Shown: in pieces, positions 1 through 64,000 of the stretch
Layout: every line of letters begins with the position of its first letter
Numbering within the stretch: position 1 is the stretch's first letter
Source of the DNA: Acidobacteriota bacterium
GTDB taxonomy: Bacteria; Acidobacteriota; Thermoanaerobaculia; Thermoanaerobaculales; Sulfomarinibacteraceae
Reading direction: 5' to 3'
DNA: 64,000 bases
Assembly: GCA_022340665.1 (NCBI GenBank)
Contig: JAJDNM010000148.1
Coordinates: forward strand, 1 to 64,000
Notes under the pieces: generated by a model
Told to the model about the DNA's origin: nothing
What the model saw: the letters and a program-made list of their open reading frames with translations, nothing else
Database searches by the model: none
Made by a program: the position numbers and the translations under genes

Positions 1-1668
1 CCCCGCATGTTGACGCTCGCATTCGTTCTCGCGGCTGGTCTTCAAACGACAACCACGGTGATCTCACCTGCCGAGCTCTGGGACTCGTGGCCGGGCGAGC
101 GCTTCGTTCAGACCCCTGCGCCCTGTCTCCGCCCAGCGGAACTGACGGCGGAGCTGGAGCGTCTCGCGCGTCGTTACCCCGGGAAAATCCGGCTCGAGGA
201 GATTGGCCGCTCGTTCGCTGGTCGGCCAATTCATATGCTGAGCGTCGGCAACGGACGCCGCACCGTTCTGCTCTGGTCCCAGATGCACGGCGACGAGCCG
301 TCCGCGACGCCCGCCCTGCTCGACATGGCTGATTTTCTGCTCTCGCGGGAGAACCAGCCTGAAGTTGCGGCGATCCTCGGAGACCTCACCCTGCTGATGA
401 TCCCGATGCTCAACCCGGACGGTTCAGAGATCTACGTCCGGCACAATCTCCAGGCCATCGACATCAACCGGGACGCTCTCCATCTCGCGACTCCGGAGGG
501 AAGGGTGCTGAAGGCGATTCGAGACCGGTACGAGCCGATTCTCGGGTTCAACCTGCACGATCAGAACCGGCGAACGGCGGTGGGGGATACCGGTGTCCTG
601 GCGTCGAACGCCGTGCTGGCAGTGGCGGGGGATGCCGACGGGACGGTCACGCCCGGACGTTTGCTCGCCATGCGGGCGTGCTCGGCAATTGTCGAAACCC
701 TGGCGCCGTTCACGCCGGGTGGAACGGCCCGTTTCGACGAGGACTGGAACCCGCGCGCCTTCGGCGACAACATGACGGCCTGGGGAACCCCGGTAGTACT
801 CATCGAGAGTGGCGGCCTTCTGCCGGGGCACGATTCCGAGGACCTGACACGCCTCAATTTCGTGGCCCTTCTGACGGTGCTGCGAGAGTTGGTCCGCAAC
901 GACCTTCAGGACTACGACCCTCAGATCTACAGAGACCTCCCCCGCAACAGGAGGAATGCGTGGGCCGATTACGTTGTGCGTGGGGGATTCATCCGCCAGC
1001 CCGGATTCGATCGGCCCTACCGAGCCGACCTGGCGTTCAACCGTACGGTGGACGATCGTGATGCCGCCGGCTGCGCCACCGGCAATCCCACGCATACCTA
1101 CATCGTCGATATCGGGGACGCCGGATTCGTGGGAGCGAGTCACGAGATCGACGCGGTCGGCAGCCTGCTGCTCGCACCGTTCGTCGCAGGGGTCGACGGA
1201 TGGTCGGCGCGAAAGTGGATGGACCAAGGGGTGCTGGCAGACCTGGCCCGTCTCGGCGTTGGCACCGTGATCTGGCGGGTGTCCGTGCGAAAGGCAGAGG
1301 CTGCAGAATCCCTCGCGCGCGGGCTCGACGGGGTGGGCAGGGCGCGTCTCGAGATCGTGTCGACAGGCGACGAGATGCCGTGGCTCGAATTGGCGGGACC
1401 CCCGGCGGTCCCCGAATCCGACCTCCTGTCCGAAATCGTACGGGCGCTGACCGGTGGATCCGAGGCAGAGGAGTCGCCGAGCGCGGAGAACCTCGGTCGA
1501 CTTTCCTGGAATGGCGAACGGCCTCCTCGCCAGCCGGTTCTGCGGCGCGGCAGACCGGCGTCCTTCGTCCTGCTCTCCCCAACGTTCGACGGCAAGATAG
1601 ACCCGGCCGCCGCACGTCTCGTCTCGGTGTACATAGATGGAGTCGGAGTTCTGGGAGGAGCGCGATGA
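1..1668 (+). CDS. M14 family zinc carboxypeptidase, 5' end probably outside the window
   Basis: Zinc exopeptidase of the M14 fold. Numbering from the first ATG at 7, the zinc and catalytic residues are H94 and E97 (motif HGDE), N154-R155 (DINRD, carboxylate binding), H184 (NLHDQ) and E267 (IESGG). The protein is about 550 residues, so a C-terminal domain of roughly 280 residues follows the catalytic core. ATG 7 gives a hydrophobic start without a basic n-region, and the frame is open to base 1, so the true start may lie upstream. Its stop overlaps the start of the peptidoglycan-hydrolase fusion (ATGA at 1665-1668), which implies translational coupling. From that context I infer action on peptidoglycan stem peptides, for example removal of diaminopimelate from gamma-D-Glu. 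The family also includes general peptidases, so the substrate is not proven. Confidence 0.85.
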   Translation, partial: PRMLTLAFVLAAGLQTTTTVISPAELWDSWPGERFVQTPAPCLRPAELTAELERLARRYPGKIRLEEIGRSFAGRPIHMLSVGNGRRTVLLWSQMHGDEPSATPALLDMADFLLSRENQPEVAAILGDLTLLMIPMLNPDGSEIYVRHNLQAIDINRDALHLATPEGRVLKAIRDRYEPILGFNLHDQNRRTAVGDTGVLASNAVLAVAGDADGTVTPGRLLAMRACSAIVETLAPFTPGGTARFDEDWNPRAFGDNMTAWGTPVVLIESGGLLPGHDSEDLTRLNFVALLTVLRELVRNDLQDYDPQIYRDLPRNRRNAWADYVVRGGFIRQPGFDRPYRADLAFNRTVDDRDAAGCATGNPTHTYIVDIGDAGFVGASHEIDAVGSLLLAPFVAGVDGWSARKWMDQGVLADLARLGVGTVIWRVSVRKAEAAESLARGLDGVGRARLEIVSTGDEMPWLELAGPPAVPESDLLSEIVRALTGGSEAEESPSAENLGRLSWNGERPPRQPVLRRGRPASFVLLSPTFDGKIDPAAARLVSVYIDGVGVLGGAR

Positions 1669-4600
1669 ACATTCGAGGCCTGGACCGATGGCTCGTGGCG
1701 GTCGGTTTTGTGGCTCTGGCGGCAACCATCGGAGGGTACTCCGAAGAGACAGATGGAATGGAGCTGTCGAGATCGCAGAAGGACTGGGTAGCCACAACAC
1801 TGGCCTCGATGAGCCTGGAGGAGAAGGCGGCCCAGATGATCATGGTCGCCGAAACCGGCTGGCCCCGAAACCCGCGTTCGAAGGTTGCTCTCGAGCTTGT
1901 CGAGGCGGTCCGGGACAGGGGCGTGGGCGGCGTTGTGCTGATGCGGTCGGAGACCGACACGATTCCGCGCCTGCTCAACCGGCTCCAGAGCGAGGCTGAG
2001 ATTCCACTGTTGGTGGCGATGGACGTCGAGCGCAGCCTGTCATTCCGTGTCGAGCGCGGTACTGTCGATCTTCCATACGCAATGGCGGTGGGTGCGACCC
2101 GCTCCGAGGAGGCGGCGCGGTTCTTCGGCGAGGTGACGGCCCGCGAAGGGCGGGCTCTGGGGATCCACTGGGCCTTCGCACCGGTGCTCGATGTCAACAA
2201 CAATCCGGACAACCCGGTGATCAACATCCGCTCGTTCGGAGAGGACCCGACACTGGTCGGCAGGCTCGGTGCGGCGTTCATCGGGGGCGCGCGAAGCGGC
2301 GGTATCCTGACCACCGCCAAGCACTTCCCGGGCCACGGCGACACCTCCGTCGACAGCCACGTCGATATGCCGGCGATCGCCGGAGACAGGAACCGTCTGA
2401 AAACGATAGAGTGGCCACCCTTCAAAGCGGCGATTGCAGCCGGGGTGGACTCGGTGATGGTTGGTCACCTGGCGGTGCCGTCACTCGAGCCAACCGGTCT
2501 GCCCGCCACACTTTCACCGGTCCTCAACGAGAACATATTGCGCGGCGAGATGGGCTTCGACGGCCTGATCGTGACCGACGCGATGCGGATGGAGGGGGTC
2601 GGCTCGGCCTGGATGGGCGAGGCCACGATCGAGGCAGTGCGATCGGGCTCCGATGTGATCCTCATGCCGCCCGATCTGAGGGTGGCCCATCAGTCGATCG
2701 TACGCGGCGTCCGGGAGGGCTTGATCGACGAGGTGCGGATCGACCGGTCGGTGCGACGCATCCTCGAGGTGAAGGCGAAGCTCGGGCTTCACGAATCGCG
2801 CCTGGTGGATCCGGACGCCGGGGCTCTCCAGGTCGGTCGGCCGGAGGACAATCGTCGCGCAAAGGAGATCGCGGAAGCCTCCATCACCGTGGTGCGAAAC
2901 GAAGGTGGTGTGCTGCCGCTCGCAGCGGAGGAGAAGCTCAAGATCCTGCACCTCGTCTTGCCGGACGAGTCGGGAGTCCCGGCGTCCGAGTTCAAGGAGC
3001 GGCGAGTCTCCGTCAGTACCGTGAATCTGGGTGACGAAATCCTGGACGCGAAGGCCGACGAGATCGTGAGAAAGGTGAGGCGTTTTACCCATGTGGTGGT
3101 GTCGGCGAGGTACTACCGCGAGTCGATCGCCGACAGCCTGGTGCGAATGCTGGAGCGAGTCGTAGACACCCGCGTACCGGTCATCGTCGCGTCGTTCGGC
3201 GATCCCTATCTCCTGCGGGACCTTCCCGAGGTGCCGGTCTACCTTTGCGCGTTCGGCACCTCGGAGGTGAGCCGGCGCGCGGCAGCGCCGGTGCTCTTCG
3301 GTGAGGTCGATGTTGGTGGAAAGCTGCCGGTGACGCTCTCCGACGAGTACGCTTTCGGTTACGGCCTCGAGATCCCGAGGCGAGCCATGACGCTTCGAAC
3401 CGCCCGCCCGGAGGATGCCGGCTTCCGTCAGGGGGGGATGGACGAAGTTGATCGTGTGCTCGACGAGTTCGTGGCTAGGGGAGCCTTCCCCGGGGGGGTG
3501 GTGGCGGTCGGCCATCACGGTGCCCTCGTCCACCTCCATCCTTTCGGGAAGCTGTCCTACGACGACGATGCGCCGGCGGTTGCGGCCGACACGATCTACG
3601 ATCTTGCCAGCCTGACGAAGGTGGTGGCGACCACGACCATGGCGATGATCATGGTCGACGAAGGGCGCCTCGATCTCGACGAGAAGGTTCAGGACTACCT
3701 GCCGCTCTTCCAGGGTCCGGGCAAGGACAAGGTGACGGTTCGCCACCTGCTGACCCACCGCTCGGGAATCGACTGGTGGGCTCCGCTGTACGAGGAGCTA
3801 CAGGGTCCGGAGGCCTATCTGCAGCGCATCCAGGAAATGGATCTGGTGTACGAGCCGGGAACGGACTTCAAGTACAGCGACCTCGGGATGATTCTCCTCG
3901 GCGAGATACTGCAGAGGGTGTCCGGACAACCGCTCGAAGAGTTCGTGCGGGAAAGGGTTTTCGAGCCGTTGAAGATGGCCGACACCCTCTACCGGCCGGG
4001 CGCGGATCTGTTGCCGCGAATCGCCCCGACCGAGTTTGACGCCTGGCGGGGCCGCATGATCCGTGGCGACGTCCACGACGAGAATGCGTTCGCCCTGGGC
4101 GGAGTCGCTCCGCATGCCGGTCTCTTTTCGACCGCGGGCGATCTCGCTCGATTCGCGCAGATGCTCGTCAACGGCGGGGTGCTCGAGCACCATCGCATCA
4201 TATCCCGGGAGACGGTCGGGTTGTTCACCCGCAAGGCCGGTGATGAGGGCTCGACACGGGCCCTCGGCTGGGACACCAAATCGCCCGAAAACTCCACCGC
4301 CGGATCCTACTTTTCTCCCCGCTCCTTCGGCCACACGGGGTTCACCGGAACCTCGATCTGGATCGATCCGGATCGTGAGCTGTTCCTGATCCTGCTCACC
4401 AACCGGGTCCACCCGACACGGGAGAATCAGCTTATTCGCGAGGCTCGGCCGGCAGTGGCCGATGCGGTCGTCAACGCCCTGACCGACGAGTATCGCGAGC
4501 TGCCCGACGTCCCCTCGCAGGTGGTCGAGGTCGGGCTGGATCGGGTGGCGAAGGGTGAGGATCACGGTCTTCGCGGGAAGAAGCTCGGACTGATCGTCCA

Positions 4601-5666
4601 CGCCGCGTCGGTAACGGCGGACGGCCGGCACGCGATCGACGTGATGCACGACGCAAAGCTCGACGTGGCTCGGCTCTTCACCCCGGAGCACGGCTTGCGC
4701 AGCCGGGCGGCGGCCGGTGAGCACGTCGAGAACGGCAGGGATCCCGAGAGTGGACTGCCGGTGGTCAGCCTCTACGGCGACCGGCGCAAACCGACGTCCA
4801 AGGACCTGGAGGGACTCGACGCTCTGGTCTTCGATCTTCAGGGCGCGGGCGTGCGCTTCTACACCTACGTCAGCACGCTGATCCTGACCCTCGAATCAGC
4901 GGCCGAGGCCGGGATCGATTTCATCGTGCTCGACCGTCCGAACCCATTGGGTGGCGAACGGATCGAGGGGCCCATGAGCGCGCCGCGCGACGAGGTTCCG
5001 GAGAGCTTCGTCAACTTGGCTCCGGGGCCGATGGTGCACGGACTGACCCTGGGGGAGATGGCTCGCTACGTCAATCAGGGACTGGAGAAGCCGGCCCGTC
5101 TGACAGTCGTGCCGATGAAGGGTTGGGATCGAGACATGACCTGGGTGGACACCGGTCGTACCTGGGTGCCGCCGTCTCCCAATCTGCGCAGTGCAGAGGC
5201 AGCCATCGCCTATCCGGGGGTTTGCCTGCTGGAGGCTTCGACCGTTTCCGCCGGTCGGGGGACGGAGAGCCCGTTCCTGTACTTTGGCGCCCCGTGGATC
5301 GATCCGGAGGAGCTTCGGGTGTCGGTGCCCGGATTCGAGCTCGAGCCAGTGACCTTCACCCCTACCGCGTCGCCGGCCGCGCCGAATCCCAAGTTTCTCG
5401 ACCGGGAGTGTCGAGGGATGCGGGTCCATGTCACCGATCCAGTGAAGGCCGAACCCTACAGGCTCGGGGTCGAGCTGCTGGTCGCTCTTCAGGGTCACGA
5501 GGAGTTCGGATGGAGGCGGGACGGCGAGGCCCTGACATGGCTGGTCGGCACCCGCCGCCTGCTTGACGATCTGAGACGCGGCAAGACTGCTCAAGAGATC
5601 ATCGACATCGACCGTGAGGCTCACGACATCTGGCGCCGCACGCGCGAGTCGTCTCTTCTGTACTGA
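1665..5666 (+). CDS. nagZ: Triple fusion: NagZ-type GH3 glucosaminidase, serine beta-lactamase-fold (AmiE-like) domain, NamZ/DUF1343 exo-muramidase
   Basis: Predicted exported 1333-residue peptidoglycan hydrolase. Residues 1-25 look like a signal peptide. Residues about 35-375 are a NagZ GH3 domain: KHFPGHGDT at 219-227 with the D230-S-H232 loop, and nucleophile D305 in IVTDAM. Residues about 400-570 are the GH3 C-terminal domain. Residues about 590-940 are a beta-lactamase fold with S649-L-T-K652, Y737-S-D and H890-T-G. Residues about 955-1333 are DUF1343 (GH171, NamZ) with FTPEHGL at 1005-1011 and a DLQGAGVRFYTY stretch. In Bacillus subtilis the same three activities (NagZ, AmiE, NamZ) are separate neighbouring genes, so this is a natural fusion of a known pathway. 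GGGAGGAG at 1653-1660 supports ATG 1665; the frame is open further upstream, but over the M14 gene. Confidence 0.93.
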   Translation: MNIRGLDRWLVAVGFVALAATIGGYSEETDGMELSRSQKDWVATTLASMSLEEKAAQMIMVAETGWPRNPRSKVALELVEAVRDRGVGGVVLMRSETDTIPRLLNRLQSEAEIPLLVAMDVERSLSFRVERGTVDLPYAMAVGATRSEEAARFFGEVTAREGRALGIHWAFAPVLDVNNNPDNPVINIRSFGEDPTLVGRLGAAFIGGARSGGILTTAKHFPGHGDTSVDSHVDMPAIAGDRNRLKTIEWPPFKAAIAAGVDSVMVGHLAVPSLEPTGLPATLSPVLNENILRGEMGFDGLIVTDAMRMEGVGSAWMGEATIEAVRSGSDVILMPPDLRVAHQSIVRGVREGLIDEVRIDRSVRRILEVKAKLGLHESRLVDPDAGALQVGRPEDNRRAKEIAEASITVVRNEGGVLPLAAEEKLKILHLVLPDESGVPASEFKERRVSVSTVNLGDEILDAKADEIVRKVRRFTHVVVSARYYRESIADSLVRMLERVVDTRVPVIVASFGDPYLLRDLPEVPVYLCAFGTSEVSRRAAAPVLFGEVDVGGKLPVTLSDEYAFGYGLEIPRRAMTLRTARPEDAGFRQGGMDEVDRVLDEFVARGAFPGGVVAVGHHGALVHLHPFGKLSYDDDAPAVAADTIYDLASLTKVVATTTMAMIMVDEGRLDLDEKVQDYLPLFQGPGKDKVTVRHLLTHRSGIDWWAPLYEELQGPEAYLQRIQEMDLVYEPGTDFKYSDLGMILLGEILQRVSGQPLEEFVRERVFEPLKMADTLYRPGADLLPRIAPTEFDAWRGRMIRGDVHDENAFALGGVAPHAGLFSTAGDLARFAQMLVNGGVLEHHRIISRETVGLFTRKAGDEGSTRALGWDTKSPENSTAGSYFSPRSFGHTGFTGTSIWIDPDRELFLILLTNRVHPTRENQLIREARPAVADAVVNALTDEYRELPDVPSQVVEVGLDRVAKGEDHGLRGKKLGLIVHAASVTADGRHAIDVMHDAKLDVARLFTPEHGLRSRAAAGEHVENGRDPESGLPVVSLYGDRRKPTSKDLEGLDALVFDLQGAGVRFYTYVSTLILTLESAAEAGIDFIVLDRPNPLGGERIEGPMSAPRDEVPESFVNLAPGPMVHGLTLGEMARYVNQGLEKPARLTVVPMKGWDRDMTWVDTGRTWVPPSPNLRSAEAAIAYPGVCLLEASTVSAGRGTESPFLYFGAPWIDPEELRVSVPGFELEPVTFTPTASPAAPNPKFLDRECRGMRVHVTDPVKAEPYRLGVELLVALQGHEEFGWRRDGEALTWLVGTRRLLDDLRRGKTAQEIIDIDREAHDIWRRTRESSLLY

Positions 5667-5698
5667 TTGACGGATCAACCTACGAGGAGGCACGTCAC

Positions 5699-6742
5699 AT
5701 GGACTGGAATCGACGTCAACTGCTGCAGCTCGGAGGGGCGGCTCTCGCCGCCGGAACGCTGCCGGCGCTGGCCGAGCCGGCGGACACTGGGAGCGCCATC
5801 ATCAAACCGAAGCGCCTGAAAGAGGGCGATGTCGTGGGTTTGATCAGTCCGGCAAGCGCGACTTTTCGAAAGCAACGCGCCGAAATCGCCCGAGAAAACA
5901 TGGCGGCTCTCGGGCTTCGGGTCCAATTCGGCGATCACCTGTTCGACCGCTACGGCTCTCTCGGCGGACGGGACGAGGACCGGGCCGCCGACATCAATCA
6001 CTTCTTCGGGGATTCGGAGGTGCGAGCCGTGTTGGCGCAGGGCGGCGGCTGGGGCTGCAACCGGCTCCTGCCTTTGCTCGATTACGATCTGATTCGCAAG
6101 AACCCCAAGATAGTCATGGGTTTCAGTGACATCACCGGCCTGCTCCTAGGCATTCACGCCAAGACGGGTCTGGTCACGTTTCACGGACAGACGGGCGGCT
6201 CCAGTTGGAGCGAGTTCAGCACCGACTATGCCAAGCGCCTGATCTTCGATGGCGAAGCGGTGACCATGCGAAACCGGATCAGCGAAGAAGATCGGCTGGT
6301 ACAGGTCGAGAACCGGGTTCTCACCATCACGTCCGGCAAGGCACGAGGCCGGCTGATCGGCGGCAACCTGACGATTCTCACGACTTTGATGGGATCGGAC
6401 TACCTTCCGGATTTCAACGGTTGCATTCTGTTTGTCGAGGACCTGAACGAACAGGTCTATCGGATCGACCGCATGCTGACCCAGCTCAAATTGGCGGGGG
6501 TGCTGGATCGGATCGCCGGTTTCGTGTTCGGCCGATGCACCAGATGCGATCCGGGAGACGGCTACGGGTCGTTGACCCTCGAGCAGGTCTTCGACGACCA
6601 TGTCGCACCTCTCGGCATTCCCGCCTGGTATGGCTCGATGATTGGCCACATCAAACATCAGTTCACCGTGCCGCTGGGGATAGAAGCCGAGATAGATGCG
6701 GATGAGGGCACCATAAAGCTGTTGGAATCTGCGGTCGTTTAG
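5699..6742 (+). CDS. ldcA: LD-carboxypeptidase (peptidase S66 family)
   Basis: Serine carboxypeptidase that cleaves the L,D bond before the terminal D-Ala of muropeptide tetrapeptides. The catalytic triad of S66 can be seen: S143 in GFSD, E247 in FVEDLNE and H317 in IGHIKHQ. The N-terminus (NRRQLLQLGG, then a hydrophobic stretch ending ALA-EP at about 26) is a plausible Tat signal, so the enzyme probably works in the periplasm; classic LdcA is cytoplasmic. AGGAGG at 5685-5690 fixes the start. It lies 32 bp after the NagZ/NamZ fusion and probably shares its transcript, giving a run of carboxypeptidase, glycosidases and LD-carboxypeptidase. MccF-like immunity proteins are related, but the context favours muropeptide trimming. 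Confidence 0.92.
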   Translation: MDWNRRQLLQLGGAALAAGTLPALAEPADTGSAIIKPKRLKEGDVVGLISPASATFRKQRAEIARENMAALGLRVQFGDHLFDRYGSLGGRDEDRAADINHFFGDSEVRAVLAQGGGWGCNRLLPLLDYDLIRKNPKIVMGFSDITGLLLGIHAKTGLVTFHGQTGGSSWSEFSTDYAKRLIFDGEAVTMRNRISEEDRLVQVENRVLTITSGKARGRLIGGNLTILTTLMGSDYLPDFNGCILFVEDLNEQVYRIDRMLTQLKLAGVLDRIAGFVFGRCTRCDPGDGYGSLTLEQVFDDHVAPLGIPAWYGSMIGHIKHQFTVPLGIEAEIDADEGTIKLLESAVV

Positions 6743-6897
6743 GTCCCGCAATTCCATCTCGGGCGTGGGCTCACGGCCATGCGGCTAAACGGCTGCACGA
6801 CATGCGCGGTTGTCCAGCGCTTTTTCGCGAAGCGCCGTAGAGCCGTGGTTGGATGGGTGGTGGAACCCGTAAAGCCGTTTGCCGGTTACTGGGTTCG

Positions 6898-8277
6898 TCA
6901 GGGCTTTCTAGGGAACAACAGAATTGCATCCGCATTGCGGCGGGCGCTGCCGCCCGACGGACGATTCGCGATCTTGCCGTCAATGACCATTGTGGTCGAT
7001 CCGCCGCCGTCCAGGTTGATCGCCGAGACGCACCCGAGCTCGACCATGAGATCGGTCAGCTCCGGCAGGGACATGCCGACGCTCTCCCGGGGCTGGCGGC
7101 CGTCCACGGTGACGAACAGCAGGGTGCCATCGGCCCGGACACCGGCTGCCGTCCGCGGATGGCGGGCGAGGTAGAAGGAGTTGGAAATGGACTCTACTTC
7201 TGGCTCTTCGAGACGGGTGCCCTTCCACAGCAGGAGCGGACCGCCGCTGACGATGTCCTCTACCTGATCCCATTCGCGTTCGGGGTCGGGCAGGAGCGGC
7301 TCGATGGCCGTTTCAACGGACACCCGTGATCGGGGTCGGAATTTGGGCAGCAGTGCCTGGGTACGATCGGCACCGATCGACAGCACCATCCCTCCGGGCG
7401 GGATCGTCGTGCTGCCGGAGCCGTTCAGAATCTCGGCAACGCGCCCGTCCAGGATCGTGATCTCGGCTCCCTCGGCGGACGTGAGCGTCGTGCGGTGGAA
7501 ATCAGGTGTGAAGAGAATGACCTCGTCCGAGCCGCGATTCCGGTTGAGCCCGTCGAGCGGAATGCGCTCGCCTCCGTCGAGGTGAACCTCGCCATGGAAA
7601 GACAGTCTTCCAAAGACTGAATTGACCTTTCCCTCGCGTTCGAAGAAACCGACGGCGGCACGTCCCCGGTCGGGCTCGGAGATCAACCGGCCGTTGATCT
7701 GCAGGGTGCCGCGAGAGTCTCCGGCGAAAAGACCTTTCATGGAGAAGTAACCGCCGTTGATAGCCGCCAAGGCGCCGAGCCGTCGGGCGAGGTCCGCGGT
7801 TGTCTCGAGTCCGATGGCCGTGTCGTAGGCGTGCGCCACCCGAACCTCGACCAGTGTCGGGTCTGCCTCGAGAACGTGGATTGACCAGGGTCCGTTGGCG
7901 TGGGTCTGGTCGTGCGAAACCTCCCGGATCTCGAGCGGCGGTGAGAATCCCCGCTCGAGCAGTCGTTGTCGCAGGTCCTCGGCCTCGGTTCGGTGGGGGA
8001 GGCCAGGAGTGACGATGTAGTACTCATCGCCGAAGCTGATCGGGAAGGCGGTGAAGCCGTTCTCCTGAAGGCGTTCGAGGGCAAGATCGGCATCGGCCTG
8101 GCGCTCGAACTCGCCTATGACGATCCGGTAGGTTGCCGCAGTCGCAACATCGCCCTTGGAGATGACGAGGTGGCGCAGGCCCGGAGCCACAGCTTCGATC
8201 GACTGCGCGGCGCCTCCGACGGCCGTCGTACTGAGGAGTGCGACGAGCACAAGGATTGGCGCATGGGTTCTTTTCAA
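6898..8277 (-). CDS. SPOR domain plus phosphodiester glycosidase (NAGPA/DUF2233) protein
   Basis: Exported protein of 459 residues. A signal peptide (KRTHAPILVLVALLS, cleavage near AAQS) is followed at about 40-120 by a SPOR-like repeat (YRIVIGEFERQADADLALERL and YYIVTPGLPHRTEAEDLRQRL). SPOR domains bind glycan strands stripped of stem peptides. The C-terminal half is the phosphodiester glycosidase domain with INGGYF and the closing NLDGGGSTTMVIDG motif. I chose a TTG start at 8277 because AGGAG sits six bases before it and because the signal peptide begins there; the longer reading from 8328 adds a charged leader without a ribosome site. It is the last gene of a minus-strand run after the epimerase, kinase and SSS transporter. 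A role in freeing sugars from wall phosphodiesters is inference. Confidence 0.85.
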   Translation of the reverse strand: MKRTHAPILVLVALLSTTAVGGAAQSIEAVAPGLRHLVISKGDVATAATYRIVIGEFERQADADLALERLQENGFTAFPISFGDEYYIVTPGLPHRTEAEDLRQRLLERGFSPPLEIREVSHDQTHANGPWSIHVLEADPTLVEVRVAHAYDTAIGLETTADLARRLGALAAINGGYFSMKGLFAGDSRGTLQINGRLISEPDRGRAAVGFFEREGKVNSVFGRLSFHGEVHLDGGERIPLDGLNRNRGSDEVILFTPDFHRTTLTSAEGAEITILDGRVAEILNGSGSTTIPPGGMVLSIGADRTQALLPKFRPRSRVSVETAIEPLLPDPEREWDQVEDIVSGGPLLLWKGTRLEEPEVESISNSFYLARHPRTAAGVRADGTLLFVTVDGRQPRESVGMSLPELTDLMVELGCVSAINLDGGGSTTMVIDGKIANRPSGGSARRNADAILLFPRKP

Positions 8278-8300
8278 TTGGATCTCCTGCGTTCTTCCTT

Positions 8301-8373
8301 TGTAGGCGGGTCCTTTAGGGCCCGCCAACGATTGTTGTTTGCGCTCTTCGCGCGCCCTGAAGGACGCGCCTAC
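8301..8373. repeat. Paired inverted REP-like palindromes
   Basis: Two near-identical units of about 24-26 bp face each other. The left (8301-8326) begins TGTAGGCGGGTCC and the right (8350-8373) is the complement of TGTAGGCGCGTCC. Each unit can also fold on itself (GGCGGG with CCCGCC). They sit between the SSS transporter and the SPOR protein. The arrangement resembles bacterial REP/BIME elements, which can stabilise or separate parts of an mRNA. Other copies were not found in this window. Confidence 0.6.
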
Positions 8374-8379
8374 ATAACC

Positions 8380-9843
8380 TCATGACGATTTCTTCTCCAG
8401 ATCCGACTCGAGGCGAGGCCAGATGAGGCTTGCGCCAAGCCCGGCGGCGAACGTGATTGCCGAGCCGACCAGCGCGAACCAGGGCCAGGCCAGCGTGGTG
8501 GTGAAGAATATCGTGCTCATGGCGGCGAGGCCGATCACGAGGCCCGCCAGCGCCGCACGCTCACCGACCCGGTCCGCAAAAAGGCCGAGGAAGAAAACCC
8601 CGAGTACGATCCCGGTGGTGAAGGCCGCGATGCCGAGCACGCTGCTGACGACGGATGCCTTGACCCATTGGCCGCCGATTCCGACCGCGATCTGGATGAC
8701 GCCGAAAATGACGGTCAGGACGCGGACGGCGCGGAGCTGCTTGTCGGCCGAGGCCCCGGAACCCTTCCCGGAAAAGAAGAAATCGTTGGCGGCCGCGGTG
8801 GCACACGAGTTGAGAGAGCTCGACAGGGTCGACATGGCGGCTGCAAAGATGGCGCCGAGCAGGATGCCCAGGAGGCCAACCGGGATTTCGTCGAGGATGA
8901 AGCGCGCGAAAACGCGGTCCGGGCGCTCGAAGGCCATTTCCGGCGAGAAGACCTGGTAAAACGCGAAGAGTCCGACGCCGATGAGAAGGAAAAGCGCGAA
9001 CTGGGCGACGACGACGAAACCACCAACCCAGAGCGCACGCTGAGCGTCCCTGAGATTTCGCGCACAGAGATAGCGCTGCACCATCATCTGGTCGACGCCG
9101 TGTGAGCCGAGGGTGATGAAGAGCCCGCCGATCAGACCGGCCCACAGGCAGTAGGGCTGACTCCAGTCGAAGGTCAGATCGAAAACATGCAGCTTGCCGG
9201 CTTCGCCGCCGATCGCCATCAGCTGCTCCCAGCCACCGGGCAACCGATTCAGAATCAGTACCAGGGCGATGACGGCCCCGCCGATGTAGATCACGAACTG
9301 CACGAGATCGGTGACCAGGACGGCGCGTATGCCACCGAAGAACGTATAGACGATGGTCGCCACGCCCATCGCGATCACCGCCCAGTGAATCGGGATTCCG
9401 GTCATCTCCTGGAGCACGATGGAGGACAGGAAGAGGCGCAGTCCGTCGGCCAGGCTGCGGGTGACGATGAACATCGCCGATGCCGCCCGCTGGGCGGCGC
9501 CCCCGAATCGCTGATGGAGTACGTCGTACGCCGTGTAGAACGACCCCTTGAAGTACTGCGGCAGAAGCAGGAAGACGACCACGAACCGGCCGAGCAGGAA
9601 TCCGAGCGGTATCTGGAGCCAGGTCATGTCTCTCGAGTAGGCGAACCCGGGGATGCTCAGGAAAGTGACGGTGCTGGTCTCGGTGGCGACGATCGAGAAG
9701 AGGATCAGCCACCATGGGCGGTTTCTGCCGCCGACCACGAAGTCGGACACGGTGTCCGCGTTGCGCCCGATCCAAAGCCCGAGGGCGACGACCCCCCCGA
9801 GGTAGAGCACGAGAATGGCGAGATCGATGGGGCCGACGCTCAC
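8380..9843 (-). CDS. Sodium/solute symporter (SSS family)
   Basis: Inner-membrane sodium-coupled transporter of the SSS (SLC5-like) family, 487 residues, with about 13 hydrophobic segments from LAILVLYLGGVVALGLWIG to the C-terminus. The GGRNRPWW, TVTFLSIPGFAY and GSHGVDQMMVQRYL stretches are characteristic of the family. The frame stays open upstream to 10266, but that part is low-complexity and shows no family sequence. I use GTG 9843, with a GAGG nine bases before it. It lies downstream of an amino-sugar kinase and a muropeptide dipeptide epimerase, so import of an amino sugar or cell-wall breakdown product is the likely job. That substrate is inferred only from context. Confidence 0.88.
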   Translation of the reverse strand: MSVGPIDLAILVLYLGGVVALGLWIGRNADTVSDFVVGGRNRPWWLILFSIVATETSTVTFLSIPGFAYSRDMTWLQIPLGFLLGRFVVVFLLLPQYFKGSFYTAYDVLHQRFGGAAQRAASAMFIVTRSLADGLRLFLSSIVLQEMTGIPIHWAVIAMGVATIVYTFFGGIRAVLVTDLVQFVIYIGGAVIALVLILNRLPGGWEQLMAIGGEAGKLHVFDLTFDWSQPYCLWAGLIGGLFITLGSHGVDQMMVQRYLCARNLRDAQRALWVGGFVVVAQFALFLLIGVGLFAFYQVFSPEMAFERPDRVFARFILDEIPVGLLGILLGAIFAAAMSTLSSSLNSCATAAANDFFFSGKGSGASADKQLRAVRVLTVIFGVIQIAVGIGGQWVKASVVSSVLGIAAFTTGIVLGVFFLGLFADRVGERAALAGLVIGLAAMSTIFFTTTLAWPWFALVGSAITFAAGLGASLIWPRLESDLEKKSS

Positions 9844-10090
9844 CGGTACCTCGCCGCAGTTCGATTTCGAATTTCGAATTTCGGATTTTGGATTTTCGGG
9901 CCGCCCACCCGGGCGGACACCCACGGCCCGACGGCGATACGGCAATACGGCGCACGGCTCACGTGCCAAAGAGAATTGCCTCGACCGAGCCGCGGTGACG
10001 TTGTGGAATCGTGACGCCGTACGGCCGTCTTGCCGTCTTGCCGAATATCGGTCTTGCCGTCGAGCCGTAGGGCCGTCCGGCCGAACCGGC
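9844..10090. repeat. Spacer with CGAATTT heptamers and GCCGTCTT/CGGCAATA octamers
   Basis: This 247-bp spacer between the kinase and the SSS gene holds no gene. At 9860-9899 the 7-bp word CGAATTT recurs about three times and decays into GGATTTT. At 9929-9959 the words CGGCGATA, CGGCAATA and CGGCGCA follow one another, and at 10021-10065 GCCGTCTT is repeated. Confidence 0.7.
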
Positions 10091-10993
10091 TCACTGCAAC
10101 AATTCCAACGCCAGCGTGACCGCGCCCATCGCAGGCTCGACCTCGAGGAGCCTGACCTCGACGTCGGGCAGGTCTGCGAGCAGGGCGTCGATGCGGTCTG
10201 CAAGGCTTGGGCAGGCCTTGAAGGCGCCGCCGGACAGGACAACTGGGTGCCGACCGGGGAAATCAAGGTGGTTCGAGACCGCCCGTGCAGCGCTGGCGAG
10301 GTGTTTGGCGGCCTGGTCCATCAGGGTCTCGGCAGCCTCGTCACCATCTGCGCTGGCGATCTCGACCAGCGAGGCGAGGTCCGCGACCCGGTTGCGCGAA
10401 AGCTCCTGGTCGTAGAACCATTGGACCAACTGCCTGGGTTCGGCAACGTCGAGCTTTTCGCAGATCAACGGGTAGAGGGTGGTGGCGATGCCGCGGCCAT
10501 CGGCGGCACGGATAGCGTGCCGCAAGGCGTAGTGGCCGAGCCAGAAGGCAGACCCCTCATCACCGAGGAGGTAGCCCCAGCCCCCGGCCCGCGCCTCGTT
10601 GCCTCCGGGATCGACGCCGTAGGCGATGGACCCGGTGCCGGCTGCGATGACGATGCCGATGCCATCAGGGGCGCCGGCGACCAGTGCGACGAGTGCGTCG
10701 TGCACCACCCGAATCGGCTGACGCTGTCCGAGGCGGCGGAGGACGTCGCGGATCACTTGGTCTGCGCCGGGCTGGCTGACGCCGGCGATACCGATGCAGA
10801 GGGCACCCAGCGGCTCGGGCGCCTCGAGGTTTTCGATGACGTCGAAGAGGACCTTCTCGACTGCCAGCTCACCCTTGACGAGGAGATTCGCGCCGCCCGC
10901 GATCGCTTTGGATTGAACCTCGCCCGCGTCATCGGCCAAAAGGCCCACGGTCTTGGTTCCGCCTGCGTCGATCCCGATCACGTAGGGCATCAT
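10091..10993 (-). CDS. BadF/BadG/BcrA/BcrD-type ATPase, probable N-acetylglucosamine/N-acetylmuramic acid kinase
   Basis: Cytoplasmic sugar kinase of the ASKHA fold, 300 residues. It opens with the phosphate-binding motif IGIDAGGTKT and carries the second motif at VIAAGTGSIAYG, followed by the GGWGYLLGDEGSAFWLG stretch typical of N-acetylglucosamine kinases and of the MurNAc/GlcNAc kinase MurK. The start ATG at 10993 follows GGGAG. It lies 15 bp behind the dipeptide epimerase and ahead of the SSS transporter. I infer that it phosphorylates GlcNAc and/or MurNAc released by the NagZ/NamZ fusion. GlcNAc-only or MurK-type dual use cannot be told from sequence alone. Confidence 0.85.
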   Translation of the reverse strand: MMPYVIGIDAGGTKTVGLLADDAGEVQSKAIAGGANLLVKGELAVEKVLFDVIENLEAPEPLGALCIGIAGVSQPGADQVIRDVLRRLGQRQPIRVVHDALVALVAGAPDGIGIVIAAGTGSIAYGVDPGGNEARAGGWGYLLGDEGSAFWLGHYALRHAIRAADGRGIATTLYPLICEKLDVAEPRQLVQWFYDQELSRNRVADLASLVEIASADGDEAAETLMDQAAKHLASAARAVSNHLDFPGRHPVVLSGGAFKACPSLADRIDALLADLPDVEVRLLEVEPAMGAVTLALELLQ

Positions 10994-11008
10994 TGGCTCC
11001 CTTCGAAT

Positions 11009-12016
11009 TCACTCGCGATCCCGCACGCCGAGGCCGGGTTCGGACGGCAGGACGAGCCTGCCTTCCTCGATTCTTACGCCGGTGTACGGGTCGTTGGTGA
11101 TGAGCAGGTTCCCGTCGAGGTCGGCGTAATCGACGAGCGGCGCGATGTGGGCCGCAGCGGTGACCGCCATCGACGACTCCACCATGCAGCCGAGCATGAC
11201 CTGCATACCGTGGGCGCGAGCCACGTGGATCATTCGCAGTGCCTCACCGAGCCCCCCGCATTTCATCAGCTTGATGTTGATGCCGTCGAAGGCGTCGGCC
11301 AAGCGAGGAATGTCCTCGGCGCGTCCGACGCTCTCGTCAGCTATCAGGGGGAGGGGGCTTTGCCTCTTCAGCTCGCGCATTTCGTCGAGCCGATCTGCAG
11401 GTAGCGGCTGCTCGACGAACTCGACGCCCATCTCCTGCAGCCATTCGAGCCGTTCCAGCGCGTCCTCGAGCGTCCATCCCTCGTTGGCATCGACTCTGAC
11501 CGGCCGATCGGTCAGCCGTCGCACCGTTTCGAGGACGTGACGGTCGTCGTCCGATCCGAGCTTGACCTTGAGGACCCTGAATGCATCCGCCTCGTGGACC
11601 TTCTGCTCGACGATCTCGGGCGTGTCCATGCCGATCGTGAATGAGGTCACGGGCATTGTCCCTGGGTCGATTCCCATGAGCTCGTAGAGCGGGACCCCGA
11701 GTCTCTTCCCGGCGAGGTCACGCACGGCCATGTCGATGGCGGCTTCGGCCGCAGGTTGGCCGCGAACGGCAACCCTGGCGGCTACGGAATCGAAATATTG
11801 CGGTTCCTCCAGCCGTGCCGCCATCGTTTCGGCCGCCCGTGCGGCCGAGGCGGCGTCCTGTCCGTAGCGGGCGATCGGCGCCGCTTCGCCACGGCCGACG
11901 AGACCCTCGTGCTCGATTTCGACCATCAGGACCCGACGGGAATCACTGTCACCCCGTGCGAGACGAAAGGTGTGTCGGAGCTCGAGAACGAAGTCGTGGT
12001 GGCGGAGCTTGATCAT
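11009..12016 (-). CDS. ykfB: Dipeptide (L-Ala-D/L-Glu) epimerase, enolase superfamily
   Basis: Cytoplasmic enzyme that epimerises L-Ala-D-Glu from murein tripeptide to L-Ala-L-Glu so that ordinary peptidases can use it. Enolase-superfamily residues of the muconate-lactonising subgroup are all present: the KxK pair in RVLKVKLGSD, metal ligands in VDANEGW, EFVEQPLP and IADESVG, and the second catalytic lysine in INIKLMKCGG. The protein is 335 residues, normal for the family. I start it at ATG 12016, where the rev-strand sequence shows GGGGAG five bases before; a longer reading to 12124 lacks support. First gene of the minus-strand run epimerase, kinase, SSS transporter, SPOR glycosidase, divergent from the sulfatase-fold gene. 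Confidence 0.92.
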   Translation of the reverse strand: MIKLRHHDFVLELRHTFRLARGDSDSRRVLMVEIEHEGLVGRGEAAPIARYGQDAASAARAAETMAARLEEPQYFDSVAARVAVRGQPAAEAAIDMAVRDLAGKRLGVPLYELMGIDPGTMPVTSFTIGMDTPEIVEQKVHEADAFRVLKVKLGSDDDRHVLETVRRLTDRPVRVDANEGWTLEDALERLEWLQEMGVEFVEQPLPADRLDEMRELKRQSPLPLIADESVGRAEDIPRLADAFDGINIKLMKCGGLGEALRMIHVARAHGMQVMLGCMVESSMAVTAAAHIAPLVDYADLDGNLLITNDPYTGVRIEEGRLVLPSEPGLGVRDRE

Positions 12017-12107
12017 CTTCTCCCCGTTCGGTCCTCGTGCCAGTGAGGATCTGACGTGCATCATACAGGCGTCGCCGTACAGAGGAGAGGCCGTGTAAGA
12101 TCCCAGC

Positions 12108-14153
12108 ATGTGGAAACAAATCATTTACCTGCCGGTTTTCGTGTCACTCACCGTGGCGTGTGGTGGGAGTTCGCGCGAACCGTCTCAGTCGGCGGTGAAA
12201 GCCGAGACACCGCGGCCCTCGATACTGTTGATCACCCTTGACACGACCAGGGCCGACAGCGTCGGATTCGAGTCCGATGCCGTCGAGACCCCGGCGCTGG
12301 ATGCGTTGGCCGACCGCGGTACACGGTTCGCCCAGGCCTGGGCGACCGTGCCGATGACCCTTCCGTCTCACACCTCGATGATGACCGGACTGTACGCTTC
12401 GCAGCACGGAATCCGAGAAAATTCCCGATTTCTTGCCGATGACCGGGTCGTGCTCGCGGAACGACTCCGCGATGCGGGCTACTCGACCGCCGCCTTTGTA
12501 TCCGGATATCCGCTGAAACGCCGATTCGGCCTCGCGCGCGGGTTCGATCACTATGATGATGACATGGGCGCCGGCAACGCGGAGCGCGCCGCTGGGCCGA
12601 CCACCGATCGAGCGCTCTCCTACCTCGCGTCGAACCCCGCTGGACACCTGTTCGTCTGGGTTCATTATTTCGACCCCCACGATCCGTATGCTCCGCCGGA
12701 ACCGTTTCGGTCCGCATACCCGTCCTCTCCGTATCTCGGGGAGATCGCGTACATGGATCAGGAGCTGGGAAGACTGATCGACGCGTTCGAAGGGCGAGAC
12801 GGAGGTCGGAATGCAAGGATCATGGTGGTCGGCGACCACGGCGAGGGGCTCGGAGACCACGGCGAAATGCTGCACGGCAACCTTCTCTACGGAAGTGTGA
12901 TGCGGGTGCCGATGGTCGCCGCCGGTGTCGGCATTCCGGTCGGCGAGGTGACAACGCCCGTCAGCACGAGGCGGGTCTTCGATACGATCCTCGGCTGGGC
13001 CGGCCTCCATTCCGATTTCGATTTGCTGGCGCCCGCGCAAGAGGTTGTGATGGGGGAGGCCTTGAAGCCCTTCCTCCAGTACGGATGGCAACCGCAGGTG
13101 ATGGCTATCCAGGGTGCACAGAAGGTCATTCGATCGGGTGGCACCGAGGTCTACGACCTCGAGTCGGATCCATCTGAATCAGCGGATGTCAGCGGCGAGG
13201 TGGAGATCGACTCCGAAATTCTGGCGGCGATTGACGCTTACGCGCTGGTGCCGGCCATCGGGGAAGCATCCACCTCCGACACCCTCGACGATGAGTCCAG
13301 GCGTCAGCTCGCGGTCCTCGGCTACGTTGGCTGGGAGAGCCCGGCCCCCGTCCGGAAGGACGCGCCGGATCCCCGTGACATGACCCACCTCTTCGATGAT
13401 CTGAACGAGGGGGCTCAGCTCTTCGCGCGGGACGAGTACGAAAAATCCATCGACGTCTTCGAACGCGTGCTTTCGGAGGACCCTGAGAACCTGATGGTCA
13501 CAGTGAGGCTGGCGGTCGCTCATTCGATCCTCGGGCACGATCGACGGGCACGGGAGCTCTTTGCAAGAGCCGAGGAGATCCACCCGGGTTCGGTCGATGT
13601 CCAGCACTACCTGGCGATGCACCATTTCCGAAATCAGCGCTGGGACCTCGCGGCGCCTCTCTTCGAGAAGGTACTGACCGTGACGCCGAAAAAGCTACCG
13701 GCTCTGGAGGCGCTGGCGCGAATTCGTGAAGGCGAGGGCAGGTACGAGGAAGCGGCTCACCTCATCGAGCGGATCATTCCCTTGAAGGCCGCTCCAGCGG
13801 CGGACTGGATCCGGCTCGGCGAGCTGAGAATGGCGATGACGGAAACTCCGCCGGCCATCCGGGCCTTCGAGGAGGCGCGGAGGTTGGGCGGATCCGACTT
13901 CCACCATCATCTCGAGCTCGGAGTCTGCTACCTGGCGATCCACGATTACGCCGCTGCCGCGCAGATGCTCGATCTGGTGCCCCAGAATCATCCCGGCTAC
14001 CCGATGGCCCTTTTCAAGCGTGCGCAGGCGAGCGTTCTCCTCGGCGAACCGGGCTGGCGCGAGCGGGTCCGACTGGCCTACGAGTACGCCGATCCCGACC
14101 TGCGGCGCATGATCGAACGCGAGCCCCTCTTCCAAGGTCCGCGCGGTCGCTGA
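12108..14153 (+). CDS. Sulfatase-fold lipoprotein with C-terminal TPR repeats
   Basis: Predicted lipoprotein of 681 residues (lipobox SLTVAC, C18). Residues about 36-400 are the alkaline phosphatase/sulfatase fold: metal residues in TLDTTRAD (D45) and VVGDHGEGLGDHGEMLHG. At the nucleophile position, where sulfatases have C/S-x-P-S-R, this protein has T84-L-P-S-H88. It therefore lacks the formylglycine precursor and is more likely a phospho-transferase or phospho-hydrolase, or acts without sulfatase chemistry. Residues about 425-670 form tetratricopeptide repeats. Such fusions recur in deep-branching Gram-negative phyla. It is divergent from the epimerase operon. Substrate unknown. Confidence 0.85.
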   Translation: MWKQIIYLPVFVSLTVACGGSSREPSQSAVKAETPRPSILLITLDTTRADSVGFESDAVETPALDALADRGTRFAQAWATVPMTLPSHTSMMTGLYASQHGIRENSRFLADDRVVLAERLRDAGYSTAAFVSGYPLKRRFGLARGFDHYDDDMGAGNAERAAGPTTDRALSYLASNPAGHLFVWVHYFDPHDPYAPPEPFRSAYPSSPYLGEIAYMDQELGRLIDAFEGRDGGRNARIMVVGDHGEGLGDHGEMLHGNLLYGSVMRVPMVAAGVGIPVGEVTTPVSTRRVFDTILGWAGLHSDFDLLAPAQEVVMGEALKPFLQYGWQPQVMAIQGAQKVIRSGGTEVYDLESDPSESADVSGEVEIDSEILAAIDAYALVPAIGEASTSDTLDDESRRQLAVLGYVGWESPAPVRKDAPDPRDMTHLFDDLNEGAQLFARDEYEKSIDVFERVLSEDPENLMVTVRLAVAHSILGHDRRARELFARAEEIHPGSVDVQHYLAMHHFRNQRWDLAAPLFEKVLTVTPKKLPALEALARIREGEGRYEEAAHLIERIIPLKAAPAADWIRLGELRMAMTETPPAIRAFEEARRLGGSDFHHHLELGVCYLAIHDYAAAAQMLDLVPQNHPGYPMALFKRAQASVLLGEPGWRERVRLAYEYADPDLRRMIEREPLFQGPRGR

Positions 14154-14325
14154 GCTTGTCAGGGAGGGCAAGAGAGTTTTGAGTCATGAGTTTTAGGTTT
14201 CCACACAACCTCCCCCCGATCCCGGGCTGACGGCGAAAACTCAAAACTCAAAACTCAGAACTCAAAATTCATGACTCTCAACTCTCAACTCAAACCCGAC
14301 CGACGGCTGCTATATAGTCGCGACG
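14154..14325. repeat. Spacer with AAAACTC heptamer repeats
   Basis: At 14235-14296 the 7-bp word AAAACTC is repeated in tandem with drift to CAGAACT, AAAATTC and CTCTCAA. An inverted fragment (GTTTTGAGTCATGAG) lies at about 14175-14190, so the spacer could fold. No gene is seen. Confidence 0.75.
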
Positions 14326-15762
14326 ATGACGTCATTCGGCGTATGGTCCGTTTTGCCGCCGGTGGCAGCCCTCGGGCTCGCGCTGTGGAAGAAGCAGATT
14401 TATCCGGCCCTGCTGCTGGGACTGTGGATCGGCTGGCTGGTGGTGGATGGCTGGAACCCGGTCGTTGCGACAGCCTCGACCGTCTCGTCGATCGTGACCG
14501 TGTTCCTCGACGCGGGGAATACGCGGATCCTGATCTACAGCCTGCTTGTCGGTTCCGTCCTGACCTTGATCTGTGCCACAGGTGGTGTCGAGGGCTTCAT
14601 CGCCTGGGTGTCGGATCGCCGCTGGGTCACCAATCGCCGCCAGGCGCAAATGGTGCCCTTCCTTCTCGGCATCCTGATCACCGTGGAGTCCTCGATCACG
14701 GCACTGGTCGCAGGGACGGTCGGACGGCCACTCACCGACAAGCACGGGGTCAGCAGGGAAAAGCTGGCCTACATCTGCGATTCGACCTCCGCTCCGGTCT
14801 GCATCCTGGTTCCGTTCAACGGCTGGGGAGCGCTGGTGATCGGCCTTCTCGCTGTGCAGGGGGTTGCCGACCCAGTGGCCGTTCTGCTGTCGAGCATCGG
14901 CTGGAACTTCTACCCGATGCTCGCAATCGTGCTGGTCCTGCTCACGATTCTGCTCGACCGGGAGATCGGGCCGATGCGTACGGCCGAGCTGCGTGCCAGA
15001 GACGAGGGAAAGCTTTTGGCGGATGGAGCCCATCCGATGGTGGCCGAGGAAGTGCTCTCCGCAACTCCCGATGAAAGCGTGCAGCCGAAGGCTATCTATC
15101 TGATACTTCCGGTGGTGACGATGGTCGGTGCGATCGTGGCCGGGATTCTGATCACCGGCAGCAAGGGGAGTGGTCCCGGCGCGGGCCTGTGGGACATCAT
15201 CCGGGCCAGCTCCGGATCGACCGCAGTCCTCTGGGCGGTGCTGGCCAGCCTGGCGGTACTCGCTGTCATCGCTCTCGGTCCCTGCCACATGTCGGGCAGG
15301 GTGTTCATCGACCACATCTTCACGGGCATGGGAGGGATGATCCCGGTGGTCACCCTGCTGGTGCTTGCCTTCGCGCTCGGCGGCGTCGTGCGGGAGCTCG
15401 GCACCGGGGCGTATGTGGCGAGCATCATCAGCGGTGCCGGCAGCGCCAAGGTGGCGGTCGCCGGTTCCTTCGTTCTTGCCTCGTTCATGGCATTCGCCAC
15501 CGGCACCTCCTGGGGAACCTTCGCACTGATGGTGCCGATCGCCGTCCCGTTGGCTGCCGCTCAGGGCGGGTCGCTGCCCCTGTATCTCGCCGCGGTCCTG
15601 GGCGGCGGCGTCTTCGGCGACCACTGCTCGCCCATCTCCGACACCACCATCATCTCTTCGATGGCTTCCGCGTCGGATCACATGGACCACGTCAGGACAC
15701 AGATACCGTATGCACTGATCGGTGGCGTGATCGCGCTGCTGGTCTATCTCGTGGTGAGCTGA
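14326..15762 (+). CDS. nhaC: NhaC-type Na+/H+ antiporter family membrane protein
   Basis: Integral membrane protein of 478 residues with about 11-12 hydrophobic segments. The internal GGVEGFIAWVSDRRWVTNRRQAQM, ATGTSWGTFALMVPIAVPLA and GGGVFGDHCSPISDTTIISSMASASDHMDHVRTQ stretches are typical of the NhaC family. The HCSPISDTT motif is its signature. The ATG at 14326 lies straight after the heptamer repeats; no strong ribosome site is seen. NhaC relatives exchange sodium for protons, and some carry organic acids. In this neighbourhood it could recycle the sodium brought in by the SSS transporter, which is inference. Confidence 0.85.
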   Translation: MTSFGVWSVLPPVAALGLALWKKQIYPALLLGLWIGWLVVDGWNPVVATASTVSSIVTVFLDAGNTRILIYSLLVGSVLTLICATGGVEGFIAWVSDRRWVTNRRQAQMVPFLLGILITVESSITALVAGTVGRPLTDKHGVSREKLAYICDSTSAPVCILVPFNGWGALVIGLLAVQGVADPVAVLLSSIGWNFYPMLAIVLVLLTILLDREIGPMRTAELRARDEGKLLADGAHPMVAEEVLSATPDESVQPKAIYLILPVVTMVGAIVAGILITGSKGSGPGAGLWDIIRASSGSTAVLWAVLASLAVLAVIALGPCHMSGRVFIDHIFTGMGGMIPVVTLLVLAFALGGVVRELGTGAYVASIISGAGSAKVAVAGSFVLASFMAFATGTSWGTFALMVPIAVPLAAAQGGSLPLYLAAVLGGGVFGDHCSPISDTTIISSMASASDHMDHVRTQIPYALIGGVIALLVYLVVS

Positions 15763-15890
15763 TCGGGATCGGAGAGCCGCCAGGCCGTTCGGAGACATAT
15801 TTCGAATTTCGAATTTCGGATTTCCCACCCACACCGCAGAGAACGGGAGGGTGGAGGGAATTCAAAATTCAAAATTGAGAATTCAAAATT
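15763..15890. repeat. Convergent spacer with CGAATTT and AATTCAA heptamers
   Basis: At 15799-15824 CGAATTT occurs in tandem (same word as at 9860), and at 15859-15892 a second array AATTCAA AATTCAA runs up to the serine-hydrolase stop codon. The two genes on either side converge here. No gene is seen. Confidence 0.75.
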
Positions 15891-17243
15891 CTAGAGAAGC
15901 CTGGCGAGCTGCTCCAAGATCCTCGCCTCGATCGGGGTCAGCGTGCTCGAGCCATCACTCTCGGCCTCGGGATCGAAGGCGGTTCCGGTGAGCGCGAAGA
16001 TCAGGCCGTCGCCCGACTCGGGATGGGCCCAGACGCCGGCGAGTAGCCCGTACGCCTCTCCGAAGTGTCCATACCACCTTCGGGCGTCACCCGGAAAGAG
16101 GCGGTCGCCCGCGGTTTCGCTGGTGACCATCCGGATGCCGGTCGCCCACGCGTTGAGCTTGCCCGCATAATCCTCGAAGTTCTCCTTGGCCGGATCGTAA
16201 CGCCAGACTTCGCTCCGCATCTCATCCATGCTCGCCGGGCTCAAAATCCGCACCGCGCCCACGCTGCCGTCACCCGCGAAGATCTTGGCCAGAGTCTCGA
16301 GTCCTCTGAGTGACATCCGGGCGCCGCCCTGCGGGCTAAACTGAGCGCCGTTCGTCCCCGGGACGTATTCGGCACCTTCGGGTAGTGCCGTCGGTATACC
16401 CTCGCTCAGATCGTCGACCTGGGCGAACCACGGACCGTCAGGATCCCATGTATTCTCCCGATCGCGCTTGCGGTAGAGCGTCGCCAGGTTCTTCTGATCT
16501 ACTTCGGACAGACCAGCGACGTTGAATCCCCCCGCGAGCCCCAGTGGCTCGAAGAAGCGTTGCTTCATGAGGTGGTCGAACCGAACGCCGGTCACCTTCT
16601 CGAGGATGGTACCGACGACTCCGTAGTTGAGGTTGCAGTATTCGAAGAACACTCCCGGCCCGCGATCCCGGCCCTCCTCGGCGATCTGGAACCGCTCACC
16701 GTAATCACGATCGTGAGGGTCGAAGGCCTCCTGGAGGGCGCTGGGGTAGCGGATGATGTAGGACTCTCCGGCGTCACGAATCGAGGAGACGTGAGAGAGG
16801 AGGTCACGAAGGGTTATGGCCCGGTCCGGGTAGTGCGGGTTACGGAGCTTCCAGCCGAGGTATTCCGAGACATCGCGATCCAGCTCCAGCTTTCCTTCCT
16901 CGACGAGCTGAAGTACGACGATCGTCGAGAGGGTCTTCGAGACCGATGCGATTCGCATCAGGCTGTCTGGTGTGAGTTTTCGGTCGATCTTCTCCTCGGG
17001 ATCGATGTAGGCTCGTCCGAAGGTGGCCTCGAAGGTCACCTCTCCATCGCGCAGGACAGCTACGGCAAGACCCGAGAGCTCCCGCCCTGGTTCTCCATCA
17101 CCGTTTGCGAGTCGCGCCAGCTCGCTGTAAACCTCGTCTTCGATGTTCATTCCAGGCCCCGGATCAGCAGTCTCATCCCCGCCACAGGCGAAGATCGAAA
17201 GTACCAACGTCGCGACGATCGTCCAAACCAGTGCGTTCTTCAT
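15891..17243 (-). CDS. Serine hydrolase (beta-lactamase family) lipoprotein
   Basis: Predicted lipoprotein of 450 residues: signal MKNALVWTIVATLVLSIFAC with lipid cysteine C20. The penicillin-binding fold shows S100-V-S-K103, Y202-C-N204 and a C-terminal HFG in YGHFGEAYG in place of KTG. These are class C/PBP4-type serine hydrolases; members act as D-aminopeptidases, esterases or muramoyl amidases. The start at 17243 is the methionine of the signal peptide; the frame continues upstream without support. It diverges from the amidase lipoprotein, 64 bp away, and sits among wall-recycling genes, so a muropeptide substrate is likely but unproven. Confidence 0.87.
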   Translation of the reverse strand: MKNALVWTIVATLVLSIFACGGDETADPGPGMNIEDEVYSELARLANGDGEPGRELSGLAVAVLRDGEVTFEATFGRAYIDPEEKIDRKLTPDSLMRIASVSKTLSTIVVLQLVEEGKLELDRDVSEYLGWKLRNPHYPDRAITLRDLLSHVSSIRDAGESYIIRYPSALQEAFDPHDRDYGERFQIAEEGRDRGPGVFFEYCNLNYGVVGTILEKVTGVRFDHLMKQRFFEPLGLAGGFNVAGLSEVDQKNLATLYRKRDRENTWDPDGPWFAQVDDLSEGIPTALPEGAEYVPGTNGAQFSPQGGARMSLRGLETLAKIFAGDGSVGAVRILSPASMDEMRSEVWRYDPAKENFEDYAGKLNAWATGIRMVTSETAGDRLFPGDARRWYGHFGEAYGLLAGVWAHPESGDGLIFALTGTAFDPEAESDGSSTLTPIEARILEQLARLL

Positions 17244-17307
17244 GGCGCGTACTATCGCACATCCCTGGCGCTGTTCGATTAAACTGGCGCTCGTTTGGGG
17301 GGATTCG

Positions 17308-17976
17308 ATGCGGTCACGAGCGTTGTCTGTCCCGAGCCTTGCCATGCTGTTGGCGTTGACCGGCTGCGCCACCGGCCTCGAGATACATGATCGTCCAATC
17401 TCGTTCTCGGCCGAGCGGACGAGCGGCACGTTGCAGTACATCGCAGATCACTACGGTCAGCATCCCGAGGACATTTCGATCGTTCCCCGCATCATCGTCC
17501 TCCACTGGACAGCGATCGACGATTTCGATAGATGCATCGAGGTCTTCGATCGGGAGAAGCTCGGAGGGTCCCGGCCCGGGCTGGCTGCCGCCGGAGACGT
17601 CAACGTCTCGATCCAGTTCCTGGTCGATCGCGACGGGACGGTCCATCGATTGATGCCCGAGACCTGGATGGCCCGTCACTGCATCGGACTCAACTACTCG
17701 GCGATAGGCGTCGAGAATGTTGGCGGCGCCGGGGGTGTCGACAACCTCACCGATGCGCAGATCGAGGCCAACATCCGGCTCGTGCGATACCTGGTGAAGA
17801 AGTACCCGACCATCCGATACCTGATCGGCCATATGGAGTACCTCGATTTCGATGGCCACCCGTTGTGGCTGGAACAGGACGAGACATATCGGACGGAGAA
17901 GATCGATCCGGGAGACCGGTTCATGACCGCCGTGCGCGAGGCGGTGGCCGACCTCGGGCTCGAGGGCCCCCCGTGA
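17308..17976 (+). CDS. N-acetylmuramoyl-L-alanine amidase lipoprotein (Amidase_2, AmiD-like)
   Basis: Zinc amidase that cuts the lactyl-amide bond between MurNAc and the stem peptide. Signal MRSRALSVPSLAMLLALTGC gives lipid cysteine C20. Zinc ligands expected for the Amidase_2 fold are H66 (VLHWT), H175 (IGHMEY) and D200 (KIDPG). QFLVDRDGTVHRLMPE and GLNYSAIGVENVGG are the usual core strands. Length 222 residues, near the family norm. The G-run at 17297-17302 precedes ATG 17308. The stop is 6 bp before the DUF819 gene, so both are probably co-transcribed. It would supply free stem peptides to the LD-carboxypeptidase and the epimerase. Confidence 0.9.
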   Translation: MRSRALSVPSLAMLLALTGCATGLEIHDRPISFSAERTSGTLQYIADHYGQHPEDISIVPRIIVLHWTAIDDFDRCIEVFDREKLGGSRPGLAAAGDVNVSIQFLVDRDGTVHRLMPETWMARHCIGLNYSAIGVENVGGAGGVDNLTDAQIEANIRLVRYLVKKYPTIRYLIGHMEYLDFDGHPLWLEQDETYRTEKIDPGDRFMTAVREAVADLGLEGPP

Positions 17977-17982
17977 GCCGGA

Positions 17983-19188
17983 ATGATTGGACACAGCGTG
18001 ATCAGTGACCCGACTGCCGTGTTCATGTATCTGGCGGGTCTCCTCGGCGCCATCTTCTGGCTGAGTGGTCTGCCGCAGCTCCAACGCCTCTTCCACGTGA
18101 CACCGGCGATCATCTACGCGTACTTCCTGCCGGCGCTGAGCACCAGTCTCGGGATCACCCCGGACAGTTCGACGGCCTATGACTGGATGCTCCGCTACCT
18201 GCTGCCGGTGAGCCTTCTCCTTCTGATGGTGACGGTGGACGTCCGGGCGATCATTCGTCTGGGCGGCAAGGCGCTGATCATGATGCTGGCGGGATCACTC
18301 GGGATCATCATCGGCGGACCGGTCGCACTGGCCCTACTGGGACATTTCCTGCCGCCGGACACGTGGATGGGTCTGGCGGCATTGTCGGGTTCCTGGATCG
18401 GCGGCGCACCGAATATGGTGGCGATCAAGGAGAGCGTCGGCACCCCCGACTCGCTGATGGGTCCGATCATCGTGGTCGACACCTTCTTCGCCTACGGCTG
18501 GATGGGAGTTCTCCTTTTCCTCGGCGGCTTTCAGGACAGGCTCGACAGGTGGCTCCGCGCGGACACCGAGGATCTCGATGCACTCGACGGCCGCCTGGCG
18601 GTGGAGGACGCCGTTCGGAACCCGGTGGAAATCCGCGGTCTGGCGATGATCCTCGGGCTCGGTTTCGCCGGTGGTGCGGCGTGCATCTGGCTGGGAGACA
18701 GGTTGCCTTTGCTGGGTGATCCGACCATCGTCAGCCACACGACCTGGACGGTAGTTCTGGTGACCTCGCTGGGACTCGCTCTGTCGTTCACCCCGGTTCG
18801 TCGGCTGGAGCGAGTCGGCGCCTCGCGGGCTGGATATATCGCCCTCTACCTGATGCTGACCGCGATCGGCGCCCAGGCCGACCTCAAGGAGGTGATCGAG
18901 GTGCCCCTCTATCTCGTGGTCGGCGTCATCTGGCTCGGGATCCACATCGCGGTACTCTTCGTCGTGGGGCGACTGGTACGAGCGCCGCTCTTTTTCGTCG
19001 CTACCGGCAGCATGGCGAACGTCGGTGGGGTGGTGTCGGCTCCGATCGTTGCCTCGGTCTATCGCCGGTCGCTCGCACCGGTTGGTGTGTTGATGGGCGT
19101 GTCGGGCTATCTGATCGGCATCTACGGCGCCCTGTTGTGCGCGTGGCTCCTGTCGGTGGTCGCCTCCGCGATGGGGTTCATTTCGTGA
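17983..19188 (+). CDS. DUF819 integral membrane protein
   Basis: Polytopic inner-membrane protein of 401 residues with about 10-11 hydrophobic segments and the DUF819 hallmarks SGSWIGGAPNMVAIKESVGTPDS and the C-terminal GSMANVGGVVSAPIVASVY stretch. The two halves resemble each other, as in many secondary transporters. Family function is not established. It is directly downstream of the amidase lipoprotein and upstream of the racemase-like lipoprotein, so I consider a muropeptide or dipeptide carrier possible; there is no direct evidence. Confidence 0.85.
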   Translation: MIGHSVISDPTAVFMYLAGLLGAIFWLSGLPQLQRLFHVTPAIIYAYFLPALSTSLGITPDSSTAYDWMLRYLLPVSLLLLMVTVDVRAIIRLGGKALIMMLAGSLGIIIGGPVALALLGHFLPPDTWMGLAALSGSWIGGAPNMVAIKESVGTPDSLMGPIIVVDTFFAYGWMGVLLFLGGFQDRLDRWLRADTEDLDALDGRLAVEDAVRNPVEIRGLAMILGLGFAGGAACIWLGDRLPLLGDPTIVSHTTWTVVLVTSLGLALSFTPVRRLERVGASRAGYIALYLMLTAIGAQADLKEVIEVPLYLVVGVIWLGIHIAVLFVVGRLVRAPLFFVATGSMANVGGVVSAPIVASVYRRSLAPVGVLMGVSGYLIGIYGALLCAWLLSVVASAMGFIS

Positions 19189-19304
19189 GACAGTTTTGAG
19201 TTATGAATTTTGAGTTTCTGTTCCAAAAAGAATAGAAACGGGTGGCGGGCTCGAAATCCTACAATGCATCCGGCGAGAATGGCGCAGAAGAGGAGCTGAA
19301 CCAC
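19189..19304. repeat. Spacer with short heptamer remnant
   Basis: At 19193-19220 the complement of the AAAACTC/AATTCAA words appears once or twice (GTTTTGAGTTATGAATTTTGAG). Otherwise it holds only the ribosome site AGGAG (19290-19294) of the next gene. Confidence 0.6.
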
Positions 19305-20849
19305 ATGAGAAACATGCGCACAGCAATCCCACTCGTGTTGTTGGGCGTCATCGCCGCCCTCGGACCCGGCTGCACCAGCGTCGTTGAGGAGACGCAGCCG
19401 CGCTCGATCGTGGATCTGGTCGCCGACGGCGACTCGGCCCTGTTTTCGGTTCCCATCGAGAGGTATCAGACGCTCGACGATGACCTGCCGATCGGGGTCT
19501 TCGATTCGGGGATCGGCGGGCTCACCGTCCTCAACGAGATCGTCACGATTGACCGGTTCGACAACCGGACCCATGAGCCGGGGGCGGATGGGCGACCTGA
19601 CTTCGAGGACGAGTCCTTCGTCTACCTCGGTGACCAGGCGAATATGCCCTACGGGAACTACCCGTCGGAGGACAAGGTTGATTTTCTCGAGGAGCTGATC
19701 GTCAAGGATACCGTGTTCCTGCTCGGGAACCGATATTGGCTGTCGAGAACAGCTGAGGCTCCCCGCCGGGACAAACCACCGGTCAAGGCAATCGTGGTTG
19801 CGTGCAACACGGCGACTGCCTACGGCCTCGACGACATTCACCGCGCCCTCGAAAGGTGGGGTGTTCCGGTCTTCACCGTCGGAGTGGTGGCAGCGGGTGC
19901 GGACGGCGCCATCGAATCGCTGCTCGAGACGGGACCGAATGGTGCGGTGGCCGTGATGGCGACCGTCGGCACGTGCGCCAGTGGCGGCTACCCGCGCGAA
20001 ATCGCGCGCGCGTCGCGCGAGGGAGGGATCGATCCACCGGAGGTCATTCAACAGGGGAGCCTCGGGCTCGCGGGCGCGATCGAGGGAAGTCCGGAGTTCG
20101 TCGCGGCGGAAGACGCCGCGGCAACCGCAACTTATCGAGGGCCGGCAGTCGGCAACTCCACGGCACCGATCGAGCCGGAGTTGATCGGGGCATATGGCTT
20201 CGAGCCTGAGGGCATTTTAGGGGATCTCGAGCAACCCGAAACCTGGCGGCTGAACTCGATCGAAAACTACATACGCTACGATACCGCGACCCTGGTCGAG
20301 AACCATCGGAAGGCCGGATCGACCGATCCGATCAGCACGGTGATACTGGGTTGTACCCACTTCCCGTTCCACCAGGCGGACATCGAGAGGTCGTTCCACA
20401 GGCTACGGGAGTTCCGGACCGTGTCGGGCGAGGCGCCGTACGAACATCTCATCGCCGAGGACATCATCTTCGTGGATCCCGCCCGATTGACAGCCGTTCA
20501 GCTCTACGAAGCTTTGACAGAAAGAGAGCTCTTCGACGATGACAACCCCGGGGGCGCGACCGCCGACGAGTTCTTCATCTCGGTGCCGAATGCCGATTGC
20601 CCGGGAGTCGTGCTGCGGCCCGACGGGCTCTCATTCACCTACGCCTACAAGTACGGGCGAACGCCGGGAGAGCTGGACCTGGAGTACGTGAAGAGGGTGC
20701 CGATGAGCCGCACGAATCTGGGTGACGCAGCTGTCGCGACCATCCGCAGGACCATGCCCGGCGTGTGGACGCGTCTCGTCGCTTTTAGCGCTTACAACCC
20801 GCGGTGCACGGACCTGCCGGATGAAGCGAGGATTCGTGAGACAGATTGA
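19305..20849 (+). CDS. Lipoprotein glutamate racemase homologue (Asp/Glu racemase fold)
   Basis: A 514-residue predicted lipoprotein (lipid cysteine C23 in LGPGC) with every MurI hallmark: VFDSGIGGLTVL at 65-76, YLGDQANMPYG at 107-117, first catalytic cysteine C167 in VVACNTAT and second C350 in VILGCTHFPFH. MurI is normally about 265 residues and cytoplasmic. Here about 60 N-terminal residues, an insertion between roughly 250 and 320, and a C-terminal extension are added, and the protein is exported. AGGAG 10 bp upstream supports ATG 19305. The reaction predicted is L-Glu to D-Glu or the reverse; in the periplasm, breakdown of wall D-Glu is more plausible than supply for synthesis. No such exported racemase is known to me. 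Confidence 0.85.
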   Translation: MRNMRTAIPLVLLGVIAALGPGCTSVVEETQPRSIVDLVADGDSALFSVPIERYQTLDDDLPIGVFDSGIGGLTVLNEIVTIDRFDNRTHEPGADGRPDFEDESFVYLGDQANMPYGNYPSEDKVDFLEELIVKDTVFLLGNRYWLSRTAEAPRRDKPPVKAIVVACNTATAYGLDDIHRALERWGVPVFTVGVVAAGADGAIESLLETGPNGAVAVMATVGTCASGGYPREIARASREGGIDPPEVIQQGSLGLAGAIEGSPEFVAAEDAAATATYRGPAVGNSTAPIEPELIGAYGFEPEGILGDLEQPETWRLNSIENYIRYDTATLVENHRKAGSTDPISTVILGCTHFPFHQADIERSFHRLREFRTVSGEAPYEHLIAEDIIFVDPARLTAVQLYEALTERELFDDDNPGGATADEFFISVPNADCPGVVLRPDGLSFTYAYKYGRTPGELDLEYVKRVPMSRTNLGDAAVATIRRTMPGVWTRLVAFSAYNPRCTDLPDEARIRETD

Positions 20850-21013
20850 CGGCAGTTTGTGCGACGGTGTCTGCAACGCCTTGAACGTGAAGGAGCAAGA
20901 ATTGAAAGTTTTCCTCCGCCGCCAAAGAAATACGGAACAGGGCGGGCGGGAACTCCAAACTCTCAACTCAAAACTCAAAACTCAAAACTCAAAACTCAAA
21001 ACTGGTCCGGATG
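20850..21013. repeat. Convergent spacer with AAAACTC tandem repeat
   Basis: At 20951-21003 AAAACTC is repeated about six times with little change, the cleanest array of this word in the window. It ends 10 bp before the stop codon of the minus-strand lipoprotein. No gene is seen. Confidence 0.8.
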
Positions 21014-21604
21014 CTATTCAGGCACTTCGATCTCGAACGGGATGTCCGCCCTGCTCTCTTCGAGCTCGACAATGAGCCTCCATCGTCCGGGCTGCACGCC
21101 TCCAGGGACCTTGAAGACCAGTGGCCCCGAGCACACCTGGAATGTATTGACCCTGATTTCGTCGACCGCAAAGCTCCCGAAAGGATCGACGAGGAACCAC
21201 CTGTCGCACGGCATCTGGCTGGTCTCGTAGCGCCCCAGGATGGGGAGGATGGCCATGCCGCGCTCGAGCCGGACACGAAGCTGTCCGTAGTTCTCCCGAA
21301 ACTCTTTCTGGCTGACGAGAGCGAGGCGACGCCCATCAGGCGTGATCATGGAGATGTCGGAACGGTTGACCAGAAAACTCTCACCGCGAGGCGCGGTCGC
21401 GAACTCGACGGCGATCACCAACCACTCTTCGCCCAGGCTCCGACCCGCCTGACTGAAGCCGACCGCAGCCTCCAGCTCGGGTCCGCGGTGAACGACCGAG
21501 TATCTGCCGAACGCCTCGGTACCGAACTCTCCGGCGCCGGGTCCTGGTGCGGTCGCGCATCCGGAGACGAGCAACAGGATCGAAAGGATGTATCGCAGTT
21601 GCAT
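21014..21604 (-). CDS. Small lipoprotein of unknown function
   Basis: Predicted lipoprotein of 196 residues: MQLRYILSILLLVSGC gives lipid cysteine C16. The rest is beta-strand rich, with no membrane segment and no catalytic motif I recognise. The C-terminal part (CSGPLVFKVPGGVQPGRWRLIVELEESRADIPFEIEVPE) reads like an immunoglobulin-type or DUF4352-like beta sandwich, which is a guess from strand pattern only. Start is ATG 21604. It converges with the racemase-like gene. Function not assigned. Confidence 0.7.
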   Translation of the reverse strand: MQLRYILSILLLVSGCATAPGPGAGEFGTEAFGRYSVVHRGPELEAAVGFSQAGRSLGEEWLVIAVEFATAPRGESFLVNRSDISMITPDGRRLALVSQKEFRENYGQLRVRLERGMAILPILGRYETSQMPCDRWFLVDPFGSFAVDEIRVNTFQVCSGPLVFKVPGGVQPGRWRLIVELEESRADIPFEIEVPE

Positions 21605-21899
21605 TGTTGCCGACACCTTTCAGATCGAAAGCATCCCACGACTGGCGCCTCGTGTCATCTGGACCGGGCCGTTTTTTTCTTTGCACTGCACCCCCATCCT
21701 CGAAAAGTTGTGCAAAATTCTCGCCGATCTCGGTTCGAACAGGAGATCAGCCCACAGGAAGAATGGTAGGGCCAGGTATGATCTGAAGCCGCGACGGATG
21801 TCTTTCTGAAGGACCGTCGGGAGTTGCACCCAACGCTTCGTCCCGAAGTCGGGCCTCGAAGTTTTTCGGTGACGGATTTTGCACTCGAGGAGGTAGGCG
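21605..21899. other. Spacer between divergent genes
   Basis: A 295-bp spacer holding presumably both promoters. GTGCAAAAT (21710-21718) recurs in inverted form, ATTTTGCAC (21876-21884), 150 bp apart. A strong ribosome site GAGGAGGT (21887-21894) belongs to the aminotransferase. No small gene is supported. Confidence 0.5.
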
Positions 21900-23084
21900 A
21901 TGGCGAAACCCGACCAGATTTTCGATCTGCCGCGGCGGGTGCTTCTGGGACCCGGTCCGAGCGATGTTCCCGACCGCGTTCTGGCGGCGATGGCGGTGCC
22001 AACCATCGGTCACCTCGATCCGAAGTACCTCCGCATCATGGATGAGACGAGGCGAATGCTGCAGGGCGTGTTCCGGACGGCGAACGAAATGACGGTAGCG
22101 ATGCCGGGTACAGGCAGCGCGGGAATGGAAACCTGCGTCGCCAATCTGATCGAGCCCGGCGACGAAATGATCGTGTGTGTCGCCGGCGTCTTCGGCGGGC
22201 GAATGGTCGATGTTGCCGAGCGTTACGGGGCGGATGTACACCGCATCGAGGTGCCGTGGGGCGAGGTTTTCGAGCCCGACACGATCGAGGCTGCGTTGAA
22301 GAGCTTCCCTCGCACCAAGGTGGTTGGCATCGTGCATGCCGAAACCTCGACCGGCGCGCACCAGCCCCTCGACGAGATCTCACGCCTTGTCCACGACGCC
22401 GGCGCGTGCTTTCTCGTCGATGCCGTGACCTCGCTTGGTGGTGTCGAGCTCGACGTCGACGGGTGGCAGATCGATGCCTGTTATAGCGGTACTCAGAAAT
22501 GCCTGTCGTGCCCGCCGGGGCTTGCCCCGGTCACGTTTTCTCCTGCCGCAGTGGAAATAATTAGGAAGCGCTCGACGAAGGTCACGAGCTGGTATCTCGA
22601 CCTTTCGATGATCGAGCGCTACTGGGGGCAGGAGCGGATCTACCACCACACCGCGCCGATCAACATGTCCTATGCGCTATACGAGGCCCTGCGCATCGTC
22701 GAGGAGGAAGGCCTCGAGGCGCGGATCGAACGCCACCTTCGAAACCACCGGGCGCTTCGGGCCGGTCTCGAGGCGATGGGCCTCTCCTACATTCCGCCAC
22801 GTCGTTCGCTCGCGGTTCTCAACGCGGTCCACGCGTTGCCTAGTGTCGACGATGCCGTCGTCAGACGTCGCCTGCTCGAAGAATTCGGGATCGAGATCGG
22901 TGCCGGGCTCGGTCCATTCAAGGGGAAGGCGTGGCGCATCGGCCTGATGGGCGCATCGAGTACCCGGCGCAACGTAGTACTTGTGTTGACCGCCCTGGAG
23001 GCGATTCTGGGGGACCTCGGTGTCGGCGTGGATCGGGGCATGGCAGTCGCAGAGGCAATGAAAACATACACTTCGTCGGAATGA
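21900..23084 (+). CDS. Class V PLP aminotransferase (alanine/serine-glyoxylate type)
   Basis: Cytoplasmic fold-type I aminotransferase, 394 residues. The N-terminal [10 protein letters not shown] and the PLP-lysine motif [15 protein letters not shown] (K at about 199) are those of alanine-glyoxylate and serine-glyoxylate/pyruvate aminotransferases. Length is normal. GAGGAGGT five bases before ATG supports the start. It stands first in the plus-strand group that continues with a GHMP kinase and nucleotidyltransferase, 119 bp away. Why a glyoxylate-type aminotransferase is here is unclear; phosphonate or glyoxylate metabolism are possible and nothing local decides it. Confidence 0.88.
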
Positions 23085-23203
23085 ACTCTCACCGGTAGCA
23101 CTCTGCAGCCGATAGGCGTGTACGAGTTCTTGCCCGGGATTTCGGGTGGGACTATTCTCGGTCCACGTATGGGGTACATGACGACGGAGATATTGAAGGC
23201 AAC

Positions 23204-24424
23204 ATGACGATTCTCCGATCCGCCGGACGTGAACTCTCGGAAGTCGTTGAACTGCTTGGCCAGGTTGCAGATCTCGAAAGCGGGAACGGGTTTGTCGCAA
23301 AGGTGCCGCTGCGAATCTGTCCGATCGGTGCTCACGTCGATCACCAGGGTGGGATCGTCACCGGCATGACGATCGACCGTTACGTGTGGCTGGCCGCCGT
23401 GCCTGATCCGGAGCCCGTGTTCACGGTTGAAAGTCTCGACTTCACAGGCAGGGAGACGGTCGCACTCACCGACGAAATCAAACCGAAGGTCGGGGATTGG
23501 GGTGACTATGTACGTGCGGCGGTAGCTGCCCTCAGGCAGGACCGGCCTCTCGATTGTGGGCTCAAGGCTGTCGTTGGCGGCGATCTTCCTGGCAGCGGAC
23601 TGAGCTCGTCGGCCGCGGTGCTCATCGCATATCTGCTCGCCCTGACCAGGGTGAACGGGATCGATCTCGGCCGGGAAGACATCGCAGCGCTCGTTCAGCG
23701 TGCGGAGAACGAGTACGTAGGCGTCGAAAGCGGTCAACTTGACCAATCCATCATCCTCCACGGGCAACGCGGAAATCTCACCCGGATCGCCTGCACCGAA
23801 AGGACCATCGATCAGGTGCCGTTTCCGGAAGGAGGCAGGGAATTTGACGTACTGGTTGCGTTCTCGGGAGTGTCGAGGGAACTTGCCGGATCTGGCTTCA
23901 ATACGCGAGTGGAGGAGTGCAGGAATGCGGCGAGGATATTGCTTGAACTCAGTGGACGACAGATCACGGATGTTCCGCTCCTGTCTGATGTTCCGCCCGA
24001 CGTTTTCGAGCGTTTCGCCTGCCAAATTCCGACGATCCCGCGGCGTCGCGCGGCGCATTTCTTTGGTGAGCAGCGTCGCGTCCTCAACGGCGTCGAGGCG
24101 TGGCGGCAAGGCGACATCGAGCGCTTTGGGGGGTTGATGACAGCCTCCGGCGCGAGTTCGATTCAGAATTACGAGAGCGGAACCGCCGAGCTCGTCACGC
24201 TGTACGAACTGCTCCGCGGCACTCCCTGCGTGATCGGCACGCGGTTCTCAGGCGGAGGGTTCGGCGGTAGTTGCATCGCCCTCATCGAGCGTGGTGAGGG
24301 AGAATGCGTCAGCGAAACTGTCCGGCAGGGATATGAATTGGCCCATCCGGCGGCCGCGGCGGCAGCTTCGTTCGACGTCTGCAACTCCGCGGGTGCGGCG
24401 CGGGTTGAACGATTGAGGGTCTGA
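23204..24424 (+). CDS. GHMP sugar kinase, galacturonokinase-like
   Basis: Cytoplasmic sugar-1-kinase of the GHMP family, 406 residues. The N-terminal substrate box reads RICPIGAHVDHQGG (37-50), as in plant galacturonokinase, where galactokinases have a GEHxDYxxG box. The ATP loop LPGSGLSSSAAV is at 128-139 and the third motif GTRFSGGGFGGSCIAL near 345. The stop codon overlaps the start of a sugar nucleotidyltransferase (TGATG at 24422-24426), so kinase and pyrophosphorylase are coupled. Predicted product is a uronic acid 1-phosphate, perhaps GalA-1-P, for conversion to an NDP-uronate. Galactokinase activity cannot be excluded. Confidence 0.82.
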   Translation: MTILRSAGRELSEVVELLGQVADLESGNGFVAKVPLRICPIGAHVDHQGGIVTGMTIDRYVWLAAVPDPEPVFTVESLDFTGRETVALTDEIKPKVGDWGDYVRAAVAALRQDRPLDCGLKAVVGGDLPGSGLSSSAAVLIAYLLALTRVNGIDLGREDIAALVQRAENEYVGVESGQLDQSIILHGQRGNLTRIACTERTIDQVPFPEGGREFDVLVAFSGVSRELAGSGFNTRVEECRNAARILLELSGRQITDVPLLSDVPPDVFERFACQIPTIPRRRAAHFFGEQRRVLNGVEAWRQGDIERFGGLMTASGASSIQNYESGTAELVTLYELLRGTPCVIGTRFSGGGFGGSCIALIERGEGECVSETVRQGYELAHPAAAAAASFDVCNSAGAARVERLRV

Positions 24425-25374
24425 TGCAGGCCGTTGTGCTCGCCGCGGGTCACGGAACCAGACTGCACCCGGTAACGCTGGGGCGGAGCAAGGCGATGTG
24501 CCCTGTTGTAGGCCGGCCGTTGGTCGCCTGGGCGATTGAACCATTGGTGGAGAACGGGATCCGCGACTTCGTGTTCGTCATCTCTCCAGATGATCGCGAA
24601 ATCGCGCCCTACTTCCAAGGAGATCACGGGTCGAAGGTTAACGCGCGATTCGTCGTTCAGGAGCGCAGACTCGGCACCGCTCATGCCCTTGGCACTGCGG
24701 CGGCGCTCATCGATGGCCGGTTCGCCGTGTGGGCGTGCGACAGCCTGGTCGACACAGACCACGTTGCCGATCTTCTCGACGCGGCGCGGGAGGGGGACAT
24801 CGTCCTCAGCCTCCTCGATGTCGTGCCCGAGTTCATCCCGCGAAGCGCTGCCGTGGAGCTCGACGGGAACATCGTTCGCAGCATCGTCGAAAAGCCGCGG
24901 CTGGAGGAAGCGCCGTCGCACACCGTCAGCCTGCCGCACTACATATGTCGGCGCGCAGTGCTGGATCTTTTGCCCGACGTTCAGGTGTCCTCCCGCGGGG
25001 AGTTCGAGTTTCCCGACGCCATCCAGAAGATGATCGATCGCGGCTCCCGAGTTGTCGGGGTCAAGGCCTCGGCACGGGTTCAGGTGAGTTCCCCGAGGGA
25101 CCTTCTGTCGTTGAACCGGTCATTTCTCAGGAATCGTAGAGAACAGTTGACCGGCGACAGCACGGGCCTCGGACGCGGTTTCACCGCGATCCCTCCGGTC
25201 CACATCGACGACGGTGCCGAGGTATCCCCGGGCTGCGAGATCGGTCCGGAGGTCTACCTCGAAGCGGGCTGCCGCATCGGCGCCGGAGCTGTGATTCGGG
25301 GATCGATCATTCTCAGAGACGGACGTGTCTCCGAGGGTGAGCTGATCGAAAACGCCGTCGTGACCCGAGATTGA
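24424..25374 (+). CDS. Sugar-1-phosphate nucleotidylyltransferase with short left-handed beta-helix
   Basis: NDP-sugar pyrophosphorylase of 316 residues. The Rossmann-like catalytic domain starts with VVLAAGHGTRLHPVTLGRSKAMCPVVGRPL, the nucleotide and metal binding motif, with D at WACDSLVDTD. The last about 60 residues show hexapeptide repeats (AEVSPGCEIGPEVYLEAGCRIGAGAVI). Translation is coupled to the upstream kinase by a one-base overlap. Together the pair would charge a salvaged sugar as UDP- or dTDP-sugar. The nucleotide and sugar cannot be read from sequence. Confidence 0.87.
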   Translation: MQAVVLAAGHGTRLHPVTLGRSKAMCPVVGRPLVAWAIEPLVENGIRDFVFVISPDDREIAPYFQGDHGSKVNARFVVQERRLGTAHALGTAAALIDGRFAVWACDSLVDTDHVADLLDAAREGDIVLSLLDVVPEFIPRSAAVELDGNIVRSIVEKPRLEEAPSHTVSLPHYICRRAVLDLLPDVQVSSRGEFEFPDAIQKMIDRGSRVVGVKASARVQVSSPRDLLSLNRSFLRNRREQLTGDSTGLGRGFTAIPPVHIDDGAEVSPGCEIGPEVYLEAGCRIGAGAVIRGSIILRDGRVSEGELIENAVVTRD

Positions 25375-25416
25375 CGACCAAAAAGGGTTGTCTGTCGTTT
25401 TCTGCGCATCCAATAT

Positions 25417-25427
25417 TGGACAGACCA
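25417..25427. promoter_or_regulatory. Distal GntR-type operator candidate
   Basis: TGGACAGACCA differs from the promoter-proximal site TGGTCAGACCA by one base. It lies about 190 bp upstream of that site, near the end of the nucleotidyltransferase gene, so a repression loop or control of an upstream unit is possible. Match to the FadR-subfamily consensus TNGTNNNACNA is broken at one position. Confidence 0.5.
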
Positions 25428-25571
25428 TTTTCCCTTTTCATCTATCTGCTTGTTTTGTGAAGAAAGAACAGCATCGCCTTACAAGGCCTGAATTTCTTAA
25501 CCATGGTTATCAATTGAAGTTATTGTTTCAAATATATTTACGATATTTTCTTTATGCCAGGGTACAGATGT

Positions 25572-25600
25572 TTGCCTGCCTGTCTCGAGGATGGTAGACT
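25572..25600 (+). promoter_or_regulatory. Sigma70-like promoter of the gntR-uxaE operon
   Basis: TTGCCT (25572-25577) and TAGACT (25595-25600) are separated by 17 bp. The operator palindrome begins 9 bp after the -10 box, so a bound repressor would cover the start of transcription. Confidence 0.5.
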
Positions 25601-25608
25601 TTGTCATA

Positions 25609-25619
25609 TGGTCAGACCA
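25609..25619. promoter_or_regulatory. GntR-type operator, perfect palindrome TGGTCAGACCA
   Basis: An 11-bp perfect palindrome that satisfies the FadR-subfamily GntR consensus TNGTNNNACNA. It lies just after the predicted -10 box and 18 bp before the gntR start codon, which suggests autoregulation of the operon by the encoded GntR protein. Confidence 0.7.
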
Positions 25620-25636
25620 ATTGGAGCGAAATCGGA

Positions 25637-26344
25637 ATGACAGCAGAATCCAGCAGCCGCTCCACCCAAGATGGGTCGTCGATAGCCGCGAGGGCCGTCG
25701 TCAGCTACATCCGAAAGCTGATCGAGGACGGACGTTTCAAGGCGGGCGACAAACTTCCTCCTGAGAGAGAAATGGCGCAGGTTCTCGGCGTGAGCCGAGC
25801 GAGTGTGCGCGACGGCCTGCGGTCACTCGCGACAGTTGGCGTGGTCGAAGCCAGGCAAGGTGCCGGCACCTTCGTAGCGGACGGCCCACCCACCTTCGAC
25901 GTCAACCCGATTTCTCTTTTTGTGTCCCTCCACAAAATCCCGGAATGCGAGCTTTTTGAAACTCGGCGGGTCATCGAGATCGATCTGGCGGGTCTCGCCG
26001 CAGAGAGGGCGGGCGGTGAGGAGTTGGCCGTCATTTCGGAGCAGGTGACGGAGATGTATGCGTCGCTCGATGACGTGCACCGATTTCTGGTTCACGATAT
26101 CCGATTTCATCGATCCGTGGCAGCTGCAGCGAGGAATCCACTCCTGGCCGCAATCATGGAAATGGTGGCCGATCTGTTCTACGACCAGCGGACTGCTACG
26201 GTGGAAGGCTGGCAGGGAGCTGCCGAGGCGGCGGAGCAGCACCGCAGGATCTATCAGGCGATCAGGGCGGGAGATGTCGACAAGGCCCGCGCCGAGATGG
26301 GCCATCACCTGACCTGGGCGCAACGGGACCAGGAGGTGGAATGA
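25637..26344 (+). CDS. GntR/FadR-family transcriptional regulator
   Basis: DNA-binding repressor of 235 residues. The N-terminal winged helix reads DKLPPEREMAQVLGVSRASVRDGLRSLATVGVVEARQGAGTF; the C-terminal all-helical FCD effector domain (about 90-230) has the D/H metal-site residues around HDIRFHRSVAAAARNP and EQHRRIYQAI. Start ATG 25637 is preceded by GGAG; an in-frame TTG at 25601 would run through the operator and is rejected. It overlaps uxaE by four bases. FCD regulators of this sort (UxuR, ExuR, KdgR types) respond to uronates or their products, so a hexuronate-derived inducer is likely. Confidence 0.9.
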   Translation: MTAESSSRSTQDGSSIAARAVVSYIRKLIEDGRFKAGDKLPPEREMAQVLGVSRASVRDGLRSLATVGVVEARQGAGTFVADGPPTFDVNPISLFVSLHKIPECELFETRRVIEIDLAGLAAERAGGEELAVISEQVTEMYASLDDVHRFLVHDIRFHRSVAAAARNPLLAAIMEMVADLFYDQRTATVEGWQGAAEAAEQHRRIYQAIRAGDVDKARAEMGHHLTWAQRDQEVE

Positions 26345-27897
26345 GCATCCGTGACAACATCGAATCTCTTCGCAGCGGAGAAAAGGCAACGGCGGCCTTG
26401 CGCCTTCCCTCGGGCGTCAGGCTCGACGTCGAACGGCGGTCGGTGCAGTGGTTCGATGGAGGAGCATTGATGGTCGCCCGTGAAGGTGGGCGCCGACGGT
26501 TGCTGGTGATGGAAGGTGATGGCTCCAGCCTCACCGACAGATTCTCCGGCGAACGCGTCGAGATCGAGCCGGGCGTCGTTGCCCGCGTCGGAAACCTCGA
26601 TCACTCGAACGCGGTCGCGGTCCGTGAGATCTGTGAGATCGCCCGGCCGCAACCCCTCGGTCTCGCCGACAGCTTCGGCCTCGGTGACCGGCTCGGCGTT
26701 GCCGGACCGGCCCACCTGCGGGCCATGCGGGACAGCGGCTTCAGGGCTGTGCTCGCGCAACAGTCGATTCGCGAGCTGGAGCGCACCGAGCGCACTCCCG
26801 ACGAGGTCATGGACGCCGCCGTGTGGGCGGTGATCGAGGAGGGCTGGCAGGATCCATGGGGGGCGGATGCCGACCACCTCAAGACGCCGGCCGACGTCGA
26901 GCTGATGGCGGCGGCCGGGTTCACGATGTTCACCATCGATCCTGGAGATCACGTGGTCGACGCCGCGGACACGATGTCGGTCGAGGAACTCGAGAACGCG
27001 TTCTTGGAACTGCCGTGGAGGGAGCTGGAAACGACGCCGGAGGAAGCCCGGAGCCGCTATGCCGGGGGCAAGATCATTTCTTGGGATGGTCTCGAGCTCC
27101 ATCCATCGAACGCAGATATCCTGCGGGCGTGGGTCAAGTACGGGACCTCGCTCGCTCACACTTCGAAGATGTATCGTCACATCGCATCCACAATGGGAGA
27201 TCGCCTATTCGAAGTCGAGGTGTCGGTCGACGAGACTGCCTCGGTGACTACGCCGTTCGAACACTGGCTGGTGGCTACGGAATTGCGCCGCCTCGAAGTC
27301 GAGTGGGTAGGGCTCGCGCCGCGATTCGTCGGCGATTTCGAGAAGGGCATCGACTATCGCGGCGACCTCGAGGTCTTTCGCACCGAGTACCTCAAACACC
27401 TGGCGGTGGCGAAAGCTCTCGGGCCCTACAAGATCAGCATCCACTCGGGCAGCGACAAATTCGGGGTCTACCGCGTAATCGGCGAGATCGGCAGGGGCGG
27501 GGTCCACGTCAAGACAGCAGGGACGAGTTACCTCGAGGCGCTGCGGACCCTCGCCTCATGCGAGCCGGAGCTCTTTCGAGAGATCCTCGATTTCTCGCGC
27601 TCACTCTACGAGCACGAGCGGCGCACCTATCACGTGTCGGCCGAGCTCGAACGGGTGCCGGAATCGGCGAGTCTCTCGGACGGTGAGCTCCCCGGGCTGT
27701 TCGAGGATGATGACGCGCGTCAGGTCCTGCACGTGACCTTTGGCCGGGTCCTGACCGAGAAGGTCGGCGGCGAGTACCGGTTCAAGAACCGCCTGCTGGC
27801 CGCTCTCGGTGATCACGAGAAAGAGCATTTCGCAAACCTGGAGGCGCACTTCCGGCGCCACACGGCGCCCTTTGGCGCGGTTGGAGACGGCACATGA
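26341..27897 (+). CDS. uxaE: Tagaturonate/fructuronate epimerase
   Basis: Cytoplasmic enzyme of 518 residues that interconverts D-tagaturonate and D-fructuronate. The family is defined by UxaE of Thermotoga maritima. Its typical segments are present: DPWGADADHLKT near 180, FTIDPGDHVVD near 200 and KISIHSGSDKFGVYR near 365, whose His, Asp and Lys are candidate metal and catalytic residues. ATGA overlaps at both ends link it to gntR and the SDR gene. It connects two parts of this window: the inositol operon at 41-53 kb ends in D-tagaturonate, and this enzyme passes it on to the fructuronate reductase next door. Confidence 0.9.
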   Translation: MSIRDNIESLRSGEKATAALRLPSGVRLDVERRSVQWFDGGALMVAREGGRRRLLVMEGDGSSLTDRFSGERVEIEPGVVARVGNLDHSNAVAVREICEIARPQPLGLADSFGLGDRLGVAGPAHLRAMRDSGFRAVLAQQSIRELERTERTPDEVMDAAVWAVIEEGWQDPWGADADHLKTPADVELMAAAGFTMFTIDPGDHVVDAADTMSVEELENAFLELPWRELETTPEEARSRYAGGKIISWDGLELHPSNADILRAWVKYGTSLAHTSKMYRHIASTMGDRLFEVEVSVDETASVTTPFEHWLVATELRRLEVEWVGLAPRFVGDFEKGIDYRGDLEVFRTEYLKHLAVAKALGPYKISIHSGSDKFGVYRVIGEIGRGGVHVKTAGTSYLEALRTLASCEPELFREILDFSRSLYEHERRTYHVSAELERVPESASLSDGELPGLFEDDDARQVLHVTFGRVLTEKVGGEYRFKNRLLAALGDHEKEHFANLEAHFRRHTAPFGAVGDGT

Positions 27898-28676
27898 GTT
27901 ATCTCGACGATCTGTTTTCGCTCGATGGCAAGGTCGCGGTCGCAATCGGCGCCGGCGGCGTGCTGGCCGGAGCGATGGCGGATGCCCTCGGGGCTGCTGG
28001 AGCGCGGGTTGCAGTCCTCGATCTTAACGGCGAGGCCGCGGAGGCACGCGCCGAGGCGATCCGAAAGGCGGCTGGCGTCGAGGCGCTCGGCGTGGCGATC
28101 GACGCCACCAGTGAAGACGACCTGCGCAAGGCCCTCGGTCAGGTCCTGAGCCTGTGGGGCCGGGTTGATGTGATGCTCAATGCGCCCGGCATCAATTCGG
28201 GCACACCGTTCTTCGAGATCACCGAGAAGGAGTGGAACCGGATCATCTCCGTGAATCTCACCAGCATTTTCCTGGCGTGTCAGATCTTCGGCCAGGAGAT
28301 GGTGAATCGCGGCGAAGGCGGCTCGATCATCAACATCTCGTCGGCCTCATCGGGGCCCCCGTTGTCGAAGGTCTTCACCTACTCGATCACCAAGGCGGGA
28401 GTCAACAATTTGACCCAGTTCCTCGCCCGGGAGTGGGCGCCGTCTGCGGTCAGAGTCAACGCCGTCGCGCCGGGCTTTTTTCCGGCCGAGCAGAACCGCA
28501 AGCTGCTGACCGAGGAACGGACGGCAGCCATCATGGGGCACACGCCGATGAACCGGTTCGGTGAAGCGGAAGAGCTCGCCGGGGCAGTGGTGTGGTTGGC
28601 CTCCGAAAAAGCCTCGGGTTTCGTCACCGGGGCCATCATTCGGGTCGATGGCGGTTTTACCGCCATGACTATCTGA
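27894..28676 (+). CDS. uxuB: SDR oxidoreductase, probable D-fructuronate reductase (UxuB type of Bacillus)
   Basis: Short-chain dehydrogenase of 260 residues. Cofactor loop GAGGVLAGAMA near 18, catalytic S in INISSASSG, and Y-S-I-T-K. The unusual loop, the segment APGFFPAEQNRKLLTEERT and HTPMNRFGEAEEL match the SDR-type D-mannonate oxidoreductase of Bacillus rather than generic SDRs; gluconate 5-dehydrogenase is the main alternative. Predicted reaction: D-fructuronate plus NAD(P)H to D-mannonate. The start overlaps uxaE (ATGA), so both are made together. Cytoplasmic. Confidence 0.85.
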   Translation: MSYLDDLFSLDGKVAVAIGAGGVLAGAMADALGAAGARVAVLDLNGEAAEARAEAIRKAAGVEALGVAIDATSEDDLRKALGQVLSLWGRVDVMLNAPGINSGTPFFEITEKEWNRIISVNLTSIFLACQIFGQEMVNRGEGGSIINISSASSGPPLSKVFTYSITKAGVNNLTQFLAREWAPSAVRVNAVAPGFFPAEQNRKLLTEERTAAIMGHTPMNRFGEAEELAGAVVWLASEKASGFVTGAIIRVDGGFTAMTI

Positions 28677-28681
28677 GAGCC

Positions 28682-29968
28682 ATGGTCGTCCAGATCAGCA
28701 ATCGCGAACGCGCGCTCAGCGACACGGAGATCCGTGCGCTGCTGGCGACGGGCCTCGAAGAGCTCGATCTCACGGGCCGGCGGGTACTGGTGGTGATCCC
28801 TGACGGCACCCGTACCGCGCCGATTGGCCTGTTCTTCGGGCTTCTCGGCGATTTGCTGGGTTCGAAAGTGGAGGCCCTCGACTACTTGATTGCCCTCGGC
28901 ACACACCCGCCGATGGACGACGCTGCTAAGGGCCGCCTCTTGGAGACCAAGGTGGTGGAAGGCATGACAAGCTCCTCGAGGGTTTTCAACCACCGCTGGG
29001 AGGTGCCGGAAACATTCGAGAACCTCGGGACGATTCCCGCCTCTGAGGTTGCGGCTGTGACCGACGGTAAGCTCGAGATGGACATCGAAGTGCGGCTCAA
29101 TCAGCTGGTGGGCGACGCTGACGGAAATATGTCGTACGACCATATTCTGGTGTGCGGGCCGGTCTTTCCGCACGAGGTGGCAGGATTCTCCGGCGGCAAC
29201 AAATACTTCGTTCCGGGGATCGCCGGCCAGGAGGTGATCGACGCCACTCACTGGGTGGGAGCCCTGGTGACGAGTCACGAGATCATCGGCGTCCGCGAAA
29301 CGCCCGTGCGGCGGCTGATCGATCGGGCGGCCTCCTTTATTCCGACGCCGAGAAGCCTCATCGCACTGGTGATGCACGGACACGATCTGCACGGCGTGTT
29401 CATGGGTGACATGGAGGAGGCCTGGCAGGTGGCGACCGAACTCTCGGCCGAGCTCGACATCGTGTGGGTCGACCGGCCCTTCAAACGGGTGCTGTCGGTG
29501 ATGCCGGAGATGTATGACGACCTGTGGACCGGCGCCAAGGGCATGTACAAGCTCGAGCCCGCCATCGCCGACGGTGGCGAGGTGGTGATCTACGCGCCCC
29601 ACATCACCGAGGTGTCGTACGTACACGGTCGTTACCTCGACCAGATCGGCTACCACGTGCGCGATTACTTCACAGCTCAGTGGGAGAAATTCAAAAATAT
29701 CCCGTGGGGGGTTCTGGCCCACTCGACGCATCTTCGCGGTGCGGGCACTTACGCGAAAGGAGTCGAAGAACCGCGGATTCAGGTGACTCTGGCCACCGGT
29801 ATCCCGCGCGAACGGTGCGAGGCGGCCGGACTGGGTTACCTGGACCCGGCGGAAGTCGACCCGGAGGACTGGGCCGATCGCGAGGACGAGGGCATTTTGC
29901 TGGTACGGCGCGCGGGCGAGCAGCTGTACCGCGTGAAGGGTGACGAGCAGTTTTCGGAGGAGAAGTGA
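28682..29968 (+). CDS. LarA-family nickel-pincer epimerase, candidate D-mannonate/D-gluconate 2-epimerase
   Basis: Lactate racemase homologue of 428 residues. All residues that hold the nickel-pincer nucleotide in LarA are present with the same spacing: H75 (GTHPPM), H164, K174 (the lysine that forms the thioamide bond) and H190 within [37 protein letters not shown] at 40-47 is the N-terminal substrate motif. Some LarA homologues are known to be D-gluconate 2-epimerases. Here it follows fructuronate reductase (which makes D-mannonate) and precedes 6-phosphogluconate dehydrogenase, so mannonate to gluconate fits exactly. The LarB/C/E cofactor genes are not in this window. I start at ATG 28682, five bases after the SDR stop. 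Confidence 0.88.
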
Positions 29969-31422
29969 TGGGAGACAAAGCTGAAATCGGTCTCATAGGT
30001 CTAGCGGTCATGGGCCAGAACCTGGTCCTCAACATGAACGATCACGGCTTCAAGGTGGCGGTCTTCAACCGCACACTCGATGTTGTCGACGAGTTCCTCG
30101 CGGGCAACGCCGCCGGCCGAGACATTGTCGGCGCGCGGTCGCTCGAAGAGTTGGTTTCACTGCTCGAGAAGCCGCGGCGCGTGATGCTGCTGGTCAAGGC
30201 GGGACAGCCCGTGGACGACTTCATCGAGCGGCTGATCCCGCTCCTCGACAAGGGGGACATCATAATCGACGGAGGCAACTCCAACTACAACGACACCATG
30301 CGCCGCGCGAAGTGGGTCGAGTCGGAAGGGCTCAACTATATCGGCACAGGTGTTTCGGGCGGTGAGGAGGGCGCGCGGCACGGACCTTCGATCATGCCGG
30401 GAGGCTCGCCCGAGGCATGGCCGTCGGTCCAGCCGATATTTCAGGCGATATCGGCAAAGGTGGAGGACGGCAGTCCATGCTGCGAGTGGGTGGGCGAGAA
30501 CGGCGCCGGCCACTTCGTCAAGATGGTCCACAACGGCATCGAGTACGGCGACATGCAGCTCATCTGTGAGGCCTACCACCTGATGAAGGAGGGGCTCGGC
30601 CTCGACCCCCGGCGCATGCACGAGATCTTCGCCGAGTGGAACGAAGGCGAGCTCGATTCCTACCTGATCGAGATCACCCGCGACATTCTCGGGTTCCGAG
30701 ACGAGCAGGGCGAGCCGATCCTCGAGAAGATCCTCGATACCGCCGGGCAGAAGGGCACCGGCAAGTGGACGGCGATGGCGGCCCTTGAAATGGGTATCCC
30801 GCTCACCTTGATCTCCGAAGCTGTGCTGGCGCGCTTTCTTTCGGCCCTCAAGGACGAACGAATCGTGGCGGAAGGGGTGCTGAGCGGACCGGACGCTTCC
30901 TTCGAGGGGGATGTTGACGCGTTCATCGAGGATCTCCGTCAGGCCCTCTACGCCTCGAAGATCGTATCCTACGCCCAGGGCTACATGCTGATGCGGGCGG
31001 CCGCCGAGGAGTACGGTTGGAACCTCAACAACGGCGGCATCGCCCTCATGTGGCGTGGAGGATGTATCATCCGCTCGGTCTTCCTCGGCGAGATCAAGCA
31101 GGCGTACGATCGCGATCCAGCTCTCACGAACCTGCTCCTCGACCCCTATTTCTCGGAGCAGGTCGAGAACGCCCAGGCTGCGTGGCGGCGGGTGGTCGCG
31201 CGGGCGGTGGCGCTCGGCGTGCCGGTGCCTGCGATGTCGAGCGCACTCGCCTTCTACGACGGCTATCGCCACGGTCGGCTGCCGGCCAACCTCCTGCAGG
31301 CGCAGCGTGACTACTTCGGCGCCCACACCTATGAGCGCGTGGACAGACCGCGCGGCGAGTTCTTCCACACCGATTGGACCGGTCATGGCGGTGACGTGAC
31401 CGCCCGGACCTATCAAGCGTAA
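29968..31422 (+). CDS. gnd: 6-phosphogluconate dehydrogenase (decarboxylating)
   Basis: Cytoplasmic enzyme of 484 residues converting 6-phosphogluconate to ribulose 5-phosphate and CO2 with NAD(P). Cofactor site [18 protein letters not shown] at 11-28, substrate loops [21 protein letters not shown] and the catalytic [14 protein letters not shown], and the C-terminal tail [24 protein letters not shown] are all complete. The stop of the LarA gene overlaps the ATG (TGATG), with GGAGGAG seven bases before. A Gnd inside a uronate operon suggests that carbon leaves through the pentose phosphate pathway instead of the KDPG route. Confidence 0.95.
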
Positions 31423-31423
31423 G

Positions 31424-31465
31424 GGATGAATCAGGAATGAGGAATGAGGAATGAGGAATGAGGAA
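31424..31465. repeat. GGAATGA heptamer tandem repeat
   Basis: The 7-bp word GGAATGA is repeated about five times between gnd and the PfkB kinase gene, within an otherwise tight operon. Confidence 0.8.
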
Positions 31466-31510
31466 TTCCCGACCGCCCACCCCGAGAATGAGCTGGAAAG
31501 GAATACTCGA

Positions 31511-32587
31511 ATGATCACGTTTCGCAAAGACTCAAAATACGCGCTTCTCGTGCCCACCAGCATGGGTGTTCGTCTGACACCGATGAGCGCACAGGGAGTC
31601 CATTGCGGCAAGACATTTGTCATGGAGGTCACGAGCGCCGAATCGAACGTCGCGAGTGTCTCGTCATATCTCGGCCTGCCGGTGAAGGTCCTGACAGCCT
31701 TCGTCAAGGGCAGCCCTATCTCGCGCATGATCAAGGACGACCTGGCGGGTCGCCACATCGATTACGAGGGACGAGAGGTCGACCCGGGAGGACCCTGGGG
31801 ATACCGCCACCAGATCAACATGGCGGACACCGGCTACGGCTCACGTGGGCCTCGAGTCCACAATGACCGCGCGGGCGAGGTCGGGCTCACCCTGAACGCC
31901 AAGGACTTCGATTTCGACCGGATCTTCGGGCGCGAGGGAGCTCGTTTCGTGCACCTGTCTGGGCTTGTCGCGGCCCTTTCTCCGGAGACCACGACCTTCT
32001 GCCTGAATGTCGCACGGGCTGCCAAAGAAAACGGCAGCCTCATCTCGTTCGATCTCAATCACCGCGCCTCGTTCTGGGCCAATCGTGAAGACGAGCTGCA
32101 CCACGCCTTCCACGAGATTGCTGGCCTGTCCGACGTGCTGGTCGGCAACGAGGAGGACTTCCAGCTCTGTCTCGGCATCGAGGGCCCGGATGCCGGTGGC
32201 CAGGACCTCGCCGCGAAGATCGAGAGCTTCAAGGGCATGATCGATCGGGCCAAGCTGGCCTACCCCGAGACGAAGGTCTTCGCCACCACCCTGCGCGAGG
32301 TGATCAGCACCAATGCCCACATGTGGGGCGCCATCGCAGCGGTGGGCGACGAGTGGCACGTGGTCGAGCCGCGGGAGATCGTCGTCCTCGACCGCATCGG
32401 CGGTGGCGACGGGTTCGTCGGCGGCATGCTCTACGCCATGCTCAGGGGTTGGGAGCCCGAGAAATGGATCCAGTTCGGCTGGGCGACCGGCGCCCTGGTC
32501 ACCACCTTGCTGACCGACTACGCCCAACCGGCGGACGAAGAGCAGATCTGGAGCATCTGGGAGGGCAACGCCCGGGTTCGACGCTGA
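31511..32587 (+). CDS. PfkB-family sugar/sugar-acid kinase, candidate gluconokinase or KDG kinase
   Basis: Ribokinase-fold kinase of 358 residues. The anion-hole and catalytic base motif is DRIGGGDGFVGGMLY near 298-312; the N-terminal half carries the HCGKTFVMEVTSAESNVA substrate region. Start ATG 31511 follows AAGGA; an upstream frame through the repeats is rejected. It is the last gene of the gntR-uxaE run. If the LarA homologue makes gluconate, this enzyme should make 6-phosphogluconate for Gnd. By resemblance it could equally be a 2-keto-3-deoxygluconate kinase, which would need a mannonate dehydratase encoded elsewhere. Sequence alone does not choose. Confidence 0.85.
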   Translation: MITFRKDSKYALLVPTSMGVRLTPMSAQGVHCGKTFVMEVTSAESNVASVSSYLGLPVKVLTAFVKGSPISRMIKDDLAGRHIDYEGREVDPGGPWGYRHQINMADTGYGSRGPRVHNDRAGEVGLTLNAKDFDFDRIFGREGARFVHLSGLVAALSPETTTFCLNVARAAKENGSLISFDLNHRASFWANREDELHHAFHEIAGLSDVLVGNEEDFQLCLGIEGPDAGGQDLAAKIESFKGMIDRAKLAYPETKVFATTLREVISTNAHMWGAIAAVGDEWHVVEPREIVVLDRIGGGDGFVGGMLYAMLRGWEPEKWIQFGWATGALVTTLLTDYAQPADEEQIWSIWEGNARVRR

Positions 32588-32612
32588 TTGATCGTGGTCC
32601 GCAGTACCTGGC

Positions 32613-34361
32613 TCATAGAGTGCCGGAGGTCGTCGCCCATCGGTCCAACACAAGTAATGCCCACGCCTGCTCGCCCTTGAAGTTGGCCATTCGTGGTCGA
32701 CGTATGAGGCCGAAATCCGCGAGTCGATCGAGGGCCGAATCGAGCAGGCCGGGATGGCGGCGAAGCCACTGACGAATGGGCAGATTGAATCCGCGTTTCG
32801 GCAGATCGAAATGCCCGGGCGGAACCCTGTCTTTCATCAGCTCCCGAATCACCAACTTTCCTTTGTCGCCTTCTATGTTTCGCTGCAGATCGGAATGGAG
32901 CGCGACGGCGAACTCCACCAGCCGGTGATCGAGCAACGGTGGCCTCACCTCAAGCGAATGGGCCATCGAGGCGCGATCGACCTTGGTCAGCATGGCGTCG
33001 GGCAGGTAGGTGTGGAGATCCACCCACTGCATCCGGCGAATGGGATCGAGATCTTCCCGCCAGTGCGATCGGATATGCCAGAGATCGTCTTCATGGACGT
33101 TTTCGAGACGTGGTCCGATCAGAGACCGACGCTGCTGTTCGGTGAACACCGTGAGGAAGCTCGCGTATTTGGAGATCCCGGAGGCGCTCTTTCGATGGGC
33201 GGAGCGTCCGAGGTCGGTGAACGGCGGGGCAACTGCCGCCAAGCTCCGCGCCATCGCACCGCCGCGTTCGAAGAAGCGGCTGTACCATTGGTAGCCGCAG
33301 AACAGTTCGTCGCCGCCTTCTCCGGAAAGAGCAACGGTCACTTCGCTGCGTGCGAGTCGAGAGACGAGCCACACCGCCCAGGCCGCCGAGTCTCCATATG
33401 GCTCGTCGAAAATGATCGGCATCGCATCCAGAGCACGTTCGAGGTCGATCCGAGTGGCGTTCTCTTCGCGGTGAATGGTCTCGAAGTGCGAGGCGACCCG
33501 CCGTGCTGCCGGTGCCTCACTACGGCGTGATACGTCCTGTCCGATGGTGAAGGTGCGAGGTCTGTGGAGAAAAGAGGTTATTACCGTCGAATCGATTCCA
33601 CCCGAGAGAAATACTCCCACAGGCACGTCCGACAAAGTGTGCATCGGTACGATCTCGGCCAACAGCTCATGCAAACGTTCGCACGCCTCACTCAAATCGG
33701 TGATCCGATTCGTGGGATCGGGGCACCAGTAGCGATCGATTTGCAGCCGGTTATCCTCCCACACGAGCGTATGGCCGGCGGGTAGCTTTCGGATGCTCTT
33801 CCAGGCGGACTTCGGCGTGGGAACGTAGCCGTAGGTCAGCACGTCCCGCAGCGCGGAGAGGTCGGCCTGTGGGCGACCGAGGGGAAACAGAGCCTTTGCC
33901 TCCGAGGCGAACGCGAGGCCGCCGTCGAGTTCGCGGTAATAAAAAGGCTTGATCCCGAGACGGTCGCGGGCGACGAGGAGCCGTCTGCGTTTCCGGTCCC
34001 AGGCCGCGAAGGAGTACATGCCGCGGAGGCGATGGACGCAGTCGAGGCCATCGCGAGCGAGTAATCGCAGGAGAACCTCGGTGTCTGAATCGGAGTGAAA
34101 CGGACCGTCCAGGCTCTTGCGAAGCTCTCGATAGTTGTATATCTCACCGTTGTAGGTCAGCGCCAGATCGCCGTATTCCATGGGCTGATGGCCGGCCGCG
34201 GAAAGGTCGAGAATCGACAACCGCGTGTGACCGAGATGGGCCTCAGGGCTGGTCCAGATGCCGCGATCGTCTGGCCCTCGATGGCTCAGTGTCGCGGTCA
34301 TCGCGTCGATGACTCGCGTGTCCTGAGGGGGGCAGCCTACGATTCCGACGATTCCACACAT
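32613..34361 (-). CDS. asnB: Asparagine synthase, glutamine-hydrolysing
   Basis: Two-domain amidotransferase of 582 residues. N-terminal class II glutaminase with nucleophile C2 in MCGIVGIVG and the YNGEIYNYRELR and SFAAWDRKRRRL strands; C-terminal synthetase domain with ATP loop VFLSGGIDSTVI near 255 and GEGGDELFCGY near 345. Length is near that of AsnB. Converges with the PfkB gene (25-bp gap) and is not part of the uronate run. Members of this family are also used for amidation of exported or cell-surface compounds, which cannot be told here. Confidence 0.9.
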   Translation of the reverse strand: MCGIVGIVGCPPQDTRVIDAMTATLSHRGPDDRGIWTSPEAHLGHTRLSILDLSAAGHQPMEYGDLALTYNGEIYNYRELRKSLDGPFHSDSDTEVLLRLLARDGLDCVHRLRGMYSFAAWDRKRRRLLVARDRLGIKPFYYRELDGGLAFASEAKALFPLGRPQADLSALRDVLTYGYVPTPKSAWKSIRKLPAGHTLVWEDNRLQIDRYWCPDPTNRITDLSEACERLHELLAEIVPMHTLSDVPVGVFLSGGIDSTVITSFLHRPRTFTIGQDVSRRSEAPAARRVASHFETIHREENATRIDLERALDAMPIIFDEPYGDSAAWAVWLVSRLARSEVTVALSGEGGDELFCGYQWYSRFFERGGAMARSLAAVAPPFTDLGRSAHRKSASGISKYASFLTVFTEQQRRSLIGPRLENVHEDDLWHIRSHWREDLDPIRRMQWVDLHTYLPDAMLTKVDRASMAHSLEVRPPLLDHRLVEFAVALHSDLQRNIEGDKGKLVIRELMKDRVPPGHFDLPKRGFNLPIRQWLRRHPGLLDSALDRLADFGLIRRPRMANFKGEQAWALLVLDRWATTSGTL

Positions 34362-34518
34362 CGGGCTTCATCATACCGGTTTAGCATTGTCGGTGGCCAT
34401 CGAGGTGTACGACGGAATCACATCGCAGAAACCCTTCTGATGAATATGGCGCTGCCGGTTGTCGTCAGCTGTGAAGAAGAAGCCACAGGCCGCCTGCCCC
34501 AAGGGATTCCGGAGAGGC
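34362..34518. other. Spacer between asnB and the GH2 gene
   Basis: 157 bp. No gene, terminator with a T-tract or repeat is seen. The promoter of the asparagine synthase gene should lie here. Confidence 0.4.
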
Positions 34519-36666
34519 CTACGAACGCCTTCGGACGGTCGCGACCCCGTCGTCGAGACCCGGCGCCGAGGCGATGATGGTGAACTCGCCGGTGTCCCTC
34601 CCTGAGCCGAGATAGGTGCGACCCTCACCGCGCGACATCAGGACTTCGCCAGCCTCGGTGTATGCGAAGAGCCGGGCATCGCCACCAACTGAAACCGTGA
34701 CATGCCCGTTCCAGTCCCGTACGGGTGTTCCGGAACGGTCGAGGACCGTGAGGTCGAGCGGCAGGACTCTACCCGGCGGGACATCACCATCGATCGTGAT
34801 CGCCACGGTCGTCGCGTCGCCCCAGGGGCGCAGCTCTTCACACACCGTCATGCCGCCGCATCGACCGATGGCCTCGACGGCGGTGAACGGCCCATCGATG
34901 GGTACGACGGTGTGGATCTCGCCTTCGACCTCGACAGGGGTCTGCTTGCCGATGATGAGGTCGAGCCGATCGCAGTTGCTGAAGGCGTGGACCTCCGCGC
35001 CGTCCACACCTTCGACCCGGAAGAGCGAAATGAAGGGCTCGGCGGCGTACCGTGCGCGAAAGAGTTCGGCTGCCATTTTGGGTCGGCGCCAGGCATCGAA
35101 GAGGCCGGTGAACCGGCGATAACGTTTGCGGTGCTCGGTCGCGTAATCGGTCAGACTCCAGACCGCGTGACCGGCCAGGTAGGGACGGCCGGCCATCTGC
35201 GACCATTCTCGTTCCATTGTCGCCACCTGGGTGAGCTCCTCCCGGTCATCGCCCTTGATGCTGGTTGGATGGTTGCAGCATTCCGACATCACCACGTTGC
35301 GGAGACGGCTGGCATCGCGTGCCGCTTCCAGAACATCGAGCTCATAGTTGACTCCCCACACATCGGAGATGCCGACTGTCTTCTCGCGGCGTGCACGGTG
35401 GAAGTTGTTCTCGGCGTAGGTTACGGGGCGGGAGGGGTCGAGGCCGTGGGCGATCTCACGGAGTTCGAGATAGGCCCTGCGAGAGCGTGATTCGTTGCCC
35501 ATGCCCCAGAGAATGACCGACGGATGGTGTCGATCGCGGAGGATCAGGTCGTGCATCTGCCGCCGCGCGGCGCGACGCCATGCCCGATCGCCACCTACGC
35601 TTTTCCACGATGCGATCTCGGCGTAGACCAGAATTCCGAGTTCGTCGCAGGCGTCGAGGAATGCGGGATGCTGCGGATAGTGCGACAGCCGAACGAAGTT
35701 GCATCCGTAGTCCTTGAGGAGCCCGGCGTCTGCCCGATGGAGTTCCTCCGGAAGTGCGTTGCCGAGCCCCGGAATGGATTCGTGCCGGTTACAGCCGTGC
35801 AGATCGATGCGCTCTCCGTCGAGAAAGAATCCCTGATCGGGTCGGAACTCGGCGCGGGTGATGCCGAATCGGACGCGATCGGTGTCCACAATTCTGTCGC
35901 CGGCGGCCAATGTGCCCTCGGCGCGGTAGAGATGGGGATCGCCGGGTGACCAGCAGCGAGGATTCAGAATCTCGGTCGACACGGTGGTCATTCCGTTACC
36001 CACCGGGCCGGGTTTGACGGCTGCGACCTGTTCGCCACTCTCGGTGGTGATGACCCAGCTCACGAGGGGTTTCTCAGGAGATGCTTCCGTGCCTTCGACA
36101 CGGCAACGAATCTCGATGATCTCTGCCCCGTCGGGACCAGGTCTGCACACGATATCGATGGTGCTCTCGTCTATACGAAAGGCCGGTACCCATTCCAGCC
36201 ACACGTGGCCGGCGAGCCCGCCGTAGAGGAGGAAGTCGGGATCGCGGCGCCCCGGGAGAACCCTCCGTTGGAACAGGTTTTCGAGCCGAATCGCAACGGT
36301 GTGGCGGCCCGCCCGCAAGGACGTCGGCAGACCGACCTCGATTCCCAGGTACTGTCCGTCGATGACCGCGATGGCACGGCCGTCGAGCCACACATCACCG
36401 AATCCGTAGAAACCCTCGCTGCGAATCCTCCACTCCCCGGGGGTTGGTGGTGACGCGGGCAGGTTGACAGCCCGGCGGTACGCCCCTTTGCCCGAATAGC
36501 TCGAGCTGCCGGGTTGAAACGTGTCGCTTAGGTTCCAGCAGTGGGGGAGGTCGATTGCCTCGCCGTCACCGCCACGACCCTGCAGCCAGCGACGGCTCAC
36601 GCGGCCGCGCACGAAATCCCAACCTTCGCTGATGTCGTGGCGCATTCTGAGAGGCGTCTCAATCAT
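34519..36666 (-). CDS. Glycoside hydrolase family 2 (beta-glucuronidase/beta-galactosidase type)
   Basis: A 715-residue GH2 enzyme without a signal peptide, so probably cytoplasmic. The sugar-binding jelly-roll is N-terminal (GKGAYRRAVNLP, then a LDGRAIAVI strand), followed by immunoglobulin-like and TIM-barrel domains. Acid/base glutamate is in LWGMGNESRS near 392, the nucleophile in VVMSECCNHP near 460. The C-terminal part has another beta domain. Substrates of GH2 include beta-glucuronides, galactosides and mannosides. The nearby hexuronate genes make a glucuronide possible, but they are not in the same operon. Confidence 0.85.
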   Translation of the reverse strand: MIETPLRMRHDISEGWDFVRGRVSRRWLQGRGGDGEAIDLPHCWNLSDTFQPGSSSYSGKGAYRRAVNLPASPPTPGEWRIRSEGFYGFGDVWLDGRAIAVIDGQYLGIEVGLPTSLRAGRHTVAIRLENLFQRRVLPGRRDPDFLLYGGLAGHVWLEWVPAFRIDESTIDIVCRPGPDGAEIIEIRCRVEGTEASPEKPLVSWVITTESGEQVAAVKPGPVGNGMTTVSTEILNPRCWSPGDPHLYRAEGTLAAGDRIVDTDRVRFGITRAEFRPDQGFFLDGERIDLHGCNRHESIPGLGNALPEELHRADAGLLKDYGCNFVRLSHYPQHPAFLDACDELGILVYAEIASWKSVGGDRAWRRAARRQMHDLILRDRHHPSVILWGMGNESRSRRAYLELREIAHGLDPSRPVTYAENNFHRARREKTVGISDVWGVNYELDVLEAARDASRLRNVVMSECCNHPTSIKGDDREELTQVATMEREWSQMAGRPYLAGHAVWSLTDYATEHRKRYRRFTGLFDAWRRPKMAAELFRARYAAEPFISLFRVEGVDGAEVHAFSNCDRLDLIIGKQTPVEVEGEIHTVVPIDGPFTAVEAIGRCGGMTVCEELRPWGDATTVAITIDGDVPPGRVLPLDLTVLDRSGTPVRDWNGHVTVSVGGDARLFAYTEAGEVLMSRGEGRTYLGSGRDTGEFTIIASAPGLDDGVATVRRRS

Positions 36667-36696
36667 ATTCCATCATGGTACCGCTCTGGCCCACAG

Positions 36697-36772
36697 TTGG
36701 AACGTTGAACGTTTGAAGGTTGAAACGTTCTAACGCTAAACGTTTAACGTTGAACGTTCAACGTTCTAACGT
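36697..36772. repeat. GTTGAAC/GAACGTT heptamer repeat
   Basis: A run of 7-bp words related to GTTGAAC and their complements, about ten units with drift, lies between the GH2 gene and the YyaL gene. The last residues and stop codon of the YyaL protein (TLER, stop at 36758) are encoded inside it. Confidence 0.75.
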
Positions 36773-38941
36773 CTGATTGGCAGCGTCTTCAAGCAACGCT
36801 CGGAGTTTGTCGGGGTCGGTGGTCGGCAGCTGGCAACTGAAGTCCCGGCAGACGTAGGCCGCGGCCGCACCCTCCACCGGCTGGTAGCTCTCGGCGAACG
36901 GTGCCAGTTTGCGAATCGCGTTGCCGGCTTTCCCGGACGGGACCAGGAGCACCGCCGCCTGAGGCAGGTACATTGCGCGTACGGTGGCGATCAGCTCCGC
37001 CGTGTCCTCGGCTTCAGGCTCGCCGGCGACAACTACCTCGAGGGACGGACCGATGCTGCGTTGCAGGGCGGACATGAGCTGGGCGTGGGCAGAGGGCATC
37101 AGTTTCGCCTCTGCGGCAAAGGTGCTGAAAATGCGGTTGGCGGCCTGCAGATGTTCAACTCTGCCGGTGAGCCCCGCGAGGCGCACCAGGTTGTCGGCGG
37201 CCATCGAGTTGCCGGACGGAATCGCGCCGTCGTAGATCTCCTTCTGGCGTACCAGCAGCTCCTCGTTGTCGTCTGCGATGAAGAAGAAGCCGCCGTTCTC
37301 CCTGTCCCAGAAGCGCTTGTCGGTCTGCAGCTGGAGATCGAGCGCCCGTTCGAGGTATTTCGGATCCAGAGTCGCGTCGTAGAGCTCCAGCATCGCCGTC
37401 GTCATGAAGACGTGATCGTCGAGAAAGGCCGGGATCGAGGCGTCGCCGTCGCGGTACCGGTGGAGGAGGCGCCCGTCTTCAGTGCGCATCGTCTCGAATA
37501 CGAAGCCGACTGACCTTTCCGCCGCGGCCACCCATTCCGGCTCCTTGAGTACCCTTCCGGCAAAGGCCAACGCGCCCGCCGTTAGGCCGTTCCAGTCGGT
37601 CAGCACCTTGTCGTCCTTGAGCGGATGGACACGACCCTCACGTGATTCGAATAGACGGGCCCGTACGGTCTCGAGACGCGCTTCGAAGTCGGACCCGGGC
37701 AACTTCATGTCGTCGGCAGTCTCTGCGTGGCTGTGCGAGAGGTGCGGGATGTTGCGGCCGGTCCGGCGTCCGGTTGCCTCGTCCCTGAAGTTGCCCGCGG
37801 CCTCGAGGTTCCAGATCGAGGCGGCAAACGCCGCGTCCTCCGTGCCGAGGATTTTCTCGACTTCGCCTCTCGTCCAGAGGTAGAAAAGTCCTTCTTCGCC
37901 CTCGCTGTCGGCGTCCTCGGCCGAGTAGAAACCGCCTTCGGGCGAGGTCATATCGCGAAGCACATAGGTCGCGATTTCACGCACGCTGCGTTCGAAAACC
38001 GGGTTCGAGGTTGCAAGCCATGCCTCGGTGAATGCGAAGATCAGCATCGCCTGGTCATAGAGCATTTTCTCGAAGTGCGGCACCCGCCATTCCGGGTCGG
38101 TCGAGTAGCGGTGGAAGCCGAAGCCGATCTGGTCGTAGACGCCGCCCAGGCGCATCCGCTCGAGGGTCTTCGCCACCATCGCCAGGGCGTGCTGGTTGCC
38201 GGTCCGACGCCAGTAACGGGTCAGGAACACGAGATTGTGCGGCGAGGGAAATTTGGGCGCCGAACCGAAGCCCCCGTTTGTGGCATCGAAACGATCGGCG
38301 AACTGGGAGAACGCCGTGTCAACGGTCGAACGGTCCAGGGTGCCGTTCGTGGCCCGTCCCTCCGTCCTCTCGAGCGCAGAGGCGATTCGCTCGGAGGTGC
38401 CGTGGATGCTGTCGCGATCGGTCCGCCAGAGCTCGGCGACGCGCGGTACGAGATCGAGCATGCCGATGCGACCGTGGACGCTCTCACACGGGATGTAGGT
38501 GGCGGCGTAGAAGGGTTCCTTGTCTGGAGTCATGATGATGGTCAGGGGCCAGCCCCCGCCGCCGGTCAGCATCTGGCAGACGGTCATGTAGACCTGATCG
38601 ATGTCGGGCCTTTCCTCGCGGTCGACCTTGATGTTGATGAAAGTCTCGTTCATCAACGCCGCGACCAGAGGATGCTCGAAGCTCTCGTGCTCCATCACGT
38701 GGCACCAGTGGCAGGTGGCATAGCCGATGGAGAGGAAGATCGGTTTGTCCTCCTGCTTGGCCCGAGCGAACGCCTCGGGGCCCCACGGGTACCAGTCGAC
38801 CGGATTCTCGGCGTGCTGGAGCAGGTAGGGGCTCTTGGAGGCAGCGAGCCGATTATTTTTTGTCGGTGGTTCGGTCGATGATCCGTGACTCATGAAGGCT
38901 CCGAGCAGACAGATGATGAGCGATACTCTGACTGACGTCAC
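36758..38941 (-). CDS. Thioredoxin-domain protein, YyaL/DUF255 (spermatogenesis-associated 20 type)
   Basis: A 727-residue protein: thioredoxin-like N-terminal domain with C-H-W-C in [17 protein letters not shown] and the hallmark [25 protein letters not shown], followed by a six-hairpin barrel domain (EFGYAS-like repeats, [37 protein letters not shown]). The family is very widespread; its chemistry is not settled. The GTG start at 38941 gives a hydrophobic leader ([13 protein letters not shown]) that could export it; the alternative ATG at 38893 has GGAG six bases before and gives a leaderless protein as in most bacteria. I cannot decide between them. Confidence 0.88.
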
Positions 38942-38974
38942 ACACCGCTCAACGCTACTGAGGGCCTGCGGATT

Positions 38975-39010
38975 CCGAACGTTCGAACGTTCAACGTCAA
39001 AACGTCACAA
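38975..39010. repeat. GAACGTT heptamer repeat remnant
   Basis: About five units of the same word as at 36697-36772, in the spacer between the YyaL gene and the metallophosphatase gene. Confidence 0.65.
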
Positions 39011-39039
39011 CGGTGTATGCCGGTTCGCCGAAGGAGCGA

Positions 39040-40197
39040 TCAGTTCAGGACGAACTTCTTGCGGAGTTCGTACGGTCCGCCGCGGGCGTCGTCTCGGTAG
39101 ATTTCCACTGTGACCTCTTCCGTGCCGACGGTCACCCGGAAGAATGAGGATCGCGTATGGCCGCGGTAATGGATCTGCTCCTCGAAGTAGCGCCCGCGCG
39201 CCTCGGGGTCTTTCGTGTACTCGGTGTAGAACTGCGCCAGCGTCTGGGTGACGGGCTGTTCCTCCATCCCGAGGTACTTCATCCATCGGTCGATGTGGTA
39301 GGCGTCATCGCGGTAGAGTTGACGCAGGGAGTCTGCCTCGCCAATGCCATGAGCTTGACCCTCGTTGAGGGCGTTATCGATCGCCGCGTACATCTGGTCG
39401 GCATAGGATGCGTCCTCGATGCCTCGAGCATGGCCAGGGTCGAGCTGCCAAAGCCCGTTGATCTTGGCGTACGAGGTGTTATGGGTGTGGCCGCAGATAT
39501 AGGCATCGACGTCGTACCTCAGAAGCAGCTGATGGAAGGCGAAGGCGTTCTCGGGATCTTCATCGAGTGAGTCCCCCTGGTGGCGAATCCGTCCGTTGTC
39601 CATATCGGGCATCGGCAGGATCGGTTCGTGTCCGAAGACGAAGATCCTCTCTTTTTCCGTCGAAGCCAGGTCCCGTTCCAGCCATTCCAGCAGCTCGGGT
39701 ACGAGCTCGCCCTCGAGACTCCAGTCCCTGGTCCCGTCGAAGTACTGATTGAGTACGACGAAATGCGCGTCTTCCCAATCGAAGGAGTAGGTGGTCTCCT
39801 CGCATCCTTCCGGGCCGCGGTTGACCACGTGTGGCACCGTCTGGCCGTACTTGCGCATGTACTCCATGGTCGATGGCGACTCGGGTTCGTGGTTGCCGAT
39901 AACCACGTACCAGGGGTACTCCTCTCCGAGCGTTGCATCGATCAGCTCTCGGACCGCCCCCGGAGGGTGGACGTCGAGATCGCCGGGGCTGATCATAAAG
40001 GACCCCTGCCCGACTGCCTTGATCGCCTTGCAAGCGCCGGAGAAATGGGCGACGCCCTTGTCGCCGTGGGCGAAGTTCCGCATGTCCGCTGCGACGATGA
40101 AGACGAGGTCGCTTTCGGCGGCAGCCGCCGCACCTGCCGCCGACACGACTCCGGCCAGCATCAATCCTACGACAACAGCCGATGATCTTTTCGACAT
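39040..40197 (-). CDS. Secreted calcineurin-like metallophosphoesterase
   Basis: Exported phosphatase of 385 residues: signal MSKRSSAVVVGLMLAGVVSAAGAAAAA. The two-metal site is seen as D in VAADMRNF, ISPGDLD, VIGNHEPE, FGHEPI and ICGHTHN. Start ATG 40197 is 3 bp after the stop of the PhoD gene, so both phosphatases are co-transcribed behind the inositol genes. With phytase outside the cell it could complete dephosphorylation of inositol phosphates. Substrate is inferred. Confidence 0.88.
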   Translation of the reverse strand: MSKRSSAVVVGLMLAGVVSAAGAAAAAESDLVFIVAADMRNFAHGDKGVAHFSGACKAIKAVGQGSFMISPGDLDVHPPGAVRELIDATLGEEYPWYVVIGNHEPESPSTMEYMRKYGQTVPHVVNRGPEGCEETTYSFDWEDAHFVVLNQYFDGTRDWSLEGELVPELLEWLERDLASTEKERIFVFGHEPILPMPDMDNGRIRHQGDSLDEDPENAFAFHQLLLRYDVDAYICGHTHNTSYAKINGLWQLDPGHARGIEDASYADQMYAAIDNALNEGQAHGIGEADSLRQLYRDDAYHIDRWMKYLGMEEQPVTQTLAQFYTEYTKDPEARGRYFEEQIHYRGHTRSSFFRVTVGTEEVTVEIYRDDARGGPYELRKKFVLN

Positions 40198-40200
40198 CTC

Positions 40201-41640
40201 CTAATCCTCCGGTTCGATCTCGTAGTAGCCCTTGCCGGCGTCGAAAAACTCCTGGCGTTGCCTCGAACTTTCATCAACCTTTTCGGGCCACGAGACGACT
40301 CCGTTGACGAGCTCGTCGGCACGGACGACGAAGGGCTCCCAAACGTTGCGCCCGTGGATGTCGATGATGCGGTACATGAGGCGCGGCGATTCATCGAATA
40401 TGAAGTCAATAACACCGACGCTGCTGCCCTTGAAGTAGACGGGACGGATGCGCCGTTCCGGCCGTCTGTGGAGCCAGCTGTCGGGGTTGCGCTGCGCGAG
40501 CGGTGAGCTGACGAGGTCGTAGTAGTCGTAGCCGCCCTTTTCGGACCACGGGATGACGTTGAGCTCACCGATGTGCGAGTCGCCCGAAGCGAGAACGACA
40601 CCGGAAATCTCCTGATCGCGAATGAAATTGAAGAGGCGGTCACGCTCATGGAGGAAGGCCGCCCAGGAATCTCCGCCCTCGCCCTTCGCCTTGCTGAATC
40701 CGCTGCCGGACACGATGACCTTGAAGATCGCTGTGCTGGCGGCGAGCTCGTTCTCCAGCCATGTGAACTGAGCGGGGCCGAGCATGGTCTTCTCGGGTGT
40801 GTCCGGGTCCGAGTTGGGATCGCGGTAGAAACGGTCGTCGACAAAGAAGAAATCGACCTCACCGTAGCTGTAGGTGAAAAAGACGCCGGGGACATCCGGC
40901 AGGCCGTACGACGGATTCGCCCAGTAGTCCTTGAAGACTTCGAGCGCTTCGAACTTGATTGGATTGGTGCGGTCGTGGTTGTTGAGAGCGAAGTCGTGAT
41001 CGTCCCATACCGCGAGATGGGGGGTGTTGTGCAGAAGAGGCTGCAGTCCGGGTACGTCGCGCTGCCGCCGGTATTCCTCGCGGAGGATGTCCGGGTCGAG
41101 GGTGTCGCCGTAGATGTTGTCGCCGATCCAGAAAAAGAGGTCCGGTTCGAAGCTTGAAATCACCGGCCAAATCGGCTGTACCCGGTCGTCCTGGAACTTC
41201 GGACACGATCCGAATGCAATGCGGAACGATGCGGGAGTGCCTTTCGGGGGTGCGGTCGTGAAGCGGAAGGCCGGGTACTCGCTCAGGTATTTGTCGCCTT
41301 CGCCGTTGACCAGGACCCGGTAGAAATACTCTGTGGCTGGCGCAAGGTCCGTCAGCGTGACGACTACAACGTAGTCGCTGGCTTTGCTCGCCACGACTGC
41401 AGCGGTTGTCTTCGCCGACTTCATTTCCCAATCAGTCGCGAATTGGATGGCGACCGAGTACTCACCCGTGGTCCGCGCCCAGATCCTGGCCTCGGAGGGC
41501 GAGACGGCACCCACCATCGGCCCCTGCATCAATCTCGGATAGCCTTCATCGTTTCGCCCGGCCGCGACTGTCGGAGAAGCGAACGCCACCCACAGCAGAA
41601 GAAGAATGATCGATGCGAGAATGTCTGATCGTGAATTCAT
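40201..41640 (-). CDS. phoD: PhoD-like alkaline phosphatase
   Basis: Exported phosphodiesterase/phosphatase of 479 residues. Signal peptide DILASIILLLLWVAFASPTVAA; then an N-terminal fibronectin-like domain (MVGAVSPSEARIWARTTGE) and the metal-binding core with FWIGDNIYGDTL, AVWDDHDFALNNHD and SGDSHIGEL. AAGGAG six bases before ATG 41640 fixes the start. It is 13 bp after iolO and just before a second metallophosphatase. PhoD enzymes cleave phosphomonoesters and diesters, so inositol phosphates or phosphatidylinositol-type diesters are plausible. Confidence 0.88.
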   Translation of the reverse strand: MNSRSDILASIILLLLWVAFASPTVAAGRNDEGYPRLMQGPMVGAVSPSEARIWARTTGEYSVAIQFATDWEMKSAKTTAAVVASKASDYVVVVTLTDLAPATEYFYRVLVNGEGDKYLSEYPAFRFTTAPPKGTPASFRIAFGSCPKFQDDRVQPIWPVISSFEPDLFFWIGDNIYGDTLDPDILREEYRRQRDVPGLQPLLHNTPHLAVWDDHDFALNNHDRTNPIKFEALEVFKDYWANPSYGLPDVPGVFFTYSYGEVDFFFVDDRFYRDPNSDPDTPEKTMLGPAQFTWLENELAASTAIFKVIVSGSGFSKAKGEGGDSWAAFLHERDRLFNFIRDQEISGVVLASGDSHIGELNVIPWSEKGGYDYYDLVSSPLAQRNPDSWLHRRPERRIRPVYFKGSSVGVIDFIFDESPRLMYRIIDIHGRNVWEPFVVRADELVNGVVSWPEKVDESSRQRQEFFDAGKGYYEIEPED

Positions 41641-41653
41641 CACCGCTCCTTGT

Positions 41654-42466
41654 TCAATGGGGGATGACCGTTTTGAGGTGGCTGATTCCGCGTTCTGCCG
41701 CGGTATCGGCGTCGGGCAACGGCATGAACTCACCCGATACGAAACCCTTGTATCCGGTGTTTGTGAGCTCGTCGAGGATCGTGCCGAAGTCGAGGTGGCC
41801 AGCGCCCGGGTGCCATCTATTCGAATCGGCGACGTGAAAATGAAAGATGCGGTCTCCGCAGGCGCGGATACTGTCGCAGATATCGGGCTCCTCGATATTC
41901 ATGTGGAATGTGTCGAGAAGGAGCCCGAAGTTGCTGGCGCCGACCTTTTCCACCAGCTCGAGTCCCTCGTCAGCGGTATGGACGAGGTCGGTCTCGTACC
42001 GGTTCAGAGGTTCGAGTGCGAAGCGGACGGAAGATCCCTTTGCGGCCGCTGCGCATCTCCGAATGGCATGGACAAGGTAAGCCATTGACTGTTCGTGAGT
42101 CTGGTCCTCCGGAGTAATGCCTCGAATCAACCCGAGGATGACGATCGCGCCGAGACGCTCAGCGAGAGGGATGTGACTGACGACTCGTTCAATGGCCGCG
42201 GCCCTGATTTCCGGGTCGTCGCTGGTGAAAGACAGTCCCTCCTCGCCCCAGGCCTGGCCGGTGCCGATAGCCGGCACGACCAGGCCACATTCAGAAACGA
42301 CTCGTTCGAGCTGGCCGATGTTCACCAAATCTGGATCCCGCACGGCCAGTTCGACGCCGTCGTATCCCCAGGATGCGATCTTGGCGACGTTCGCCTCGAA
42401 GTCACCCTTGAAGGCCACCGCCTGGAACGCGGCGGCGTGGGTTGACAGCACGACGCTGAGTTTCAT
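41654..42466 (-). CDS. iolO: IolO-type 5-keto-L-gluconate epimerase (forms D-tagaturonate)
   Basis: TIM-barrel sugar epimerase of 270 residues, xylose-isomerase-like family. Metal ligands expected: E152 in FALEPLNRYETD, D185 and H188 in LLDTFHMNIEE, H211 in FHFHVADSNRW and E246 in VSGEF. The N-terminus MKLSVVLSTHAAAF and the segments VELAVRDPD, GTGQAW and HVADSNRWHPGAGH closely follow TM0416 of Thermotoga maritima, as I remember that sequence. TM0416 (IolO) makes D-tagaturonate from 5-keto-L-gluconate in the last step of a non-classical inositol route. No strong ribosome site precedes ATG 42466, 10 bp after iolN. Cytoplasmic. Confidence 0.86.
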   Translation of the reverse strand: MKLSVVLSTHAAAFQAVAFKGDFEANVAKIASWGYDGVELAVRDPDLVNIGQLERVVSECGLVVPAIGTGQAWGEEGLSFTSDDPEIRAAAIERVVSHIPLAERLGAIVILGLIRGITPEDQTHEQSMAYLVHAIRRCAAAAKGSSVRFALEPLNRYETDLVHTADEGLELVEKVGASNFGLLLDTFHMNIEEPDICDSIRACGDRIFHFHVADSNRWHPGAGHLDFGTILDELTNTGYKGFVSGEFMPLPDADTAAERGISHLKTVIPH

Positions 42467-42476
42467 CGGTCGTTGC

Positions 42477-43592
42477 CTAGCTCTGACCGATCTGCGGTAG
42501 CTGGTAGACCGGCTTCCATCCATCGCTCAACGGCTCGCGGAGATAGGGCTCCATCTCGGCCTCGGTCCGCAGGGTGACCTCTTCGACCGGAGGAACCGTC
42601 CCTGGCGGGAATACCTCGAGGATCTGATCGTTGAGCAGGGTCAGGTACTTCAAGATGGCCGCCACCGGGCGCTTGGCCTTTTCCGCTGCGCCGTGGGTCG
42701 ACTTGCCGACCACGCCTTCAGGTGTGGCTGCAATCTCGATTGCGAAGTGGCCCTCGCCTTCGGACCAACGGCTCGGCCGGCTGAACGGGTCAACCGACTT
42801 GTCGAAGTGGCCATCCGGAAGATAGCCCTTGCCTTGCGTGTCGACCGCGTAGTCCATATCCACCATGTCGGGGTGGAGAAGCAGCCCGAGTGAGGTCTCC
42901 GACTCGTCGGCGTGGACGAAGTTGGTGTCCATCTTGCCGCCCTTGGGGCCGGTGCGGAAGAATTCGCGCACCGCGCGGTGCCAGTCGATGACTCGGAAGA
43001 TGCCTGGAAGCTGATAGCGCTTCTGGAACTGCTGGATCGCCGATTCGAGCATCCACAGGTGGCCGTGGTTGTTGATCAGCACCTGTTTACGAAAGCCGTC
43101 GTTCCATAAGCCCAGCATCACGTCGATCAGGAACTCGCGGGCGACGTTCTCGCGCACGATCACGGTGCCCGGCATTCCGAGGTGGTGGTAGGGGTGAGAA
43201 CCGTAGTTGAGGGGGGGTAGAGCGAGGCTGACAGGATCGCCGCGTTTGGCGGTGAATCGGCGCAGCCCCTCGAGGATCTGGCTCACGTAAAGCGTATCCG
43301 ATGCGCTGGGAAGGTGGCGGCCGTGCAGCTCGGTACAGCCGACCGGAATGAAGACGATGTCGTTCTTGCGGCGTTCCGCCTCGACCTGGTGGCGCACGGT
43401 GGTTTGGATGTAGGAGCCCGCCTTGCCCCACTCGCAGGGTGATGGGATGCCATAGTCGGCGAGGATGGCATCGATGTCCTCGTCGCTCGCGTCCCACACT
43501 TCTTTTTTGCACCTGCCAACCGTGTTGTCCTCGAAGAACAAATCCGGTTCGCTGGTCGCCAACAATTTTGGATCTTCTGGAAAGTCTGTCAT
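42477..43592 (-). CDS. iolN: IolN-type hydrolase, creatininase family
   Basis: Creatininase-fold metallohydrolase of 371 residues. Metal residues: E88, H90 and H93 in GCTELHGRHLP, then D99 in SASDT; further ligands likely in HADESETSLGL. The extra 75-residue N-terminus (WDASDEDIDAIL) is not found in creatininase. In Thermotoga the homologue TM0413 (IolN) opens the diketo-inositol ring to 5-keto-L-gluconate; the neighbours here (IolM, IolO, IolG) are the same set. GGGAG six bases before ATG 43592 fixes the start. Cytoplasmic, no signal. Confidence 0.84.
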   Translation of the reverse strand: MTDFPEDPKLLATSEPDLFFEDNTVGRCKKEVWDASDEDIDAILADYGIPSPCEWGKAGSYIQTTVRHQVEAERRKNDIVFIPVGCTELHGRHLPSASDTLYVSQILEGLRRFTAKRGDPVSLALPPLNYGSHPYHHLGMPGTVIVRENVAREFLIDVMLGLWNDGFRKQVLINNHGHLWMLESAIQQFQKRYQLPGIFRVIDWHRAVREFFRTGPKGGKMDTNFVHADESETSLGLLLHPDMVDMDYAVDTQGKGYLPDGHFDKSVDPFSRPSRWSEGEGHFAIEIAATPEGVVGKSTHGAAEKAKRPVAAILKYLTLLNDQILEVFPPGTVPPVEEVTLRTEAEMEPYLREPLSDGWKPVYQLPQIGQS

Positions 43593-43661
43593 GTGTTGCT
43601 CCCTGGTTCGTTTCGATCGCACTCTCATGCCCGCGGTTCGCGGGCGGGTTGGTTGTTCTCC

Positions 43662-44672
43662 TCAGCCAATCTCCACCGGTGCGCCGGTCTGGATCGATTG
43701 ACGGGCTGCAATGGCGACTGCTAGCGTCGTCAAACCGTCCTGACCCGTCACCGGCGATTCGGTGTCGTCGACGACACAGTCCACAAAGGACTGCAGCATT
43801 GTCACGAAGGCGTCTCCCATGCGTTCCGGGGTAGTGAAGACGGCGTCGTGGTGCGCACCCGCCTTGTCCAATAGCCGGACCGGCGTCTTCTGAAGCCGTC
43901 CGACCTGGACGGCGCCCTCCTCACCGATCACCTCGCCGCGCAGATCATGTCCGTAGCGGGTGGTTCGGCTGGCGGTGAGAGTGGCCATCGCGCCGCTCGC
44001 GAACCGCGCGCTGACGACTGCGTTGTCAACATCGCCAACCAATCCCACGTCGGCGTCGATCAGAGCGTCGCCCTCGCCATATACCCGGATGATCTCGTCG
44101 GCCATTAACCAGCGACCGAGGTAGATGTCGTGATACATGGAGTCGAGGATGAGACCACCGCTGACCGCGAGATCGGCAAACTCGGGTGGGGGAGGGTCGA
44201 CGTCTCCGCTGATCGACCGATAGAGGACGGGTCGTCCGATGGCACCGGACGCGATGAGCCTCATCGCCTCCTGATAACCGGCATCAAAACGACGCGTATG
44301 CCCCATCATCAGCTTGATACCCGCCTTCTCCACGGCGTTCACGGCACGGCTGCACTCGTCCAACGACAGGCCGAGAGGTTTTTCACACAGAATATGGAGT
44401 CCGGCGGCGGCGCATCGCTCGACATTTCCGATGTGTGCCGAAGTGCTGCTGGAAATGATCACCGCATCCAGCGACTCAGCCTCGATCAAGCGATCGAGGG
44501 TGTCATAGACCGGCACGGCGCCGCAGCGCCGGCGGACGGATTCCGCCCGCTCGGCACTGGACGTCGTCGCGGCGACAAGCCGTGCACCGCGAGTGAGATG
44601 GGCGAGGTTTTCGGCGTGGGTCAATCCCATTCGGCCCACGCCGACGACGGCCATTCGCAGTTCGCGATCCAC
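43662..44672 (-). CDS. Gfo/Idh/MocA family dehydrogenase (third, inositol operon)
   Basis: NAD(P)-dependent oxidoreductase of 336 residues. Rossmann loop VVGVGRMGLTHAENL near the N-terminus, the EKP lysine in LCEKPLGLSLDE and D/H in LDSMYHDIYLGRW. Starts at GTG 44672 with AGGAG seven bases before. It lies between iolM and iolN on the inositol transcript. It shares general IolG architecture but is less like the two tandem paralogues at 48-50 kb, so it may act on another inositol isomer or a keto-inositol. Function within the pathway is not certain. Confidence 0.86.
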   Translation of the reverse strand: MDRELRMAVVGVGRMGLTHAENLAHLTRGARLVAATTSSAERAESVRRRCGAVPVYDTLDRLIEAESLDAVIISSSTSAHIGNVERCAAAGLHILCEKPLGLSLDECSRAVNAVEKAGIKLMMGHTRRFDAGYQEAMRLIASGAIGRPVLYRSISGDVDPPPPEFADLAVSGGLILDSMYHDIYLGRWLMADEIIRVYGEGDALIDADVGLVGDVDNAVVSARFASGAMATLTASRTTRYGHDLRGEVIGEEGAVQVGRLQKTPVRLLDKAGAHHDAVFTTPERMGDAFVTMLQSFVDCVVDDTESPVTGQDGLTTLAVAIAARQSIQTGAPVEIG

Positions 44673-44698
44673 CGCTTCTCTCCTACCCCTGATCCGCT

Positions 44699-45856
44699 TC
44701 AGTTCGGCTTGACCAGGATCTTACCGTCGGTTCGATCGATCGACTTGGCGATCGCGGCCACGGTGTCGTCGAGGCCGTACTTCGCGGTGATGATCGGGCT
44801 CAGATCGATGCGGCCCGACGCCACCATGCGGATCACGTTCGGGAAGGTCTCGTGACCAGAGTGCCCCTGGGCGCCGTAGGCCTGGGCGCGGCGGACCTGA
44901 AACGCCTCGAGATACATCGGCACACGTTGCGCCGCACGACCGATCTGGACAATCTTGCTGTTGATCGCGAGTCCCCTTTCCATCTCCGGAATCATCAGGT
45001 GGGGAACGCCGGCCGCTTCGACGTGAAAGTTGAATCCCTCGCCCTTGCTGAGCTCCATCAGGACGTCACCCGCAGACACTTCGCGCGGATCGTAGACGAA
45101 GTCCGCTCCGACTGCCTTGGCCAACTCACGCCGTTGAGGCGACACCTCGAAGGCGGCAATGGTGCTCGCACCGCCCGCCTTTGCAAGCGCTATCGCAGCC
45201 AACCCGATCGGTCCGGCGCCGACCACGTTGACGAAGTGCCCGGGTCTGAACCCACCGGCCCGCTCGAACATGGCGTTGTAGGCGACGCAGGTCGGCTCGG
45301 TCAGTGCGGCCAGCTCGTAGGCTTTTTCCTCGCTGCCGACCCTCTCGGCGATGGCGTCGATCTTCCAGCAGAACTTCTCGTCGACCGCGATGTAGTTGGC
45401 AAAGGCACCGGGAATGGTGAAGCCGATCTCCTCGAGGTTGGTGCAGTGGTTGGGGTAACCGTTACGGCAGGGGATACAGCGGCCGCACCAGATCATCTCC
45501 TCGACGGTCACCATGTCGCCTGGTTGGAGGAGTGTGACGTCCTTGCCGACCTCCGCGACCTTGCCCGAGAACTCGTGGCCGAGAATGGTCGGGAACTTGG
45601 TCAAACCCGGGTAGAGGATATAGTTGTCATCGTCCGTCTCGTAGAAGTGCATGTCGGAACCGCAGACGCCGCACGCCTGGATCTCGAGAAGGACTTCGTT
45701 GGGACCCGGTGTCGGATCCGGCCAGTCCTTGACCTCGAGCGTCGGGTTGTGCCAGATGGCGTTGCCGGTGATGGCTTTCCCGGTCTTCTTTTCCCAATCG
45801 GAAACCGTGTAGTCCGGTTTCGGCTCCCACTTCGCATCCAAAACCATACCTTTCAT
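44699..45856 (-). CDS. iolM: IolM-type zinc-dependent dehydrogenase (2-keto-myo-inositol dehydrogenase)
   Basis: Medium-chain alcohol dehydrogenase of 385 residues. Catalytic zinc ligands C65 (ACGVCGSD), H94-E95 (GHEFSG); structural zinc cysteines C124, C127, C130 and C138; NAD loop VVGAGPIGLAAIALA near 212. N-terminal AKWEPKPDY, DNYILYPGLT, VEEMIWCG and GAQGHSGHETFPNVIRMVASG match TM0412 of Thermotoga maritima (IolM) as I recall it. IolM oxidises 2-keto-myo-inositol. AAGGAGG seven bases before ATG 45856. It lies 52 bp behind the PfkB gene. Cytoplasmic. Confidence 0.87.
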   Translation of the reverse strand: MKGMVLDAKWEPKPDYTVSDWEKKTGKAITGNAIWHNPTLEVKDWPDPTPGPNEVLLEIQACGVCGSDMHFYETDDDNYILYPGLTKFPTILGHEFSGKVAEVGKDVTLLQPGDMVTVEEMIWCGRCIPCRNGYPNHCTNLEEIGFTIPGAFANYIAVDEKFCWKIDAIAERVGSEEKAYELAALTEPTCVAYNAMFERAGGFRPGHFVNVVGAGPIGLAAIALAKAGGASTIAAFEVSPQRRELAKAVGADFVYDPREVSAGDVLMELSKGEGFNFHVEAAGVPHLMIPEMERGLAINSKIVQIGRAAQRVPMYLEAFQVRRAQAYGAQGHSGHETFPNVIRMVASGRIDLSPIITAKYGLDDTVAAIAKSIDRTDGKILVKPN

Positions 45857-45908
45857 GACGTGCCTCCTTTTGCATTTTCACGACGTCTGTCCGACATCGG
45901 TAGGATTT

Positions 45909-46820
45909 CTAGGTAGTCGGTTGAACTCCTTTGTAGGTGTTTTCGAGAAGCTCGACGATCGCTTCGTACGGTCTTCGAATCGGCCCGGGGGCCTCCATCT
46001 TCAGACTGGTGGTCGCGGCCGACCAGTAGAGTGCCTCCTCGGGCGGTCGGTCGAGCCGGGCCGCGACGTAGGAACCGACACAGGTATCGCCGCGACCGCT
46101 GCGGCCGAGCATTGATTTCGCGTGGAACTCGGCTTCGAAGACCCGGTCTTGGGCGAGCAGGAAGATCCCATCGCCATGAGTGATGATGACCTCCCGGGGG
46201 CCCTGCGCCGCGAGCGATCTCGCCGCCCTCTCCATGTCCGTCTCACCGGTCAGGGCCTCGGCCTCGACGACGTCTGCCTTGAGTATGTCCACCAGTTCCA
46301 GCACATCTCCCTGTTCGGGCCATGCGACGTGTTCGAGCCGGCCGTCGGGCCTGCGAACGCGGATGAAGCCTTGCGCGTCGGCGCTGATCATCGATTTCTT
46401 GCTGCGCAGTTCCCGGATCGTTTCGATCGGCATCTCCCCGCGGATGGATGGGCTGATGATGAATGCCCTGGCGTTGATCGTGCGCACCTGCTCCGGGGTA
46501 AACGACCCGGCGGTGTCCGCCACCGTCAGAATCCGTTGGTCGGGATTGTCGGTCGGATACTCCAGGCGCATCAGGGTCGAGCTCGGGGTTGCAGTGGCGA
46601 AGACTGTGACCCCGAATTCTTCGAGGCTCCGAACGACGTGGAAGTCCTCCTTGGCCAGCCTCGTGACGGCTGCAACATCTTGACCGAGGGTGTGAGCCGC
46701 GTGGGCCGAGTAGGTGACGCCGCCGCCATCGGCTTGGAGCGTGCCGCCTTTGGTGATGATCGTGTCCTTGGTGTAGTTGCCGACCGTCGCGACGTCGAAA
46801 ACGTGTGTGTCGTCAGACAT
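45909..46820 (-). CDS. PfkB-family kinase, TM0415-like, inositol operon
   Basis: Ribokinase-fold kinase of 303 residues. Catalytic base in GRSGRGDTCVGSY near 254-265, and ISADAQGFIRVRRPDGR near 166 and TSLKMEAPGPIRRP near the C-terminus. These segments match TM0415, the unassigned kinase that sits in the Thermotoga inositol cluster between iolG and iolO. The conserved neighbourhood argues for an inositol-derived substrate, but none is established. GAGGAG five bases before ATG 46820. A longer frame running into the transporter gene is a shadow. Confidence 0.85.
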   Translation of the reverse strand: MSDDTHVFDVATVGNYTKDTIITKGGTLQADGGGVTYSAHAAHTLGQDVAAVTRLAKEDFHVVRSLEEFGVTVFATATPSSTLMRLEYPTDNPDQRILTVADTAGSFTPEQVRTINARAFIISPSIRGEMPIETIRELRSKKSMISADAQGFIRVRRPDGRLEHVAWPEQGDVLELVDILKADVVEAEALTGETDMERAARSLAAQGPREVIITHGDGIFLLAQDRVFEAEFHAKSMLGRSGRGDTCVGSYVAARLDRPPEEALYWSAATTSLKMEAPGPIRRPYEAIVELLENTYKGVQPTT

Positions 46821-46828
46821 GTTGCTCC

Positions 46829-48178
46829 TCAATCCCTCATGCGCACCCGCCAGAGCGAGGTGGCGAGGATGAACGAAAGCACCGATGATCCGACCCAGAA
46901 CCAGATCACGGTCGTGAAGTCGTAATGCCGGATTCCGTCGATCATGGTGATACCGCGCTCGATCAGATGGCCGCTGATCTGGTCCTGGAGGGCGGCCCCG
47001 ATATACGAGAACACGCCGATGAATCCCATCGCCGCCCCGGCCGCCCGCTTGGGGGCGATGTCGAGGGCGAAGAGGCCACCGAGCGAGGTCACGAGCCCGG
47101 TCAGACCGAAACCGTAGATGAAGAACGCCACGGTCATGAAGAGCGGCTTCCCGGGCGGGCCGAAGAAGACCATCAGCAGACCGGCGATCTCCATCGCCGC
47201 GAAGATGACATTCGTCGGCGGACGACGCGCGTTGAAAACCTTGTCGGAAGTGAAACCGAAGGCCACCGCGCCGAGGATTCCGGCGATGGTGTTTACCGAG
47301 ATAATGGCGCCCGCCTGCATCAGCGTGTAGCCCTTGGCCTCCTGAAGGTAGAGCACGCCCCAGCTGTTGATCGCGTAGCGGGTGACGTAGATCGAGGCGC
47401 TCGCGAGCGCCAAGACCCATATCGCGGGGATCTTGAGGATCGTCCGCTGAACGGCCCACGTACTTTCTTTCCTGTGCTGACTCCCTTCATCCGAACTGAC
47501 GAAGTCGTCCTTCCATTCGGCGATCCTTGGTAGGCCGAGAGTTTGTGGCCGGTCCTGCATCAGGAGGTAGAGCCCGAAGGCCACCACAATGCAGATTAAT
47601 CCCGGGCCCCAAAACCCGGCCCGCCATCCCCACAGGGTCACGAAGCCGGCCACGCCGACAAAGGTCAGACCCTCGCCGATGGCGTGGGCGGTGCTCCAGA
47701 TGCCGTACATCCGACCGCGCTCTTTGTTCGAAAACCACGTCGCCAGAGCCACCGCTCCGGTCGGAGCGCCGAATCCCTGGAACCACCCGTTGAGACCCCA
47801 GAGAAGGACGGAAAGCCAAAGGATGGTCGAGAAGCCCATGCCGATGTTGATCAGGGCTGAGACCAGAACTCCGAAAGCGAAGAAAAGCTTGAGGTTCATG
47901 TGGTCGGCGAGGAATCCGTTGGTCAGCTTGCCGAATGCGTAGGTGTAGAACAGTGCCGAGCCGATGATCCCGAGCTCGACCGGGGTGAAGATGCCACCGT
48001 CGATCAGCGGTTTCTTGACCATCGACAGGGCCAGGCGGCAGGTGTAGACGAGGCCGTAGCCGATGGTAATGGCGAGCATGATGCGGACTCGATGCCGCCT
48101 GTACAGACTGTCGACGCGGTTCTGATCCTCGATCAGCGGCCGATCCTCGCCGGTGAGAAACCCGCGGAGGAGGCTCAT
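46829..48178 (-). CDS. MFS transporter, organophosphate:phosphate antiporter (OPA/GlpT-like)
   Basis: Twelve-helix inner-membrane transporter of 449 residues. TM1 carries YTCRLALSMVKK and TM7 VTRYAINSWGVLYL, so both arginines that bind phosphate in GlpT are present. Other OPA features: GLNGWFQGFGAPTGAVALATWFSNKERGRMYGIW. OPA carriers exchange phosphate for phosphorylated compounds. In this operon an inositol phosphate, or a phosphorylated keto acid, is the natural candidate; the Thermotoga route is also reported to be linked to inositol phosphate uptake. Its start overlaps the stop of the IolG gene upstream (ATGA). Confidence 0.85.
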   Translation of the reverse strand: MSLLRGFLTGEDRPLIEDQNRVDSLYRRHRVRIMLAITIGYGLVYTCRLALSMVKKPLIDGGIFTPVELGIIGSALFYTYAFGKLTNGFLADHMNLKLFFAFGVLVSALINIGMGFSTILWLSVLLWGLNGWFQGFGAPTGAVALATWFSNKERGRMYGIWSTAHAIGEGLTFVGVAGFVTLWGWRAGFWGPGLICIVVAFGLYLLMQDRPQTLGLPRIAEWKDDFVSSDEGSQHRKESTWAVQRTILKIPAIWVLALASASIYVTRYAINSWGVLYLQEAKGYTLMQAGAIISVNTIAGILGAVAFGFTSDKVFNARRPPTNVIFAAMEIAGLLMVFFGPPGKPLFMTVAFFIYGFGLTGLVTSLGGLFALDIAPKRAAGAAMGFIGVFSYIGAALQDQISGHLIERGITMIDGIRHYDFTTVIWFWVGSSVLSFILATSLWRVRMRD

Positions 48179-49173
48179 GGCGCCTCGACCTTCACCGGCC
48201 GGTTTTCGGCCATCGACTGGGCGGCCGCGAGACCGACCAGGACCGACATCAATCCGTCGCGCCCGCCGACCGTTGGCTCGTGATCATCACGAATGCTGGT
48301 AAAAAAGGACTCGAGCTCGGCGACGAACGACGCCTGGTAGCGCTCGAGAAAGAAGTACAGCGGCGTGTCAGCGCTGACGCCGTCGGCACGGTTCATTACG
48401 ACCCGGTTGGCGGTTTCGTTGCCCGCCTCCGCGCTGCCCCTCGAGCCGAAAACCTCGACCCGCTGGTCATAACCGTAGACTGCCTGGCGGCTGTTTTCGA
48501 TTACCGCCAGCGCGCCGTTGGCCATCTTGAGGGTCGTCACGGCCGTGTCCACGTCCCCGGCCTTACCAATGGCCGGGTCGATCAGGACAGCTCCCATAGC
48601 GTGCACTTCCTCGACCTCGCTGCCGGTCAAATACCGGACCATGTCGAAGTCGTGAATCGTCATATCGAGGAAGATGCCGCCCGAGCTCTGAACGTACTCG
48701 ACGGGAGGGGCCTCCGGGTCGCGCGAGGTGATCTTGACGATGTGGATGTCGCCCACGTCACCGTCGGTCACCGCCTGCCGGACCCGTGAAAAGGTCGGAT
48801 CGAATCGCCGGTTGAAACCCACTTGCAGCTTGACGCCCGCGACGTCGACCACATCGATTGTGCGCCGGATCCGCTGCGGGTCGAGGTCTATCGGCTTTTC
48901 GCAGAAGATGTGCTTGCCGGCGGTGGCGGCGGCCTCGGTGAAATCTGCGTGGGTCGGAGTCGGCGAGCAGATCAGGACTGCCTCGATGTCCGGGTCATCG
49001 AGCACCAACGACGGGTCGATTCCAGTCTCGATGCCCTCCGGCGGCCATGCACTGAAATCCGCGTAGGGATCGGCGATCGCTTTCACCCGCACGCCGGCCA
49101 TACTCAACAGATTTTCAGAATGGAGGCGGCCGATCCTACCGGCCCCCAGCACGCCCACGGTAATCGTCTTCAT
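48175..49173 (-). CDS. iolG: Inositol 2-dehydrogenase-like Gfo/Idh protein (second of tandem pair)
   Basis: NAD-dependent dehydrogenase of 332 residues. Rossmann loop VLGAGRIGRLHSENL, catalytic K in FCEKPIDLD, and D/H in FLDMTIHDFDMVRY. The segment LQVGFNRRFDPTFSRVRQAV is typical of IolG. About half its residues seem shared with the neighbour at 49170-50204, so the pair looks like a tandem duplication. It overlaps both neighbours by ATGA. It should make 2-keto-myo-inositol from myo-inositol, or act on scyllo- or chiro-inositol. Confidence 0.85.
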   Translation of the reverse strand: MKTITVGVLGAGRIGRLHSENLLSMAGVRVKAIADPYADFSAWPPEGIETGIDPSLVLDDPDIEAVLICSPTPTHADFTEAAATAGKHIFCEKPIDLDPQRIRRTIDVVDVAGVKLQVGFNRRFDPTFSRVRQAVTDGDVGDIHIVKITSRDPEAPPVEYVQSSGGIFLDMTIHDFDMVRYLTGSEVEEVHAMGAVLIDPAIGKAGDVDTAVTTLKMANGALAVIENSRQAVYGYDQRVEVFGSRGSAEAGNETANRVVMNRADGVSADTPLYFFLERYQASFVAELESFFTSIRDDHEPTVGGRDGLMSVLVGLAAAQSMAENRPVKVEAP

Positions 49174-50204
49174 GCAGTTGTCCCTTCGCCGGCGATCGGG
49201 GAGTTCTCCGTCAGCCGGACGGGCCGATTCTGGTCGAATGATTTTCGGGCGGCGACCGCTACGCGGACGGCGGCGAGGGCATCCTCCGCGCTGGCCACGA
49301 CCGGGTTGTTCTCTCGCACCGCGGTCAGAAAACTGCGCAGTTCGGCAACGAAAGCCTCCCGATAGCGGGAAACAAAGCCGTCGTGAGGCGTTCGGCGGAC
49401 CACGCCACCGGTGGTGCTGACCACGCGAGTACTGGGAATCGTGTTGTCGACTGCGACGCTGCCTGCGGAACCGAAGACTTCGAATCGTTGATCGAGGCCG
49501 TAGACCGCCTGCCGGCTGGCATCGATCACGGCCAGGGCGCCGTTGGCCAGACGCGCGGTCACGGTTGCGGTGTCGATATCGCCGGCGGCGCCGATCTCGG
49601 GATCGATGAGCACGGCGCCGGTGGCGAAGACCTCGACTATTTCCGAGCCCGAAAGGAATCGAACGGCGTCGAAATCGTGGATGAGAAAGTCTAGGAAGAT
49701 CCCGCCCGACCGCTTCACGAAATCGATCGGCGGCGCCTTCGGATCACGATTGGTGACCCGCACCGTGTGGACCTCTCCAATTTGGCCATCACGAACCGCT
49801 CCGACGAGGTCGAGGATGCTTGGGTCGGAGCGGCGGTTGAAGCCGACCTGGAGCTGAACACCGGCGGCACTCGCGGCCTGGATCGCCGCCTCGATCGGTC
49901 CTTCTTCGAACCCGACCGGTTTTTCACAGAAGATATGTTTGCCCGATGCTGCGGCCTCCTGGATCAGCTCACTGTGAAGACCGGAGGGGGCGGCGATGAC
50001 GACCGCATCAATCTGGGGATCGCCGAAGACCGTTGCGTTGTCGGTCGAGCAGATGGGGATCCCGAGCTCTCTGGCCCAGTCTTCATCCAGGTGTGGGCTC
50101 GCAACCGCCCGCACCTCGGCCTCCGGTACGAGGTGGGTGAGGTTCTCGGCGTGCATCCTGCCGATCCGGCCTGCCCCGATGACACCGACCGTCGTGTGTT
50201 TCAT
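49170..50204 (-). CDS. iolG: Inositol 2-dehydrogenase-like Gfo/Idh protein (first of tandem pair)
   Basis: NAD-dependent dehydrogenase of 344 residues with loop VIGAGRIGRMHAENL, catalytic FCEKPVGFEE and FLDFLIHDFDAVRF. Same architecture and core strings as the downstream paralogue (LQVGFNRRSDP, NGALAVIDASRQAVYGLDQRFEVFGSAGS). Opens the enzymatic part of the operon, 146 bp after the TonB receptor gene. Which of the two paralogues is the myo-inositol enzyme cannot be said. Cytoplasmic. Confidence 0.86.
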   Translation of the reverse strand: MKHTTVGVIGAGRIGRMHAENLTHLVPEAEVRAVASPHLDEDWARELGIPICSTDNATVFGDPQIDAVVIAAPSGLHSELIQEAAASGKHIFCEKPVGFEEGPIEAAIQAASAAGVQLQVGFNRRSDPSILDLVGAVRDGQIGEVHTVRVTNRDPKAPPIDFVKRSGGIFLDFLIHDFDAVRFLSGSEIVEVFATGAVLIDPEIGAAGDIDTATVTARLANGALAVIDASRQAVYGLDQRFEVFGSAGSVAVDNTIPSTRVVSTTGGVVRRTPHDGFVSRYREAFVAELRSFLTAVRENNPVVASAEDALAAVRVAVAARKSFDQNRPVRLTENSPIAGEGTTA

Positions 50205-50350
50205 GTGCCTGTCGTCTCCATTATTTGATAATCATTCCTGATTTGAATGTGAATAGAGCTGTCGCTGAAACGTGTTCACAATTTCCATCGACGAACCTTC
50301 TTTGATCCCCGGGGCCGGAGCCCCGGGGACGTCGCTCATTCGTAGCGTTC
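50205..50350. other. Spacer with strong hairpin between TonB receptor and iolG genes
   Basis: At 50307-50328 CCCCGGGGC and GCCCCGGGG form a perfect 9-bp stem around the loop CGGA. On the minus strand it follows the receptor stop codon and lacks a T-run, so it is more likely a processing or partial termination element than a full terminator. The rest holds no gene. Confidence 0.65.
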
Positions 50351-53050
50351 CTACAGGTCGAACCTCACACCCAGGGTTGCCCACCAGCCGTAGTACTCCT
50401 GCTGCCGAATGCGGTCGGCGACTCCCTCGAAGACCGTATACGGTTCGTTGGTGATATTGATGGCCTCCAAGACAACGCTGAACTCGTCAGAGATCTGGAC
50501 CCGCAACAGGAAATCGAGCTGGGCGTGGTCGTCGACCCAGAGATCCTCCTCGGGATCTCCCCCGACCTCGAGGATGTTCTTGCCGTTGAAGTTGTAGGAG
50601 AGTCGGGTCGAGATGCCGTACTTCTCGTACGAGATTGCGAGGTTGGCGACGTTCTCCGCCTGCCCCGGCAGTGGTCCAGATTCGCGGTCGGGGTACTTGC
50701 CTTCGGAGTCGACGTAGGTGTAGTTGCCGTAGAGACCGAAGCCGCCCCAAAAACCGGGCCAGCTGGTGAAGTTGTTCTGGAAAGCGACCTCGACACCCCA
50801 CAGGTCCCCTTGCTCGCCGTTGCGCGGCTGAGTGATCTCGAACTCCTCACCGTCGACGATCTCGTCGACGTTGTAGAAGAAGATGTAATCCTTCAATTCC
50901 TTGTAGAAGACGCCGGCAGAGATGATGCCGAGCGGCTGCAGGTACTGCTCCCACATGAGATCGAGGTTCCACGATGTGGTGACATCGAGGTCCGGGTTGC
51001 CGAGCTCGATCTCCATGTCCTCGATGTTGAGCAGGCGCCACGGCGCCATGTCCTCGAAGTTCGGTCGCGCGAGGCTGCGGGTGACCGCAGCTCGAAGCTG
51101 GGAATTGTCGCCGGTCTTGTAGACGAGGTGGAACTGGGGCAGCCACTCCGTGTAGCTCTTGTCGCCGGTGACTGGCATCAGATCGAGAGGGTCTCCCTCC
51201 TCATCGAGGACCAGTTCATACGCCGTGTAATCATCCTTCGTGCTTTCGACCCTGACGCCGCCGAGGAATGACGTCCTCGCTCCGAAGAGGAGCTCCGTCA
51301 TGGCGTAGGCTGCATACGTATCCTCGTCGATCCCGAAGTCCGCCAGGTCCTCTTCGAGGTCCTTCTCGCCTTCGAGATCTCCGCTTGCCAGCAGTTCGCG
51401 CATCATGCCGGGGTCTTGGAAGGGTGTGATTTCGTCGTCATAGCGGCCGAGAAAGAACGAGGTTTCGGATTGCCAATCGTTCAGGAAGGGTACGAAGTTG
51501 AGATCGTCGTCCGACTCGTATTTTGAAACCTCGTAGTTCTGCACCTTTTCTTTGAGGCGGGCCTTCGCGCCGAACTTCCAGAGGCCGCTGAATCCGGCGT
51601 CCCTGTAAAAACCTCGGGTGAGGTTGAAGGCACCGACGTAGTCCTTGTCGGTCGCCTTCTTGTACTCGGTTTCAAGTTCATCGAACCAGTATTCGGCTGG
51701 GTCCTCGTTCAACGGGTTGGCCTGGATGTTATTCGGGTTGATCGAGCCGGGGCTGACGTTGGGGTTGAACTCCACATCCTCCTGGATGAAGGCCGCGGTG
51801 ACCTGGTTCGGTGTTTCCTCGGAGGACTTGTTCCAGGCCACGTGATAGTCGATGACGGTCGACTCGCCGACGTTGTTTTCGCCCCTGAAGGTAATGGAGT
51901 TGATCCAAGATTCCTGCCGCCGGTCCCGGGTGGCCCGCTCGAGCTCGTTGTCGCCGACCGCGTTGTTCTTCGCGCGCCGGATCTCGGTGTCGATGTAGTT
52001 GGTGTAAAGGCCGCGCAGGGAGTAGCTGGAGCCATTGGAGGCGCGGTAGTCCAGGTCGCCGGTGGCCCCGTAGCGCTCCCGCTGAATCGTGTAGTCGCGC
52101 ATCTGGAGCTCGTCGAGCTCTCCGTCGTCGTACTCGGGCTCAATGTTGTCCGAGCCGGCCTTGCGGTCGGCGCCGCTACCGGAGATCAGCAGCCCCCAGT
52201 CCTTGTCGGCGCCGAAGCGGGTGCCGAATGTGAGCTGTGCAGTTGGCGCGGATCTGTCGGTGATCTCGTTGTAGACCCCGCCGAGGGCAGCCGAAACCCG
52301 GGTCTCGTCGGGCGCCTGCGAGGTGACCAAATTGACAGTGCCGCCAATCGAGTCGCCGTCCATATCCGGGGTCAGGGCCTTCGACACCTCGATCGCCGCC
52401 AGGAGATCCGCCGGGATGGTGTCGAGGGCAATGGTCCGGATCCCGGCTTCGGACGACGGGATGCGCTCGCCGTTGACGGTGGTTGAATTGAGCCGCGCTT
52501 CCGTGCCGCGAATCATGACGTACCGTCCCTCGCCCTGGTCACGCAGCAGGCTGACAGCGGGGATCCTTTGGGTGGCCTCGGACGCGTTTTTGTCCGGGAA
52601 GCGCCCTATCTGGTCGGAGGCAACGATGTTCGTGATATTCATCGCGTTCTTCTGCCGGTTGAGCGCCTTGGCCTGACCAACCAGCAGCGGTGTGCCGCGA
52701 ACCTCGATCTCGGCGGCATATGCGAGGGCCATGTCGAGACTGGCGGTCTGCCCGGCAACGACCATGACGGCGGATGTTGCCGACTGAAGGCCGAGGTACT
52801 CGAACACGATGGTCTGGGCACCTGGGGGTACGGTCTTCAACGTGTACGATCCGTCAGCGTTCGTCACGGTTTCCAGGTTGGTGCCCTGCACGGTCACCCG
52901 GACATCTGACACCACATCGCCCGCGGGACTGGTCACCGTTCCACGAATGGCACCAGTGCCCGACTGGGCTCGGACCGTCCCGGGCGCTGCAATCACGATG
53001 ACCAGAACGGCCATCAACGCGATCCATCGAAACTCTTTCAAGGACATCAT
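50351..53050 (-). CDS. TonB-dependent outer-membrane receptor with carboxypeptidase-regulatory domain
   Basis: Outer-membrane transporter of 899 residues. Signal peptide (LMAVLVIVIAAPGTVRAQS), then a CarboxypepD_reg-like beta-sandwich (GAIRGTVTSPAGDVVSDVRVTVQGTN), plug domain with SEATQRIPAVSLLRDQGEGRYVMIRGTEARLNSTTVNGERIPSSE, and a long beta-barrel ending YGWWATLGVRFDL. AGGAGG seven bases before ATG 53050. It heads the inositol/phosphatase run and faces the LacI regulator with shared operators, so uptake of phytate or inositol phosphates across the outer membrane is likely. No SusD partner is encoded nearby. Confidence 0.9.
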   Translation of the reverse strand: MMSLKEFRWIALMAVLVIVIAAPGTVRAQSGTGAIRGTVTSPAGDVVSDVRVTVQGTNLETVTNADGSYTLKTVPPGAQTIVFEYLGLQSATSAVMVVAGQTASLDMALAYAAEIEVRGTPLLVGQAKALNRQKNAMNITNIVASDQIGRFPDKNASEATQRIPAVSLLRDQGEGRYVMIRGTEARLNSTTVNGERIPSSEAGIRTIALDTIPADLLAAIEVSKALTPDMDGDSIGGTVNLVTSQAPDETRVSAALGGVYNEITDRSAPTAQLTFGTRFGADKDWGLLISGSGADRKAGSDNIEPEYDDGELDELQMRDYTIQRERYGATGDLDYRASNGSSYSLRGLYTNYIDTEIRRAKNNAVGDNELERATRDRRQESWINSITFRGENNVGESTVIDYHVAWNKSSEETPNQVTAAFIQEDVEFNPNVSPGSINPNNIQANPLNEDPAEYWFDELETEYKKATDKDYVGAFNLTRGFYRDAGFSGLWKFGAKARLKEKVQNYEVSKYESDDDLNFVPFLNDWQSETSFFLGRYDDEITPFQDPGMMRELLASGDLEGEKDLEEDLADFGIDEDTYAAYAMTELLFGARTSFLGGVRVESTKDDYTAYELVLDEEGDPLDLMPVTGDKSYTEWLPQFHLVYKTGDNSQLRAAVTRSLARPNFEDMAPWRLLNIEDMEIELGNPDLDVTTSWNLDLMWEQYLQPLGIISAGVFYKELKDYIFFYNVDEIVDGEEFEITQPRNGEQGDLWGVEVAFQNNFTSWPGFWGGFGLYGNYTYVDSEGKYPDRESGPLPGQAENVANLAISYEKYGISTRLSYNFNGKNILEVGGDPEEDLWVDDHAQLDFLLRVQISDEFSVVLEAINITNEPYTVFEGVADRIRQQEYYGWWATLGVRFDL

Positions 53051-53193
53051 CGCTACCTCCTATCGGTCAGAAAGTTGATCGATTGCGAAAAACCGGCCGG
53101 TGGTCCTCCCACCCCACCGTCAAATTTTTGTTCTGATGTAAGGCCTGCGAAATAAAGGCAAAACGGTGTGTTTCCCATGTATTTGACATCCTT

Positions 53194-53205
53194 TGGAACG
53201 TTCCA
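53194..53205. promoter_or_regulatory. LacI operator O1, TGGAACGTTCCA
   Basis: A 12-bp perfect palindrome with the central CG typical of LacI/GalR-family sites. It ends 2 bp before the predicted -35 box of the lacI promoter. Its centre lies 44 bp (about four helix turns) from that of O2. Confidence 0.8.
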
Positions 53206-53207
53206 CC

Positions 53208-53236
53208 TTGAAAATCAACGTTCCAGGGTTTATATT
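53208..53236 (+). promoter_or_regulatory. Sigma70-like promoter of lacI
   Basis: TTGAAA and TATATT with 17-bp spacing. A half-site AACGTTCCA (53217-53225) falls in the spacer. Operators on both sides indicate autoregulation. Confidence 0.65.
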
Positions 53237-53252
53237 TTGGAACGTTCCAAAA
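53235..53252. promoter_or_regulatory. LacI operator O2, 18-bp perfect palindrome
   Basis: TTTTGGAACGTTCCAAAA is a perfect 18-bp palindrome containing the same 12-bp core as O1. It overlaps the end of the -10 box and the likely transcription start. Confidence 0.82.
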
Positions 53253-53268
53253 GGAACATAGGGCCTGA

Positions 53269-54387
53269 ATGGAGCAAAGTCAAGTGTCACCACGAGGAAA
53301 ACCGAAACCGCAACAGTCGCAAAGCAGGCCGACGATTCACGATGTCGCGCGACGTGCGGGAGTTTCGAAATCTCTGGTGTCGATGGTGACGCGCGGCGAG
53401 GATGGGGTCAGCGCCGAGAAGCGCGAGGTGATCCTCAAGGCGATCGAGGAGCTCAATTACCGGCCGAACGTACTGGCGCGAAGTCTTGTCGAACGCCGCA
53501 CTCGCATTCTCGGTGTGATGATTTCAGACCTCAGGAACCCGTTCTTCGGGGGTGTGGTGTCGGGAATTCAGGGCCGTGCGGCGGAGCTCGGATACCGCGT
53601 TCTTTTCAACACCGGGGATCGACAACGAGAACTCGAAGAAGAGGCGATCGAGAGTTTTCTCGATTTGAGCGTCGACGGGCTGGTGCTCGCATCACCGAGA
53701 GTCGACGACGAGTTTATTGCCCGCGCCGGGCACTCGGTCCCGATCGTGGTTTTGAACCGCAACACGATCGATGACTTGAGTGACAGTGTGACAAACGACA
53801 ACATCGCCGGCGCCCGGCTCGCGGTCGAGCACTGCGTGAGCTTCGGACATGAAAGGATCGCGTTTATCAGCGGTGGTGACAGCGCTGCGGCGCAGGTCCG
53901 ACGCGAGGGTTATTTGAGGGCGATGCGCGAGTTCGACCTCGCTGACGACATCCTGATCGTCGAAGGCGTGCATACCGAGGAGGGCGGTTTTCGGGGCGCC
54001 CGAGAGCTGCTCAAAATGAAGTCCCTTCCGACGGCCGTATTCGCTTCCAACGACCTATGCGCCATCGGAGCGATGAACGCCCTCGAGGAGGCCGGCTTGA
54101 CGATCCCCGACGACCTCTCAGTGGTCGGCTACGACAACACGACCCTGGCCGCGCTGCGCCACATTGACCTGACGAGCGTCGATCAGCCGGGAAACGTCAT
54201 GGGGCGATCCGCGATCGACCGGATTGCTGAACGCATCAACGGTGAGAGGCTCACCCCACGCCACGATGTGGTTGCTCCCAGCATCGTGGTTCGCTCGACG
54301 ACCGGCCCGCCGCCCGACCAACGGAAGGGTGTCACACCCTCGACCAAACCTTTCGAGAACACGAGCCATCTCAATGGTAGTGAGTGA
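53269..54387 (+). CDS. LacI/GalR-family transcriptional regulator
   Basis: Repressor of 372 residues. After about 15 polar residues the helix-turn-helix and hinge read TIHDVARRAGVSKSLVSMVTRGEDGVSAEKREVILKAIEELNYRPNVLARSL. Then comes a periplasmic-binding-protein-like effector domain (GVMISDLRNPFFGGVVSGI, VDGLVLASPR, SVVGYDNTTLAALRHIDLTSVDQP). The hinge leucine/serine pattern LARSL fits binding to a central CG, as in the palindromes found upstream. Divergent from the TonB receptor and upstream of the phytase gene, so inositol, inositol phosphate or a pathway intermediate is the probable inducer. Confidence 0.92.
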   Translation: MEQSQVSPRGKPKPQQSQSRPTIHDVARRAGVSKSLVSMVTRGEDGVSAEKREVILKAIEELNYRPNVLARSLVERRTRILGVMISDLRNPFFGGVVSGIQGRAAELGYRVLFNTGDRQRELEEEAIESFLDLSVDGLVLASPRVDDEFIARAGHSVPIVVLNRNTIDDLSDSVTNDNIAGARLAVEHCVSFGHERIAFISGGDSAAAQVRREGYLRAMREFDLADDILIVEGVHTEEGGFRGARELLKMKSLPTAVFASNDLCAIGAMNALEEAGLTIPDDLSVVGYDNTTLAALRHIDLTSVDQPGNVMGRSAIDRIAERINGERLTPRHDVVAPSIVVRSTTGPPPDQRKGVTPSTKPFENTSHLNGSE

Positions 54388-54419
54388 TTCGAACAATCAA
54401 CCCAAAGGAGTATTGAGGC

Positions 54420-55550
54420 ATGGTATTGATTAGAAAACGCGAAGCGAAGCATCAATCTCGGCTGTTTTTTGCGATATCTCTCGCAGGCCTCGTGATGGGC
54501 TGTGCGGCGCCGGATCAGCCGGCAGTCGACACGCAGGCGAACACGGATGATGTCTTAAAACCGATCGTGATCACCGAGAAAACGGCCGTCGACTCCGATG
54601 ATCCGGCCATTTGGATCAACTCAGCTGACCCTGCACAAAGCCTGGTTCTCGGCACCGACAAGGGCGGTTCGGTCTTCGTCTTCGACCTCGACGGGAAGAT
54701 CATCCCGGAAAAGACCGTCAGCGGCTTGGGCCGGATGAACAACATTGACGTCGCCTACGGATTCCCGCTCGGTGGCGAGACGATCGACATCGCAGTGGCG
54801 ACCGACCGTAACGAGGAAAAGATCCGAATCTTTCGCCTTCCAGACATGACGCCGATCGACAACGGTGGCATCGCAGCCTTCGTCGGCGAGACCGACGATC
54901 GCCGGGCGATGGGCCTCGCAATCTACACCCGGCCGTCGGACCGCGCCTTCTTCGCCATTGTCAGCCGCAAATTCGGGCAATCGGGATCCTATCTCTGGCA
55001 GTACCTTCTCGAAGATGCCGGCGACGGCTCCATCAAGGCCACCAAGGTTCGGGCGTTTGGCGAGTTCGTCGGCGGCAAGGAGATCGAGGCGATTGCCGTC
55101 GATAACGAGCTCGGCTACGTCTACTACTCGGATGAGACCGCCGGAGTCCACAAGTATCTCGCCGACCCGGATGCTCCGGAGGCAGATGTCGAGCTCGCGT
55201 TTTTCGGAATTGACGAATTCGCGCAGGACCAGGAAGGCATCTCGATTTACAAAATCAACGATGGGACCGGCTATATCCTGGTCTCCGATCAACAGACAAA
55301 CACCTTCCGCGTGTACCGTCGGGAGGGAGAACCAGGTGATCCCCACGACCACCAGGTGGTCAAGGTCGTCAAGGTGTCGACCAACGAGAGTGACGGGTCC
55401 GATGTGACGAACGTTCCCGTGGACGAGAGATTCCCATCCGGTCTTTTCGTTGCGATGTCGGACAACCAGACGTTCCACTACTACTCGTGGGATGACATCG
55501 CAGGGGATGATCTCAAGAGAGCGCCGAACGGAGAACTTCTCACGCCATAG
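54420..55550 (+). CDS. Beta-propeller phytase lipoprotein
   Basis: Calcium-dependent phytase of 376 residues, predicted lipoprotein (LVMGC, C at about 28). Beta-propeller phytase motifs are clear: VDSDDPAIWI near 61-70, GRMNNIDVAYGF, VATDRNEEKIRIF, GGKEIEAIAVDNELGYVYYSDE and DQEGISIYKI. These carry the acidic residues that bind calcium. The enzyme removes phosphates from myo-inositol hexakisphosphate to give lower inositol phosphates. AAAGGAG about 10 bases before ATG 54420. Located 32 bp after lacI, so likely in the same transcript and under its control. Confidence 0.93.
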   Translation: MVLIRKREAKHQSRLFFAISLAGLVMGCAAPDQPAVDTQANTDDVLKPIVITEKTAVDSDDPAIWINSADPAQSLVLGTDKGGSVFVFDLDGKIIPEKTVSGLGRMNNIDVAYGFPLGGETIDIAVATDRNEEKIRIFRLPDMTPIDNGGIAAFVGETDDRRAMGLAIYTRPSDRAFFAIVSRKFGQSGSYLWQYLLEDAGDGSIKATKVRAFGEFVGGKEIEAIAVDNELGYVYYSDETAGVHKYLADPDAPEADVELAFFGIDEFAQDQEGISIYKINDGTGYILVSDQQTNTFRVYRREGEPGDPHDHQVVKVVKVSTNESDGSDVTNVPVDERFPSGLFVAMSDNQTFHYYSWDDIAGDDLKRAPNGELLTP

Positions 55551-55620
55551 ATTCGGATCCTCGTGTTGCACTCATTCAGGCGCCGGTTTGCGCGACGCCC
55601 GTGATTGGGAGGACGGACGA

Positions 55621-56247
55621 TTGGATGCGAAATCGAAGTTTGAAGTCCTGCTCTTCGATCTCGGCGGGGTGCTGATCGATTTCGCAGGATTCGACGAGCT
55701 CGGTCCGCTCATGCCGGGTGTGACCGATCGGGCGGAGGTGCGTGACCGATGGATCGCGTCTGAATCCGTCCAGCGATTCGAACGTGCAGAGATATCGCCT
55801 CAGCAATTCGCGCGTGGCGTGATCGAGGAGCTGCAGCTGGTCATCACGCCCGAAGAGTTTCTCACCGCGTTCGTCGAATGGGCGAGGGGATTTTATCCGG
55901 GGGCCCGATCTCTCCTCGAGCGGATCCCGCGGTCCTATAGGCTGGCCTGCCTGAGCAACTCGAACCAGCTGCACACGCCACTGCACCGTCGGCACGTAGA
56001 ACCTCTGATGAAGCACTGCTATTTCTCGGACGAAGTCAACGTGGTCAAGCCGGAAGCGGCGATATTCAAACACGTGATTTCTGACCTCGCGGTGGCACCG
56101 GACCGGATTGCGTTTTTTGATGATACGGCGGTGAACGTGGCCGCTGCCCGGGCAGCCGGTATGGTCGCCTACGAGGTCGACGGAGTTGCCGCGCTCGAGA
56201 GATGTCTGAACGAAATCGGCGTGCTCAGCTCAGAGCGAGCTGCATGA
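55621..56247 (+). CDS. HAD-family hydrolase (YihX/phosphatase-like)
   Basis: Cytoplasmic HAD phosphatase of 208 residues. Motif I is LLFDLGGVLID (D followed by L-G-G, as in alpha-glucose-1-phosphatase-like members), motif II CLSNSNQLH and motif III with KPEAAIFKHVI and FFDDTAVNVAAAR. I chose TTG 55621 because GGGAGGA lies seven bases before it; the earlier frame runs through the phytase end. It follows phytase by 70 bp and may be in the same transcript. Its stop overlaps the stop of the ABC ATPase gene on the other strand by 23 bp. Substrate unknown; a sugar or inositol phosphate is possible. Confidence 0.82.
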   Translation: MDAKSKFEVLLFDLGGVLIDFAGFDELGPLMPGVTDRAEVRDRWIASESVQRFERAEISPQQFARGVIEELQLVITPEEFLTAFVEWARGFYPGARSLLERIPRSYRLACLSNSNQLHTPLHRRHVEPLMKHCYFSDEVNVVKPEAAIFKHVISDLAVAPDRIAFFDDTAVNVAAARAAGMVAYEVDGVAALERCLNEIGVLSSERAA

Positions 56248-57715
56248 TCCGCTCCTGAGACGCCTCTTTTCGAGAGAGGATTCCCTGCAGCGATCCTTCG
56301 TTCATCACGGCGACGCGATCGGCGAGTCCGAGCAATTCGGGCATTTCGCTCGAAATGAGCACCACTGCCACGCCCTGTTCGACGAGCTCGCCGATGAGTT
56401 CGTAGATCTCGGACTTGGCGCCGACATCGATGCCGCGCGTGGGCTCGTCGAAGAGCAGGACCCGGCAGCCGGCAGCCAGCCATCTCGCAAGCACGACTTT
56501 TTGCTGGTTACCGCCGGAAAGGTCGATGATTTCCTGATCCAGAGATGCCGCCCGGATGTGCAGCTTCTCCACCAGTTCGGCGGCCCGCCTGTGCTCGGCG
56601 GCGAGGTCGAGCATTCCGTAGCGGGAGAACTCGTCGAGGCTGGTCAGAGTGATGTTGTCGGAAACTGAAAGCTGGAGGACTAACCCCTGCTGCTTGCGGT
56701 CCTCGGTGAGGAAACCGAGGCCGGATGCGATGGAGGCCTGGGGATCGTTGCCGGGGAGGACGGTGTCGCCCACTGTGACAGTTCCGCCGTCGATCGGATC
56801 GGCTCCGAAAATGGCCCGCGCCAGTTCCGTTCTTCCCGAACCCATGAGCCCCGCGACGCCGAGGATTTCACCAGCACCCACCTCCAAGGTGATTGGTTCG
56901 AGGACGTTGTCCCGACGGAGGTCGATCACTTCAAGAATGGTCTCTCCGATTTCTACCACGCGCTTGGAGATGTGCTCGTCGATGGTACGTCCGACCATCA
57001 GGCGGATGAGTTCGCCCTGATCAGTCTCTTCGACATGTCGCGTGCCGACTGTTCTGCCGTCACGCATGACCGTAACCCGATTGCCGATCGCGAAGATCTC
57101 GCGCATCCTGTGAGAGATGTAGATGACGGGCACACCGTCCCGCGTGAGCTGGTGTATGACGTCGAACAGGGATTCGATTTCGTGGTCGGACAGCGCCGCC
57201 GTCGGCTCGTCCATCACAAGGAGGCGCGCCTCTTCGTTGAGGGCGCGTGCGATCTCGACCAGCTGCTGTTCAGCGACCGACAATGTCGAGACCGGCGCGT
57301 CGGGATCGACCTTGCAGCGAACTCGACGCAAGAGGTTGAACACGGTTGTTCGCATCGCGTCTCCGCGGATGAAGCCCCCTCGAGTCGGTTCGTGGCCGAG
57401 GAAGATGTTTTCCGCTACGCTCAAACCCGGGATGAGATTGAGCTCCTGGTGGATCATGACCAGGCCGATGCGTCCGGCCTCGATCGGGCTCTCGGGTGCG
57501 ATCGGTCGCCCACCGAGGGAAACGGTGCCGGCATCCCTCGAGTATTGCCCACAGAGAATCTTCATCAGGGTTGATTTCCCGGCACCGTTTTCACCGAGAA
57601 GAACGTGAACTTCACCCGGGGCGACTTCGAGATGGGCATCCTGGAGGGCCTGCACGCCAGGGAACGCCTTCCAGATGCCTGTCATCTGCAGGAACGGCTG
57701 TGCGGTGTCGTTCAC
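56225..57715 (-). CDS. rbsA: Sugar ABC transporter ATPase, two ABC domains (RbsA/MglA type)
   Basis: CUT2-type ATPase of 496 residues with two nucleotide-binding domains. First: GENGAGKSTLMKIL, LSVAEQQLVEIARAL, LLVMDEPTAALS. Second: GLMGSGRTELARAIFG, LSGGNQQKVVLARWL, VLLFDEPTRGIDVG. The second Walker A is the degenerate form normal for this family. GTG start at 57715 overlaps the permease-fusion stop. Forms the energy unit of the transporter; known CUT2 systems import ribose, galactose, xylose and inositol. The inositol neighbourhood suggests inositol. Confidence 0.92.
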   Translation of the reverse strand: MNDTAQPFLQMTGIWKAFPGVQALQDAHLEVAPGEVHVLLGENGAGKSTLMKILCGQYSRDAGTVSLGGRPIAPESPIEAGRIGLVMIHQELNLIPGLSVAENIFLGHEPTRGGFIRGDAMRTTVFNLLRRVRCKVDPDAPVSTLSVAEQQLVEIARALNEEARLLVMDEPTAALSDHEIESLFDVIHQLTRDGVPVIYISHRMREIFAIGNRVTVMRDGRTVGTRHVEETDQGELIRLMVGRTIDEHISKRVVEIGETILEVIDLRRDNVLEPITLEVGAGEILGVAGLMGSGRTELARAIFGADPIDGGTVTVGDTVLPGNDPQASIASGLGFLTEDRKQQGLVLQLSVSDNITLTSLDEFSRYGMLDLAAEHRRAAELVEKLHIRAASLDQEIIDLSGGNQQKVVLARWLAAGCRVLLFDEPTRGIDVGAKSEIYELIGELVEQGVAVVLISSEMPELLGLADRVAVMNEGSLQGILSRKEASQERIMQLALS

Positions 57716-59679
57716 CGGGTTTCTGCCGTTTCTGCCGGCGCATTCGCAGCGCCCTCGAAGGCTCCAAGGTTGTTGATGTCGATCATTTCGACTTTCGTGA
57801 GGATTTCCGGAGGTGGGGAGACCCCGTTGCGTAAGAGGTTGACTGCGTGCAGTATTCCGAGGCGTCCCATTTCGCTTGGGAACTGGGCGACCGAACCCTG
57901 CATCCGGCCCGATCGGATATTGGCGAGCGCGTCGGGAATGGCGTCGAAACCGACGATCGAGACATCCTGCAGACGCTCTGCGGCGTCCGCCGCCTCCAGT
58001 GCTCCGAGGGCCATCTCGTCGTTCGCCGCGAAAATGGCATCGATTTCCGGGTGTGCCTGCAAAAGGTTTTCCGCCACGTTGTATGCCAAAGCGCGTTCCC
58101 AGTTGGCCGTCTGGCTGGCGACGACGTGGATCCCCGGCACATCGCGGATCCCATCGAGGAAGCCGAGGCGGCGTTGGTCCGCCGTTTCGTGGCCTGAAAT
58201 ACCCTCGATGATGACGACGTTGCCGGACCCGCCGAGAAGCTGAGCGAGGTAGCGGCCGGCGACCGCGCCACCCTCGAAATTGTCCGAGCCGATGTAGGTG
58301 AGAACCTCCGCACCGACAGAATCCGCCGCCGCCTGGTCGATCCTGGTATCGAGCAGGAGCACTGGGATTTCGGCATCGTTGGCCTGGCGGATGGCCGGCA
58401 CCAGCTCTTTGGAACCGGATGGGGCGAGCAGAATGGCGTCGACCCGCTGCTGAATCAGATTCTCGATGATCTGGTACTGCCGTTCGACGTCGGTTTCACG
58501 ATCTGCAGCGAGCGAAACCAGATGGACGTCGAGGGCTTCGGCCTCAGCCGCAGCGGCCGACTCCATCGCGGCCCAGAACGGGGAGTTGAGGGCTTTCGGC
58601 ACGAAGGCGACGGTCAACGTCTGATCATCCAGAGTACCTGTCGTAGAGGATCGAAATCCGATCGCTGCGGTCACCAGAATCACCACGATGATGCCGGTGA
58701 TCACCCATTTGCGGTATCGCAGCCATCCTCGGGGATTGGAAACCGAGGGGCCTCGGTGGCGAGCCCGGTCGAGCACCACCGCCGTGATCAGAACCCCGCC
58801 CACGACCATGCCCTCGAGGGCCGAGGGGACGTTGAGCGCGTTGAGTCCGTTGCGTAGTGTTCCCATGATCAACGCACCGATCAGGGTGCCGATCATGCGC
58901 CCCTCGCCACCCATCAGACTCACGCCACCGATGACTGCGGCTGCTATCGCATAGAGCTCGTACATCTCGCCGGACAACGGGGAGGCTGCGTTCAACCTCG
59001 ACGTCATCAATACCGCCGCAACACCTGCCATCAATCCCGATAGGGCATAGATCGCGACCTTGTAGCGCCCGACCGGGACCCCTGAAAGCCACGCCGCTTG
59101 CTCGTTGCCACCTATCGCGTAGGTGTATCGACCGAGCTTTGTGCGGGTCAATACGAGATGGGCAGCGAGGTACAGTGCGGCGACCACGATCACCATGACC
59201 GGAATACCAGCGATATCTCCCGACAGGGCACGGAAAGACTCCGGCAATCCGCTGATCGGCTTCGAACCTGAGTAGATCTTGGCCGCACTGCGCGCGATGA
59301 GCATCATCCCGAGAGTCGTGATGAACGGAGGAATGCGTCCGAGAGTCGTAATCAGCCCGTTGAAGAGGCCGCAGCCGAGACCGATGAGAAGCCCGCCTCC
59401 GATGGCGACGAAGTTTGAATGCCCGGCGACCAGGAGGTCTGCGACAACCAAACCACTGAATGCGAGAATCGAACCCACCGAGAGGTCGATCCCGCCCGAG
59501 ATGATGACGAAGGTCAATCCGATACCCAGGATTGCGTTGATGGCCGATTGTTCCATCACGTTGAGAAGGTTTTCGGTCGACAGGAAATGAGGAGAAGCGA
59601 TTCCGAAGAGAATGACCAGGCCAATGAGGATGAACAGGGTCTGCAGCCGCGCCGCGAGGTTCTGCGTCATAATCAACAT
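57712..59679 (-). CDS. Fused CUT2 permease and periplasmic sugar-binding protein (RbsC-RbsB fusion)
   Basis: 655 residues. Residues 1 to about 310 are an RbsC-type permease with about 8-10 membrane helices (IISGGIDLSVGSILAFSG and VIGGVSLMGGEGRMIGTLIGALIMG are family strings). A further helix WVITGIIVVILVTAAIGF near 328-345 leads to a binding protein at about 357-640 with VAFVPKALNSPFWAAMESAA, TYIGSDNFEGGAVAG and IDAIFAANDEMALGALEA. The extra helix puts the C-terminal domain in the periplasm, tethered to the membrane. In most CUT2 systems these are separate genes. A second in-frame ATG at 59670 is an alternative start. In transcript order it follows the glycerophosphodiesterase and precedes the ATPase. 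Confidence 0.9.
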   Translation of the reverse strand: MLIMTQNLAARLQTLFILIGLVILFGIASPHFLSTENLLNVMEQSAINAILGIGLTFVIISGGIDLSVGSILAFSGLVVADLLVAGHSNFVAIGGGLLIGLGCGLFNGLITTLGRIPPFITTLGMMLIARSAAKIYSGSKPISGLPESFRALSGDIAGIPVMVIVVAALYLAAHLVLTRTKLGRYTYAIGGNEQAAWLSGVPVGRYKVAIYALSGLMAGVAAVLMTSRLNAASPLSGEMYELYAIAAAVIGGVSLMGGEGRMIGTLIGALIMGTLRNGLNALNVPSALEGMVVGGVLITAVVLDRARHRGPSVSNPRGWLRYRKWVITGIIVVILVTAAIGFRSSTTGTLDDQTLTVAFVPKALNSPFWAAMESAAAAEAEALDVHLVSLAADRETDVERQYQIIENLIQQRVDAILLAPSGSKELVPAIRQANDAEIPVLLLDTRIDQAAADSVGAEVLTYIGSDNFEGGAVAGRYLAQLLGGSGNVVIIEGISGHETADQRRLGFLDGIRDVPGIHVVASQTANWERALAYNVAENLLQAHPEIDAIFAANDEMALGALEAADAAERLQDVSIVGFDAIPDALANIRSGRMQGSVAQFPSEMGRLGILHAVNLLRNGVSPPPEILTKVEMIDINNLGAFEGAANAPAETAETR

Positions 59680-59715
59680 CCTAGCCGAACCCCTCGATTC
59701 AGGAGAGGTCCGGCC

Positions 59716-60600
59716 TCAGGGCACAGCAGTCGCAGGAGTCAGGGTTGGGGTCGTGGATTCGTCCCGAACCGGTCTCAGAATATCCAGTAGCCGGTCCGGA
59801 CGGTCGGTGAATATCGCGTTGATTCCCTTCCCGACAAGACGTCGCATCCGTCGCGGTTTGTTGACCGTGTACACACCGATCGGAAGACCGTGTTCCCGAC
59901 ACCGCCTCAACATTATTCGGGTGAGCCGCTGGCGCTTGATATTGAAGACCGTGGCGCCGAGCTCAGCCGCGATCTCGACCGCATCCCGCCCGGTGTGGAG
60001 CTCCGTGTTGTAGAGGACAGCGGTTCGGATTTCGGGGGCGATTGCGTGCATCTGCAGGAGGGCGGTCGGAGAGAACGAGGACACGACAACCTGCTCGCAC
60101 ATGTCGCGTCCGCGGATCGCGGATGCTACTCGCTTCACCACGCCCCGGTCCACGGACTCGCTCTTGATCTCGACGTTGAGCAGGATGCGGCCATTTGCCT
60201 CGGCCAGGACCTCGTCGAGGGTGGGGATGCGTTCTCCGGCAAATGACGGATCGAACCACGAACCCGCGTCTAGTTCTTTGAGCTCTTCCAAGGTGAATAG
60301 GGAGACTTCGCCGCTCCCGTTCGTGGTGCGATCGAGAGTTGGGTCGTGGATGACGACGACGTGCATGTCGGCCGACAAGGTCACATCGATCTCCGCCATA
60401 TCGGCCCCGACCTCGATAGCTGCGCGGACCGCAGCACGGGTGTTTTCGGGCGCGGCGCCCGAGAAGCCTCGATGAGCGATGACGCGGGTTCGGGCGGCGC
60501 CGTCGTAGAACTCTCCGATCGCGGCTGGTCTTTCTCTTGCACCCACCACGGTCGGTATCAGATAGAGCAATCCGATGAACGCGAAGCAGGATCTTTTCAC
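59716..60600 (-). CDS. Secreted glycerophosphodiester phosphodiesterase
   Basis: GDPD-family enzyme of 294 residues with signal MKRSCFAFIGLLYLIPTVVGA. The TIM-barrel motifs are present: AHRGFSGAAPENT, EIDVTLSADMHVVVIHDPTLDRTTNGSG and LLNVEIKSES. GTG 60600 starts the signal peptide; there is no good ribosome site. It frees glycerol 3-phosphate and an alcohol from glycerophosphodiesters; with an ABC sugar transporter 36 bp behind it, glycerophosphoinositol is an attractive substrate. Divergent from the aminopeptidase. Confidence 0.86.
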   Translation of the reverse strand: MKRSCFAFIGLLYLIPTVVGARERPAAIGEFYDGAARTRVIAHRGFSGAAPENTRAAVRAAIEVGADMAEIDVTLSADMHVVVIHDPTLDRTTNGSGEVSLFTLEELKELDAGSWFDPSFAGERIPTLDEVLAEANGRILLNVEIKSESVDRGVVKRVASAIRGRDMCEQVVVSSFSPTALLQMHAIAPEIRTAVLYNTELHTGRDAVEIAAELGATVFNIKRQRLTRIMLRRCREHGLPIGVYTVNKPRRMRRLVGKGINAIFTDRPDRLLDILRPVRDESTTPTLTPATAVP

Positions 60601-60701
60601 TGGTGGGTGATTGTAGGACGGTTTCCACCGCCGGGGGCGGTCGCGGACTCGGACTTGGCTGCGGGATAGGGCATAATCCAGAGACACAAGAGGAGGCCAG
60701 C

Positions 60702-62081
60702 ATGGAAGCAACGACCTACTCGGCACGGCGAAAGGCTCTGAGAATGGCCGTACCCGACGGTGCGATTTTGATTCTCGGGAATGAAGAGGCGCCGAAGAAC
60801 TACGTCGATAACCCCTATCCGTTTCGGCAGGATTCGCACTTCCTTTACTACGCGGGTGTCAGCCAGGCAGGCATGGCACTGCTCATCGAGCCGGATGGAC
60901 GCGAGGTCTTGTTCGGGACGCCAGAGCATCCCGACGACGTCATCTGGTTCGGTCCGCACGAGACCCTGGAGGACCATGCTGAATCCGCAGGCGTGGACTC
61001 GACATCTCCGATGGAGGAACTTGTCGAGAACCTGGAGAAATTTGCCGACGATGGGGGTGGGGTTCACTACCTGCCGCCCTACCGCGCGTCCCGCCGTTTT
61101 GCGCTCGGTGCGCTGCTCGGAGCGGACCCGCGCGAGGTGGATAACGGCGTGTCGCAGGAACTGGTGGCGGCGGTGGCGGGCCAGCGCTCGGTCAAGGGAG
61201 AGGCGGAGATCTCCGAGATGGAGGACGCTCTGGCGATCACAGCCAAGATGTATAACGCGACGATGCGGAGTGCCGCACCCGGCCGAACAGAGGCCGAGAT
61301 CGCGGCGATTCACCAGGCGGCAGCCGGCGCCAGCGATCGAAATCAGGCATTCAACCCGATCGTGACGGTCTGCGGTGACGTCCTGCACAACACCAGCTAC
61401 GAGAACACACTCGAGGAGGGCGATCTGCTGCTGGTCGACAGCGGAGCGGAGTCTCCGAGGTTCTACGCTTCAGACATCACCCGGACGATGCCGGTCACCG
61501 GGAAATTCACCAGCCAGCAGCGGGACATCTACGAGGTAGTGCTGGCCGCGAACATGGAGGCCATCGACGCGGCGGGTCCCGGTGTGACGAATCGACATCT
61601 CCACCTTTTGGCGGCGAAGACGGTCACCGAAGGGCTCAAGGACCTGGGGATCATGAAGGGAAACGTCGATCGCGCAGTGGCTGCCGGTGCCCACGCCCTG
61701 TTCTTCCCGCACGGCATCGGTCATCTCATCGGCCTCGATGTGCACGACATGGAGGATCTGGGTGATGTGGTCGGTTACGAACCGGGCGAGGAGAGATCGA
61801 GCCAGTTCGGCCTCAACGCCCTGCGTTTGGCGAAAAAGCTCGAGCCAGGATTTGTGATCACGATCGAACCGGGCGTGTACTTCATCGCCGCCCTGGTCGA
61901 GCGCTGGGAGGGGGAGGGCCGCCACAAGGGCTACATTCGCTACGACAGGCTGGCTGAATATTGCGGTTTCGGTGGAGTCCGGATCGAGGACGATGTTCTG
62001 ATCACCAAGAACGGCCACCGGGTGCTCGGACAGCCGATTCCGAAGAGTGTCGACGAGATCGAGGAGGCGATGCGGGGGTAG
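60702..62081 (+). CDS. Xaa-Pro aminopeptidase (M24B)
   Basis: Cytoplasmic dimetal aminopeptidase of 459 residues that removes N-terminal residues before proline. Five metal ligands of the pita-bread fold appear in order: D in LLVDSGAES, D in YASDITRTMP, H in FFPHGIGHLIGLDVHD, E in VITIEPGVYF and E in VRIEDDVLIT. The N-terminal creatinase-like domain has FRQDSHFLYYAGVSQAGMALLI. AGGAGG six bases before ATG 60702. General peptide turnover; not tied to the inositol genes. Confidence 0.92.
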   Translation: MEATTYSARRKALRMAVPDGAILILGNEEAPKNYVDNPYPFRQDSHFLYYAGVSQAGMALLIEPDGREVLFGTPEHPDDVIWFGPHETLEDHAESAGVDSTSPMEELVENLEKFADDGGGVHYLPPYRASRRFALGALLGADPREVDNGVSQELVAAVAGQRSVKGEAEISEMEDALAITAKMYNATMRSAAPGRTEAEIAAIHQAAAGASDRNQAFNPIVTVCGDVLHNTSYENTLEEGDLLLVDSGAESPRFYASDITRTMPVTGKFTSQQRDIYEVVLAANMEAIDAAGPGVTNRHLHLLAAKTVTEGLKDLGIMKGNVDRAVAAGAHALFFPHGIGHLIGLDVHDMEDLGDVVGYEPGEERSSQFGLNALRLAKKLEPGFVITIEPGVYFIAALVERWEGEGRHKGYIRYDRLAEYCGFGGVRIEDDVLITKNGHRVLGQPIPKSVDEIEEAMRG

Positions 62082-62084
62082 TTC

Positions 62085-62546
62085 CTACCAGTCGGGGAAG
62101 GGCTTGTGCATCCAGACCTCGACGATGTGGTCGCGGCGCTCTGCGAGCATGGGGTCCTCTGCACGAATCGACCTCGCGCGGTTCTCGAGGCGTTTGAAGT
62201 TCAGGCCGAGTGCCAGGACGACGAAAGACGGCGCGATAACGAGACCGAGGTCGTCGACTGTGAGGACGTCCTGGAGATAGCCGTAGCCGAAGACGATCCA
62301 CGGCGCCACGAGGAGTGCGATCTGGAGCAGAGCGGCGTACATTTGGCGGGCAACGGTTTTTTCAAACGCCACGATGTCCTGGTAGGTCATGATCGCAGAA
62401 GTACGGCTCAGGAATGAAGCCAGCTGCCGCCTGTGGATAAAGGAGTTGACGACTGCGAGGGCTGGAGGCAGCAGCAGGGAGACGACGTACGGCGTCCTGG
62501 GGTCTGAAAAATCCATGTGTTCATTGTAGGTAAAACCTACCGTCAT
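62085..62546 (-). CDS. Small membrane protein of unknown function
   Basis: A 153-residue protein with three hydrophobic segments: VVSLLLPPALAVVNSFI, MYAALLQIALLVAPWIVFGYGYL and LGLVIAPSFVVLALGL, and charged loops; the C-terminus is ARSIRAEDPMLAERRDHIVEVWMHKPFPDW. No family recognised. ATG 62546 overlaps the stop of the helicase gene (ATGA), which implies coupling; the internal ATG at 62516 is an alternative start. Converges with the aminopeptidase gene, 3 bp away. Confidence 0.7.
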   Translation of the reverse strand: MTVGFTYNEHMDFSDPRTPYVVSLLLPPALAVVNSFIHRRQLASFLSRTSAIMTYQDIVAFEKTVARQMYAALLQIALLVAPWIVFGYGYLQDVLTVDDLGLVIAPSFVVLALGLNFKRLENRARSIRAEDPMLAERRDHIVEVWMHKPFPDW

Positions 62547-64000
62547 GCGTCATCGAGGTCGCCGAGGAACTCGAGAACGGCCGCTTCCGGATCCTCGAAA
62601 ATCAGCGATTCGGGCTCGCCGAGCGTCCACTCCTCGGGCAGGAGCCGCAGGTATTGCGCGTCGAGGAATCGGCGACCCATCACGACGATGACACCGCGAT
62701 CTTCGTCGGAGCGCAACAGGCGGCCGGCAGCCTGAACCACGCGAGTCAACCCTGGCACGAGGTACGCATAACCGAAGCCATGCTCGTAGAACTCCTGGTA
62801 ATAGGCTTTGAGCAGCTCCCGCTCGAGGTTGTACTGAGGGAGGCCGGGCGAGACCACGATCACCTCCGACAACATCTCACCGGGATAGTCGACTCCCTCC
62901 GCGAAGATCCCGCCCAGAACCGCGAGGAGCAGGTGGGGTTCCCCGCTGCGGAGAGCGGCGAGGACCTTTTGTTGCTCCGCATCGTTGGCCCCCGGCTGCT
63001 GGGCGATCACTGTGTGCGGTACCGGCGGCAGACGATCGTGGACCGCGTCGAGGAAGGCGTAGCTGGGGAACAAGGTCAGCACGTTGGCCTTCGGATGGGA
63101 GAGCCTGGCGATCCAGCTCGCGATCCGGTCGTAATGAGCGCCGCGCCGTCGGTAGGTCGTATCGACGTCGCTTATGGCGAGGACCAGGCGGTTTTCGGGT
63201 GGGAACGGCGACGGAACGTAGAGCTCGTCGGTTCGATGAGCGTCGAAACCGAGTAGATCACGGTAGAAATCGAACGGCTCGAGGGTCGCGGACATGGCGA
63301 TGGACGAGGCGCTGCCGTCGAGGATTTCGCCGACGAAGCGAGAGGCATCACGGCAGAAAATCTTGAGCCGCTCGCCGCCTCCCACGGCATCACGCTCGGC
63401 GATGTGAACGAATTCGTCGCCTCCCATCGCGAGCACTCGGTGGAAGCGGGTCAGTTTGAAGAAGACGTCGAGGACCGGATCGTCCGCCACCCACATTTCG
63501 TTTTCACGCTTGTAAAGGAAGTAGCTCAGGATCGCGCCGTCGAATGCGATCCGAAGATTGGAAATGGCGTTGTCGTCGATCTCCGCTGGTCCCTCGTTGT
63601 AATCCGCACCCCCGAGACTGTCGGCGACCCGCCGTCGAACCTCGGCGCTCACTTCGTCGATCAGACTCCTGAGATCTTCGAAGATGGCGTTCGTGCGGCC
63701 CTCCAGGAAGACTCGCGCCTTTTCGATCTGGTCGACGTGGAGTTCCGGAGAGTAATAGTCGCGGCTGCGGTCGACGAGGTTGTGCGCCTCGTCGATGATC
63801 AATACCGAATCTTGCAGCGCGTTTCCGTGGAGCAGCGCCCGGAGGCCGATGGTCGGATCGAAAACGTAGTTGTAGTCACAGACCACGAGATCGACCTCAC
63901 CGAGAAGATCGAGGCTGATTTCGAAGGGGCATACCTCGTGCGCCTTGGCGGCTTCGAAGATGTGATCGGGATCCTGATGGTCGCTCTCGGCGATGAGGGT
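62543..64000 (-). CDS. DinG/XPD-family ATP-dependent helicase, 5' end outside the window
   Basis: Superfamily 2 helicase, reading in from the right edge; about 485 residues are visible. The frame is open to base 64000, and the codons there read TLIAESDHQDPDHIFEAAKAHEVCPFEISLDLL, with a cysteine (VCPFE) at the place where XPD-like proteins hold an iron-sulfur cluster. Next come VVCDYNYVFDP and the Walker B IIDEAHNLVDRSRDYYS. The C-terminal half has FPSYAFLDAVHDRLP, GGIFAEGVDYPGEML and QAAGRLLRSDEDRGVIVVMGRRFL (motifs V and VI). Likely a DNA-repair or restart helicase. The Walker A lies beyond the window. Confidence 0.9.
   Translation of the reverse strand, partial: TLIAESDHQDPDHIFEAAKAHEVCPFEISLDLLGEVDLVVCDYNYVFDPTIGLRALLHGNALQDSVLIIDEAHNLVDRSRDYYSPELHVDQIEKARVFLEGRTNAIFEDLRSLIDEVSAEVRRRVADSLGGADYNEGPAEIDDNAISNLRIAFDGAILSYFLYKRENEMWVADDPVLDVFFKLTRFHRVLAMGGDEFVHIAERDAVGGGERLKIFCRDASRFVGEILDGSASSIAMSATLEPFDFYRDLLGFDAHRTDELYVPSPFPPENRLVLAISDVDTTYRRRGAHYDRIASWIARLSHPKANVLTLFPSYAFLDAVHDRLPPVPHTVIAQQPGANDAEQQKVLAALRSGEPHLLLAVLGGIFAEGVDYPGEMLSEVIVVSPGLPQYNLERELLKAYYQEFYEHGFGYAYLVPGLTRVVQAAGRLLRSDEDRGVIVVMGRRFLDAQYLRLLPEEWTLGEPESLIFEDPEAAVLEFLGDLDDA

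Follow-up and report, generated by a model that had tools for sequence, protein, structure and literature searches.

The window, a 64,000-nucleotide stretch of the 3.95-Mb draft assembly (96.88% complete) of an uncultured Acidobacteriota bacterium, contains a minus-strand run in which iol genes are accompanied by genes for a TonB-dependent receptor, an MFS transporter of the OPA type, a PhoD-family phosphatase, and a second phosphatase (Table 1). A divergent plus-strand arm encodes a LacI-family regulator, a beta-propeller phytase, and a HAD hydrolase. A second cluster in the same window, at 25.6 to 32.6 kb, encodes a GntR regulator, UxaE, an SDR, a LarA/GntE-type epimerase, Gnd, and a PfkB kinase. 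A first-pass annotation had assigned IolG-like dehydrogenases, IolM, IolN, IolO, and a TM0415-like kinase to one minus-strand run, and all were found where it had placed them. The receptor and secreted phosphatases that it counted with them do belong to the run, at 50351 to 53050 and 39040 to 41640, just beyond the interval it gave (41654 to 50204). The locus extends further than was described there.

Table 1. Features of the inositol locus and of the lower cluster in the window
Feature	Coordinates	Strand	Evidence or remark
GntR/FCD regulator	25601..26344	+	PF07729, PF00392
UxaE, tagaturonate-fructuronate epimerase	26341..27897	+	PF16257, 497 bits; sole genome copy
SDR, predicted fructuronate reductase giving D-mannonate	27894..28676	+	PRK08277, 265 bits, just under cut-off 281
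LarA-superfamily hexonate 2-epimerase, predicted D-mannonate to D-gluconate	28682..29968	+	PDB 4nar, 1.6e-60
Gnd, decarboxylating 6-phosphogluconate dehydrogenase	29968..31423	+	TIGR00873, 777.8 bits, cut-off 426.7
PfkB kinase, predicted gluconate kinase by position	31451..32587	+	Nearest solved structure, KDG kinase 2afb
Secreted calcineurin-like metallophosphatase	39040..40197	-	PF00149
PhoD-family secreted phosphatase/phosphodiesterase, signal peptide	40201..41640	-	PF09423, 90.6 bits; start MNSRSD; motifs
IolO, 5-keto-L-gluconate epimerase	41654..42466	-	NF041099, 339.5 bits, cut-off 300; start taken at MKLSVV
IolN, 3-dehydro-scyllo-inosose hydrolase, creatininase fold, long subfamily	42477..43628	-	NF041098, 305 bits, cut-off 245
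IolG-like dehydrogenase 3	43662..44672	-	TIGR04380, 308.7 bits, under cut-off 355; catalytic motifs kept
IolM, scyllo-inosose 3-dehydrogenase (zinc)	44699..45856	-	NF041097, 541.8 bits, cut-off 450; 3ip1, 1.6e-102
TM0415-like ribokinase-family kinase, predicted pyrophosphate-dependent inositol kinase	45909..46820	-	Start taken at MSDDTH
MFS transporter, UhpC/GlpT/PgtP (organophosphate:phosphate antiporter) family	46829..48178	-	NCBIfam, Pfam
IolG paralogue 2	48175..49173	-	TIGR04380, 443.4 bits, cut-off 355; 3ezy, 2e-100
IolG paralogue 1, inositol 2-dehydrogenase	49170..50204	-	TIGR04380, 390.3 bits, cut-off 355; EKP and DxxIHD motifs
TonB-dependent outer-membrane receptor, signal peptide, first gene of iol run	50351..53050	-	TIGR01782, 494.6 bits, cut-off 310; Pfam
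Predicted LacI operators	53194..53252		Two exact TGGAACGTTCCA palindromes (53194-53205, 53238-53249) and a half site
LacI-family regulator, divergent	53269..54387	+	Adjoins phytase in relatives
Beta-propeller phytase, lipoprotein signal	54420..55550	+	PF02333, 166.8 bits
HAD hydrolase after phytase	55450..56247	+	True start probably about 55561

The best solved-structure match of IolG paralogue 2 is 3ezy, which we take to be TM0414. That of IolM is 3ip1, annotated as "Alcohol dehydrogenase, zinc-containing" and presumably a Thermotoga zinc dehydrogenase; the zinc motifs of IolM are intact, and its score over the NF041097 cut-off agrees with the earlier likening to TM0412. IolO is closest to TM0416 (2zvr; 1e-71) and has kept the metal-site motifs previously ascribed to it. 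The active-site motifs of IolG, IolO, and IolN are all intact. IolN scores over the NF041098 cut-off, and its PDB matches are to the proposed creatininase fold only; its invariant residues are E100, H102, D111, H188, and E242. It belongs to a separate long subfamily, with about 38 to 39% identity to IolN-model proteins scoring about 500 bits. Genomes encoding the latter were considered as better Thermotoga-type examples and rejected; the two examined (L136 and L139) have no iol neighbors. Curated models, Thermotoga structures (those of TM0416 and TM0415 being the best matches of IolO and the kinase), and conserved gene order agree on a Thermotoga-type set.

The closest solved structures of the kinase are those of TM0415 (7e4l/1vk4; about 1e-42), as its earlier description implied. 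TM0415 is a pyrophosphate-dependent myo-inositol kinase (PMC5931981), and the window kinase has in common with it all five published pyrophosphate-donor residues (K171, F221, R229, R232, and M266), the RxGRGD motif, and the three acceptor residues compared (D11, Q141, and R145). Because the five donor residues are present, the kinase is predicted to be pyrophosphate dependent, a property that the first-pass annotation had not identified. Among orthologues, M266 is variable in some and F221 in one (L064).

The genome was searched one family at a time with profile models; for the classical route, the search covered IolE and IolD. IolE had no match, control families being detected by the same search, and IolD had a single weak match (115.7 bits; cut-off, 715). 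The absence of classical IolE and IolD noted earlier therefore holds for this assembly, and the outcome favors the Thermotoga-type reading. In such a pathway, IolG would convert myo-inositol to scyllo-inosose, IolM would convert this to the diketone, IolN would open the ring to give 5-keto-L-gluconate, and IolO would convert the latter to D-tagaturonate.

The MFS transporter is 71 to 91% identical to its counterparts in the operons of relatives and is probably the carrier that brings inositol or inositol phosphate across the inner membrane. The calcineurin-like metallophosphatase adjoins phoD in a second Acidobacteriota locus (L049) too. The divergent phytase had earlier been left unconnected to the iol run. 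Compared against a published motif list (PMC12406696), it contains YG, DxEG, and DG, with EGxxxD replaced by EAxxxD (EAIAVD). It adjoins lacI in four relatives and lies near iol genes in one Ignavibacteria MAG, and the lacI-phytase-HAD order is conserved in L127 and L129. Taken together, the phytase, receptor, and phosphatases point to phytate as the likely food. The surface phytase and the two secreted phosphatases would remove phosphate from phytate, and the TonB receptor and MFS carrier would import inositol or a low inositol phosphate.

The TGGAACGTTCCA palindrome is confined to two sites in the 3.95-Mb genome, both between the LacI and receptor genes, and is found again at the equivalent position in four related loci (L050, L051, L052, and L054). 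It is predicted to be the operator of this LacI, which would govern both arms as a repressor. A TTAACCATGGTTA palindrome upstream of the uxaE cluster was also considered as an operator and was rejected, having one exact match and no excess over chance.

The dehydrogenases and IolO might instead act on other polyols or L-sugars, with L-glucose or L-galactose passing via L-gluconate and 5-keto-L-gluconate. An IolO homologue (35% identity) does function in L-glucose breakdown in Luteolibacter LG18 (PMC12632266). We consider this very improbable, since IolM and IolN, needed only for inositol ring opening, score over their cut-offs and keep their order with IolO across phyla, and the locus also contains a phytase, two IolG proteins over the cut-off, and an inositol-kinase-type enzyme.

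Inositol had been proposed to proceed via 5-keto-L-gluconate to D-tagaturonate. The IolG/M/N/O set supports this course, and D-tagaturonate is not the end: the next enzymes lie 15 kb off. UxaE would convert D-tagaturonate to D-fructuronate, the SDR (nearly reaching the cut-off of the D-mannonate oxidoreductase model PRK08277) would form D-mannonate, the LarA/GntE-type enzyme would convert this to D-gluconate, the kinase would yield 6-phosphogluconate, and Gnd would produce ribulose-5-phosphate. The best PDB match of the LarA-like protein, 4nar, is T. maritima GntE2, which in vitro forms D-gluconate from D-mannonate (PMC7583248). The cofactor and catalytic pattern D, R, H, H, E, V, K, H, W, K with an HE(V/S) loop is found in the window protein and 16 relatives. 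Since the protein scores under the group-18 hexonate model NF052594 (181.9 bits; cut-off, 500), it is classified only as a GntE-like LarA-superfamily protein; LarA group 18 is without an assayed member (PMC7583248). In profile searches of the draft assembly, LarC (PF01969) was absent and no LarE scored over the cut-off (TIGR00268 best, 33.9 bits versus 150), so the supply of nickel-pincer cofactor is unaccounted for.

The usual exit through UxuA and Eda is lacking: UxuA, UxuB/UxaB-type (Mannitol_dh_C) reductases, and the PF01081 aldolase were not found in the assembly. The PfkB kinase resembles KDG kinase rather than any known gluconokinase, and gluconate is its presumed substrate by position. 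D-Mannonate or D-gluconate could leave via 2-keto-3-deoxygluconate, with a dehydratase of another family, such as the enolase or IlvD/Edd type, the PfkB protein phosphorylating KDG, and an aldolase of the DHDPS type. This exit seems unlikely, since the genome searches, which among such enzymes covered UxuA and the PF01081 aldolase, found neither, and Gnd directly precedes the PfkB kinase. The kinase follows larA-gnd in six Chloroflexota loci, and in a Deltaproteobacteria MAG (L082) an FGGY gluconokinase-like gene holds its place between larA and gnd. An FGGY frame in a gap of L085 gave no clean reading.

Gene order was compared across 50 long IolN loci spanning several phyla, and the arrangement is common to close relatives and other phyla. 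IolM and IolO are each encoded in 40 of the 50; at least one of uxaE, larA, and gnd is present in 19 and larA with gnd in 11, and binomial values on these loci are a guide only, as the loci are not independent. The one-strand order iolN-iolO-...-uxaE-sdr-larA-gnd was found in L049 and L054 (Acidobacteriota) and L064 (Chloroflexota), and L082 has the order uxaE-iolM-iolN-iolO-sdr-larA-FGGY kinase-gnd-MFS-iolG. Near Firmicutes and some Chloroflexota loci the lower genes were not found, and the extension is unsupported there.

In the window, the lower cluster lies about 15 kb from the iol genes and has its own GntR. This separation, the GntR/FCD regulator, and the description of the homologous T. 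maritima set for hexuronate and pectin use (PMC7583248, PMC6978723) make it possible, if not what we expect, that the upper pathway operates as proposed while GntR-uxaE-sdr-larA-gnd serves hexuronates (galacturonate and glucuronate), sharing only D-tagaturonate with inositol. Against this, the same enzymes lie within the iol run in L049, L052, L054, L055, L064, L082, and L085, in some directly after iolO, and the window cluster itself contains no hexuronate isomerase.

Taken from sequence, these data suggest, with a probability that we put at about 0.72, that this is a phytate- and inositol-eating locus in which phytate would be converted to inositol, D-gluconate, and ribulose-5-phosphate by a variant of the Thermotoga pathway. 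We infer all substrates, the direction of transport, and the joint use of both clusters in this organism. We lean slightly toward the broader notion of a full phytate-to-pentose-phosphate route via IolM/IolN, IolO, UxaE, a LarA-type epimerase, and Gnd, which would bypass the classical iol pathway and the KDG/Eda exit and would have spread as a single transferable unit through the Acidobacteriota, Chloroflexota, Ignavibacteriota, and Deltaproteobacteria. In one study T. maritima did not grow on inositol as the sole carbon source (PMC3750489), which counts against the proposed role of the locus. Nearly all knowledge of the IolM/IolN/IolO route comes from Thermotoga (our literature search gave nothing beyond one incidental mention), and this locus extends it to uncultured lineages of mesophiles. 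The route is linked here to a conserved operator and to genes for a phytase and an outer-membrane receptor, which allows phytate to be proposed as a carbon source, beyond a phosphorus source. Gene order predicts the whole route to ribulose-5-phosphate, with a nickel-type sugar-acid epimerase apparently leading it into the pentose-phosphate pathway. It also puts a group of LarA-type epimerases, none of them assayed so far, into a physiological context, and it predicts that the PfkB family includes a new gluconate kinase.

The classical Bacillus-type pathway (IolG-E-D-B-C-J) shares the IolG step alone with this locus, which has no IolE and no IolD over the cut-off. As far as the accounts of T. 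maritima TM0411-TM0416 go (Rodionova et al. 2013, via PMC3750489 and PMC5931981), IolG, IolM, IolN, IolO, and the TM0415 kinase are in one run in both organisms, and the same reaction order to D-tagaturonate is expected. The regulator there is the ROK protein IolR and the transporter the InoEFGK ABC system, whereas here they are LacI and an MFS carrier with a TonB receptor; the present locus further differs in its attached phytase and phosphatases, three IolG-like genes, and long IolN subfamily. The Thermotoga uxaE/gntE hexuronate genes, to the extent described in these sources (Rodionova 2012, via PMC6978723; Desguin 2020, PMC7583248), share UxaE, the reductase, the LarA-type epimerase, and gluconate phosphorylation to 6-phosphogluconate. 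They differ in having a gluconokinase where PfkB is found here; in relatives of our organism these genes are joined to inositol breakdown, and this genome is without UxuA, UxuB/UxaB-type reductases, and the PF01081 aldolase, with LarC and LarE not found. The lgu system of Luteolibacter LG18 likewise has an IolO homologue for converting 5-keto-L-gluconate to D-tagaturonate and a pyrophosphate-using kinase, but there the substrate is L-glucose or L-galactose, and the pathway ends via D-altronate, KDG, and KDPG aldolase (PMC12632266).

Taken as a Thermotoga-type inositol pathway (IolG, IolM, IolN and IolO) ending at D-tagaturonate in the first-pass annotation, the iol run was confirmed as this gene set by curated NCBIfam models and by best matches to solved Thermotoga proteins. 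IolO, IolN, IolM and two IolG proteins scored above the NCBIfam cut-offs; a third IolG-like protein fell below the IolG cut-off. The best solved matches were TM0416 (IolO), TM0415 (kinase), 3ip1 (IolM) and 3ezy (IolG), the last two being Thermotoga proteins as well. The enzymes keep all active-site motifs, and gene junctions are overlaps of a few bases or gaps of tens of bases, suggesting operon-like spacing. IolE and IolD were searched for in the 96.88%-complete own genome. IolE gave no match, the identical search being positive in controls, and IolD gave a single weak match (115.7 bits versus a cut-off of 715), the level that would be expected of an ordinary related enzyme. The lack of classical IolE and IolD was thereby borne out, and the Thermotoga-type pathway claim is supported. 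Because all five signature residues of pyrophosphate-dependent ribokinase-family enzymes given by Nagata et al. (PMC5931981) are present in the TM0415-like kinase, it is predicted to phosphorylate an inositol with pyrophosphate as donor.

D-tagaturonate was the last step named previously; the next enzymes are encoded within the window. The lower cluster comprises GntR, UxaE (the genome's only copy), an SDR closest to D-mannonate oxidoreductase (score below the model cut-off), a LarA-superfamily protein, 6-phosphogluconate dehydrogenase (Gnd) and a PfkB kinase. The LarA-like protein scored below the curated model cut-off and keeps all nickel-pincer cofactor and catalytic residues; among solved structures it is closest to T. 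maritima GntE2, an enzyme that forms D-gluconate from D-mannonate in vitro (PMC7583248). Searches of the 97%-complete own assembly found neither LarC (PF01969) nor a LarE scoring above the cut-off; either these lie in the unassembled part or are too divergent, or the cofactor is supplied from elsewhere. The own genome yielded no UxuA, UxuB/UxaB-type reductase or PF01081 aldolase, so the usual KDG/Eda exit is not available in known form.

The lower cluster could also act on hexuronates. We read the two clusters as one inositol pathway because of joint gene order in other IolN loci. A scan with an IolN alignment, run over bacterial and archaeal genomes, yielded 78 loci. Neighbors were counted on the 50 long ones: IolM and IolO each lie near IolN in 40; 19 have at least one of uxaE, larA and gnd nearby, and 11 have larA together with gnd. 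The order in one acidobacterial locus (L049) is iolM-iolG-iolN-iolO-phoD-metallophosphatase-uxaE-sdr-larA-gnd, and L054 (Acidobacteriota) and L064 (Chloroflexota) are similar. Six Chloroflexota loci have, after larA and gnd, a gene for a PfkB protein related to the window kinase. In a deltaproteobacterial MAG (L082), a gluconokinase-like FGGY gene lies between larA and gnd, so that a single run appears to encode every step from inositol to ribulose-5-phosphate; since this gene scored 246, below the curated gluconokinase cut-off of 648.6, gluconate is only its likely substrate. Two Thermoanaerobacterales/Tepidanaerobacteraceae MAG loci (L108 and L110) have IolN in duplicate, the copies lying about 5 kb from each other. 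Proteins at two others (L136 in G196; L139 in G085) score about 500 bits with the IolN model; these have no iol genes within several kilobases; L136 neighbors are a LarA-family gene, a zinc dehydrogenase and an IclR regulator. The model may also cover a second function.

The first gene of the iol run encodes a TonB-dependent receptor and the last two encode PhoD and another secreted phosphatase; an MFS carrier belonging to the organophosphate antiporter family is encoded between them. Divergent from the run are genes for LacI, a beta-propeller phytase carrying a lipoprotein signal, and a HAD hydrolase. Phytase orthologues (63 to 69% identity) directly adjoin lacI in four Acidobacteriota relatives, the same HAD gene following in two; another is close to iol genes of an Ignavibacteria MAG. 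The 3.95-Mb genome contains TGGAACGTTCCA twice, each time in the interval separating lacI from the receptor gene; 1.1 Mb of related loci hold it 10 times, always in the lacI-tonB gap (L050, L051, L052 and L054). This strong footprint evidence points to an operator, and we infer that the LacI of the locus binds it. TTGAACGTTCAA-like palindromes number nine in the window versus 1.5 expected, two being the LacI sites.

Coordinates of features in the window and in related loci
Feature	Location	Strand	Remark
Lower cluster	25601-32587	+	
LarA-like gene	28682-29968	+	
TTGAACGTTCAA-like palindromes (several)	36698-36768; 38983-38994		Upstream of GH2 glycosidase gene; possibly a related LacI-type operator
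iol run	41654-50204 (span in the first-pass annotation; the receptor and secreted phosphatases lie just outside)	-	
TGGAACGTTCCA	53194; 53238		
RbsA-like sugar ABC ATPase; permease and its binding protein as a single fusion	56225-59679		Adjoins HAD gene; ATPase in same position in L127, close to lacI in L054; possible second inositol importer
Glycerophosphodiester phosphodiesterase	59716-60726		Adjoins ABC transporter; could release inositol from glycerophosphoinositol
HAD-family hydrolase	L064:16285-17208; L086:12008-12931		Chloroflexota; between SDR and larA genes
Phosphofructokinase-family gene (PF00365)	L054:18124-19416		After gnd

Acidobacteriota (Thermoanaerobaculales, Candidatus Sulfomarinibacter) supply the closest IolN rows; in the IolN tree this group falls among Chloroflexota rows. 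Identity to many Chloroflexota is 75 to 85% for IolN and IolM and about 50 to 65% for Gnd and LarA. Inter-phylum transfer is plausible, though unproven.

Read from its sequence, the locus likely serves phytate and inositol utilization, with a probable outlet in the pentose-phosphate pathway. T. maritima reportedly fails to grow when inositol is the sole carbon source (PMC3750489). The locus represents a variant of the known Thermotoga-type inositol pathway, probably extended beyond D-tagaturonate.
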